NCBI RefSeq assembly: GCF_007859075.1
Contig: NZ_VOAK01000006.1
Span: 1 to 42,926, forward strand
Length of the DNA stretch: 42,926 nucleotides
DNA from: Gemmobacter aquaticus
GTDB taxonomy: Bacteria; Pseudomonadota; Alphaproteobacteria; Rhodobacterales; Rhodobacteraceae
Direction: 5' to 3'
The stretch's first letter is position 1; every line of letters starts with the position of its first letter. The notes below the pieces were generated by a model. That model was not told the origin of the DNA and searched no databases. It saw only the letters and a program-made list of their open reading frames with translations. A program made the translations under genes and the position numbers. Shown here piece after piece: positions 1-42,926 of the stretch.

Positions 1-224
1 ACCAACCAAAACCCGCAAGAGGAAAATGCACCAAAACACCAAAATTCTTCACATCACCGTCGCACTTCCCTTGTTTCCTTGGCAACCCGCACAAACCACA
101 AGCAACAAGAAAACACCCCTAGATCCCACCCTAGCCTCTCCCGAAAACCCCAACCCAACGGAATCACCCACGAATCCACAACACGATTCCCAACAACCAC
201 ACACAGCACCCCACCAAACACATG
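1..224. other. Gene-free left edge, strongly C/A-biased
   Basis: No gene is supported here. The plus strand is very rich in C and A and almost lacks G, unlike everything else in the window. A 71-codon open frame at 26-241 reads as a Pro/Thr/Asn/Gln-rich string with no recognisable domain. It looks like a by-product of the composition, and it runs into the ilvD terminator. The segment lies downstream of ilvD. Confidence 0.6.
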
Positions 225-252
225 AAAAAAGCCCGCCATAACAGCGGGCTTC
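225..252 (-). terminator. Intrinsic terminator of ilvD
   Basis: On the minus strand, GCCCGC (244-249 complement) pairs with GCGGGC (231-236 complement) around a 7-nt loop. A run of six Ts follows (A225-A230 on the plus strand). It sits 27 bp past the ilvD stop codon, where a rho-independent terminator is expected. Confidence 0.85.
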
Positions 253-278
253 CGATTCTTCCGGGATTACTGCGAGGC

Positions 279-2117
279 TTACTCGGGCAGCACCCGCACC
301 GCCCCCTTGTCCGCCGAGGAGGCGAACTGGGCATAGACCTTCAGCGCGGTCGAGACCTGGCGCTTGCGCGGGGCCTCGGGCTTCCAGCCTTTTGCATCCT
401 GCTCGGCCCGGCGGGCAGCCAGCTCGGCGTCAGACACAGCCAGGTTGATCGTGCGGTTCGGGATGTCGATCTCGATCACATCCCCTTCGCGCACGAGGCC
501 AATGACGCCGCCGGCGGCGGCCTCAGGGCTGGCGTGGCCGATGGAAAGGCCCGAGGTCCCGCCCGAGAAGCGGCCATCGGTGATCAGGGCGCAGGCTTTG
601 CCCAGACCTTTCGATTTCAGGTAGCTGGTCGGATAGAGCATCTCTTGCATGCCCGGCCCGCCCTTCGGCCCCTCATAGCGGATCACCACCACGTCGCCGG
701 CCTCGACCCCGCCATTCAGGATGCCGTAGACCGCCGCGTCCTGGCTCTCAAAGACCTTGGCCTTGCCGGTGAAGACAAGGATCGATTCGTCCACGCCCGC
801 GGTTTTCACGATGCAGCCGTCCACGGCGATATTGCCCTTCAGCACGGCCAGCCCGCCATCCTTGGAGAACGGGGTCTTGGCCGAGCGGATGATGCCCTTT
901 TCGCGGTCGGTATCGAGGCTGGCCCATTTCGACGACTGGCTGAAGGCCACCTGCGTCGGCACGCCGCCGGGGGCGGCGAGGAACAGCTCGCGCGCCTCGG
1001 GGTTGTTCGACTTCGCAATATCCCACTGGTCAATCGCGGCGCCCAGGGTGGGGGCATGGACGGTCGGGCAGTCGCGGTGGATCAGGCCTGCGCGATCCAG
1101 CTCGCCCAGAATGCCCATGATGCCGCCGGCGCGGTGGACATCCTCGATATGCACATCGGCCTTGTTGGGCGCCACCTTGCACAGGCACGGCACCTTGCGC
1201 GACAGCCGGTCAATATCGTCCATCGTGAAATCCACCCCGCCTTCCTGCGCGGCGGCAAGGATGTGCAGCACGGTGTTGGTGGACCCGCCCATCGCGATAT
1301 CCAGCGCCATGGCGTTTTCGAAAGCGGCCTTGGTCGCGATGTTGCGCGGCAGGACGGATGCGTCCTCCTGCTCGTAATAGCGTTTGCAGAGGTCGACCGC
1401 GCGGCGCCCGGCTTCAAGGAACAGGGCCTTGCGGTAGGCATGGGTTGCCAGGGTCGAGCCGTTGCCGGGCAGCGAAAAGCCAAGCGCCTCGGTCAGGCAG
1501 TTCATCGAGTTGGCGGTGAACATGCCCGAGCACGACCCGCAGGTCGGGCAGGCTGCCTGTTCGATGGCGGCCAGATCGGCATCCGACACCTTGTCATCGG
1601 CCGCGGCCACCATGGCATCCACCAGGTCGATCGCGATGGTGCGCCCATCGCCCAGCGTGACCTTGCCCGCCTCCATCGGCCCGCCCGACACGAAAACCGC
1701 CGGAATGTTCAGCCGCATCGCCGCCATCAGCATGCCGGGGGTGATCTTGTCGCAGTTCGAGATGCAGACCATCGCGTCGGCGCAATGGGCATTCACCATG
1801 TATTCAACCGAATCCGCGATCAGCTCGCGCGAGGGCAGCGAATACAGCATCCCGTCATGGCCCATGGCGATGCCGTCATCCACCGCGATGGTGTTGAACT
1901 CTTTCGCGATGCCGCCGGCCGCCTCGACCTCGCGGGCGACCATCTGTCCCAGATCCTTGAGGTGGACGTGGCCGGGCACGAACTGGGTGAATGAGTTGAC
2001 GATGGCGATGATCGGCTTGCCGAAGTCGCCATCCTTCACCCCGGTCGCACGCCAGAGGCCGCGGGCCCCTGCCATGTTGCGGCCATGTGTGGAGGTGCGG
2101 GAACGGTATGCGGGCAT
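279..2117 (-). CDS. ilvD: Dihydroxy-acid dehydratase
   Basis: Converts 2,3-dihydroxy-isovalerate and dihydroxy-methylvalerate to the 2-oxo acids in valine, isoleucine and leucine synthesis; cytoplasmic Fe-S enzyme. The 612-residue product matches the IlvD/Edd family along its whole length (E. coli IlvD is about 616). Cluster cysteines are visible at C122 (NCDKITPGM) and in [10 protein letters not shown] (190-199), and the second family signature [12 protein letters not shown] is near the C-terminus. The start at 2117 ([17 protein letters not shown]) is chosen because it aligns with the conserved IlvD N-terminus; two in-frame starts upstream (2126 and 2171) would add unconserved residues. It is the last gene of a minus-strand run, 131 bp after the GT2 gene, so it probably has its own promoter. 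It is a housekeeping gene, with no obvious link to the polysaccharide genes next to it. Confidence 0.97.
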
Positions 2118-2192
2118 GATATTCATCCGAGGCTGGCTGTCGGGGCAGATGAGTGCGCCTTCGGGCGACAAAAATCAACCGCTCTCGGCCCG

Positions 2193-2204
2193 GTTTTGCA
2201 AAAC
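2193..2204. promoter_or_regulatory. 12-bp palindrome upstream of ilvD
   Basis: GTTTTGCAAAAC is a perfect inverted repeat 76 bp upstream of the ilvD start, in the 131-bp gap after the GT2 gene. It could be an operator; no protein can be assigned and a 12-bp palindrome may be chance. Confidence 0.3.
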
Positions 2205-2248
2205 ACCCGCCCTGTTTCGCACACCGGGATACGGTCGGGCGCGCGGCC

Positions 2249-3142
2249 TCAGACCTGGACGATCGGTGGACGGAAGCTCCAGCCCTTGAGGATCGCGCCA
2301 AAGATGCGGCGGCGGATCGACCATGGCACATTGCCGCGCTTCATTTCGGTCCGGACCCGGTTGGCAAAGCCCAGAACACCGACGATCCCGCGCTCGCGCC
2401 GGTGGAACGAGGTTTCGTTGCGGGCGCCATAGGCGAATTTCCACAGGCTCTTTTCCGTGACAAGGCTGTAGTTCACACCCTTGTTTTCCGGCGTGTCATG
2501 GGTGACGCGGCTTTCGGGCACGAAGATCCCCGGATAGGACCGCGCGATGCGCCGGGTGTATTCGGCATCGTCGAACCAGATGAAATAGTCGGCGATCGGC
2601 AGGCCATGCTCCTTGACCGCCCAGCGGGGGATCAGCACCGACACGAAGGAACACGACACCACCAGCGCATAGAGCGAATCCGCCCGCAGGAAGCGCGGCC
2701 AGTCCCAGACCGGCATCGGCGTGTTCATCTCGCAGAGCGTGCCGTCGATCCATTCCACCCGCGAACAGGCAAAGCTCGGCCGCCATTTGTGGCGCGTCTC
2801 GAAATCCTGGATGCCGTCCAGCAACTTCTCCAGAGCGTCGGGTTCGGGATAGGCGTCGTCGTCGGAAATCCAGAGGTAGTTCGCCCCCTGTTCGTAGGCG
2901 ATCTTCATCCCCTCGTGAAAGCCCCCTGCCCCGCCCACGTTCTTCGGCAGCTTCACATAGCGCACCGAGGGCATGGCCTTGGCCGCCACCACCGCCTCGG
3001 TATCGTCGGTCGAGGCGTTGTCGATCACATAGATCGTGTCGGGCTTTAGCGTCTGCGCGGCCAGCGCATCGAGCACCCGCGCCAGCTTGGCCGAGCGGTT
3101 GAAGGTCACGATGACGGCGGCGGTATTGGTCAGGACGGACAT
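2249..3142 (-). CDS. GT2 glycosyltransferase, galactofuranosyltransferase-like (GlfT1 type)
   Basis: A GT-A fold family 2 glycosyltransferase of 297 residues. The N-terminus AAVIVTFNR and VIDNAST binds the nucleotide-sugar; the metal-binding DxD is in WISDDDAYP. The motif NVGGAGGFHEGM and the later FIWFDDAEYTRRI and YGARNETSFHRR resemble mycobacterial GlfT1 and related galactofuranosyltransferases. That fits the nearby galE and glf, which make UDP-Galf. No membrane segment is evident, so it probably acts at the cytoplasmic face of the inner membrane on a lipid-linked acceptor. It starts 6 bp after the GT4 gene, with a GAGGTGA ribosome-binding site overlapping the previous stop, so the two are co-translated. 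GT2 membership is sure; the Galf specificity is inferred from motifs and context. Confidence 0.85.
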   Translation of the reverse strand: MSVLTNTAAVIVTFNRSAKLARVLDALAAQTLKPDTIYVIDNASTDDTEAVVAAKAMPSVRYVKLPKNVGGAGGFHEGMKIAYEQGANYLWISDDDAYPEPDALEKLLDGIQDFETRHKWRPSFACSRVEWIDGTLCEMNTPMPVWDWPRFLRADSLYALVVSCSFVSVLIPRWAVKEHGLPIADYFIWFDDAEYTRRIARSYPGIFVPESRVTHDTPENKGVNYSLVTEKSLWKFAYGARNETSFHRRERGIVGVLGFANRVRTEMKRGNVPWSIRRRIFGAILKGWSFRPPIVQV

Positions 3143-3148
3143 GTCACC

Positions 3149-4780
3149 TCAGAGAATGTCATCGAGGGCGGGCGCGCCCGTGGCGGCGGCCCGGTAGATC
3201 GGCATCAGCACCTCTTCAGCGGTCGGGTCCGCTGCAAGGCGGCGATAGCAGGCCTGCATGGCCGCCCCCTGTTCGGCAAGGAAGGTCCCGTCGCGCCACA
3301 GACGGTTCACGATCGCCACGCTGCGGCGCACGGCCGCGCCGGGGTCATGCGGCACCAGCAGGCCCGACGGCACGATCTCGCGCTGCGAACCGACATCGGT
3401 GGAAATCGGGATGCAGCCCTGCTCGATCGCCTCATAGCAGACAAGCGCCAGCCCCTCGTTGTTCGAGGGCAGAAGCAGGATGTCCGACTTGCGCAGAAGC
3501 CCCGGCACATCGGCCGAGGCGCTGAGAAACTCGACCGCATCACCCAGGCCATAGCTGCGCACCAGCTGTTCGACCTCGCGCCGGAACGGCCCCTCGCCCA
3601 CCAGCGTGGCGCGCAACTCCACCCCGTTGCGGCGGGCCCAGCGGGCCAGCGCGCCAAGGGTGCGGGCCATCACGATGGGGCGCTTCTGATAGTAATACCG
3701 CCCGATGAAGGCCACCCGCAGCACCTTGGCACCCACCGTCATGTTCAGCGCGGGCAAGGCCACCTCGCCGTCATGGCGCGTCAGCATGCGGCCCAGTTTC
3801 ACCCTGTGGGGCACATGGAACCGGTCGCGGTAAAAGTCCACCAGCTCGCCACTGATGACATGATGCAGGTCGATGTAGTTCGACCAGACCCCGGACATCC
3901 GCGGATAGCCGCCATCGACATATTCCACGATATGGGTGGAATCGAGCACCCGGATCCACGGCACCGAAACCCGCAGATGCGCCAGCGACGCGTAAAGATG
4001 CGAGCAATGGTGGATATGGATGAGGCGGATGTTCTCCTCGATCGCCAGCCGCTCCAGATAGAGCGGCCACAGGCGCGGCGGCAGATAGCGGTCCAGCCGG
4101 ATGAAGGTCACATCGGGGTGGTCGGGTAGACGGTCGGCCAGACGCTGGATCGAGGGGACAGAGGCCACGACAAAGACCCGCAGGCCCGCCGCCAAGGCCC
4201 AGTTCACCGTATCGAAGGCCATCTTCTCGGCCCCGCCCACCTCAAGCCAGTGAAACCCGATCAGGATCGCGGGCCGGGCCGCGGCATCGGGCTGGACCGA
4301 TGGCACAAGGATCGGTGAGCCCTTGCCGAAGGGCAGCTTCTTCCAGTTATGACGGCGAATGCGACCCGCGCGAAAGCGCTCGGCCGTATAGCGTATGTAT
4401 TCATAAGCCCCCGGCGCCACGCGAAACAGCGGGCGCAGCACGCGCGGGGCCCGCCAGGGGGCCTCGGCATTGGCAATCTCGCCCTTGGTCGGGGTGCGCG
4501 GAATGCGCAGGACTGCCCGGATCACCGGTGCATCCGGATGCGGGCCCGGCAGGTCGATCCGACCCAGATATTGCGACGACAGATGCTGCGCCTGCACAGC
4601 CTGTCCGGCATCCAGCACGACCGGGTCGGTCCTGGCCGGGTCATCACCCTCTTCCACCACCAGTTGGAGCGCATGGCCGGGGAAACACCGCCGATAGATC
4701 GCGCTGATCTCGGCGACTTCCTTCTGCAGATAGGCCTGCCGCTCCATGATATGGGGCTTCACGGTCGTGCTGTCCTGCAT
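3149..4780 (-). CDS. GT4 family glycosyltransferase
   Basis: A 543-residue retaining glycosyltransferase of the GT-B fold. A roughly 165-residue N-terminal extension of unknown role precedes the usual domain, which begins at ILIGFHWLEVGGAEKMAFD, a typical GT4 glycine-rich donor/acceptor loop. The C-terminal half has the VAFIGRYYYQKRP strand and the family EX7E motif in NNEGLALVCYEAIEQG. It probably adds a sugar to the growing polysaccharide in the cytoplasm. It is translated just before the GT2 gene and follows galE by a 92-bp gap that contains the galE terminator hairpin. Donor and acceptor cannot be deduced. The N-terminal extension makes it longer than a typical GT4 (about 350-420 residues). 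Confidence 0.85.
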   Translation of the reverse strand: MQDSTTVKPHIMERQAYLQKEVAEISAIYRRCFPGHALQLVVEEGDDPARTDPVVLDAGQAVQAQHLSSQYLGRIDLPGPHPDAPVIRAVLRIPRTPTKGEIANAEAPWRAPRVLRPLFRVAPGAYEYIRYTAERFRAGRIRRHNWKKLPFGKGSPILVPSVQPDAAARPAILIGFHWLEVGGAEKMAFDTVNWALAAGLRVFVVASVPSIQRLADRLPDHPDVTFIRLDRYLPPRLWPLYLERLAIEENIRLIHIHHCSHLYASLAHLRVSVPWIRVLDSTHIVEYVDGGYPRMSGVWSNYIDLHHVISGELVDFYRDRFHVPHRVKLGRMLTRHDGEVALPALNMTVGAKVLRVAFIGRYYYQKRPIVMARTLGALARWARRNGVELRATLVGEGPFRREVEQLVRSYGLGDAVEFLSASADVPGLLRKSDILLLPSNNEGLALVCYEAIEQGCIPISTDVGSQREIVPSGLLVPHDPGAAVRRSVAIVNRLWRDGTFLAEQGAAMQACYRRLAADPTAEEVLMPIYRAAATGAPALDDIL

Positions 4781-4829
4781 GTCACGTCCTGTGTTGTCGC
4801 GGTGCGGCGGATTTAGACGACCGGCGCGG

Positions 4830-4858
4830 AAATGGAAAGCCGCATGGGGTCATGCGGC
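4830..4858 (-). terminator. Probable galE terminator
   Basis: A perfect 8-bp stem, GCCGCATG/CATGCGGC (4839-4846 with 4851-4858), loop of 4, is followed on the minus strand by a T-rich tail TTTCCATTTCC. It lies 14 bp after the galE stop. Confidence 0.65.
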
Positions 4859-4872
4859 CCACCCTGCGTGGA

Positions 4873-5859
4873 TCACTTGGCGAAACCCGGCCCCTGCGCC
4901 CATTTCCAGGCATCGCCGATCATCTGCCGCAGGGTGGATCGCTGCGGCTCCCATCCCAGTTCCTCGGCCGCGCGGGCCGACCCCGAAACCAGCGCCACCG
5001 CATCGCCCGCCCGCCGGCTGCCCTCGATGATCGGCACCTCCTGGTTGGTGACGGCGCGACTGGCCTCGATCACCTCGCGCACGGTGAATCCGGTTCCCGT
5101 CCCAAGGTTGAAGACGCGGTTTCCCTTGCCCTCCAAAAGCCATTTCAGGCCCAGCACATGCGCCTCGACCAGATCCATCACATGCACATAGTCGCGCACG
5201 CAGGTGCCATCACGCGTGGGATAGTCAGAGCCAAAGACCGTCAGCGCCGGCCGCTTGCCCGCCACCGCATCCAGCATCAGCGGAATCAGATGGGTCTCGG
5301 GGGTGTGCTGCTCGCCCACCTCGCCATCAGGATCGCAGCCCGCCACGTTGAAGTAGCGGAAGATCACGTGATTGAGGCCATGGCTTGCGCTAAAGTTGCG
5401 CAGCATGTCCTCGATCGCGCGTTTCGACGCGCCATAGGAGTTGATCGGCAGCTGCACCGAGTTTTCATCGAGCAGCACCCCGTCCTGATCGCCATAGGTG
5501 GCGCAGGTCGAGGAGAAGACGAAGTTCCGGCAGCCCGCCGCCAGCGCGCCCTCGATCAGGTTGAGCGCGCCCATCACATTGACCCGCCAGTATTTGCCGG
5601 GGTCGGTCATGCTTTCGCCGACAAGGGAGAGGGCCGCGAAATGCAGGACCGCCACGGGCTTGTACTGCGCGAAGGCCGCATCGACATCGGCGCGGTTCAT
5701 CAGGTCGCCCTTGAAGAAGGGGCCGAACTTCACCGCCTCTTCCCAGCCGGTGTTCAGGTTGTCGAAGGTCACCGGGGTGAACCCCGCCCGCGCCAGCACC
5801 TTGCAGGCATGCGCCCCGATATAGCCCGCGCCACCCGTTACCAGAACCGTATCCGACAT
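4873..5859 (-). CDS. galE: UDP-glucose 4-epimerase
   Basis: Interconverts UDP-glucose and UDP-galactose, the precursor for the UDP-galactopyranose mutase encoded divergently next door. The 328-residue extended short-chain dehydrogenase shows the NAD-binding GGAGYIG (residues 9-15), the SSTCATYG strand carrying the catalytic Ser/Thr, and the catalytic YGASK near residue 150. Length matches GalE (about 330-340). The start at 5859 (MSDTVLVTGGAGYIG) is preferred because the Rossmann motif then sits at the normal distance from the N-terminus; upstream ATGs at 5871 and 5880 are possible. Together with glf and the GT2 gene it forms a self-contained galactofuranose unit. Confidence 0.95.
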   Translation of the reverse strand: MSDTVLVTGGAGYIGAHACKVLARAGFTPVTFDNLNTGWEEAVKFGPFFKGDLMNRADVDAAFAQYKPVAVLHFAALSLVGESMTDPGKYWRVNVMGALNLIEGALAAGCRNFVFSSTCATYGDQDGVLLDENSVQLPINSYGASKRAIEDMLRNFSASHGLNHVIFRYFNVAGCDPDGEVGEQHTPETHLIPLMLDAVAGKRPALTVFGSDYPTRDGTCVRDYVHVMDLVEAHVLGLKWLLEGKGNRVFNLGTGTGFTVREVIEASRAVTNQEVPIIEGSRRAGDAVALVSGSARAAEELGWEPQRSTLRQMIGDAWKWAQGPGFAK

Positions 5860-5861
5860 GA

Positions 5862-7148
<1,287 letters not shown>

Positions 7149-7164
7149 GGGAAACGCGGGGGCC

Positions 7165-7190
7165 AAAAAAACGGGGGCTGTCTGCCCCCG
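7165..7190 (-). terminator. Intrinsic terminator, minus strand (parAB side)
   Basis: CGGGGGC/GCCCCCG (7172-7178 with 7184-7190), 5-nt loop, followed on the minus strand by seven Ts (A7165-A7171 on plus). It closes transcription coming from parB and lies just past the glf stop on the other strand. Confidence 0.8.
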
Positions 7191-7219
7191 CCTCCGGCCC
7201 GTGCCGGGCATTCGGCGCT

Positions 7220-7244
7220 GAAAACCATCCCCCGGATGGTTTTC
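7220..7244. terminator. 11-bp hairpin between glf and parB
   Basis: A perfect 11-bp stem with a 3-nt loop, with TTTT inside the 3' arm on the plus strand and also on the minus strand. Probably a bidirectional terminator between the convergent glf and parB. Confidence 0.6.
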
Positions 7245-7291
7245 CGGGTGCGCCTCATCCCCGAGGATATTTTTGAAAAGAAGAACTGGAG

Positions 7292-7309
7292 TGTTTCGCG
7301 CGCGAAACA
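7292..7309. promoter_or_regulatory. parS-like palindrome 1 (end of parB)
   Basis: TGTTTCGCGCGCGAAACA is a perfect 18-bp inverted repeat one base before the parB stop codon end. It has the same outer half-sites (TGTTTC...GAAACA) as the canonical ParB site but a GC-only centre that is 2 bp longer. The same 16-bp core recurs at 8442-8457 and 13759-13774. Site identity as a ParB target is inferred from position beside parB and repetition. Confidence 0.7.
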
Positions 7310-7310
7310 T

Positions 7311-8366
7311 TCAGGCCTGATTGCGCAGCCAGGCCTCCAGCCGGGCGCGGAAGGCGGCGTCGACCCCTGCCCCTTCAAGCACCAGACGATGGCCCTTCAG
7401 TGCGGAAAGGCTGATGCCGGGGGCGATATCCGCGGCCGAAACAGTCTCTGACACGGCCAAATCCGGGGTTTTGGGCGGGGGTGCCATCAGGCGGGCCAGC
7501 AGCACCTGTTCGGCGGCAGGATCGGGTGGGCTGGCGTCTGCAAGAGCCGCGCGCATCCGGGGGCCGAGGCCCGCATCGCCCTCCAGCGCCTGCGCCAGTT
7601 GCAGGCCCAGCCGTTCGCCGATCGCCTCGGGGAAGCGCAGGGCGCCATCCAGCGCGCGCACCACCGTCAGGAACGAGCCGATCTTTGACCGCTTGGGCCG
7701 CGAGGCGGTGGCGAAGAGTGCACGCAGGGCCGCGCGGTCATCCGGATAAACCCCGGCCTCGACCGCCTTCAGCGCGATGCGGGCGCGTTCATAGAACGAC
7801 AGGCCCACGCGGATCTCATTTTCCTCGACCATCGCGACATAGGCATCCGAGGCCTGTTCGGGCCTGCGCTGCAGGGCGAGGACATGGCCGAAGCGCGCCT
7901 CGCCGGTCTCGGCCTGCAGGCTGGCCAGCGCCCGCAGCCGCCGCCAGCCAGAGATCAGCCCGTAGCGGTCCGGGCCGATCTGGGTGACCTCGATCGGGGT
8001 CTGCTGGCCACGGGCGCGCAAGCTCTCGGTCAGGGCCGCCATTTCCTCGGGGTCTGTCGCGAGGCGGTCGCGCACCAGATAGCCGGCCTCGACCTGATCC
8101 AGCGACAGCTGCAGCACCATCCGGCCATTCTCGCGGGCGCGGCGCAGGGTCTCGGCCATCTCCTCCATCGCGGCGGTGGCGGCGGCGGCACCGGCCATAT
8201 CGGCAATCGGGGCCGGACGCCCCTCAGGCCGGGTATAGGTATGCCCGCCGGCATAGCCCATGGGGTAGGTCGGAAAGGATTTGGTTTCCAGAACCGGCAT
8301 CTCGTCACCGGCATCCAGGGCGGTTTCGGGGGCGCCGAAGGCAGACAGGCGTTTGCGTTTGGCCAT
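7311..8366 (-). CDS. parB: ParB-type partition protein
   Basis: Centromere-binding protein for segregation of the replicon that carries repA. The 351-residue product has a disordered N-terminus, then a ParB/Spo0J nuclease-like (CTP-binding) domain around residues 100-150 with DPEEMAALTESLRARGQQ and ISGWRRLRALASL. The 'GWRR' stands where many ParB proteins have GERR. The helix-turn-helix part begins near VEENEIRVGLSFYERARIAL. The C-terminus is typical of plasmid ParB of Rhodobacteraceae. It is downstream of parA by 131 bp with a GGAG site 7 nt before ATG, and is flanked on both sides by the GTTTC...GAAAC palindrome, its probable target. Confidence 0.9.
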   Translation of the reverse strand: MAKRKRLSAFGAPETALDAGDEMPVLETKSFPTYPMGYAGGHTYTRPEGRPAPIADMAGAAAATAAMEEMAETLRRARENGRMVLQLSLDQVEAGYLVRDRLATDPEEMAALTESLRARGQQTPIEVTQIGPDRYGLISGWRRLRALASLQAETGEARFGHVLALQRRPEQASDAYVAMVEENEIRVGLSFYERARIALKAVEAGVYPDDRAALRALFATASRPKRSKIGSFLTVVRALDGALRFPEAIGERLGLQLAQALEGDAGLGPRMRAALADASPPDPAAEQVLLARLMAPPPKTPDLAVSETVSAADIAPGISLSALKGHRLVLEGAGVDAAFRARLEAWLRNQA

Positions 8367-8441
8367 GGATCAGCTCCGCTTGAGGGGGCGACAGAATGGG
8401 GCAGGGGGCATGAACGCATCCCTGCGTGGGCGGACGGTGAT

Positions 8442-8457
8442 GTTTCGCGCGCGAAAC
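8442..8457. promoter_or_regulatory. parS-like palindrome 2 (between parA and parB)
   Basis: GTTTCGCGCGCGAAAC, a perfect 16-bp inverted repeat in the parA-parB gap, about 75 bp upstream of the parB start. Beyond partition it could allow ParB to control parB expression. Confidence 0.7.
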
Positions 8458-8497
8458 GCACAGGCGAAAACAGTCCCCAAATACATCCTCAAAAACG

Positions 8498-9892
8498 TCA
8501 CTGTGCGGCCTCTTTCGCAAGATCCAGCTCATCCCGCCGCCAGCTGCCGAGGATCAGCGCCTTCACCGCGGCCCAGGTCTCGTCAAAGGTCTCGCGGCCG
8601 CGGGCATAGGTCTCGCGGTTGAAGTCGCGATAGTCGGCCTCGTAGATCCCGCGCACCTGCTCGCCCGCCTGGCCGATCAGCGCGGTAAAGTCCTGCCGGT
8701 GCGGCGACAGCGTCTTGCCCATCCAGCCCTGCATCAGCGCCGCAAGCTCGGCCTGCTGGGCCCCGTCATAGCGGGTGATCAGCGCGCGTACCGCGTCCCA
8801 TTCAAAGTTCAGCTCAGGCCGGCCAAGCGCGCGAGCGGCCATGTTCTCGCCCTCCTCGATCGAGCGGAAGGTCGAATGCAGCATGTCGAAGAAGCGGCCC
8901 GTGCTGTCGAATTCCAGAAACGAGGCCCCCATCGGCACCAGAAGGATATCCGCCGCCGCAAGGCCGTTGATCGTCAGGTAGCCAAGCGCGGGCGGGGTAT
9001 CGAGGAAGATCACGTCATACTGGTCAAGCACGCCGTCGGCGGCCAGAACCTCGGTCAGGGCATCCCACAGCTTCCAGCCGCGCGACTGCATGCGCCAGAC
9101 CGGGATCTGGAATTCGGCCCAGTAGAGGTTCAGCTGTGCCCCGATCAGGTCGATGTTGGGCCAGTGGGTTTTCTGGATCAGGCTCTCGGCCTTGACCGTC
9201 AGCGCCTCGGTTAGCGTCTCGTCCAACGGGATCGGCGCATCGCCCCGGTCAAGCCTGCGCTGGTTGTCCAGCCGCAGATGCTGGGCGTAATGGCGGGCCA
9301 GCATCGGGAAGACGGTCTGCCATTCATCCTCGACCCGCCCGCCGAAGATCGAGGTCATCGACCCCTGGCTGTCGAGGTCGATCACCAGCACCCGGTAGCC
9401 ATCGAGCGCGGCTGACATCGCCAGATGCGCGCAGGTCGAGGTCTTGCCGACCCCGCCCTTGAAGTTCGCAACCGCCAGCATCTTGGCCGGCAGCCCTTTG
9501 GGGCGCCAGGGCAGGTAGGGCTTGGCCTTTGACCCCTCGGCCGCAAAGAAAGCGCGCAGCCGCAGAACCTCATCCAGCGTGAACCACTTGGCCCCGCCAT
9601 CGGTTTCGGACGCGCCCTGCGGCAGGTCGGGGTTTTGCTTCAGCACGCGCCGGAAATGCGCCTGCCCGACCGGGATCAGGTAGCGCGTGATCTCCCATGT
9701 GGAGAAGAGACGCAGCCGCCGACTGCCGGTCTCATCAAGCCCGCGCCCCGCAAGATCGGCCCGACCGGTTTCGCAGGCCCGCGCGATCTGGCCAAAGCTC
9801 TCGGTCGTGGTGGGGGCTCCAAGTGCCGCCAGCGCCGCATCGGGGTCGATGGCGAAATAGGGGGGAAGGGGTGCTGCTGCCTCGGGCTTCAT
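8498..9892 (-). CDS. parA: ParA-type partition ATPase
   Basis: Walker-type ATPase that moves ParB-bound DNA. About 135 N-terminal residues include a helix-turn-helix-like stretch (TWEITRYLIPVGQAHFRRVL), as in plasmid type Ia ParA proteins that also repress their own operon. The ATPase domain then starts with the deviant Walker A FKGGVGKTS (144-152) and DLDSQG (172-177). The start at 9892 is preferred: its ATG has GAGG 5 nt upstream; a longer reading from a TTG at 9931 is possible. It is divergent from repA across the origin. The 464-residue length fits large plasmid ParA proteins. Confidence 0.9.
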   Translation of the reverse strand: MKPEAAAPLPPYFAIDPDAALAALGAPTTTESFGQIARACETGRADLAGRGLDETGSRRLRLFSTWEITRYLIPVGQAHFRRVLKQNPDLPQGASETDGGAKWFTLDEVLRLRAFFAAEGSKAKPYLPWRPKGLPAKMLAVANFKGGVGKTSTCAHLAMSAALDGYRVLVIDLDSQGSMTSIFGGRVEDEWQTVFPMLARHYAQHLRLDNQRRLDRGDAPIPLDETLTEALTVKAESLIQKTHWPNIDLIGAQLNLYWAEFQIPVWRMQSRGWKLWDALTEVLAADGVLDQYDVIFLDTPPALGYLTINGLAAADILLVPMGASFLEFDSTGRFFDMLHSTFRSIEEGENMAARALGRPELNFEWDAVRALITRYDGAQQAELAALMQGWMGKTLSPHRQDFTALIGQAGEQVRGIYEADYRDFNRETYARGRETFDETWAAVKALILGSWRRDELDLAKEAAQ

Positions 9893-10048
9893 CTGCGCCT
9901 CATGTGCTGTGTTTTTCTCATCATACCGCAAAACGTGGCATATGGAAGAAAAGACATCACACGGCAGGATTTTCTCAGCTGATTCTGTGGCTTGGGCTGG
10001 GTGACCCCATAGGGCAGGGGGTGCTTATGGACGCAAGCTTGCCATCCT

Positions 10049-10074
10049 CCGCAAGTCATGTGCGGATTTTTTTT
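10049..10074 (+). terminator. Hairpin plus T-run in the repA leader
   Basis: CCGCA/TGCGG (10049-10053 with 10061-10065), 7-nt loop, followed by A and eight Ts on the plus strand. No plus-strand gene ends before it, because parA runs the other way. It therefore looks like a terminator of a short RNA, or an attenuator in the leader of repA, whose start is 244 bp further on. Confidence 0.55.
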
Positions 10075-10169
10075 GTTAGAGCGATGTTATCTTATTTGTT
10101 ACGGGAGCCAAGGCTTTCCTGCAGCGTCTTGTTTTCATTGGTCAAATGCGGGTGCCTTTCTGCTGCACC

Positions 10170-10235
10170 GACTCTGATCCCCCGATCCTGCGACTCTGAT
10201 CCGCCGCTGAGGTGACTCTGATCCGCCAATCGGCG
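10170..10235 (+). repeat. Three 22-bp-spaced iterons
   Basis: GACTCTGATCC occurs at 10170, 10192 and 10214, each copy exactly 22 bp from the next (two helical turns). The other 11 bp of each unit vary. This is the expected arrangement of binding sites for a plasmid replication initiator and lies 83 bp before repA. Confidence 0.85.
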
Positions 10236-10249
10236 TGCTGGACGCGGCC

Positions 10250-10258
10250 TGTGGATAA
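10250..10258 (-). promoter_or_regulatory. Consensus DnaA box
   Basis: TGTGGATAA is the exact complement of the DnaA box TTATCCACA. It sits between the iterons and the repA start, so the host DnaA probably helps initiation. Confidence 0.8.
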
Positions 10259-10317
10259 TTCTAGGCTGGGTGTCACTGAAACCCCGATAGAAAACGGGGG
10301 CGGACATCGAGGCAGTC

Positions 10318-11376
10318 ATGGCGGGACAGGCGGTGGCGGGGGGCATCCCCGTCCGCAGACCGGGTATCGGTCGGGGGGGCGTATCCACCCCCGCGGCGAT
10401 CGGCGATCTTTTCATCTGTGACGTCTTCGGGGCGAGCCCGAAGGACGATCTGGGCACGATGGAACATCCGATCTTTTCGCTCTCTACCAAGCCCGACCGG
10501 CGCATCCTGAAATACGAACACAACGGCACGCAGGTCGAGGTCATCCCCTCGGTCAAGGGACGGGCCACGATCCATGACAAGGACATCCTGATCTATTGCA
10601 TCAGCCAGCTGATGGCGGGGCTGAACGCGGGCCGCGAGGTCAGCCGCACCCTGCAGCTCAAGGCGCATGACCTGCTGCTGGCCACGCGCCGCGACACCGG
10701 GGGTGACAGCTATCTGCGGCTGCGCGAGGCCTTCGAGCGTCTGGCCGGCACCCGCATCACCACCAATATCGTGACAGGGGGCATCGAGGCCACCAGCGGC
10801 TTCGGCCTGATCGAAAGCTGGGAGATCCTGCGCAAGACGCGGGGCGGACGGATGATCTCGGTCATGGTCACGCTTTCGGAATGGCTGTTCCGCGCGGTTC
10901 TGGGCCGGTCGGTGCTGACGCTCTCGCCCGAGTATTTCGGGCTCAGGAAACCGCTGGAGCGGCGGGTCTATGAACTGGCGCGCAAACATTGCGGGCGGCA
11001 ACCGGAATGGCGGATCTCGGTCGGCACGCTGCACAAGAAGTCCGGCTCTGCCGCGCCCGTGCGGGTGTTCCGCGCCGCGATCCGCAAGATGATCGAAGAG
11101 GCACCCTTGCCCGATTATGCCATGACCGAGGAGCCGGGCGACATGATCCGCTTCACCCGCGCCGGCGTGATCGAGGAGGACGGCCCCGACTTCAGCGCCC
11201 CCCGCATGGACCCCGGCGCCCTCGATGCCGCCCGCGCGCTGGCCCCCGGTGCCGATGTCTATGCGCTCGAGGCCGAATGGCGCGCCTTCTGGGTCGCTTC
11301 GGGGCGGCCACGGCTGTCGGCGCCCGACCGGGCCTTCCTTGGCTGGGTGCGGGCACGGATGCTGCCAAAGGGTTAA
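10318..11376 (+). CDS. repA: Plasmid replication initiator protein A (RPA family)
   Basis: Initiator that binds the upstream iterons and starts replication. The 352-residue product has the family block with FICDVFGASPKDDLGTMEHPIFSLSTKPD (about residues 32-60), followed by YEHNGTQVEVIPSVKGRATIHDKDILIYCISQLMAGLN and the later winged-helix-like LERRVYELARKHCG. This is the 'replication initiator protein A' family that defines DnaA-like or RepA-type replicons of Rhodobacteraceae. It is divergent from parAB, as usual in that replicon class. The first about 30 residues are poorly conserved, so the exact start is less certain. Presence of repA and parAB shows that this region is, or was, an autonomous replicon. 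Confidence 0.92.
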   Translation: MAGQAVAGGIPVRRPGIGRGGVSTPAAIGDLFICDVFGASPKDDLGTMEHPIFSLSTKPDRRILKYEHNGTQVEVIPSVKGRATIHDKDILIYCISQLMAGLNAGREVSRTLQLKAHDLLLATRRDTGGDSYLRLREAFERLAGTRITTNIVTGGIEATSGFGLIESWEILRKTRGGRMISVMVTLSEWLFRAVLGRSVLTLSPEYFGLRKPLERRVYELARKHCGRQPEWRISVGTLHKKSGSAAPVRVFRAAIRKMIEEAPLPDYAMTEEPGDMIRFTRAGVIEEDGPDFSAPRMDPGALDAARALAPGADVYALEAEWRAFWVASGRPRLSAPDRAFLGWVRARMLPKG

Positions 11377-11455
11377 GGGCGCGCGCGCGGGCTAGGGGGG
11401 GCCTTAACCGCGCCTGCGGATGGTCGGGCCGACCGCATCCCGCAGGAGCCCCGCA

Positions 11456-12697
11456 ATGCCCGATACCTCGCCGAACCTCGTTCTGCCCTATCTGATGCCC
11501 AGTCAGGCGCAGAAGCACGTGACCCATAACGAGGCGCTGCAGCTGCTGGATGCCGTCGTGCAGCTGACGGTCGAGGCCTTTGGCGCCACGACGCCGCCCG
11601 CCAGCCCCGCCGCCGGGCAGGTCTGGGCGCTTGGGCCCTCGCCCGGCGGGGCATGGGCAGGGCAGGGGCGCAGGCTTGCCGCGCGGATCGGCGGGGACTG
11701 GGTTTTCATCGACCCGCTGGAGGGCTGGCGGGCCTGGGGCCGGGCCGAGGCCGAGCTGCGCGTCTGGCGTGGCACCCTATGGGACCGCCTGCCGCTGCAG
11801 AACCTCGATGGTCTGGGCATTGCCAGTGTCTATGACACCACCAACCGGCTGTCGGTGGCCAGCCCCGCCACGCTGCTGACCCATGCGGGCGGGGGGCATC
11901 AGCTGAAGATCAACAAGGCGGGGCCGGGCCAGACCGCCTCTCTGCTCTATCAGACCGACTGGTCGGGCCGGGCCGAGATGGGGCTCGCGGGGGGTGACAA
12001 CTTTTCGGTCAAGGTCAGCGCCGATGGTGTCACTTGGGCCGAGGCGCTGGTGGCGGATCGCACGACCGGCCGGCTGCGCCTGCCCGGCGGCGCGCGCCTG
12101 CCCGATGGCGATGCGGAAACCCCCGCGCTGGCCTTTGACAATGGCAGTGGCGTGGGTCTTTTCCGCCCGGCTTCGGGGCAGATGGGCTTTGCGACAGGCG
12201 GGGTGCAGCGCGCGCTTCTCGGCGGCACGGCGCTGCAGCTTGACGTGCCGCTGACCGGCGCCGCAGTGACGGCAAGTGCGACGGATACAACGGCGGGCCG
12301 GGTGCTGCGGGTGGGGGCGGGCTGGCCGCAGCTCGATGCCACGCTCTACCGGCAGGGGAACCTTCTGGGCACGGTCAGCCAGAGCGCGGGCGCCCCCACC
12401 GGCGCGGTGATCGAGCGCGGCAGCAACGGGGGTGGCGACTATGTCCGCTTTGCCGATGGTACGCAGATCTGCACCGCAACCCTGACGGGCTCGACCTCGG
12501 CCGCGGTCGGCTGGACCTATCCCATGGCCTTTGCCGCCGCCCCTTGTGTCACCGGCACGGCGCAGGCTGCGGTCCTTGCCTGTGTCATGCTGGACAGCGC
12601 CCCCTCGGCCTCGGCCGCCAGTCTTTCGGTGCGCGACAAGCTGGATGCCCGCCGGGCCGATCCCATGCGGCTGATGGCCGTGGGGCGCTGGTTCTGA
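11456..12697 (+). CDS. DUF2793 domain protein (phage tail/GTA-like)
   Basis: A 413-residue protein whose N-terminus (NLVLPYLMPSQAQKHVTHNEALQLLDAVVQLTVE) is the DUF2793 signature found in phage and gene-transfer-agent structural genes of Rhodobacteraceae. The middle is Gly/Ala-rich and repetitive in style like a fibre. The C-terminal part, about FADGTQICTATLTGS onward, resembles receptor-binding or tail-fibre ends. Start at 11456 is set by AGGAG 9 nt upstream; an in-frame ATG at 11420 is less likely. It follows repA by 79 bp on the same strand, and its stop codon abuts the stop codon of convergent rmlA with no spacer. Its function in this locus is unknown; no other phage gene is nearby, so it may be a surface protein recruited to the coat locus. 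Confidence 0.75.
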   Translation: MPDTSPNLVLPYLMPSQAQKHVTHNEALQLLDAVVQLTVEAFGATTPPASPAAGQVWALGPSPGGAWAGQGRRLAARIGGDWVFIDPLEGWRAWGRAEAELRVWRGTLWDRLPLQNLDGLGIASVYDTTNRLSVASPATLLTHAGGGHQLKINKAGPGQTASLLYQTDWSGRAEMGLAGGDNFSVKVSADGVTWAEALVADRTTGRLRLPGGARLPDGDAETPALAFDNGSGVGLFRPASGQMGFATGGVQRALLGGTALQLDVPLTGAAVTASATDTTAGRVLRVGAGWPQLDATLYRQGNLLGTVSQSAGAPTGAVIERGSNGGGDYVRFADGTQICTATLTGSTSAAVGWTYPMAFAAAPCVTGTAQAAVLACVMLDSAPSASAASLSVRDKLDARRADPMRLMAVGRWF

Positions 12698-13573
12698 TCA
12701 GCGGTCGAGCAGCGCGGCCAGATAGCTGCCGTAGGCGGTCTTGCCAAAAAGCCGCGCCCGCGCTGCCAGTTGGTCGGGCGTGATCCAGCCTTGGGCAAAG
12801 GCGATCTCTTCGGGGCTGCCCACCTGCTGGCCCTGCCGCTCGGTCAGCGTGCGCACAAAGTTCCCGGCATCCAGCAGGCTGGCATGGGTGCCGGTATCGA
12901 GCCAGGCAAAGCCGCGACCCATCTGCTCGACCGAGAGCAGCCCTTCGGCCAGATACATCTCCAGAAGCGTCGTGATCTCCAGCTCGCCGCGGGGCGAGGG
13001 CTGAACCTCGCGCGCCCGGGCAGATGCGGTGCCGTCGAGGAAATAAAGCCCGGTCACCGCGTAATGCGAGGGCGGCTTGGCGGGCTTTTCAACGATGCGG
13101 TTCACCCGGCCGTCCGCGTCAAAGCCCACCACGCCATAGCGCTCCGGGTCCACCACGCGATAGCCGAAGACCGTGCCCCCCGTGGCGCGGGCGTCGGCGC
13201 GGGCCAGCATCTCGGGCAGGCCATGGCCGAAGAAGATATTGTCGCCCAGCACCATGGCCGAGGGCGCGCCGGCCAGGAAATCTTCGGCCAGCAGATAGGC
13301 CTGCGCCAGACCATCGGGCGAGGGCTGCTCGATATAGCTGAGGTGTAGCCCCCACTGGCTGCCATCGCCCAGCGTGCGGCGGAACTGGTCCTGATCCTGA
13401 GGGGTGGTGATGATCGCGATCTCGCGGATGCCCGACAGCATCAGCACCGAAAGCGGGTAGTAGATCATCGGCTTGTCATAGATCGGCAGCAGCTGCTTTG
13501 AGACGCCGATGGTGATCGGATAAAGCCGTGTGCCCGATCCGCCTGCCAGGATGATGCCCTTGCGTGCCGTCAT
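12698..13573 (-). CDS. rmlA: Glucose-1-phosphate thymidylyltransferase
   Basis: First step of dTDP-L-rhamnose synthesis: dTTP plus glucose-1-phosphate to dTDP-glucose. The 291-residue product has the nucleotidyl-transferase loop ILAGGSGTRLYP (8-19), KQLLPIYDKPMIYYPLS and GDNIFFGHGL, as in RmlA throughout. It is the last gene of the kpsM-rmlC-rmlB-rmlD-rmlA run, beginning one base after the rmlD stop. Allosteric control by dTDP-rhamnose is known for the family. Confidence 0.96.
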   Translation of the reverse strand: MTARKGIILAGGSGTRLYPITIGVSKQLLPIYDKPMIYYPLSVLMLSGIREIAIITTPQDQDQFRRTLGDGSQWGLHLSYIEQPSPDGLAQAYLLAEDFLAGAPSAMVLGDNIFFGHGLPEMLARADARATGGTVFGYRVVDPERYGVVGFDADGRVNRIVEKPAKPPSHYAVTGLYFLDGTASARAREVQPSPRGELEITTLLEMYLAEGLLSVEQMGRGFAWLDTGTHASLLDAGNFVRTLTERQGQQVGSPEEIAFAQGWITPDQLAARARLFGKTAYGSYLAALLDR

Positions 13574-13574
13574 G

Positions 13575-14423
13575 TCAAATGCCCTTCAGTTCTGAAATCA
13601 CCCGGGCCAGGCCGGCCCGCCAGTCCGGTTGCGTAATCCCGAAATCCGCCGCCAATGCGGAGCAATCGAGGCGGGAATTGAGCGGGCGGCGCGCCGGTGT
13701 GGGATAGGCTGCCGAGGGAATATCCTCGACCGTGACCGCCATCCCGGCCTGCGCGAATGTTTCGCGCGCGAAACCGGCCCAGCTGGTCTCTGGCGCGCCT
13801 GCGTAGTGATGTGTGCCGCCCGTGGCGCCGTCGCGCAAGGCGCGGGCCAGCGCAAGGCAGGTCGCTGCGATATCGGCCGCAGGCGTCGGCCCGCCGATCT
13901 GGTCGGCCACGACGCGCAAGGTAGGGCGGTCAGCGCCAAGCCGCAGCATGGTCTTCACGAAATTCGCACCATGGCTTGAGAACACCCATGAGGTGCGCAG
14001 GATCACATGGGATCCCCCTGCGGTCCGCACCGCCGCTTCGCCTGCAAGCTTCGTGCGGCCATAGGCGCCAAGCGGGGCGGTCGGGTCATCGGGGGCCCAG
14101 GGACGGCTGCCCGATCCGTCGAACACATAATCGGTGGAGATATGGACGATCGGTGCGCCCAGATCGGCGCAGGCCCGGGCCATGGCGCCGGGGGCCTGCC
14201 CGTTCACCAGAGCCGCCGCATCCTCTTCGGTCTCGGCCCGGTCCACCGCCGTCCAGGCGGCGGCGTTGATCACCGCATCGGGGCGGTGCGTCCGGATCGC
14301 CGCGGCGCAGGTGTCGGGGCTGGCAAGGTCTGCCTGATCGCGCCCCAGAAAGATCGCCTGCGGGGCAAGGCGCTGCAGTTCCGTCGCCACTTGGCCGGTG
14401 CGGCCGAAGACCAGCACCCTCAT
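13575..14423 (-). CDS. rmlD: dTDP-4-dehydrorhamnose reductase
   Basis: Last step of dTDP-L-rhamnose synthesis, NAD(P)H reduction of the 4-keto sugar. The 282-residue short-chain reductase has [13 protein letters not shown] at the N-terminus, [10 protein letters not shown], and the catalytic YGRTK. Start 14423 is fixed by the Rossmann motif and by the ATGA overlap with the rmlB stop codon; the open frame extends 26 codons upstream inside rmlB. Unusually, codons for GFARETF contain the third copy of the GTTTC...GAAAC palindrome (13759-13774), so this gene carries a candidate ParB site within its coding sequence. Confidence 0.96.
13759..13774. promoter_or_regulatory. parS-like palindrome 3, inside rmlD
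   Basis: GTTTCGCGCGCGAAAC, identical over 16 bp to the two sites beside parB, 5.3 kb from the nearest of them, inside coding DNA. An exact 16-bp palindrome match by chance in a window of this size is very unlikely, so it is probably a real binding site. Confidence 0.6.
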
Positions 14424-15469
14424 GCCGAGGTTCCCAGCCGTTCGCCCACGCCCTTGCGCGCCAGCAGGGGCTGCCACCAGTCGGCATTGTCGAGATACCA
14501 TTGCACCGTGCGCTCCAGCCCCTCTTCCACCGTCACGCTGGGCTGCCAGCCCAGCTCGGCGCGGATGCGGCTTGGGTCGATGGCATAGCGCGCGTCATGG
14601 CCGGGGCGGTCGGTCACGAAGGTGATCTGGTCGGCATAAGAGCCCGTGTTCTTTGGCCGCTTCGCATCAAGGATCGCGCAGAGCGTCTGCACCAGCTCAA
14701 GGTTCGTCCGCTCGTTCTCGCCGCCGATGTTGTAGCTGCGGCCCAGGGCGCCCTTTTCCAGCACCAGAAGCAGCGCATCGGCATGATCCTCGACATAAAG
14801 CCAGTCGCGGATGTTCGACCCGTCGCCATAGATCGGCAGCGGTTTTCCGGCCAGCGCATTGAGGATGATCACCGGGATCAGCTTTTCGGGGAAATGGTAG
14901 GGCCCGTAATTGTTGGAGCAGTTGGTCAGCACCACCGGCAGGCCATAGGTCTCGGCCCAGGCCCGGACCAGATGGTCCGAGGCCGCCTTCGAGGCCGAAT
15001 AGGGACTGCGCGGGTCATAGGGGGTGGTTTCGGTGAACTTCACCGACGGGTCGGCCGGCAGGGACCCGAAGACCTCGTCGGTCGAGATGTGGTGAAAGCG
15101 GAACCCGACCGGCTTGCCCGCGCGTGTCCAATGGGCGCGCGCGGCCTCGAGCATGTTGTAGGTGCCGTTCACATTGGTCTCGATGAAGGCGCCCGGCGCG
15201 TCGATCGAGCGGTCCACATGGCTCTCGGCGGCCAGATGCATCACCGCATCCGGTTTATGCGCGGCAAAGATCCGGTCCAGTGCCGCCCGGTCACGGATAT
15301 CGGCGCGCTCGAATGCATAAAGCGGGCTCGACGCCACGCTTGCCACGTTTTCAAGGCAGGCGGCATAGGTCAGGCAATCGACATTGACCACATGATGGCC
15401 CCGCGCCACTGCCTGCCGCACCACGGCCGAACCGATGAAGCCCGCCCCCCCGGTCACCAGAATCTTCAT
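14420..15469 (-). CDS. rmlB: dTDP-glucose 4,6-dehydratase
   Basis: Second step of dTDP-L-rhamnose synthesis, NAD-dependent dehydration of dTDP-glucose. The 349-residue product has GGAGFIGS (7-14), [12 protein letters not shown], the active-site [10 protein letters not shown] and YSASK, and [15 protein letters not shown], all RmlB hallmarks. It starts 3 bp after rmlC and overlaps rmlD by ATGA, so the operon is translationally coupled. Confidence 0.97.
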
Positions 15470-15472
15470 CTC

Positions 15473-16027
15473 TCAGCCCTCGCAGACAAACGGCGTGACA
15501 AAATCGGCCAGGGCCGGCGCCGCGGCATCCTTGGCCGAGAGCACCGGCTCGCCCGTCAGCCCCCAGTCGATCCCGACCGAGTTCCAGGCCACCGCCCCGT
15601 CACAGTCGGGCGCATAGTAATCGCTGCACTTGTAGACGATCTCGGTATCGTCGGCCCGTGTGACAAATCCGTGCAGGAAGCCCGCCGGGATCAGCAGTTG
15701 CCGGCCGTTCTCGGCCGAAAGCTCGACCCCCACCCACTGGCCATAGGTGGCAGAGCCGCGGCGGATATCCACCGCCACATCGTACAGCGCGCCGCGCCCG
15801 CAGCGCACCAGCTTGGCCTGGGCATGGGGGGGGGACTGGAAGTGCAGCCCCCGCAGGGTACCCGCCCGCGCCGAGACCGAATGGTTGTCCTGCACGAAAT
15901 CGATGTCGATGCCGGCCTCTGCCAGACGCCGGCGACTCCAGCTTTCGGAAAAGAAGCCGCGCGCATCGCCGAAACGTGCGGGCGTCAGGATCACCACGCC
16001 GGGAAGGGAGGTCTGCTCGATCTGCAA
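15473..16027 (-). CDS. rmlC: dTDP-4-dehydrorhamnose 3,5-epimerase
   Basis: Third step of dTDP-L-rhamnose synthesis, a cofactor-free double epimerisation. The 184-residue cupin has RFGDARGFFSESW, QDNHSVS, catalytic His in LRGLHFQ (H62), PAGFLHGF, and the Tyr-rich YKCSDYY, as in RmlC. The only start that keeps the conserved N-terminus is a TTG at 16027, with a weak AAAGG upstream, so a non-ATG start is likely. It is 79 bp downstream of kpsM on the same strand. Confidence 0.94.
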   Translation of the reverse strand: MQIEQTSLPGVVILTPARFGDARGFFSESWSRRRLAEAGIDIDFVQDNHSVSARAGTLRGLHFQSPPHAQAKLVRCGRGALYDVAVDIRRGSATYGQWVGVELSAENGRQLLIPAGFLHGFVTRADDTEIVYKCSDYYAPDCDGAVAWNSVGIDWGLTGEPVLSAKDAAAPALADFVTPFVCEG

Positions 16028-16106
16028 GAAAAGGGCCTTTCTGAAACACGGATCACAGGAGGAGGGAAAGGGTCACGGCTGTGCCGCCACCAAGAACCGC
16101 CGCCGC

Positions 16107-16934
16107 TCAGTCGTCAAGGATCTCGCGGTGGAAGCGGCGCAGCAGCAGCAGCCCGAAGGCCAGAAGCGCCATCGACAGCAGCAGAACATAGACGAGGCTG
16201 ACGTAATTGGCGTCATACATCGGATAAAAGCCGCTCCGCATCTCGCCCACGATATGCAGCAGGGGATTCCACCACAGGATGTCCTGCAATGTGTTGGGCG
16301 CATGCTCATACAGCAGCAGGATGCCAGAGACGATGAAGAGCGGGCGGGTGATGATCGCCCAGATCGACTCCCATGTGGGATAGAACCCCATCAGCACCGC
16401 ATTCACGCTCCCCACCCCAAGGCCCAGAAGGGCTGCAAGGCTCATCGCCGTCAGCACCGGCCAGATATCGACGACACTCCGGCTGCCGCCGAAGATCAGG
16501 ATTGCGCTGAGCAGGATGTAGCTGACTGTCACCCCGGTCAGCGTGTTCAACAGAAACCGCGCCAGCAGCGCGTCGATCCAGCTGACTGCCGGATAGGCCA
16601 GAAGCTGCCGCGAAAAGCGCAACGATTTCGCGGTGGTCATGCTGACTTTACGAAACAGGTCGAACGGCATCAGGCCGGTGGCGTAGAACAATATGAAGCT
16701 GGTGCCGAGTGGCGGGCTGCGCACCAGCAGCGAAAAGCCGATGGAGAGGATCAAAATCCCGCCCAGGGGTTCCAGCAGGGCCCATATATAGCCCCCGGGC
16801 GTGCGGCCATAGCTGGTCGACATCTCGCGCAGCATCAGCGCCAGGATCACCCGTCCCGAGGCGAAGCGCCGCCGATGCGGCCGCGCCGTCCGGGGCGGAT
16901 CGGCGGGCAAGGCGGGCAGGGGGCTTTCAGGCAT
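16107..16934 (-). CDS. kpsM: Capsule-type polysaccharide ABC exporter, permease
   Basis: Inner-membrane permease of an ABC-2 type exporter for capsular or related polysaccharide. The 275-residue protein has a soluble Pro/Arg-rich N-terminus and about six hydrophobic segments (for example LEPLGGILILSIGFSLLV, FILFYATGLMPFDLF, LLNTLTGVTVSYILLSAILIF). The amphipathic start LMLREMSTSYGRTPGGYIWALLEPL is typical of KpsM/BexB. Its ATPase partner kpsT and the KpsE-like partner are encoded divergently across an 83-bp gap. It is followed by the rhamnose genes, so sugar supply and export are probably transcribed together. Confidence 0.93.
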   Translation of the reverse strand: MPESPLPALPADPPRTARPHRRRFASGRVILALMLREMSTSYGRTPGGYIWALLEPLGGILILSIGFSLLVRSPPLGTSFILFYATGLMPFDLFRKVSMTTAKSLRFSRQLLAYPAVSWIDALLARFLLNTLTGVTVSYILLSAILIFGGSRSVVDIWPVLTAMSLAALLGLGVGSVNAVLMGFYPTWESIWAIITRPLFIVSGILLLYEHAPNTLQDILWWNPLLHIVGEMRSGFYPMYDANYVSLVYVLLLSMALLAFGLLLLRRFHREILDD

Positions 16935-17017
16935 GGGCGGTCCGGACTGGCATTCAACCCGCCCATTATGTAGAAACGCGGGCAGGATATCAAACGGCTG
17001 TGCGCCGAGGAGCCAAA

Positions 17018-18289
17018 GTGACGGATCAGACCGGCCCTAGCATGGAGGACGCGCAACCCGCAGTTTCGCAGCCGGCCGCGCCCAAGCGGGGCCGCAAGCC
17101 GGGCGGTGCCCGCGCCAAGCTGGCCGCCGAAGGGCCCTCCAGCACGCTTCCGCCCCTTCCGCCACTGGCTGCGCCCGCGCAGGTGCGTGCACGCCATCGC
17201 GGGCTGGTCTGGGCCTTCGTTCTGGTGGTTGTGCTACCGGTCCTGACCTCGGCCGTCTATCTGTGGGGCTTTGCCAAGGATCAGTATGCCTCGACCGTGG
17301 GCTTCACCGTCCGGCGCGAAGAGGCAAGCTCGGCCACCGACATCCTGGGTGGGCTGACCCGCATCACCGGTGGCGGTGGCTCGATGGAAACCGATATCCT
17401 CTATGAATTCATCCGCAGCCAGGAAATCGTCACCGCCATTGACGAGCGCATCGGCCTGGCAGACATCTACTCGCAGAACTGGCCTGCCGATCCGGCTTTT
17501 GCCTTGTGGCCCAACCCTTCGACCGAGGCTCTGCACGGCCATTGGGAGCGGATGGTGCGCATCTCGTATGACAGCGCGACCCAGTTGATCGAGTTGCGCG
17601 TGCTGGCCTTTGCGCCTGATCAGGCCCAGCGGATCGCGCAAGAGATCCTGGCCGAGAGCCAGAAGATGATCAATAACCTCAACCAGGCGGCGCGTGAGGA
17701 CATCATGCGCTATGCCAACGAGGATGTGGACAAGACTATCGTTCGCCTGAAGGAGGCGCGCGAGGCGCTGAGCCGTTTCCGGACCCGCACCCAGATCGTC
17801 GATCCGGCCGCCGATATCCAGGGCCGCATGGGGGTTCTGGCAAACCTGCAGCAGCAGCTGGCCGAGGCGCTGATCGAGAATGACATCGTTCTGGGCACCA
17901 CGCTGGAAAACGATCCCCGGCGTGAACAGACCGACCGCCGCATCGCGGTGATCCGTGACCGCATCGCCTCGGAACGGGCAACCTTTGCCACCACCGAGGG
18001 TGGTGCTGCGGGCGAGAACTACCCCGAGCTTCTGGCCGAGTTCGAGCGCCTGACCGTCGATCTGCAATATGCCGAGGAAACCTATCGCCTGGCGCTCGCC
18101 GCACAGGACAGCGCGCGCGAACAGGCGGCCCGGCAGACCGTCTATCTGGCGCCCTATGTCCGCCCGACCCTGCCGCAGACCGCCGAATACCCGCAGCGCG
18201 CCATCCTGACCGGCATGATCGCGCTGTTCCTGACCTTCGCCTGGGCGATCGGTGCGCTGATCTTCTACAGCGTGCGCGACCGGCGCTGA
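17018..18289 (+). CDS. kpsE: KpsE-like polysaccharide export inner-membrane protein
   Basis: Periplasmic coiled-coil adaptor of the polysaccharide co-polymerase type 3 family that links the KpsMT transporter to the outer-membrane channel. The 423-residue product has a Pro/Ala/Lys-rich cytoplasmic tail, one membrane segment (VWAFVLVVVLPVLTSAVYLW, about 57-76), a periplasmic part with conserved GFTVRREE and METDILYEFIRSQEIV, long helices rich in Glu/Arg/Ala, and a second membrane segment at the C-terminus. GTG at 17018 is chosen because GAGGAG is 5 nt upstream; the open frame runs much further back over kpsM, and an ATG at 17042 is an alternative. No outer-membrane KpsD-like gene is in the window. 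Confidence 0.9.
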   Translation: MTDQTGPSMEDAQPAVSQPAAPKRGRKPGGARAKLAAEGPSSTLPPLPPLAAPAQVRARHRGLVWAFVLVVVLPVLTSAVYLWGFAKDQYASTVGFTVRREEASSATDILGGLTRITGGGGSMETDILYEFIRSQEIVTAIDERIGLADIYSQNWPADPAFALWPNPSTEALHGHWERMVRISYDSATQLIELRVLAFAPDQAQRIAQEILAESQKMINNLNQAAREDIMRYANEDVDKTIVRLKEAREALSRFRTRTQIVDPAADIQGRMGVLANLQQQLAEALIENDIVLGTTLENDPRREQTDRRIAVIRDRIASERATFATTEGGAAGENYPELLAEFERLTVDLQYAEETYRLALAAQDSAREQAARQTVYLAPYVRPTLPQTAEYPQRAILTGMIALFLTFAWAIGALIFYSVRDRR

Positions 18290-18308
18290 TGGCACCGGGG
18301 CAGGGCGC

Positions 18309-18965
18309 ATGATCCGGTTCGAACATCTGACGAAAAGCTACCCCACCCCCTGGGGGCGCAAGGTGGTGATCGATGACCTGAGCCTCGAGCTGCCCTCGGG
18401 CAAGGCGCTTGGGCTACTGGGCCGCAACGGGGCGGGCAAGTCGACGCTGATGCAGATCGTGGCGGGCACGCTGCCCCCCGACAGCGGGCGCGTCATCTCG
18501 GACGGTACGATCTCCTGGCCCATCGGTCTGGGCGGGGCGCTGCACCCCGACATGACCGGGGCGCAGAACGTGCGCTTCATCGCCCGCATCTATGGCATCG
18601 ACAGCGACAGTCTGTGTGCCTTCGTGCAGGACTTTGCCGAGCTGGGCGCGCATTTCCAGATGCCCCTGCGCAGCTATTCCTCGGGCATGCGATCCCGTCT
18701 GGCCTTCGGGGCCTCGATGGGCATCCCCTTTGACACCTATCTGGTCGATGAGGTCACATCCGTGGGCGACGCGCGCTTCCGGGCCAAGAGCAAGGCGATC
18801 TTCCGCGAGCGGATGAAGACCTCGGGCGCGATCATGGTCAGCCACAACATGAAGGAACTGCAGGAGTTCTGCGACGCCGGCCTCGTGCTGGAAAACGGGC
18901 GGATGTATTACTTCGAACGTCTGGATGCCGCGATCCGGCTGCACAAGCGCTTGATGGAGCAGTAG
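18309..18965 (+). CDS. kpsT: Capsule-type polysaccharide ABC exporter, ATPase
   Basis: ATPase that powers KpsM. The 218-residue product has Walker A GRNGAGKST (38-46), signature YSSGMRSRL (123-131), Walker B YLVDE (144-148) and the switch His in MVSHNM, as in KpsT/BexA. It lacks the C-terminal carbohydrate-binding extension of Wzt, so the substrate is probably capsule-like rather than O-antigen with a capping signal. It begins 19 bp after kpsE and ends 6 bp from the convergent pyruvyltransferase gene, with no terminator in between. Confidence 0.94.
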   Translation: MIRFEHLTKSYPTPWGRKVVIDDLSLELPSGKALGLLGRNGAGKSTLMQIVAGTLPPDSGRVISDGTISWPIGLGGALHPDMTGAQNVRFIARIYGIDSDSLCAFVQDFAELGAHFQMPLRSYSSGMRSRLAFGASMGIPFDTYLVDEVTSVGDARFRAKSKAIFRERMKTSGAIMVSHNMKELQEFCDAGLVLENGRMYYFERLDAAIRLHKRLMEQ

Positions 18966-18971
18966 GCGCCA

Positions 18972-20303
18972 TCAGCGCTTTACAAGGCGGCGCGCCGCCC
19001 GTGCGACCCGTCGGGCCTGATGCTCCAGACGTTCAAACAGCGGCGCAGGCTGGTGCGAGATCGGCCTCTGTGGGCCAGCGCCCGCCTGTTGTATGACCTG
19101 CTTGGGACGGGGCATGCGGGTTTCGACCACAAGCCCGTGTGCGGCCATCGCAGCAGAGAATTCGGTGTGGCGCTGCCGGTAGCGGCGCTTCATCCTGTTC
19201 AGGACATCGTCGTTCAGGCACTCATCCAGAGTTTTGGCGAGCCCCCAACGGGCAAAACGGTTGATTGACACTGCAGGCAGGCCGAAATGCTCGGTAAGCT
19301 CGGCGACGCGGTTGTCTTCTTTCAGGAAGATGGCCGGACGCCCCGCCTGCAAGACCGCAACCCCACCATGGAACCGGTCACCAATGAAGACATCATGGCG
19401 CAAGGCGGCCTGGCGCCATGACCCGGCCTCGGTGAAATAGTAGTATCGGCGGAAATCGACAGGCATACCGCAGAGCCGGCTGAGCCAGCTATTCAGCGGG
19501 CCGGCTGCACATTCATTGCTGCCTTCATTGTAGAGGAAAGCCTGATTGGGCAAATCGCCATAGGCAAAGATTTCGTCCTGGAACACATAAGAGGCATCAA
19601 TGCCGCTGAAGGCCCGCGCCAGTTCGATCCCGCGTGAGACAATCCGTTTGTCATGAACGCTCAGGTGGCCGGCGGTCATCACGTCGGCGGCCGCTCCCTT
19701 GGCCCGCGCCGCGCTTCCGTCAATCGACAGGATGGACTGCGGATAGGCATAAAGGCTGGGGCAGCCGAGCACCGTGGCATTGGTAAAGCCATTTGTGCTT
19801 AGCCATTCTGCCGTCCGGTTGCCGCGCACCCCGAACAGCGCCGCCCTCTCGTTCATGATCGCGATCAGGTCGCGGTTGCTGGGCATCATGGCCGACAGCG
19901 GGTGGTTCCCCTGCAATCCTGCGCCAAGGACAATGATCTTCACGGCGCCGTCCAATGCATTGATTGCATTGAATAGTGCCGCACCATCATGATCCGGGCG
20001 GATGAAATTGGCCATTGAAATGACAATGATGTCGAAGTTTTCGGCCATTTCCTCGCGGAAACGCGGTGCCAGTGCCTTGCTCAGAGCTGCCAGGTTTCCA
20101 TAAGCCGAATGTGTGTAATCCTTGCGCAGGATCTTCACTGGGGCTTCGGCATGGATGATGTTGCCACGATTGCCCGTCAGTTTGTGCGTAGCCTGCAGAC
20201 CGCCCAGCGTATCTGTCGCCGTCGCCTGCACCCCAAGAAGGCGCGGCATCTGCATTTCGGGGCGAAAGGCAGCGAGGCCAGGGGCATGAAATAGGATGCG
20301 CAT
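18972..20303 (-). CDS. Polysaccharide pyruvyl transferase family protein
   Basis: Probably adds pyruvate ketals from phosphoenolpyruvate to a polysaccharide, giving negative charge. The 443-residue product shows the family C-terminal block DVFIGDRFHGGVAVLQAGRPAIFL (conserved D-R-HG) and the preceding RGIELARAF and VLGCPSLYAYP elements. A basic, Pro/Gln-rich tail of about 60 residues follows. It is the last gene of a four-gene operon (cysD, cysNC, sulfotransferase, this), 24 bp after the sulfotransferase. GC content by eye is lower than in the rml genes. CsaB-like family membership is clear; substrate is unknown. Confidence 0.82.
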   Translation of the reverse strand: MRILFHAPGLAAFRPEMQMPRLLGVQATATDTLGGLQATHKLTGNRGNIIHAEAPVKILRKDYTHSAYGNLAALSKALAPRFREEMAENFDIIVISMANFIRPDHDGAALFNAINALDGAVKIIVLGAGLQGNHPLSAMMPSNRDLIAIMNERAALFGVRGNRTAEWLSTNGFTNATVLGCPSLYAYPQSILSIDGSAARAKGAAADVMTAGHLSVHDKRIVSRGIELARAFSGIDASYVFQDEIFAYGDLPNQAFLYNEGSNECAAGPLNSWLSRLCGMPVDFRRYYYFTEAGSWRQAALRHDVFIGDRFHGGVAVLQAGRPAIFLKEDNRVAELTEHFGLPAVSINRFARWGLAKTLDECLNDDVLNRMKRRYRQRHTEFSAAMAAHGLVVETRMPRPKQVIQQAGAGPQRPISHQPAPLFERLEHQARRVARAARRLVKR

Positions 20304-20327
20304 CTGTGGCTTTGTGTCCCGCTCGGT

Positions 20328-21194
20328 TCAGTTGGTTGCATAAAGCCGCATCAGCAGGCTGTGCAGCTTTCGGTCATTGTGGCAGCGCGCCTCGATGTGC
20401 TTGATCAGGTCGGCGGGTGGTGCTTCGTCCTCTGACGCCTTGCCGATGTTCTCGCGGAACTCTTGTGGCTTGGGCAGCCCGTGTGACCGGGCCAGATGGG
20501 CGAGCGAAGCTGAGAGATGTTCGGTCACCCCAAGGAAGGTATAGTGATTTATCAGCTTGGTCAGGACGTTCTCGAACGAACACACCATGCCAAGTGCCTG
20601 CGTGACCTGCACATCGTACGGAATCTGCTGCACATAGGCATCAAGGGTCGGGAACCGGTTGCGGAACCCTTCGTTGTCGGGATGGGCGGCCGAGCAGTTG
20701 TAGTGGTAATTGGAAATCGTTCGCGCCACCGGATCGCGCAGGATCGTGCCGCATTTCATCGGCATCTCGTGGTTGCGCCAGACCTGCAGCTCGGGCCAGC
20801 CGTAATGGCCCATGATCACCTGCCGCGCCCGGCCCTGTGATTGCAGATAGATCGCCTCGCGCGTCTGATTGCGGAAGGATTTGACGACGTCCTGCCAGTG
20901 CACGCCGCGGAATATGTCAAAGGTTTCCTGAAAGCTGCGTCCGACAGACATGCCGGCCGTCTTGGGGATATGCACGAACAACATGGTATCGGCATCGGCG
21001 CGGAAGCTATCCGGGGCAACGAGCTTCGGCGAGAACCGGTTGACGAAGCGTTCCATCAGGGCATGCGGAACGTCAAATTCCTCGGCGAGGGCACGGCTAT
21101 CCTGGGTCATATCGGTCACGGCTTCACTGGCTGCAGGGCGGACGCGATCAATTGACCGCATCCGCTGGGTAATCCAGTCGCAACGCAAGGGCAA
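20328..21194 (-). CDS. Carbohydrate sulfotransferase family protein
   Basis: Transfers sulfate from PAPS to a glycan. The 5'-phosphosulfate loop MLFVHIPKTAGMSVGRSF (about residues 71-88) and the 3'-phosphate motif LRDPVARTISNYHY mark the Sulfotransfer_2 family. It lies 18 bp downstream of cysNC, whose products make PAPS, so it is almost certainly the user. The start is uncertain: a TTG at 21194 has GGGGAG about 7 nt upstream, while ATGs at 21161 and 21110 lack a clear site; the conserved domain begins well after all of them. No signal peptide is seen, so it acts in the cytoplasm before export. Confidence 0.85.
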   Translation of the reverse strand: MPLRCDWITQRMRSIDRVRPAASEAVTDMTQDSRALAEEFDVPHALMERFVNRFSPKLVAPDSFRADADTMLFVHIPKTAGMSVGRSFQETFDIFRGVHWQDVVKSFRNQTREAIYLQSQGRARQVIMGHYGWPELQVWRNHEMPMKCGTILRDPVARTISNYHYNCSAAHPDNEGFRNRFPTLDAYVQQIPYDVQVTQALGMVCSFENVLTKLINHYTFLGVTEHLSASLAHLARSHGLPKPQEFRENIGKASEDEAPPADLIKHIEARCHNDRKLHSLLMRLYATN

Positions 21195-21212
21195 GTCCCG
21201 CTCCCCGCCGCA

Positions 21213-23141
21213 TCACCCCGCGAGGATCGCCTGCACGATGCGCTCGGCGGCTTCTTCGGCGGTCAGCTCGACCGTGTTCACGGTGAGCTCGGCCAGTTCG
21301 GGGGCCTCGTAGGGGCTGTCGATGCCGGTGAAGTTCTTCAGCTGGCCCGACCGCGCCTTCTTGTACAGGCCCTTCACGTCGCGGGCCTCGGCCACCTCGA
21401 GCGGCGTGTTGACCCAGACCTCCATGAACTCGCCCGGCGCCATCAGGTCGCGCACCATCCGCCGTTCCGACCGGAAGGGCGAGATGAAGGCGGTGAGCAC
21501 GATCAGGCCCGCGTCGGTCATGAGCTTGGCCACCTCGCCCACGCGGCGGATGTTCTCCACCCGGTCGGCATCGGTAAAGCCGAGGTCGCGGTTCAGCCCG
21601 TGGCGCACGTTGTCGCCATCCAGCAGGAAGGTGTGCTTGCCCAAGGCATGCAGCTTCTTTTCCACCAGGTTGGCGATGGTCGACTTGCCCGAGCCCGAGA
21701 GACCCGTGAACCAGACGACGCGCGCCTTCTGGTTTTTCAGCGCGGCATGTGCCTCACGGTTCACGTCGACGGCCTGCCAGTGGATGTTCTGGCTGCGGCG
21801 CAGGGCGAAGTGGATCATGCCGGCGGCGACCGTCGCGTTGGTCATCCGGTCGATCAGGATGAAGCCGCCAAGGTCGGGGTTCGTGGCATAGGCTTCAAAC
21901 GGGATCGCCCGGTCGGTCGAGATGTTCACGACGCCGATCGCATTCAGCCCAAGGGTCTTGGACGCCAGATGTTCCAGCGTGTTGACGTTCACCTCATACT
22001 TGGGTTCGGTCACCGTCGCGGTCACGGTCTGCGTGCCGATCTTCAGAAGGTAGGGACGGCCCGGCAGCATGGCATGCTCGTCCATCCAGACGACGGTCGC
22101 CTCGAACTGATCGGCGACCTCGCAGGGGGCATCGGCCTGCACGATCACATCCCCGCGCGAGCAGTCGATCTCGTCGGCAAAGGTCAGCGTGACCGACTGG
22201 CCCGCGATGGCCTGATCCAGATCGCCGTCAAAGGTGGGGATCGACTTGACCGTGGTGGTCTTGCCCGAGGGCAGGACCCGGATCGCATCGCCCGGCCGCA
22301 CCACGCCCGCCCCGATCTGGCCGGCAAAGCCGCGGAAGTCGAGGTTCGGGCGGTTCACCCATTGCACCGCCATGCGGAAGGACTGGTCCAGCATCCGCGT
22401 GTCGTTGATGGGGGCCTCCTCCAGGTGCTGCAGAAGGGTAGGGCCTTGATACCATGACATTTCATGGCTCTTGGTCGCGATGTTGTCACCCTTCAGGCCA
22501 GAAATCGGAATGGGCAGGAAAGCCTCCATCCCGATCTGCTTGGCGAAATGTGAATAATCCTTCACAATCTCGTAGAAGCGTTCCTGCGAATAGCCCACAA
22601 GGTCCATCTTGTTGATGGCCAGCACGACATTGCGGATGCCTAGAAGCTGCACCAGATAGCTGTGCCGCCGCGTCTGCGTCAGCACGCCCTGCCGCGCGTC
22701 GATCAGGATCACCGCGAGGTCGGCGGTCGAGGCGCCGGTCACCATGTTGCGGGTATACTGTTCATGGCCGGGGGTATCGGCCACGATGAACTTGCGCTTT
22801 TCGGTGGCGAAGAAGCGGTAGGCCACATCGATGGTGATGCCCTGTTCGCGCTCGGCCGCAAGGCCATCGACCAGCAGCGCAAAGTCGATCTCGCCGCCCT
22901 GCGTGCCCACGGCCTTGCTGTCTTTCTCAAGGCTTGCCAGCTGATCTTCAAAGATCATCTTGGTGTCGTAGAGAAGTCGCCCGATCAGCGTCGACTTGCC
23001 GTCATCCACCGACCCGCAGGTGATGAAGCGCAGCATGGTCTTGTGCTGGTGTTTCAGAAGATAGGCGTCGATGTCCTCGGCGATCAGGGCGTCGGTGACA
23101 TAGACCGGGTTTTGTGTGCCAGCGTTCATTTCGGTGGTCAT
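21213..23141 (-). CDS. cysNC: Bifunctional sulfate adenylyltransferase large subunit / APS kinase (CysN-CysC fusion)
   Basis: With CysD it makes APS from ATP and sulfate using GTP, then phosphorylates APS to PAPS. The 642-residue protein has a GTPase domain with G1 GSVDDGKST (43-51), G3 DTPGH (122-126) and G4 NKMD (177-180), then beta-barrel domains, then an APS kinase domain from about residue 472 with GLSGSGKST (480-488) and [15 protein letters not shown]. The organisation is that of NodQ and of CysNC in bacteria that sulfate glycans. It overlaps cysD by one base and is followed by a sulfotransferase, so the operon likely feeds sulfation. A role in ordinary sulfur assimilation is also possible. 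Confidence 0.96.
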
Positions 23142-24073
23142 CAGAAATACCCCTCCTGCTTCTTCTTCTCCATCGAGGCCGACTGGTCATGGTCGATGGC
23201 GCGGCCCTGGCGTTCCGAGGTCGTGGTCAGCAGCATTTCCTGAATGACTTCGGGAAGGGTGCGGGCATTCGACTCCACCGCGCCGGTCAGCGGATAGCAG
23301 CCCAGCGTGCGGAACCGGATCGAGCGCATCTCGGGCGTCTCGCCGGGCAGAAGCGGGAAGCGCTCGTCATCGACCATCAGCAGAAGGCCATTGCGTTCCA
23401 CCGTGGGGCGCGGCTCGCTGAAGTAAAGCGGCACGATCTCGATGCCTTCCAGATGGATGTACTGCCAGATGTCAAGCTCGGTCCAGTTCGAGATCGGGAA
23501 GACCCGGATGCTCTCACCCTTGGACTTGCGGGTATTGTACAGCTTCCACAGCTCGGGGCGCTGGTTCTTGGGGTCCCAGCGGTGGTTGGCCGAGCGGAAC
23601 GAGAACACCCGCTCTTTCGCGCGGGATTTTTCCTCGTCGCGGCGCGCGCCACCGAAGGCCACGTCGAAATCGTATTTCGTCAGGGCCTGCTTCAGCCCCT
23701 CGGTCTTCCACATGTCGGTGTGCAGCGGGCCGTGGTCAAAGGGATTGATGCCCTTTTCCAGCGCTTCGGGGTTGTGGTGGACGATCAGGTCCATCCCGGC
23801 GTCCTTGGCGGCCTTGTCGCGCAGGTCATACATCGCCCGGAACTTCCAGGTGGTGTCGACATGCAGAAGCGGGAAGGGCGGCGGCGCCGGGTAGAAGGCC
23901 TTCTTCGCCAGATGCAGCATGCAGGCGCTGTCCTTGCCCACCGAATAAAGCATGACGGGGTTTTCGGCATTGGCCACCACCTCGCGCATGATGTGGATGC
24001 TTTCGGCCTCAAGCCGTTGCAGGTGGGTCAGCGTGGCCTGGCTGATCCCGGCCGTGGCGCTGCTCGTCGTCAT
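23141..24073 (-). CDS. cysD: Sulfate adenylyltransferase small subunit
   Basis: ATP-pyrophosphatase-type subunit that forms APS together with CysN. The 310-residue product has the PP-loop SVGKDSACM (44-52), [29 protein letters not shown], and the C-terminal [15 protein letters not shown], all typical of CysD. The start 24073 is set by AAGGGG upstream; the frame is open 13 codons further. First gene of the operon cysD-cysNC-sulfotransferase-pyruvyltransferase. Confidence 0.96.
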
Positions 24074-24410
24074 GGAGGACCCCTTCAAAATTGGCTGCTG
24101 GCGCTTTGGCAAATTTTTCGCTCTGCTCCAAGGGGCAGAGGGGTGTTTCGCTCGGGTTGTGGCGAAAAAAGCCTCTTTTCTACGCAGGCGGGCCTTTGTC
24201 GCCGTCCTGCCGAAGGGGCGTGCCGGGGATCAATCTCCGCAGCGGGCGGCAGCGCATGGAACATGGTTCTTATTTCAGGCTGCGCGCGCATATGTAACAT
24301 AATCTTCATTCTGGGTGATTTTCGGGGCGCGTGGCGGGCGCAACCCTCGCCCTTTACGCGTCAGGCCCCGCCGATTAGACAGACCTCGTCAGAATGCATT
24401 GGAAAAGATC
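24074..24410. other. Divergent promoter region cysD / ugd
   Basis: 337 bp with no supported gene. It must hold promoters for both cysD and ugd. Two inverted repeats stand out: CTCTGC...GCAGAG at 24121-24140, 48 bp upstream of cysD, and TATGTAACATA at 24291-24301 in an AT-richer stretch, which could be an operator. No regulator can be assigned. Confidence 0.5.
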
Positions 24411-25574
24411 ATGAAGATTGCGGTTGCCGGTATCGGGTATGTCGGGCTTTCCATGGCTGTCTTGCTGGCCGAGCGGCATGAGGTCGTGGCGCTTGATGTG
24501 AACGAGGCCCGCGTGGCGCAACTGAATGCCCGCCGCTCGCCGATCCAGGATGCCGAGATCGAGAGGTTCCTGGCCGAAAAGCCGCTGCGGCTGAGTGCCA
24601 CCACCGATGCGGCCACAGCCATGGCGGGGGCCGATTTCGTGGTGATCGCGACGCCCACCTCGTATGACCCGCAGAGCAACCGTTTCGATACCGCCTCGGT
24701 CGAGGCGGTGGCCGAGGCTGCGCTGACACTTGCACCGGGGGCGGCGATCATCATCAAGTCCACCATTCCCGTGGGCTTTACCGATGCGCTGAACGCCCGC
24801 CTTGGCACCGACCGCATCATCTTTTCCCCCGAATTCCTGCGCGAGGGCCGTGCGCTTTACGACAACCTGCACCCTTCGCGCATCGTGGTGGGCGCAACCA
24901 CGCCCGCGGCCGAGCGATTTGCAGGCCTTCTGCGCGAATCCTCGCTCGATCCGGTCGAGGTGCTCTTGTGCGGGGCGAAAGAGGCCGAGGCGATCAAGCT
25001 CTTCGCCAATACCTACCTTGCGCTGCGGGTGGCCTATTTCAATGAACTCGACAGCTATGCGCTGGCCCATGGTCTCGACAGCCGCCAGATCATCGAAGGC
25101 GTCAGCCTCGACCCGCGCATCGGGCGGCATTACAACAACCCCTCCTTCGGCTATGGCGGCTATTGCCTGCCCAAGGACACCAAGCAGCTTCTGGCCAATT
25201 ACGACGCCGTGCCGCAGAACCTGATCCGCGCCGTGGTCGAGGCCAATTCGACCCGCAAGGACTTTATCGCCGACCGCATCATCGCGCTGAACCCGGCCCG
25301 TGTCGGGATCTACCGGCTGGTGATGAAGGCAGGGTCCGACAATTTCCGCGACAGCTCTATCCAGGGCATCATGAAGCGGGTGAAGGCCAAGGGCATTCCG
25401 GTGACGGTCTATGAACCGCAGCTGACCGAGGACCACTTCTTCAACTCGCCGGTGGAGCGCGACCTCGCCAGCTTCAAGGCGACAAGCGACGTGATCATCG
25501 CCAACCGCATGGTCCCCGAGCTGCAGGACGTCGCCGCCAAGGTCTTTACCCGAGACCTTTTTGGCGCGGATTGA
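24411..25574 (+). CDS. ugd: UDP-glucose 6-dehydrogenase
   Basis: Oxidises UDP-glucose to UDP-glucuronate, an acidic precursor for capsule. The 387-residue product is the short Ugd form, as in E. coli (about 388). It has [17 protein letters not shown] (3-19), [35 protein letters not shown], and the catalytic Cys in [14 protein letters not shown]. The start 24411 has GGAAAAG 4 nt upstream; the open frame extends 32 codons further with no homology. GDP-mannose dehydrogenase is an alternative in the same superfamily but the short form and motifs favour Ugd. Confidence 0.93.
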
Positions 25575-25673
25575 TCGGGTCCGGGCGAGTGGGAGCGGGT
25601 CTTTACATCCGGTATATGCTGCCCCACAACATTTCACGATATTCGGTATTTATCTACTCTGACGGGAATCGGT

Positions 25674-26651
25674 ATGAGCATGCCACCCAAAGCCATCATC
25701 GGCAAAGATGGCTGGATTTTTCTTACGAATGATACCAATCGCACTTGGGACCAGTATGAGGGTCGCCTGCTATTGAGCGACGGCGACGTAGCTGAATGGC
25801 GGCAAGAGCTGGCGCAGCGTGGCGCCTTCATGCGGAAAAACAACATCCATTACAGGTTTATCGTCGCCCCGAACAAGGAGTGTATCGCCCCGGACAAGGT
25901 TCCGTCCGAGATGCGGAAGGCTCCTTTCCGGCTGGTTCATCAGGTTGAAGACGCCGCAAAGGGTAACGTGCACGGGATGTTCCTAGAGCGGTTCATTCTT
26001 GGGCAGGCTGCGCGCTTGTCATTCTATGACAAGGGGGACACACACTGGAACGCCTATGGTGCATGGCATGTAGTAAACCACATCATGAAAGGGCTGGAGA
26101 TTCCTGGAGGGATCAGGCCAATTTCGGAGGATGAGGTCCATTTCCGCCAAGCGGAAACGCATGTTGGTGACCTGTCGATCAAGTTCGATCAAGCCGTTAG
26201 CACTGGCAGCCCCAGGGTGAGCCTCCGTAATACGCTTGCCCGCTGCACATTTGATAACCGGATTACAAATCACGGACATGTTAGTATCTGGGAAGGGGGG
26301 AATCCGGACGGCCCGTCTATCCTGCTTTTCGGCGACAGTTTCGCGGGCGCACTTGTAAGATATCTGGCGCATAGGGCGCGGCGCCTCGTCCGTCTGCATA
26401 CCAACTCCATCGACAGAGAGATTGTGTTTCGCGAAAGACCGGAAATCGTGCTTTCGGTTACGATAGAGCGATTCTTGAGGTCGGTCCCTACGCGGATTCA
26501 CGAGTATTCTTACAGGACCGATTTGCGGAAGAAGCTGCAAATGCTTGACGAGGAAGCACGACAAAGAACCATTGTGGATTTGGGCAAACGGCAATCTGCT
26601 GCAAATGCGGCCTATGCAGCAGATGCCTTGTGTTCGATGGAACCTGCGTGA
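25674..26651 (+). CDS. AlgX/AlgJ-like SGNH-domain protein (probable polysaccharide O-acetylation)
   Basis: A 325-residue protein with the pattern of AlgX/AlgJ SGNH-like acetyltransferases: opening IIGKDGWIFL, the Asp-His pair in DTHWNAYG (122-129) and the Ser motif in LLFGDSFAG (218-225). In alginate and related systems such proteins add O-acetyl groups to polymer in the periplasm. Here no signal peptide or membrane segment precedes the domain, which is unusual and suggests a cytoplasmic step or a mis-set start. The ribosome-binding site is weak. It follows ugd by 99 bp and has visibly lower GC than its neighbours, a hint of separate acquisition. No AlgI-like membrane O-acyltransferase is in the window. 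Confidence 0.75.
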   Translation: MSMPPKAIIGKDGWIFLTNDTNRTWDQYEGRLLLSDGDVAEWRQELAQRGAFMRKNNIHYRFIVAPNKECIAPDKVPSEMRKAPFRLVHQVEDAAKGNVHGMFLERFILGQAARLSFYDKGDTHWNAYGAWHVVNHIMKGLEIPGGIRPISEDEVHFRQAETHVGDLSIKFDQAVSTGSPRVSLRNTLARCTFDNRITNHGHVSIWEGGNPDGPSILLFGDSFAGALVRYLAHRARRLVRLHTNSIDREIVFRERPEIVLSVTIERFLRSVPTRIHEYSYRTDLRKKLQMLDEEARQRTIVDLGKRQSAANAAYAADALCSMEPA

Positions 26652-26740
26652 TACTTGTTCCGGCCTGAACAACTCTGAAGCTATTGATTTCATGCACGGA
26701 ACTGGCGGCTCAGAGACGGATCTGCGCTTCGGGCTTCGCA

Positions 26741-26776
26741 ACATGCCACTGGCATGTCGCGCCGGGCTAACGCCCG
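26741..26776. terminator. Paired hairpins between convergent genes
   Basis: ACATGCC/GGCATGT (26741-26757) is followed by CGGGC/GCCCG (26763-26776). They lie in the 132-bp gap between the SGNH gene and manC, which converge, and probably end both transcripts. Neither has a strong T-run. Confidence 0.5.
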
Positions 26777-26783
26777 TCAACCC

Positions 26784-28214
26784 TCACCCCTTCGCGCCCT
26801 GGCCGCGGGAATAGACGTCCTCGTAGCGCACGATGTCATCCTCGCCCAGATAGGCACCTGTCTGCACCTCGATCAGCACCATGGGCACGCGGCCGGGGTT
26901 CTCCATCCGGTGTTTGGCGCCGAGCGGGATATAGACCGACTGGTTTTCCGTCACGAGTTGCACCGTGTCATCGATCGTCACCCGCGCGGTGCCCGAGACG
27001 ACGATCCAGTGCTCTGACCGGTGGAAGTGGCTTTGCAGCGACAGCGCGGCGCCGGGATGCACCACGATGCGCTTGACCTGGAACCGGTCGGCCAGCGCCA
27101 GCGTCTCGAACCAGCCCCAGGGGCGGTGGTCGCGGGGGAAGGCCTCGGCCTGTTTGGCGCCTTTGGCGCGCAAGATCTCTACCGCCTGTTTCACATCCTG
27201 CGCGCGGGTCCGGTCGGCCACCAGCACCGCGTCGTTCATGGCGACCGCGATGATGTTGGAAAGCCCGATGCCGACCAGCTCCACCCCCTCGCTGTCAGAC
27301 CGCAGCAGCGTTTGGGCGCAGTCGATGGCCGTCACAGCCCCGGCGGTGGAAACGCCTGCCGCATCCGCCCCCATTTCGCGCGCGACGGCATCCCACCCGC
27401 CCAGATCGTTCCATCCCGCATCATAGGCCACGACCGAGAGGTTCCCTGCCCGCTCCATCACCGCATAGTCGATCGAGATCGAGGCCGCCTTCGACCAGGC
27501 GCCGGGGTCAAGCCGCAGGAAGCCCAGATCCGGGCGCGCCTGCTCCAGCGCCGCCCGCACAGGGGGCAGAAGATCGGGCGCATGGGCGGTAAAGGCCGCC
27601 AGCATTGACCGGGCGGAAAACAGGAAGATGCCTGCGTTCCACAGGTAGTTTCCGGCCGCCAGCATCGCCTCGGCCCGCGCGGCGTCGGGCTTTTCGACAA
27701 AGCGGGTCAGTGGCACCGGATCCGTCCCGGCGGCCCCGGCCAGTTCCAGCCAGCCATACCCCGTTTCAGGGTGGGTGGGCGTGATGCCGAAGGTCACGAT
27801 CCGCCCGGCCTGCGCTGCGGGCACCCCGCGCGCGACGGCCGCGCGAAAGGCCGCCGGGTCAGAGATCGCATGATCCGAGGGCGCGACAAGGATCAGCGCA
27901 TCCAGATCCTGCGCCGCCACATGCAGGGTGGCCGCCAGCACGGCGGGGGCGGTATTCCGCCCCTCGGGCTCGATCAGGATGGCACCGGGATCGACGCCGG
28001 CCTGCATCAGTTGTTCGGTGACGATGAAGCGGAAGTCCGACCCCGTCACCACCACCGGCGGCGCGTAATCAGGCCCCGACAGCCGCTCGGCCGAGGCGGT
28101 GAACAGGCTTTTCTCGCCGGTCAGCGGCACGAATTGCTTGGGATAGCTCTTGCGCGAGATCGGCCAGAGCCTTGTGCCAGAGCCGCCGCACAGCAGGACG
28201 GGGGTAATCATCAT
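26784..28214 (-). CDS. manC: Mannose-1-phosphate guanylyltransferase / mannose-6-phosphate isomerase
   Basis: Bifunctional enzyme giving GDP-mannose. The 476-residue product has the pyrophosphorylase loop LCGGSGTRLWPISRKSYPKQF (8-28), FVEKPDAA and GNYLWNAGIF, and a C-terminal cupin isomerase domain with the metal-binding SHFHRSEHW. Typical AlgA/ManC length. It overlaps manB by ATGA, so the two are co-translated. Confidence 0.95.
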   Translation of the reverse strand: MMITPVLLCGGSGTRLWPISRKSYPKQFVPLTGEKSLFTASAERLSGPDYAPPVVVTGSDFRFIVTEQLMQAGVDPGAILIEPEGRNTAPAVLAATLHVAAQDLDALILVAPSDHAISDPAAFRAAVARGVPAAQAGRIVTFGITPTHPETGYGWLELAGAAGTDPVPLTRFVEKPDAARAEAMLAAGNYLWNAGIFLFSARSMLAAFTAHAPDLLPPVRAALEQARPDLGFLRLDPGAWSKAASISIDYAVMERAGNLSVVAYDAGWNDLGGWDAVAREMGADAAGVSTAGAVTAIDCAQTLLRSDSEGVELVGIGLSNIIAVAMNDAVLVADRTRAQDVKQAVEILRAKGAKQAEAFPRDHRPWGWFETLALADRFQVKRIVVHPGAALSLQSHFHRSEHWIVVSGTARVTIDDTVQLVTENQSVYIPLGAKHRMENPGRVPMVLIEVQTGAYLGEDDIVRYEDVYSRGQGAKG

Positions 28215-29605
28215 CGGCTCTCCTCTGCAGGGCGTAGTTCGGCGGCCAGTCGCGCAAGCCCGCGCGCCAGCATGTCGTCGGCAAGGCTTCGGCTTTCGGC
28301 TTCGGCGTAAAGCCGGAACTCGGGCGCATTGCCCGAGGGGCGCATGTGCAGCACCCGGCCAAGGGTGGTGGTCATGCGCAGCCCGTCGGTGCGGTCGATA
28401 CCGGCCAGACGCTCGCCAAACGTCTCTATGAAGGCGGAAATGCGGATTTCATCATCGTTCAGACCGGCAATGAACCCCGCCGAAACCGCCGTCGGGATCT
28501 CTTCCAGACGGTCGGTGGCGGTAAAGCGGGCGGGCTCGGCGGCAAGGCGTGCGCCAAGGCCGCCGGCGCGCTGTGCCTCGGTCAGCGTGGCGACCATGGG
28601 CAGCAGGCTGTCGCGGGTCATGAGCGCAGGCAAGGGACCGGCGGCACCTTGCGCGGTAAAGCCCAGAAGGAAGCCGCCATTCGCCTCATAGCCCACCACG
28701 CGACCGCCCGCCGCCTCCATCCCGGCAATCACGAAGGGAGAGCCGATCCGCGTGCGGATCACCCGCGCGAACCGCCCGCCAGCTTCCGCACCGGTGTTGG
28801 AGCTGACGGGCGTGACCACGGTATCGGCCCCAAGGGCAGCGGCGGTGATCTGGCCCAGCACATCGCCCGGCACCAGCCGTCCCTGACCGTCGGCCAGCAG
28901 CGGCCGGTCACCATCGCCATCGGTAGAGACCAGCGCATCGAGCCGGTGCTCGGCCACCCAGGCGGCGATCTGCGCGCGGGCCTCGGGCGCTACGGCCTCG
29001 GTATCCACGGGGATGAACTGGTCAGAGCGACCAAGCTCCAGCACCTCGGCGCCAAGGGCGCGGAAGGCCGCAAGCAGCAGATCGCGGCTGACCGCGCTAT
29101 GGCTCCAGACGCCCACGCGCAGACCTGCCAGCGCCTGCGCGCCAAAGCCTGTCACATAGCGCGCCACCCAATCGGCGCCCGCGGTTGCGCAGGTCGCCCG
29201 CGCCGCCGTCTTGCCCGCCCGTGGCTGCCCCAGATGGGCCAGGATCGCGGCTTCGTCCGCCTTGGTGATCTCGCCCGAGGGTGTGTAGAACTTGAGCCCG
29301 TTGCGATCAGCCGGGATATGGCTGCCGGTCACCATGACCGAGGCCGCCCCCGCCTGCATCGCGGCTAGTGCCAGCGCAGGCGTCGGCACCGCGCCGCAAT
29401 CGGTGACGGGGACGCCTGCATCCCCTGCGGCTGCGATGACCGCCTCGGCGATGTCGGGCGACGAGGGGCGCAGGTCGCGCCCGACCCACAGCCCCGAACC
29501 CACAGGAGAGGCCCCCAGAAAGGCCCGGACGTGATCGGCGACCAGATCCGCCGTCAACTCCACCACAAGGCCGCGCAGCCCGCTGGTTCCGAACTTCGGT
29601 GCCAT
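28211..29605 (-). CDS. manB: Phosphomannomutase
   Basis: Converts mannose-6-phosphate to mannose-1-phosphate, feeding ManC. The 464-residue alpha-D-phosphohexomutase has N-terminal FGTSGLRG (5-12), the phospho-Ser loop TGSHIPADRNGLKFY, the metal site DGDGDR, and the sugar loop YEANGGF. The TGSHIP motif resembles the CpsG/ManB branch. The start 29605 is chosen because it places FGTSGLRG at the N-terminus; the frame continues 53 codons upstream without homology. Phosphoglucomutase activity is possible, but pairing with manC favours mannose. Confidence 0.92.
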   Translation of the reverse strand: MAPKFGTSGLRGLVVELTADLVADHVRAFLGASPVGSGLWVGRDLRPSSPDIAEAVIAAAGDAGVPVTDCGAVPTPALALAAMQAGAASVMVTGSHIPADRNGLKFYTPSGEITKADEAAILAHLGQPRAGKTAARATCATAGADWVARYVTGFGAQALAGLRVGVWSHSAVSRDLLLAAFRALGAEVLELGRSDQFIPVDTEAVAPEARAQIAAWVAEHRLDALVSTDGDGDRPLLADGQGRLVPGDVLGQITAAALGADTVVTPVSSNTGAEAGGRFARVIRTRIGSPFVIAGMEAAGGRVVGYEANGGFLLGFTAQGAAGPLPALMTRDSLLPMVATLTEAQRAGGLGARLAAEPARFTATDRLEEIPTAVSAGFIAGLNDDEIRISAFIETFGERLAGIDRTDGLRMTTTLGRVLHMRPSGNAPEFRLYAEAESRSLADDMLARGLARLAAELRPAEESR

Positions 29606-29733
29606 GTCAGCCCCGGCAGCAGACGGCGTTAAAGGCAAACGGGGGCACGGGGCACTCTCCTTGGAAAATCGCGCTCTGAAACTTCGGCTGACTATGCGGA
29701 ACCATGCCCCAAGTCTCAAGCCGAAACGGCGGC

Positions 29734-29752
29734 GTGGAAAAACCGTTTCCAC
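29734..29752. terminator. Weak hairpin between Crp-type gene and manB
   Basis: GTGGAAA/TTTCCAC with 5-nt loop, 28 bp past the stop of the Crp/Fnr gene on the minus strand, with TTTTT inside the minus-strand loop and arm. Possible terminator; partial. Confidence 0.35.
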
Positions 29753-29779
29753 CCGCGCATCCATCGCAGCGGGGCGGGG

Positions 29780-30514
29780 TCAGATCGGGGCCGGCGGGTC
29801 CTCGGCGTCGAGGCCTGCCATATCCTCCAGCAGGGCAGGCTGCAGGATCTGCACGGCAGCCGGATCAAGGATGCGGATCGCGCCCTCTGCCTCCAGCTGG
29901 TGGAAGGCGCGGCTCAGGGTTTCCTTGCGCGTGCCCAGATAGCTGGCCAGATCTGCCCGCCGGAAGGGAATATGCAGCACCCCGTCGCCGGGCATGAGTT
30001 CACGCCCCAGCATCATGAGAAACCCCGCCAACCGGTCGGTGACCTTGGGCTGGGCGAGCAGGCGCAGCCAGTCGCGCGCGGCCTCGGCCTCATCCAGCAC
30101 CTGCGCGATCAGCCGCTGTTCCAGATCGGGCAGCGTCTGCAAGAGGTCGCAGAAGAGGCCCCGATCCAGCAGCGCCAGCTCGCAAGGCTCCAGTGCGGTG
30201 ATGTCATAGCCGTTGGTCGCGGCACCATTCCCGGCCCCTGCAGTCCAGCCCAGAACCGCCCCCGCCCCTGGCAGACCCACGATATGGCCCCGCCCGTCGG
30301 GCATCGGCTTCAATACGGCAAGCCGCCCCGACAGCAGGCAGGCCACGTCAACGCCATCTGGCAAGGGCGCCCCTGCGGCAATCTGCATCAGGCGCGACGA
30401 ATCGATCAGCGCGGCCCGTTTCGACGCAGGCAGGGCCAGACATTCCGGCATATGGCGCAAGACCCCTGCACCAGGGTGCGCCATTGCCCCCAATGGATGA
30501 TCGCGATCTGCCAT
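29780..30514 (-). CDS. Crp/Fnr family transcriptional regulator
   Basis: A 244-residue regulator: cyclic-nucleotide-binding-like beta-barrel in the N-terminal two thirds and a winged helix at about 180-215 with FRRADLASYLGTRKETLSRAFHQL. The recognition helix has E-x-x-S-R (ETLSR, 198-202), the FNR-type pattern that reads TTGA half-sites. It has only scattered cysteines (25, 59, 111, 122), not the FNR iron-sulfur cluster set, so it is not a simple FNR oxygen sensor. A TTGA-N6-TCAA site lies 113 bp upstream and may be its operator. It precedes manB-manC on the same strand by 174 bp. Confidence 0.88.
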   Translation of the reverse strand: MADRDHPLGAMAHPGAGVLRHMPECLALPASKRAALIDSSRLMQIAAGAPLPDGVDVACLLSGRLAVLKPMPDGRGHIVGLPGAGAVLGWTAGAGNGAATNGYDITALEPCELALLDRGLFCDLLQTLPDLEQRLIAQVLDEAEAARDWLRLLAQPKVTDRLAGFLMMLGRELMPGDGVLHIPFRRADLASYLGTRKETLSRAFHQLEAEGAIRILDPAAVQILQPALLEDMAGLDAEDPPAPI

Positions 30515-30949
30515 GCCACAACCTGAACGGGATAAAATGTCGCAAATCAGCAGGTTCTGAAAAGTCGTCGCCAGTTGCCGGCACTTCCGGCAGAATGAAG
30601 GCTACCGGGGCAAGCCTGACACCGCATTGATAGCTGTCAATGACAGGGTCGGGGATGCCAGCCGAAAGTGATTGTGATTTTTGAGGAGAGCCGGCCTCAG
30701 GGTGGTGTCTGTACAGGGGGCCGGGTCGTCATTTCTGTTTTCAGGTGTCGGGACGGCGGGTGTTTTCAAGGCCCGCGTGGATCGTTGCGGCGCATATGGG
30801 GCCGGTTTTGGCCAGACCACGGTTTCGCCCCCGGCATTGCCCGACGGGCGGGGCCAATGATTTGATGAGTGATTTTGACCCGGGATGCCGTCCTGGGCCC
30901 CGCCCGAAAGGTGCGGCTGCAGACGGCCCCCAAAGGACCGGAGGAACAG
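30515..30949. other. Divergent regulatory region between two Crp/Fnr genes
   Basis: 435 bp with no supported gene. It contains the FNR-type box at 30627-30640. Open frames here on both strands lack ribosome-binding sites and homology and are treated as chance. Confidence 0.5.
30627..30640. promoter_or_regulatory. FNR/DNR-type box
   Basis: TTGATAGCTGTCAA has perfect TTGA...TCAA half-sites with 6-bp spacing, the form bound by FNR/DNR/NnrR-type regulators. It lies 113 bp upstream of the minus-strand Crp/Fnr gene and 310 bp upstream of the plus-strand one; both encode the E-x-x-S-R recognition helix that reads this sequence. Confidence 0.7.
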
Positions 30950-31846
30950 ATGACTTCCGCATATGTCCCGGAGGGCGGACCGTTTTCGCCCGCAGCCCCA
31001 TCCGCCCTGCTTGGCGCCTTTGTCGACAGCCTTGCGCGCGAACTGCCCGAAACCAGCCTGAAGCGACTTGCCGCGATCTGCAGCCTGCAGGTGGTGCCGG
31101 CTGGCCGGGTGATCTGGCGCGCGGGTGACCGGCCGGGGCCGATCGGCTTTGTCATCTCGGGCTATCTGCGGCTGCAATGCCATGGGCGCGACGGTCACCG
31201 ACAGATCCTGTCCTTGCTGCGCGCGGGCGATCTGGTGGGCGAGTTGCCCGGACGCGTTGCCCGTCACACGCTGGAGGCCAGCACCGAAACCCGTCTCTGC
31301 CGGGTGACCGAGCGCGGCTTTGCCACCCTGATGCAGGAAGACGCCGACCTGCGCCGGCTGGTGCACCGGCAGTGCATCGCCCGGCGCGACCAGTTGCGCT
31401 GGCTGACATGGGCCGTGGGCGCGCTGGATGCCGAAGAGCGGATCTGCGCGCTTTTGCTGGCCGCGCTGGACTATATGCCGGTCAGCCCCCTGCCCGACGG
31501 CACGCTGATGCTGACGATCGATCTGCCGCGGACCGATATCGCCGATCTGCTGGGAACCTCGGTCGAAACCATCAGCCGCGTGACCAACCGCCTCGCGGCC
31601 TGCGGCATCATCGAGATCATCAACGCCCGCCAGTTCCGCATCCGCGATCTGGACCGGCTGGGCCAGAAGGGTTGCCAGGTCGGTCACCCCACCTCGGCTG
31701 CTGCCCTGCCCATAGCGCTGCAGGATGCCGCGCGACGGATCGAGGCAACCTTGGTGGGGGAGAGGCGCGCGCCGGAACGGGCCTCCCTGCCACGCCTGCG
31801 CGGCACCGGGGCCGCCATCACGCCCGTGCGGCTTGCGCTGAACTGA
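30950..31846 (+). CDS. Crp/Fnr family transcriptional regulator
   Basis: A 298-residue regulator with a cupin-like sensor domain (about 45-150), a dimer helix and a C-terminal winged helix. In that helix DIADLLGTSVETISRVTNRL has ETISR (206-210), identical in pattern to FNR. The start 30950 has GGAGG 6 nt before ATG; the open frame extends upstream without homology. A tail of about 60 residues beyond the winged helix (RRIEATLVGERRAPERASLPRLRGTG) is unusual for the family. No FNR-type cysteine cluster. It is divergent from the other Crp/Fnr gene and upstream of the LuxR-RTX unit. Confidence 0.88.
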   Translation: MTSAYVPEGGPFSPAAPSALLGAFVDSLARELPETSLKRLAAICSLQVVPAGRVIWRAGDRPGPIGFVISGYLRLQCHGRDGHRQILSLLRAGDLVGELPGRVARHTLEASTETRLCRVTERGFATLMQEDADLRRLVHRQCIARRDQLRWLTWAVGALDAEERICALLLAALDYMPVSPLPDGTLMLTIDLPRTDIADLLGTSVETISRVTNRLAACGIIEIINARQFRIRDLDRLGQKGCQVGHPTSAAALPIALQDAARRIEATLVGERRAPERASLPRLRGTGAAITPVRLALN

Positions 31847-31945
31847 TTTCGCCCATCGGAAACAGATATCCGGTCTGCCCCTGCAAGAAGGGCGGGCCTT
31901 TCCTTTTCCTGCAGGCGAAAAGGCGAAACATCGCTGAAATATCTG

Positions 31946-31959
31946 GGCGATAATTCGCC
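31946..31959. promoter_or_regulatory. 14-bp palindrome upstream of the LuxR gene
   Basis: GGCGATAATTCGCC is a perfect inverted repeat about 300 bp before the LuxR-type gene. A second operator-like repeat starts 4 bp after it; the two centres are 18 bp apart. Confidence 0.4.
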
Positions 31960-31963
31960 GCCA

Positions 31964-31977
31964 GTGATAATCATCAA
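31964..31977. promoter_or_regulatory. Near-consensus FNR-type box
   Basis: GTGATAATCATCAA differs from TTGAT-N4-ATCAA at one base. It is in the 411-bp gap upstream of the LuxR-RTX unit and just downstream of an FNR-type regulator gene. Confidence 0.5.
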
Positions 31978-32046
31978 TGAATCCCGGTTCGAATCCGAAG
32001 AACATGCCTTTGTCCCTTGGGGTGGGACATGTTTTCTGAAGGAGGC

Positions 32047-32172
32047 ATGGGGCGCAGGTGCTGCATCAAGCGGCGCCGTCGGGTGGTGGATCTGAACAGG
32101 GCCACCCGCATATTTTTATTCATCGCATTTCAATTCCAGGGTGCCGCCTTTTCATGGCGCCACAAGTTCTGA
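32047..32172 (+). CDS. Possible small protein, 41 residues
   Basis: ATG at 32047 is followed by an open frame of 41 codons: an Arg/Cys-rich start (MGRRCCIKRRRRVV) and then a hydrophobic segment RIFLFIAFQFQGAAF. AAGGAGG precedes the ATG but only 1 nt away, closer than normal. No homology is recognised. It sits between the FNR-type box and the LuxR gene. It may be a real membrane micro-protein or chance. Confidence 0.25.
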   Translation: MGRRCCIKRRRRVVDLNRATRIFLFIAFQFQGAAFSWRHKF

Positions 32173-32193
32173 GTCTTTTCAAAAATTGTCAGC

Positions 32194-32223
32194 TCCCTGC
32201 CCCGGCTAAAACCAGGGCAGGGA
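32194..32223. promoter_or_regulatory. 9-bp hairpin in the LuxR gene leader
   Basis: TCCCTGCCC/GGGCAGGGA (32194-32202 with 32215-32223) with 12-nt loop, 34 bp before the LuxR start. There is no T-run, so it is more likely a 5' UTR structure than a terminator. Confidence 0.45.
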
Positions 32224-32257
32224 CTGAAGGATTTATCGATCTGGCCGGGAGGCCTGA

Positions 32258-33361
32258 ATGAACATCCAGAGCATGTCTGTTACAAGTTTCCCGGTTCGGC
32301 ATTCGCCGGTTCTGGGGCGCATTCTCTCGGCAGTGGCGCCCCGGGCCCTCGCCCTGCTGGATTGCCCACACCATCCCCGACTGCTGGCAGGGTTCGATCT
32401 CCCCCTACCGGTCGCTGCACTACCGGACGCCGCACTGGCGCCTGCGCTGCGGGGGCTGGCACAGGCGATGGCGCCCGAGGCCATGCAGGCCGAACCCCGG
32501 ACGGCACAGCGCACCGCCCGCGCCGAGGTGGCCCCCTTGCCCGTCGCAGCCCTGCCCCAGGCCGAGCTTGACCGGCTGCTGCCTGCCGGGCCCGCCGAGG
32601 GCGGCTGGCACGGCTTTCGCTGCCGTCTTGAGTGCGGCACGACGGATCTGGTGCTGGTGCATCTTCCCGCAACCCGCTTTCATGCCCGCGCCGTCGCAGC
32701 CCTGCTCCGGCTGATCTGGCCTGCCCTGCGCAGCGAGACCGACGAGGAGGCCGAGCCCTGCCACGGCGAGGATCACTGCGACGAGGCGCTGCTGTGGCTG
32801 ATGCGGGCGCGCATCGATATCGGGGCGCTGGTGGTCAATCCGCGGGGGCTGATCCTGCGGATGAACAGCACCGCGCGCCGCATGATGGCCGAGGGGCGCG
32901 TGCTGATGCGCGGGCACGGTGGCCTGCATGCCAGATGCCCTGAACAGACCCGAAAATTGCGAGAAGCGATAAGCCTTTGCGCCCGTGGCCCGATCGGCCG
33001 GGATGGGCGGATCCTTTTCCTGCGACCCGAGGGCGACGGCCCGGCCGTGCCGGTCACGCTTGCGCGCTATGTGCATGACGGGGCGCCCACCGATCTTGTC
33101 ACCCTGCTGCTGCCAGAGCCGCCCGAACCCGCACGGGTTGAACGCATCGCCCGCGAACTGGGCCTGACCGCCGCCGAGGCGCGGGTCGCGGCCATGTTGC
33201 AGACGGGGCTGTCCAACCGGGCCGCCGCGACCAGTCTGGGGCTGACCGAGCAATCCTTCTCGACCTACGCCAAGCGCGTGCTTGGCAAGCTGAACGTCCG
33301 GTCACGTGCCGAAATGGCCCAGATGCTGACCTGGCAGACCCACGGGGGAACCGAGCCATGA
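32258..33361 (+). CDS. LuxR-type (FixJ-like HTH) transcriptional regulator
   Basis: A 367-residue protein ending in a GerE/LuxR helix-turn-helix (LGLTAAEARVAAMLQTGLSNRAAATSLGLTEQSFSTYAKRVLGKLNVRSRAEMAQML). The N-terminal 150 residues are Ala/Pro/Leu-rich and unrecognised. The middle (about 180-280, IDIGALVVNPRGLILRMNSTARRMM) resembles a PAS sensor and could bind a small ligand. There is no autoinducer-binding domain, so it is not a classic quorum sensor. GGGAGG lies 5 nt upstream of ATG. It overlaps the next gene by ATGA and heads the RTX/type I secretion unit, which it probably controls. Confidence 0.88.
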   Translation: MNIQSMSVTSFPVRHSPVLGRILSAVAPRALALLDCPHHPRLLAGFDLPLPVAALPDAALAPALRGLAQAMAPEAMQAEPRTAQRTARAEVAPLPVAALPQAELDRLLPAGPAEGGWHGFRCRLECGTTDLVLVHLPATRFHARAVAALLRLIWPALRSETDEEAEPCHGEDHCDEALLWLMRARIDIGALVVNPRGLILRMNSTARRMMAEGRVLMRGHGGLHARCPEQTRKLREAISLCARGPIGRDGRILFLRPEGDGPAVPVTLARYVHDGAPTDLVTLLLPEPPEPARVERIARELGLTAAEARVAAMLQTGLSNRAAATSLGLTEQSFSTYAKRVLGKLNVRSRAEMAQMLTWQTHGGTEP

Positions 33362-33897
33362 ACCAGACCTTCCAGCCCGGCACGGCCGAGAGCGTCGACG
33401 ACAAGACCCTGCCCCTGCCGCCACCCCTTGCCACGCGGCGCGATATCGAGGCGCTGGCCAATGCGCTGATCAAGGGCGAAAACGCGGTGGTGCGCCGGCG
33501 CGATCTGGCCGAGCTCATGCGCAGGTTGACTGCGGCCCTGGATGACCGCGCAGCCGCCACAGACGCCGCGCAAGAAGCCCGGACCGCGCGCCTTGACCGG
33601 CGGCTCGACTCGGTCGAGGGGGCCTTGCGGATCGAGCTGGCCCCGATGATCGGAAAGATCGTCGCCCAAGAGATCGCGGCGGCACCCCCTGCCCGTCCGG
33701 GTCTGGCACGCGGGCTGGTTCTTGGCCTTTCGATCCCGCTGGCCTTTGCCCTGGGTGTGGCGGCATCAGTATTTTATGAATCTGGAACATATGATTTTAG
33801 TGCGATAAATTCTATTTTTGCAGGATCATCCGGCGATATTGCGCCAATTTCGCCCCCGAATGGGGGCAGCGAAGCCCGTGGGAATCACCTCAAATGA
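33358..33897 (+). CDS. Small membrane-anchored protein, unknown
   Basis: A 179-residue protein with no recognised family. An acidic/helical region rich in Ala, Arg, Glu and Asp (about 25-95, DRAAATDAAQEARTARLDRR) may form a coiled coil. One membrane segment follows (GLVLGLSIPLAFALGVAASVFY, about 121-142) and then a short Ser/Gly-rich tail. Start overlaps the LuxR stop by ATGA, so it is translated with the regulator. It could hold the regulator at the membrane or act in secretion; both are guesses. Confidence 0.7.
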   Translation: MNQTFQPGTAESVDDKTLPLPPPLATRRDIEALANALIKGENAVVRRRDLAELMRRLTAALDDRAAATDAAQEARTARLDRRLDSVEGALRIELAPMIGKIVAQEIAAAPPARPGLARGLVLGLSIPLAFALGVAASVFYESGTYDFSAINSIFAGSSGDIAPISPPNGGSEARGNHLK

Positions 33898-33904
33898 CCA
33901 AGGC

Positions 33905-33924
33905 TGCGGAAATTTCATTCCGCA
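33905..33924 (+). other. Hairpin before the RTX gene
   Basis: TGCGGAA/TTCCGCA, 7-bp stem and 6-nt loop, just after the stop of the membrane-protein gene. A second weaker stem GGGCC/GGCCC (33950-33970) follows. Neither has a T-run; they may be RNA-processing or stability structures in front of a highly translated message with AGGAGG 8 nt before its ATG. Confidence 0.4.
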
Positions 33925-33991
33925 CCTCCCGAATTCCCGGGGCGAAAACGGGCCAGATATTTCACGGCCCATCCGATAGGAGGAAATCACT

Positions 33992-36262
33992 ATGGCAACC
34001 AGATTTGTTGAATGGGACGAATGTGAAGTGCCCAAATGCGACGTGGATCTTTCCAGGGCCGGCGGCAACAACCAGGTCACCGGAACGGGTACCGTAGGGG
34101 ACGATCAGGTCGACCTGCGGCTGCGGGGCTCGGCCGACAATTACAACGGCCGCGAAGGCGATGACTTCATCATCGGCAATGGCGACAACAACAAGCTTCT
34201 CGGCTCGGACGGTTGCGACACCCTCTTTGGCATGGGCGGCGGCGACAAGATCAAGGGCGGCAATGACAAGGACCTGATCTATGGCGATGACGGCCATGGC
34301 AGCAATAGCGAAGGCAACGACTGCCTCGATGGCGACGCGGGCAACGACACCATATTTGGTGAAGGCTACAACGACCGCATCGACGGTGGCACCGAAAACG
34401 ACCTGATCTATGGCGACTATGATCCGGCCGATACCAACAGCCCCAACCGTGTCGAAGGCAATGACGGCATCCTGGGTGGTGAAGGCGACGACACCGTCTT
34501 TGGCGGTGGCGGCAATGACGTGATCATCGGCGACGACGCCGACGCGTACTCGCTCGATGACGGCCATGACAAGCTTTACGGCGGTGCAGGCAATGACTGC
34601 ATGGCAGGCGAGGCCGGCAATGACTGCATGTGGGGCGAAGACGGCGACGACACCATGTATGGCAACGAAGGCAATGACGGCATGTCCGGCGGCGCCGGAA
34701 ATGACCGCATGTCGGGCGGCCTCGACCATGACTTCATGGATGGCGGCGATGGCGATGACGAGATGTTCGGCGACCTGCGTCAGGGCCGGGCGACCGACCT
34801 CGACATCGGCTCGGATACCTGGACCGGTGGCACGCAGTTCGAGTTTGCGGGCGGGTCGGACATCATGTTCGGCGGCACCGGCGGCGACTATATGGACGGT
34901 GGTGCGGCGACCGACCTCCTCTATGGGGAATCCGGTGAAGACCGCATGTTCGGTGGCCGTGGCGCCGACTATCTGTCGGGTGGCGCGGACGACGACTCCA
35001 TGATGGGCGACGAGGCGGGCGATCTGATGCGCGGTGGCTCGGGCGATGACTGGATGCGCGGCGGCGCTGGCGACGACGTCATCTTCGGCGATCAGGGCAC
35101 CTCGGCGGAACGCCGCGCGCGGCTTGTCGAGGTTGACAATGAAACCTGCGTGCGCGCCTCGGAAGACGAGGATGGCGGCCCGGATGGCGACGACCTGATC
35201 CTTGGCGGAGACGGCAACGATCTGATCTACGGCCAGGGTGGCCATGACGAGATCTATGGCGGCAAGGCCCAGGACACGATCTTCGGCAACGATGGCGACG
35301 ATCAGATCGATGGCGATGCTGGCAATGACCTGATCGAAGGCAACGACGGCAACGACACGATCCACGGCGGCACCGGCAACGACACCGCCGAAGGCAACGA
35401 CGGCAATGACGCCATCTATGGCGACGACGGCAATGACCTGCTGTCGGGCAACGATGGCAACGACTGGATGTCGGGCGGCAATGGCGATGACACCATGGAC
35501 GGCGGAACCGGCAATGATGTCATGTATGGCGATGCCGGCAACGACACCATGTATGGCCATACCGGCAACGACTGGATGTCGGGTGGCACCGGCAACGACT
35601 GGATGTCGGGTGGTGCTGGCAATGACACCATCTATGGCGACGACGGCAATGACCTCCAGTATGGTGATGACGGCAACGACTGGATGTCGGGCGGCAACGG
35701 CAACGACACCGTGAACGGCGACGCCGGTGATGACGTGATGTTCGGCGATGCGGGCCATGACGTGCTGAACGGTGGCGGCGGTGCCGATACGATCAGCGGC
35801 GGAACCGGAAGCGACGATCTGAACGGCGGCGGCGGCGATGACGTGCTGAACGGCAATAACGGAGAGGACTTCCTGCATGGCGGTGCCGGCGACGACAAGC
35901 TGACCGGCGGCGACGGCAAGGACGTCTTCGAGGTGCACCTGACCTGGGATGGCAAGGGCTTCACCTCCTCCGATGGCAGCGACGTGGTCTATGATTTCGA
36001 CATGGATCATGACGCCGATGTCGTCACCTTCGTCATTGACGGCGCGGATGGTGTTTCGGCAACGGCACTGTTCAATGCCCTGAATGCGGCGGCGACGGTC
36101 ACCGACAATGGCACCAACACCACCATCTCGGTCGGCGGGGCCTCGTTGCGGTTGCTAAATGTCTCGGCGAACCATCCGTTCAACTTCGACTCGCTGGAAG
36201 GCATCAACGACTTCAGCGATGGCAACTATCTCTATGAAGCCATCGACATCGTGATCGTCTGA
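33992..36262 (+). CDS. RTX calcium-binding repeat protein, type I secreted
   Basis: A 756-residue acidic protein exported by the transporter encoded just downstream. Residues 1-52 are a short unique head; 53-645 are about 30 or more GGxGxDxUx nonapeptide repeats that bind calcium and fold outside the cell; 646-756 are an RTX C-terminal domain ending in the hydrophobic DIVIV, the usual type I secretion signal. There is no N-terminal signal peptide, and no enzyme or toxin domain, so it is probably a structural, adhesive or surface-scaffold protein. Methionine often fills the hydrophobic repeat position (NDWMSGG). A break at about 368-400 (TSAERRARLVEVDNETCVRAS) interrupts the repeats. Seven cysteines (11, 16, 75, 111, 203, 212, 386) are unusual for the family. 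Confidence 0.93.
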   Translation: MATRFVEWDECEVPKCDVDLSRAGGNNQVTGTGTVGDDQVDLRLRGSADNYNGREGDDFIIGNGDNNKLLGSDGCDTLFGMGGGDKIKGGNDKDLIYGDDGHGSNSEGNDCLDGDAGNDTIFGEGYNDRIDGGTENDLIYGDYDPADTNSPNRVEGNDGILGGEGDDTVFGGGGNDVIIGDDADAYSLDDGHDKLYGGAGNDCMAGEAGNDCMWGEDGDDTMYGNEGNDGMSGGAGNDRMSGGLDHDFMDGGDGDDEMFGDLRQGRATDLDIGSDTWTGGTQFEFAGGSDIMFGGTGGDYMDGGAATDLLYGESGEDRMFGGRGADYLSGGADDDSMMGDEAGDLMRGGSGDDWMRGGAGDDVIFGDQGTSAERRARLVEVDNETCVRASEDEDGGPDGDDLILGGDGNDLIYGQGGHDEIYGGKAQDTIFGNDGDDQIDGDAGNDLIEGNDGNDTIHGGTGNDTAEGNDGNDAIYGDDGNDLLSGNDGNDWMSGGNGDDTMDGGTGNDVMYGDAGNDTMYGHTGNDWMSGGTGNDWMSGGAGNDTIYGDDGNDLQYGDDGNDWMSGGNGNDTVNGDAGDDVMFGDAGHDVLNGGGGADTISGGTGSDDLNGGGGDDVLNGNNGEDFLHGGAGDDKLTGGDGKDVFEVHLTWDGKGFTSSDGSDVVYDFDMDHDADVVTFVIDGADGVSATALFNALNAAATVTDNGTNTTISVGGASLRLLNVSANHPFNFDSLEGINDFSDGNYLYEAIDIVIV
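34148..35926 (+). repeat. RTX nonapeptide repeat tract
   Basis: About 27-bp units encoding GGxGxDxUx repeats. Adjacent copies can be nearly identical: 35561-35587 and 35588-35614 match at 26 of 27 bases. The tract is likely prone to copy-number change by recombination. Confidence 0.9.
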
Positions 36263-36280
36263 ACGCGAAGACACAGGATC

Positions 36281-36352
36281 GCCCGGCCCCGTGATACCGC
36301 GGGGCCGGGCCCCCCTTGCCGGAAGGGGGCGATTTCCCCCGGCCCGGCCCCG
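36281..36352 (+). promoter_or_regulatory. Competing hairpins between RTX and exporter genes
   Basis: Arm A GCCCGGCCCCG (36281-36291) pairs with B CGGGGCCGGGC (36300-36310). C CCCCCTT (36311-36317) pairs with D AAGGGGG (36323-36329). Arm F (36342-36352) repeats A exactly and can pair with B instead, and CCCCC at 36336-36340 can pair with D. The exporter's ribosome-binding site AAGGGG (36361-36366) is complementary to CCCCTT in C. The region lies between the RTX stop (36262) and the exporter start (36373). At least it should lower exporter expression relative to RTX; switching is inference. Confidence 0.6.
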
Positions 36353-36372
36353 CTTTCATGAAGGGGCGTTTG

Positions 36373-38145
36373 ATGAGCATTCATTCTGTTTTTCAGGGCC
36401 AACGCGGCCTGGTATTTGCAATCTTCCTGGCCAGCCTGTTCGTGAACGCGCTGATCCTGACCACCCCGCTTTACATGACGCAGTTGTTTACGCATGTGAT
36501 GGCCTCGGGCAATGTGGCCACGCTGATCGCGCTGACCATCGGGGCGGGTCTGTGCCTTCTGTTCTTCCTGGCCTTCGATGCGCTGCGCCAGCGGCTGGCC
36601 AGCCGCCTTGGCACCCGGCTTGAGGCCGCCCTTGGCCCCACGGTGATGACCGCGCTGGTCGAGGACGTGACGCTGCGCGAGCAGATGGGCGTACAGCCCC
36701 TGCGCGACATTCAGGATCTGCGCAATTTCGTCAGCGGCAGCTTCTTCACCGCGCTTCTGGATGCGCCCTGGTCGATCGTCTTCGTGGGCGTCATCTTCCT
36801 CTTCCACGTCGATCTGGGGCTGATCGCGCTGGCCGGTGTGCTGGCGCTGTTCGTTCTGGGCGTTCTGTCGGAAATCCTCGGCCGCAAGCCCAACCGGGCA
36901 TCACAGCAGGCGACGCAGAAGGTGAACCGTTTGGCCGAAGAGGCCCTGCGCAACGCCGACCTGCTGCATGCCATGGGGGGAAGCCCCGCGATGGTGCGGC
37001 GCTGGCAGGGGCGGTCGCTGGTCGCGATGGTACAGGGCACGCTCGCCTCTGACCGGATCGGCACGCTGGCCTCGATCGCGCGTTTCCTGCGGCTGGCGCT
37101 GCAGATCGCCATGCTGGGATGGGGCGCGCTGCTGGTCATGAACAACGAACTGGCGCCCGGCCTGATGATGGCCGCCTCGATCCTGCTGGGACGGGCGGCC
37201 GCGCCGGTCGAGCAGTCGATTGCCGGCTGGCGGATGCTTCTGTCGGCCCGCGCCTCGGTGCAGCGGCTGCAGACGGTGCTGGATCGCCACCATGCGGCGG
37301 CGGCCCGGATGGAGCTGCCAGCCCCCCTTGGCCATCTGGCACTGGACGAGGTGTCGGTCATCCTGCCCGACCGCCCACAGCCCCTGCTCTTCGGCATCAG
37401 CCTCGATCTGCCGCCCGGCGCCTCGCTTGGGGTGATCGGGCCGTCGGGGGCGGGCAAGACCACGCTGGCCCGCGCGCTGGTCGGGTTGCAGCCGCTCGCA
37501 CGCGGCGCCGTGCGCATCGACGATTCCGCCCTGACCGACTGGCCCGCCCAGCAGATCGGGCGCCACATCGGTTTCCTGCCGCAGCGGGTAGAGCTGTTCG
37601 CCGGCACGGTCGCGGAAAACATCGCCCTGATGGATGACGAGGCTGCGCCCTCGGCCATCGTCGAGGCCGCCCGCCGCGCCGAGGTGCATGAGCTGATCCT
37701 TACCCTGCCCCAGGGCTACAACACCGAGGTCGGCCAGATGGGCGAGCGGCTCTCGGCAGGGCAACGCCAGCGTATCGGACTTGCGCGCGCCTTTTACGGC
37801 GAGCGGCGCCTGATCGTGCTGGATGAGCCCAACGCCAATCTCGACCCCGAAGGCGAAGAGGCGCTGGCCCGCGCTGTCGAGGCCGCCAATGCCCGCGGCG
37901 TAACCGTGGTCATCGTGACCCATCGCATGAACATCCTGCGGCGCGTCAGCCATGTCGCAGTGCTGGATCAGGGCCGGCTGGCCCGGTTCGGCCGCGCCGC
38001 CGAAATCCTGCAACCCGGTGGCGTGCAGCCCATGGCCGGACGCACGACACCCGCCGATTCCGCTGGCGCAGAGACGATTCAGGTCGTCCGCGCCCCCCGC
38101 CCGCAACCGCCCGGGGCCGCGCCCCGGACCGGAGGTGCCGCATGA
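36373..38145 (+). CDS. Type I secretion ABC transporter (PrtD-like), permease-ATPase
   Basis: Inner-membrane exporter for the RTX protein. The 590-residue product has an N-terminal membrane domain of about six segments (for example LVFAIFLASLFVNALILTTPLYM) and a C-terminal ATPase with Walker A GPSGAGKTT (about 356-364), signature LSAGQRQRIGLARAF (about 460-474) and Walker B LIVLDEPNANLD. There is no C39 peptidase domain, as in PrtD/LapB-type RTX exporters. Start 36373 has AAGGGG 6 nt upstream; earlier ATGs at 36316 and 36358 are possible. The C-terminal 55 residues are Pro/Ala-rich and dispensable-looking. It overlaps the next gene by ATGA. No TolC-like outer-membrane gene is present. Confidence 0.94.
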   Translation: MSIHSVFQGQRGLVFAIFLASLFVNALILTTPLYMTQLFTHVMASGNVATLIALTIGAGLCLLFFLAFDALRQRLASRLGTRLEAALGPTVMTALVEDVTLREQMGVQPLRDIQDLRNFVSGSFFTALLDAPWSIVFVGVIFLFHVDLGLIALAGVLALFVLGVLSEILGRKPNRASQQATQKVNRLAEEALRNADLLHAMGGSPAMVRRWQGRSLVAMVQGTLASDRIGTLASIARFLRLALQIAMLGWGALLVMNNELAPGLMMAASILLGRAAAPVEQSIAGWRMLLSARASVQRLQTVLDRHHAAAARMELPAPLGHLALDEVSVILPDRPQPLLFGISLDLPPGASLGVIGPSGAGKTTLARALVGLQPLARGAVRIDDSALTDWPAQQIGRHIGFLPQRVELFAGTVAENIALMDDEAAPSAIVEAARRAEVHELILTLPQGYNTEVGQMGERLSAGQRQRIGLARAFYGERRLIVLDEPNANLDPEGEEALARAVEAANARGVTVVIVTHRMNILRRVSHVAVLDQGRLARFGRAAEILQPGGVQPMAGRTTPADSAGAETIQVVRAPRPQPPGAAPRTGGAA

Positions 38146-39521
38146 CCGGACATGAGCTTTCCCCCCGCCGCGCGCTGGAGCCGATGGTGCTGGCCGACCG
38201 CCTGCCCGCCACCGCCCTGCCGGCAACACCCCCGCAGGGCACCCGCAGCCTGATGCTGTGGCTGTTCTTCCTTGGGGTTGCCTTTTTCGGTGTGCTGGGC
38301 ACCTGGGCCGCCACCGCATCCATGCGCAGCGCGGTCATCGCCTCGGGCCTCTTTCGCGTGCAGGGTGAAAACCTGGCAGTGCAGCATCTCGAAGGCGGCA
38401 TCGTGCACGAGATCGCGGTAAAAGAGGGCCAGATCGTCCAGAAGGGCGACCTTCTGTTCCGGCTGGATGACACCCGCGCCCGCGCGGGCCTCGACATCCT
38501 GCTGAACCAGCTGGCCGGGGCACTGGCAACTGAGGCGCGGCTTCTGGCCGAGATGGAGCGCGCCGAGTCCATCAGGGTTCCGGACGAGTTGCAGGCGATG
38601 ATCGCGGCCGAGCCCTCGTTCGGGGCTGCACTCAAGACCCAGATCGAGGTCTTTGACGCCGGGCGCCAGCTGGATATCGGACAGGTGCAGATCCTGCATG
38701 ACCGGGTCCGGCAGCTGAACGAACAGGCCCAGGGCCTGCGCCATCGCGTCGCCACGCTGTCTGCGCAGCACAAGCTGCTCAGCGACGAGCTGGGCTCGCA
38801 ACAGACCCTCTATGGCAAGGGGCTGGCCACCAAGGCCCAGTACTTCGCCCTGCAACGCGACGAGGCGGCGATTGCCGGCGATATCGCGGTGACGGGCACG
38901 CAGTTGCAGACCACCCTGCAGCAGATCGCCGAGGTCGAGGCCCGCAAGCTGCAGGTCCGCCGTGACCGGCTGAACAAGATCGCCGAGGCACGCGATGCTG
39001 TACAGGAACAGATCTTCGACCTGCGCCAGCGCATCGCGGCCGCGCAGGATACGCTGGATCGCACGCGGATCACCGCGCCCACCTCGGGCCGGGTGATGGG
39101 GCTGCAGGTCAACACCCCTGGCGCCGTTCTGGGTGAGGGGCAGGTTCTGGCCGGGATCGTCCCTGCCGACAGCCCGCTGGTGGTCGAGGTCAAGGTCAGC
39201 CCGGCCGACATCAATCAGGTGCATCAGGGTGGCGAGGCCCGGGTGCGGCTGACGGCCTACAACTATCGCACAACGCCCATGGTGCGCGGATGGCTTACCC
39301 ATGTCTCGCCCGATATCTTCAGCGATCCCAAGACCGGCGCCCCCTTCTACCGGGCCGAGATCACGCTGGATGCCGCCGAGATGACCCACCTGCCCGGCGT
39401 CGAGATGCTGGCCGGAATGCCGGCGCAGGTGATGATTGCCACGGGAGAGCAGACGTTGGCCGACTATCTGCTGCGCCCGGTTTTGGGGGGCATCGAGGTC
39501 GCGCTGAGCGAGAACGAATGA
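38142..39521 (+). CDS. Type I secretion membrane-fusion protein (HlyD/PrtE family)
   Basis: Periplasmic adaptor that joins the ABC transporter to an outer-membrane channel. The 459-residue product has a cytoplasmic N-terminus, one membrane segment (LMLWLFFLGVAFFGVLGTWAA, about 37-57), a lipoyl half-motif at LEGGIVHEIAVKEGQIVQKGDLLFRLD, long coiled-coil helices (about 100-285), the second lipoyl half APTSGRVMGLQVNTPGAVL, and a beta-barrel end with MPAQVMIATGEQTLADYLLRPV. These are hallmarks of PrtE/HlyD. It starts at the ATGA overlap with the transporter gene. Confidence 0.94.
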   Translation: MTGHELSPRRALEPMVLADRLPATALPATPPQGTRSLMLWLFFLGVAFFGVLGTWAATASMRSAVIASGLFRVQGENLAVQHLEGGIVHEIAVKEGQIVQKGDLLFRLDDTRARAGLDILLNQLAGALATEARLLAEMERAESIRVPDELQAMIAAEPSFGAALKTQIEVFDAGRQLDIGQVQILHDRVRQLNEQAQGLRHRVATLSAQHKLLSDELGSQQTLYGKGLATKAQYFALQRDEAAIAGDIAVTGTQLQTTLQQIAEVEARKLQVRRDRLNKIAEARDAVQEQIFDLRQRIAAAQDTLDRTRITAPTSGRVMGLQVNTPGAVLGEGQVLAGIVPADSPLVVEVKVSPADINQVHQGGEARVRLTAYNYRTTPMVRGWLTHVSPDIFSDPKTGAPFYRAEITLDAAEMTHLPGVEMLAGMPAQVMIATGEQTLADYLLRPVLGGIEVALSENE

Positions 39522-39712
39522 CGGGATCCGGCGCGCGCCTCATGGGCGCCCGCCCCCGCAAAGCCTGGCGTCCGAGCCCGACGGAATCCGGTTCCATGGT
39601 GCCCTCGTTCCATTCCGGAAACCCCGCCGTTGACCAGCCCCCTCGCCAGGCCGGTGTCGACGGAGCCGCGCAATCGCCCCTGCGCTGGTTCCGTCGGCAC
39701 CACCCTTCATAG
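39518..39712 (+). CDS. Possible small coupled protein, 64 residues
   Basis: An open frame begins at an ATGA overlap with the membrane-fusion gene stop, the same coupling style as the two junctions before it. The product is basic and Pro/Ser/Arg-rich (MTGSGARLMGARPRKAW...) with no family or membrane segment. Codon third positions are GC-rich as in real genes here, but a frame of this length can be chance. Confidence 0.3.
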   Translation: MTGSGARLMGARPRKAWRPSPTESGSMVPSFHSGNPAVDQPPRQAGVDGAAQSPLRWFRRHHPS

Positions 39713-40331
39713 GCCGGTCATCGGCAGATCCACGCCGATCGCCCCTTCACCTCCCACATTGTTTCCGTATTCGATGAGAAGCATCAATGCCGCCCCGGAC
39801 TTGCTGCGATAGCGTCAACAATAGATGAAGCGCGACCGCCTGCCCCCGATTCACAGCCACCCACCAGTCAGGGCCACCACACTGCGGACATGCGCTTCTC
39901 TGCCCCGGGCGATCCGGGATGCGCCACAGGGTTGAACGATCCGCCGCAGGGGAGCCGCATCAGGCCCGATGCAGGACGGCGCACAACCGGCGCCAAGTGA
40001 AAGGGGTCGCCCCAGGGCGGCCCCTTTCATGGGTGGAGCGCCAGTCCCGGCGCGGCAGTCAAAGTGTGGAACAGAAATTCCCGCCTGATATCTGACACTG
40101 AGCGCCACCATGATACATGGCGCCAGGAAGAGGCCAGATCACCGCGTCTCCACGCGAAGATAGGGAAGAATCCTATCGTCGCAACCGTTACCCGTAGAAC
40201 ACCTACTGCACCCTTATGACGATGTTGCGGGGAATGATCATTGCGACCGTAGGGGTAAAATGAGATTCTGACCACCAAGTCAGCCCCGCCTTACACCAGC
40301 GAGGCAGCGAACGGAAAGCAAAGGGAAGTCC
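39713..40331. other. Gene-free stretch after the secretion genes
   Basis: About 620 bp with no supported gene. Minus-strand open frames (39851-40111, 40027-40278) have no recognisable domain. It contains the strong hairpin at 39999-40028. From about 40080 the GC content falls toward the next gene, which may mark a junction of imported DNA. Confidence 0.5.
39999..40028. terminator. Strong hairpin, probable bidirectional terminator
   Basis: GAAAGGGG/CCCCTTTC continuing into CGCC/GGCG through one T-G pair, about 13 bp with a small loop. The TTTC of the 3' arm provides the only T-stretch. It probably ends the RTX-secretion transcript. Confidence 0.6.
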
Positions 40332-41390
40332 ATGAAGCTCGTTGTTCATATCGGGGAAATCAAGACCGGAAGCACCTCGATACAGACAGCACTCGCCGCA
40401 GGTACGGTACCGAAAACGGGACTGACACTGCATTATCCCTGCGATTCCCTGAACCATAACTCTCTTGAACCTCTATTCCGTGCAGGGGCAACCGCCGATG
40501 CCCTGAGAATCAAGAAGATTCGTAGATCCATGAAGAAACATTCGACTGCAGATATAAGCGTCATCTCTGCAGAAAGGTTTTCGACAATACCTCCGGAATC
40601 AATAGAGCGCACACTATCGAATTGCTTTGGCGATCTTGTTTCCGAGATCTCTATAATTCACTATATAAGGCCACATTTTGGCCGCGCGGTCTCGGCCTAT
40701 GCCGAGCAAGTGAAGATAGGATCCACAGATCTATCATTGCCTGAATTTCTGGATGCTGCCATTCAGGAAAAGCGATACCATTCTGCGCGCAGGATCCAGA
40801 AATGGAGGGACGTATTCGGCCCAGCCTATAACGTACGGATAATGTCCAGGAATGTACTCGTAAATCAGGACGTTGTCGCAGACTTTTTTACAGCAACACT
40901 GGGCACTATCCCCGCAAATTGGTCATCTCCATCACAAGTCAATGCGTCGCTTTGCGCAGAAGGAACCACGTATGTCCGAACGTTACAGTCTCATCTGACT
41001 GGCAGGCTTCGCGCACTCCGGCACGCGCTTGGATATGAGTTCGAGTATCTTTATAACAAAGCGATTCCAACAGCCAAGCGCACCAAGCTTACAATAGACA
41101 GAACAAAGGCTTCAGAATTTTATGAGGCGCATGTCAGCGATGCGATCGAAGTTGATCGCATCCTTGGAGGCGACAATTTCAAAAATGAACTGGATATAGA
41201 TTACAATGCCGCGCTCTCAAGGCAGGATTCTCCGATAGACATGTCAAACCACGATACCGCAAGAAAGATAATAGCTGATCTTCTCGAGGTGGCATCATAT
41301 GATGACGATCGAACGCTGGCCATGTGTATCCGCAACGCCCGATTTGATCGAATGATCAAGGAATACAAGCTTGCAATGTCGGCCTGTTGA
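40332..41390 (+). CDS. Sulfotransferase-like P-loop protein
   Basis: A 352-residue protein with N-terminal VVHIGEIKTGSTSIQTAL (4-21), the P-loop form of bacterial sulfotransferase-like proteins, and a later IRPHFGRAVSAYAEQVK that matches the 3'-phosphate site of PAPS-binding enzymes. The rest is not recognised. AGGGAAG precedes ATG by about 5 nt. The gene is clearly richer in A and T than neighbours, with many ATA and AGA codons, so it looks horizontally acquired. It is alone on its transcript. It may sulfate the same coat glycan as the cys-linked enzyme, but substrate and activity are unproven. Confidence 0.65.
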   Translation: MKLVVHIGEIKTGSTSIQTALAAGTVPKTGLTLHYPCDSLNHNSLEPLFRAGATADALRIKKIRRSMKKHSTADISVISAERFSTIPPESIERTLSNCFGDLVSEISIIHYIRPHFGRAVSAYAEQVKIGSTDLSLPEFLDAAIQEKRYHSARRIQKWRDVFGPAYNVRIMSRNVLVNQDVVADFFTATLGTIPANWSSPSQVNASLCAEGTTYVRTLQSHLTGRLRALRHALGYEFEYLYNKAIPTAKRTKLTIDRTKASEFYEAHVSDAIEVDRILGGDNFKNELDIDYNAALSRQDSPIDMSNHDTARKIIADLLEVASYDDDRTLAMCIRNARFDRMIKEYKLAMSAC

Positions 41391-41463
41391 TGACCTTCTG
41401 GAAGGCAGAAATGCCAGATTCTGGAGTCTCCTAAAACATTAATCTCTGTCAGGAGATAGTATA

Positions 41464-41517
41464 ATGGCCCAGGCTCAGGCACTGTCTGTGTTCAAGCGTG
41501 CTCTCTGCACGCAATAG
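41464..41517 (+). CDS. Possible 17-residue leader peptide
   Basis: AGGAG precedes ATG at 41464, opening MAQAQALSVFKRALCTQ then TAG. The ribosome-binding site sits in AGGAGA (41451-41456), which can pair with TCTCCT (41427-41432). A terminator-like hairpin follows at 41526-41557. There is no plus-strand gene after it, so a leader-peptide role has no target in the window; it may be chance. Confidence 0.2.
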   Translation: MAQAQALSVFKRALCTQ

Positions 41518-41525
41518 GTACGAAT

Positions 41526-41557
41526 TGGAATGGGTCGTCCTGGGACGATCCATTCCA
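41526..41557. terminator. 14-bp hairpin between convergent genes
   Basis: TGGAATGG...CCATTCCA continuing into TCGTC/GACGA through one G-T pair, 4-nt loop. It lies between the sulfotransferase-like gene and the baeRF gene, which converge, and likely ends both transcripts. No T-run. Confidence 0.6.
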
Positions 41558-41566
41558 GGGTCTCAC

Positions 41567-42688
41567 TCAAATCGCATAGCGCAAGACCACAGCAAGGGCG
41601 CCGCCGCCGGGGATGTCATCGTGCCGTGCGGCTATGACACGTGCGCCAGATTTCAGGGCGCGGGCGGCGATTTCATCGACGATGCCGTAATTTCCGGCAT
41701 CCGCGACCTCGGCAAAGCTGACCGCGCCGTCGCTGTCGGCCACTGTGCCCGGGATCACCGCGTCGATGTCCACAATCATCGTGTCCACCGCGCCGAAGGT
41801 TGCGGCGCGGGCAGCCTGGGCGATATCAGAAGTTGCCCTGCCCTGAGCCTCACGTTCCGCATACAGATCCGCAAAAGCCGCAATTTCGGCCGTATAGAGA
41901 CGATCCAGTACAGCACGGGTCGCTGCGGCGAGTTCGTGATCAGGGGTATGGTCGGCTGAACCCGCAATGACTTCGTCAGCCGTATGGGGATAGCTCGAGA
42001 CCGCACGGTAGACCGAGGCCATTGGTTCGGCCGCTGCGATGATGAGCGGCCGCTCATGCCCCGAGAGCACGGGGCGCAGTGCCTGATCGACTTTTCTGGC
42101 GTATCGCGTCATGAGGGCATGTTCGCTTGTGCTTTCACCGCTTTGCCCTGCACCTGTGCGCTCTGTATGGCTACGCCGGCCGAGCGCGCTGGCCATGTCT
42201 TTTGGCAGATCCGGGACGATTACCGGATGCGGAGGCAGGTCAGGGGAGATCTCGATCAACCGCACGGCGCCCATGCCGATTGCAAGGACATAGGCATCCT
42301 GCGGGAAGGTGAGCGCGCGCAAGAGCGGTTTGATGTGGAAGCGGTCAGAGACCTCCACCATGCTTGTAAGACGGTTTGGCAGGCGGAAGCTGCGCAGGCT
42401 GTCCGGGGTCAGGAACAAGGCCAGGCTGTTTGCCTGATGGGCCCAGAAGGCATCATCCCCTTCGATCTCTGCCACGGCGGCCTCAATGGGCCAGATGCTG
42501 CGCTTTTCGACGCCTGCAGCCGAAAGCTGGTCCACGGCCTCTTTGGCGAGGCTGCGCAAGGCGAGCCTGTCTTTCTGCGCGGCCTCCGTGAGGGGGGGTG
42601 TGGCGAGATAGATGGACACGCAAGGCCCGCCTCGCGTTTGCAGCAGTTTCAGGATCTCGGATCGGGTCGGCAGGTCGATATGCAGCAT
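41567..42688 (-). CDS. Bacterial archaeo-eukaryotic release factor (baeRF) family protein
   Basis: A 373-residue protein with the N-terminal start of the family (LLQTRGGPCVSIYLATPPL), a middle VSDRFHIKPLLRAL and LIIAAAEPMASVYRA, and a C-terminal eRF1-like third domain ending GGGALAVVLRYAI. baeRF proteins are distant relatives of eRF1/Vms1 and are thought to act on ribosomes or peptidyl-tRNA; their exact role is open. AGAGGAGAG gives a strong ribosome-binding site. It is the only gene between the coat locus and the tRNA and shows normal high GC. Confidence 0.75.
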   Translation of the reverse strand: MLHIDLPTRSEILKLLQTRGGPCVSIYLATPPLTEAAQKDRLALRSLAKEAVDQLSAAGVEKRSIWPIEAAVAEIEGDDAFWAHQANSLALFLTPDSLRSFRLPNRLTSMVEVSDRFHIKPLLRALTFPQDAYVLAIGMGAVRLIEISPDLPPHPVIVPDLPKDMASALGRRSHTERTGAGQSGESTSEHALMTRYARKVDQALRPVLSGHERPLIIAAAEPMASVYRAVSSYPHTADEVIAGSADHTPDHELAAATRAVLDRLYTAEIAAFADLYAEREAQGRATSDIAQAARAATFGAVDTMIVDIDAVIPGTVADSDGAVSFAEVADAGNYGIVDEIAARALKSGARVIAARHDDIPGGGALAVVLRYAI

Positions 42689-42818
42689 GGCAGCTCTCCT
42701 CTGGCGCCGGGCGATGTTGGCCCGGGCACGAGGCTAGCTGGCCCTTTGGGTTCGATCCAGCGGGAAGGGATGGCTGCGACAAGAGGTCTGGGAAGACCCC
42801 GGCGCTGCAAATGCAGGA

Positions 42819-42836
42819 AGCGCCCCGTAGGGCGCT
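42819..42836 (-). terminator. Hairpin after tRNA-fMet
   Basis: AGCGCCC/GGGCGCT, 7-bp stem and 4-nt loop, 30 bp past the tRNA 3' end in its direction of transcription. The following tail is only weakly T-rich; probable terminator of the tRNA transcript. Confidence 0.5.
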
Positions 42837-42866
42837 GCGCAAGTAGCTGATACATTTTGCATTTTT

Positions 42867-42926
42867 TGGTTGCGGGGGCAGGATTTGAACCTGCGGCCTT
42901 CAGGTTATGAGCCTGACGAGCTACCG
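42867..42926 (-). tRNA. Initiator tRNA-fMet(CAT), 5' part cut by window end
   Basis: The 60 bases present match the 3' part of bacterial initiator tRNA: D-arm end GGTAGCTCGTC, anticodon loop CTCATAA (anticodon at 42907-42909), T-arm GGTTCAAATCC, acceptor strand CCCCCGCA and an encoded CCA. About 17 bases of the 5' end are outside the window. The anticodon stem has A-U, G-C, G-C where most initiators have three G-C pairs. In Rhodobacteraceae this tRNA commonly ends an rRNA operon, so rRNA genes may lie just outside. Confidence 0.93.

Follow-up and report, generated by a model that had tools for sequence, protein, structure and literature searches.

In the chromosomal ParB/Spo0J system, parS (TGTTTCACGTGAAACA) has the outer arms TGTTTC and GAAACA, which are also found in a palindrome that occurs three times in the DNA analysed here (the window, a stretch of 42,926 bases that makes up the entire contig C7 of a 3,986,766-base host assembly). 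Both arms are complete only at the first of these sites, and the window site, with the half-site TGTTTCGC and a 2-base spacer, is 2 bp longer overall than chromosomal parS. In the F plasmid, the half-site of SopB differs and sopC is a tandem array, whereas the window holds a few dispersed single sites. The repeats of a type I parS can be separated by a small number of bases, two in the F plasmid (as stated in passages of PMC5450999), and half-site distance is described as important for the accumulation of Streptomyces ParT on DNA (likewise from passages of PMC12260392). KorB of plasmid RK2 resembles the predicted window ParB as a CTP clamp of the ParB family and has 16-bp operators (passages of PMC11790492); the predicted fold of the window ParB also matches that of KorB. 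KorB is a dedicated silencer that acts with KorA.

A further parallel is offered by the RepABC plasmids of Rhodobacterales, whose parS (consensus GTTNNCNGCNGNNAAC) is, like the window site, a 16-bp palindrome with GTT/AAC ends and, again as in the window, lies in several copies near replication and partition genes, with more copies inside ORFs (passages of PMC9040568). The same passages describe parS copies in ORFs that follow the replication genes of Rhodobacterales repABC plasmids and hypothesise positive selection in coding sequences; an intragenic parS near replication genes is, thus, already reported for repABC plasmids. By eye, the window site fits the loose RepABC search form GTTNNNNGCNNNNAAC of that paper but departs at two positions (6 and 11) from the strict consensus given there, and it therefore falls outside the RepABC class in the strict sense. 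Moreover, the central GC is absent in many relatives of the window locus, and the replicase is of the RPA type rather than RepC. Palindromes distinguish the RepABC compatibility groups from one another (passages of PMC9426580 and PMC5613091). Neither the 16-mer, shortened to 14 or extended to 18 bases as well, nor its AT form had a match in the running text of the papers searched, and an earlier description is possible.

The features of the window that are needed for comparison are the following.

7292-7309, no strand: putative parS copy 1, an 18-bp perfect palindrome (TGTTTCGCGCGCGAAACA) just 3' of parB
7311-8366, minus strand: parB (weak Pfam match to ParB_N plus fold matches)
8441-8457, no strand: putative parS copy 2, a 16-bp palindrome with left arm TGTTTC, between parA and parB (gap at 8367-8497)
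8498-9931, minus strand: parA, Walker-type ATPase of the partition system (AAA_31, E 9.3e-30)
10318-11376, plus strand: repA, RPA-type replication initiator (PF10134, E 9e-95; longest frame taken as start)
12698-13573, minus strand: rmlA/rfbA, glucose-1-phosphate thymidylyltransferase (PF00483)
13575-14501, minus strand: rmlD/rfbD, dTDP-4-dehydrorhamnose reductase (PF04321, E 4.9e-99), host gene of site 3
13758-13774, no strand: putative parS copy 3, inside rmlD, in codons of G-F-A-R-E-T
14420-15469, minus strand: rmlB/rfbB, dTDP-glucose 4,6-dehydratase (PF16363)
15473-16027, minus strand: rmlC/rfbC, dTDP-4-dehydrorhamnose 3,5-epimerase (PF00908)

For rmlD, too, the longest frame was taken as the start, and this frame overlaps rmlB. 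The window has the RPA initiator and parAB of a RepA (RPA)-type Rhodobacterales plasmid, a layout that recurs in Gemmobacter fulvus p5, Dinoroseobacter shibae pDSHI02, and Cereibacter sphaeroides plasmid A. The best match in the plasmid collection is G. fulvus p5, whose gene layout is that of the window, including the order of rmlA. Elsewhere in the window, positions 18972-24112 encode a pyruvyl transferase, a sulfotransferase, a fusion of APS kinase with an EF-Tu-like GTPase, and a PAPS-reductase-family protein, a set that suggests a modified polysaccharide. At positions 33992-39521, the gene of an RTX repeat protein and, after it, those of an ABC transporter and an HlyD-family protein have the look of a type I secretion unit. 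The G+C content reaches its minimum among 2-kb windows (0.53) at 40001-42000, and a baeRF family 8/11 protein is encoded at 41567-42688.

An exact search of the whole window places GTTTCGCGCGCGAAAC at 7293-7308, 8442-8457, and 13759-13774, precisely where the first-pass annotation had reported three identical 16-mers; tolerating as many as 3 mismatches reveals no further copy there, and 100 dinucleotide shuffles of the window give no exact matches. The annotation was also right about their arrangement. The first two copies flank parB, site 1, taken as the 18-mer, being separated by a 1-bp gap from the parB stop codon and site 2 lying in the parA-parB gap, and the third copy is read as codons of rmlD (GGT TTC GCG CGC GAA ACA, that is, G-F-A-R-E-T). 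The accompanying statement that the outer half-sites equal those of canonical parS is accurate for site 1, at which both arms (TGTTTC...GAAACA) are present, and not for sites 2 and 3, at which the left arm is TGTTTC and the right arms are GAAACG and GAAACC, respectively. The proposed count across the host assembly gave 3 copies of GTTTCGCGCGCGAAAC, all on the window contig; the reversed control pattern has no match in the assembly, and relaxation to TTTCGCNNGCGAAA adds no sites in the host genome. Canonical parS is present in 3 copies in the host, on contig C22, and is absent from the window even when 3 mismatches are tolerated, which sets the locus apart from a chromosomal ParB/parS system.

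As in type I ParABS systems, a Walker-type ParA ATPase adjoins parB, and the parB product is predicted to combine a CTPase-like N-domain with an HTH DNA-binding domain. Although the Pfam match to ParB_N (24.4 bits) is under the cut-off of 26.3, fold matches to an AlphaFold2 model (mean pLDDT 83) describe residues 82-186 as CTPase-like and residues 188-298 as a DNA-binding domain like those of SopB and P1 ParB. The GWRR and ENEIR motifs, which we take to serve CTP binding, are conserved, and, by analogy with characterised relatives, the window ParB may bind CTP and close as a clamp. We consider it very probable that these palindromes serve as parS for the ParA-ParB system of the plasmid itself, which is encoded beside a RepA (RPA)-type replicase.

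The comparison with relatives was based on 394 family genomes, searched with both the 16-mer and ParB; the former is present in 99 of them, and ParB matches, including weak ones at the E 0.001 threshold, are found in 245. The parB set comprises 100 of the 113 listed matches with E 7.1e-61 or better (13 were skipped) and the window, i.e., 101 loci, which were fetched as stretches of up to 20 kb rather than as whole plasmids. A TTTCGC-NN-GCGAAA motif lies within 450 bp of the parB match in 91 of the 101 loci (141 sites), whereas reversed GC and AT control motifs at these loci gave no sites, near or far. Among spacers of 0 to 12 bases, only spacer 2 (141 sites) and spacer 1 (11 sites) occur between TTTCGC and its complement near parB, and the consensus of the near sites is TGTTTCGCRYGCGAAACA with A/T-rich flanks. 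Four of the ten loci that have no two-base-spacer motif near parB carry GTTTCGC-N-GCGAAAC there; beside parB, L077, L138, and L142 have near-matches only, and L075, L105, and L111 have distant sites only. In a separate collection, 80 of 392 related loci were kept, 15 of which were already in the set, and a site with spacer 1 or 2 is found within 500 bp of parB in 59 of the 65 further named loci, a few of which repeat one organism. The repeated palindrome near parAB is thus conserved in relatives (91 of 101 plus 4, and 59 of 65), as would be expected of a type I ParABS system. The site recurs beside parB in most of the relatives examined, and sequence comparison supports its description as a variant parS of the encoded ParB that is 2 bp longer than the chromosomal one. 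In L277 (at 1572), L094 (near parB), and L037 (at 1501), the site lies within perfect palindromes of 32-36 bp.

Site 2 lies in the parA-parB gap, a place suited to autoregulation, which raises the question of whether the palindromes might instead be operators of a transcription factor or a control element linked to RepA. However, the near sites are commoner 3' of parB (78) than 5' of it (53), with a further 10 within the parB match, and 69 of the 101 loci have a 3' site compared with 44 that have a 5' site. In addition, the motif tracks parB even in 12 of the 16 second parAB loci for which the search gave no RPA replicase, and it is confined to the window contig within the host assembly. Copies on some chromosomes, three of them in a shared segment of approx. 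90 bp, would suit an operator; nonetheless, we regard this explanation as scarcely credible.

In total, the 394 family genomes contain 327 copies of the 16-mer, compared with 5 of the reversed control. The first-pass annotation had held that abundance of the 16-mer across unrelated replicons away from parB would speak against its reading, and such abundance is partly seen: 128 of the 327 copies lie within the fetched parB loci and 199 lie outside, including some on chromosomes, and several genomes carry 5 to 17 copies. Among copies outside the fetched loci, one set of 32 sites, a few of which lie beside parB or in rmlD, contained 29 palindromes of at least 18 bp, and in a set of 14 sites 7 are not spanned by an ORF of 80 codons. 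One genome (G035, taken to be D. shibae) has 4 chromosomal 16-mers, three of which (L025, L260, and L262) lie in a conserved segment of approx. 90 bp that is 86-93% identical among them. The chromosomal copies could be captured parS sites, operators, or something else.

The GC centre, which had been presented as the defining feature of the site, does not have this role: the 141 near sites have GC (89), GT/AC (32), AT (19), or AG (1) centres. Because relatives carry GT/AC or AT there, the GC centre is not diagnostic, and the GC-centred 16-mer was rejected as a family signature. The spacer bases in relatives are mostly a purine followed by a pyrimidine. Even in G. fulvus p5, the sites beside parB have AC centres, and GC centres appear at distant sites, one of which is in rmlD. 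In a quick ParB tree, the four RepA loci with a one-base spacer form one clade (SH-aLRT 95), and another is made up of the 16 parAB loci with no RPA replicase identified; the latter have the one-base spacer (10), the two-base spacer with an AT centre (2), or no site found (4). Both spacings occur near one parB in L100 and L143, and the reading of spacing may thus be less than strict. In D. shibae pDSHI02 (L361:2573-2624), a two-base-spacer site with an AT centre and a site with a one-base spacer lie approx. 30 bp apart, both just 3' of the same parB.

Where two loci of this ParB family were compared in the same cell (17 genomes), they belong to different classes in 13 genomes and to the same class in none, with 4 unassigned, a comparison that is weak because most second loci belong to another clade; the differences thus fit a spacing-based code weakly. 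Under such a code, one recognition surface would read TGTTTC(A/G)C arms, and the spacer would be 0 bases for the chromosome, mostly 1 for other parAB replicons, and mostly 2 for RepA plasmids, with GC, GT, and AT centres as sub-classes among the spacer-2 RepA plasmids. Spacing might in this way keep chromosome, parAB replicons, and RepA plasmids separate in one cell. R223, found in 47 of 50 GC-class and 4 of 13 AT-class ParBs, was the leading candidate for a specificity residue but was rejected; its association with GC/AT centre has P 0.014 within the HTH, lies below the whole-protein null, and offers no usable tree-independent pairs. When spacing is compared with residues (14 one-base and 88 two-base ParBs), many columns exceed the null, although they are confounded with one deep clade, and no column passes with the 4 RepA-type one-base loci alone.

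The copy in rmlD was evaluated in 34 rmlD genes at RepA loci (window included) and 59 from contigs outside the fetched parB set, a group whose chromosomal location is established only in part (the contigs that hold its 5 core-bearing genes measure 9 to 159 kb). Expectations were derived from a synonymous-codon model that uses each group's own codon usage at homologous codons. The core is present in 13 of the 34 genes at RepA loci, compared with 0.66 expected, and in 5 of the 59 others, compared with 1.33 expected (P 0.01; Fisher test between groups, 0.0008), and the exact 16-mer is present in 6 of 34 (0.04 expected) and 1 of 59 (0.01 expected), respectively. Threonine, whose codon contributes the final C of the arm, occurs in 8 of 34 genes at RepA loci and in 2 of 59 elsewhere. 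The core requires at least 14 state changes on a quick rmlD tree and is therefore not one inherited block; a tree-paired test of core against plasmid location is underpowered, with only 7 starred pairs (median p 0.5). The available Gemmobacter loci supplied six rmlD genes (the fetched stretches of two further ones, L283 and L287, contain no rmlD). These six genes are 73-82% identical, and the site is the longest invariant run across them (19 nt; P 0.006 when codon columns are shuffled and 0.02 when only identical-amino-acid columns are shuffled). Five consecutive codons are invariant there, whereas overall only 47 of the 158 degenerate columns that are conserved keep a single codon, and in the codon preceding the site the amino acid changes while GT is kept. 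A locus that speaks against the parS reading comes from a Gemmobacter MAG (L282), in which the rmlD site is the single parS-like site in the fetched stretch, with none beside parB.

The rmlD comparisons provide moderate to good evidence that the rmlD copy is under selection on DNA, and it is probably not a codon accident. Nonetheless, sites 1 and 2 could be parS and the rmlD copy a by-product of a conserved F-A-R-E motif whose common codons happen to resemble parS. FARE is present in 39 of the 59 other-contig RmlD proteins, with TTC (47), GCG (34), and CGC (40) as the common codons there; these genes exceed expectation too; and one genome with no ParB match at E 0.001 (G390) has an rmlD gene, included in neither set, with the exact 16-mer (L278:874-1785), a case against a strict link. 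However, codon preference of this kind would not lead one to expect the excess of cores and of threonine at RepA loci or five successive invariant codons in the Gemmobacter genes, and we consider the by-product explanation unlikely.

The first-pass annotation had further proposed that ParB loading could tie partition complexes to rhamnose gene expression, an idea that the comparison does not support. Such coupling, in which ParB would spread from the rmlD site and regulate the rhamnose genes, would have a precedent in KorB of RK2, a ParB-family protein that slides in a CTP-dependent manner and so silences promoters far from its binding sites (passages of PMC11790492), and KorB is listed by the fold search with the ParB model. 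The precedent indicates that control of this kind is possible for a ParB relative, nothing more. By contrast, 21 of the 34 rmlD genes at RepA loci have no core, 49 of 62 distant sites lie outside rmlD, and, in C. sphaeroides 2.4.1 plasmid A, the rhamnose genes are one gene from repA and rmlD has no core, the two sites in the fetched 16 kb both lying between parA and parB. These observations disfavour a general link between partition and rhamnose genes, and we find regulatory coupling very improbable.

Taken as parS, the palindromes would allow ParB dimers to dock on the inverted half-sites TGTTTCGC and GCGAAACA, held two bases apart, after which ParB, by analogy with CTP-dependent ParB proteins, would form a closed clamp and then spread, with ParA carrying the ParB-DNA complex to daughter cells. 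Two sites bracket parB, and the third, approx. 5.4 kb away on the replicase side, is probably kept in rmlD by selection on DNA as an extra docking site. The combined proposal that spacing is a partition code in this family of bacteria and that rhamnose genes are codon-adapted to an extra centromere is tentative, and we judge it somewhat doubtful as a whole. The parS reading provides a consensus that can now be used to find parS on a plasmid type common in Rhodobacteraceae, together with naturally occurring pairs of ParB and site whose sole difference is the spacer length or the centre. It may also provide a case of a centromere written within a protein-coding gene and visible as codon constraint.
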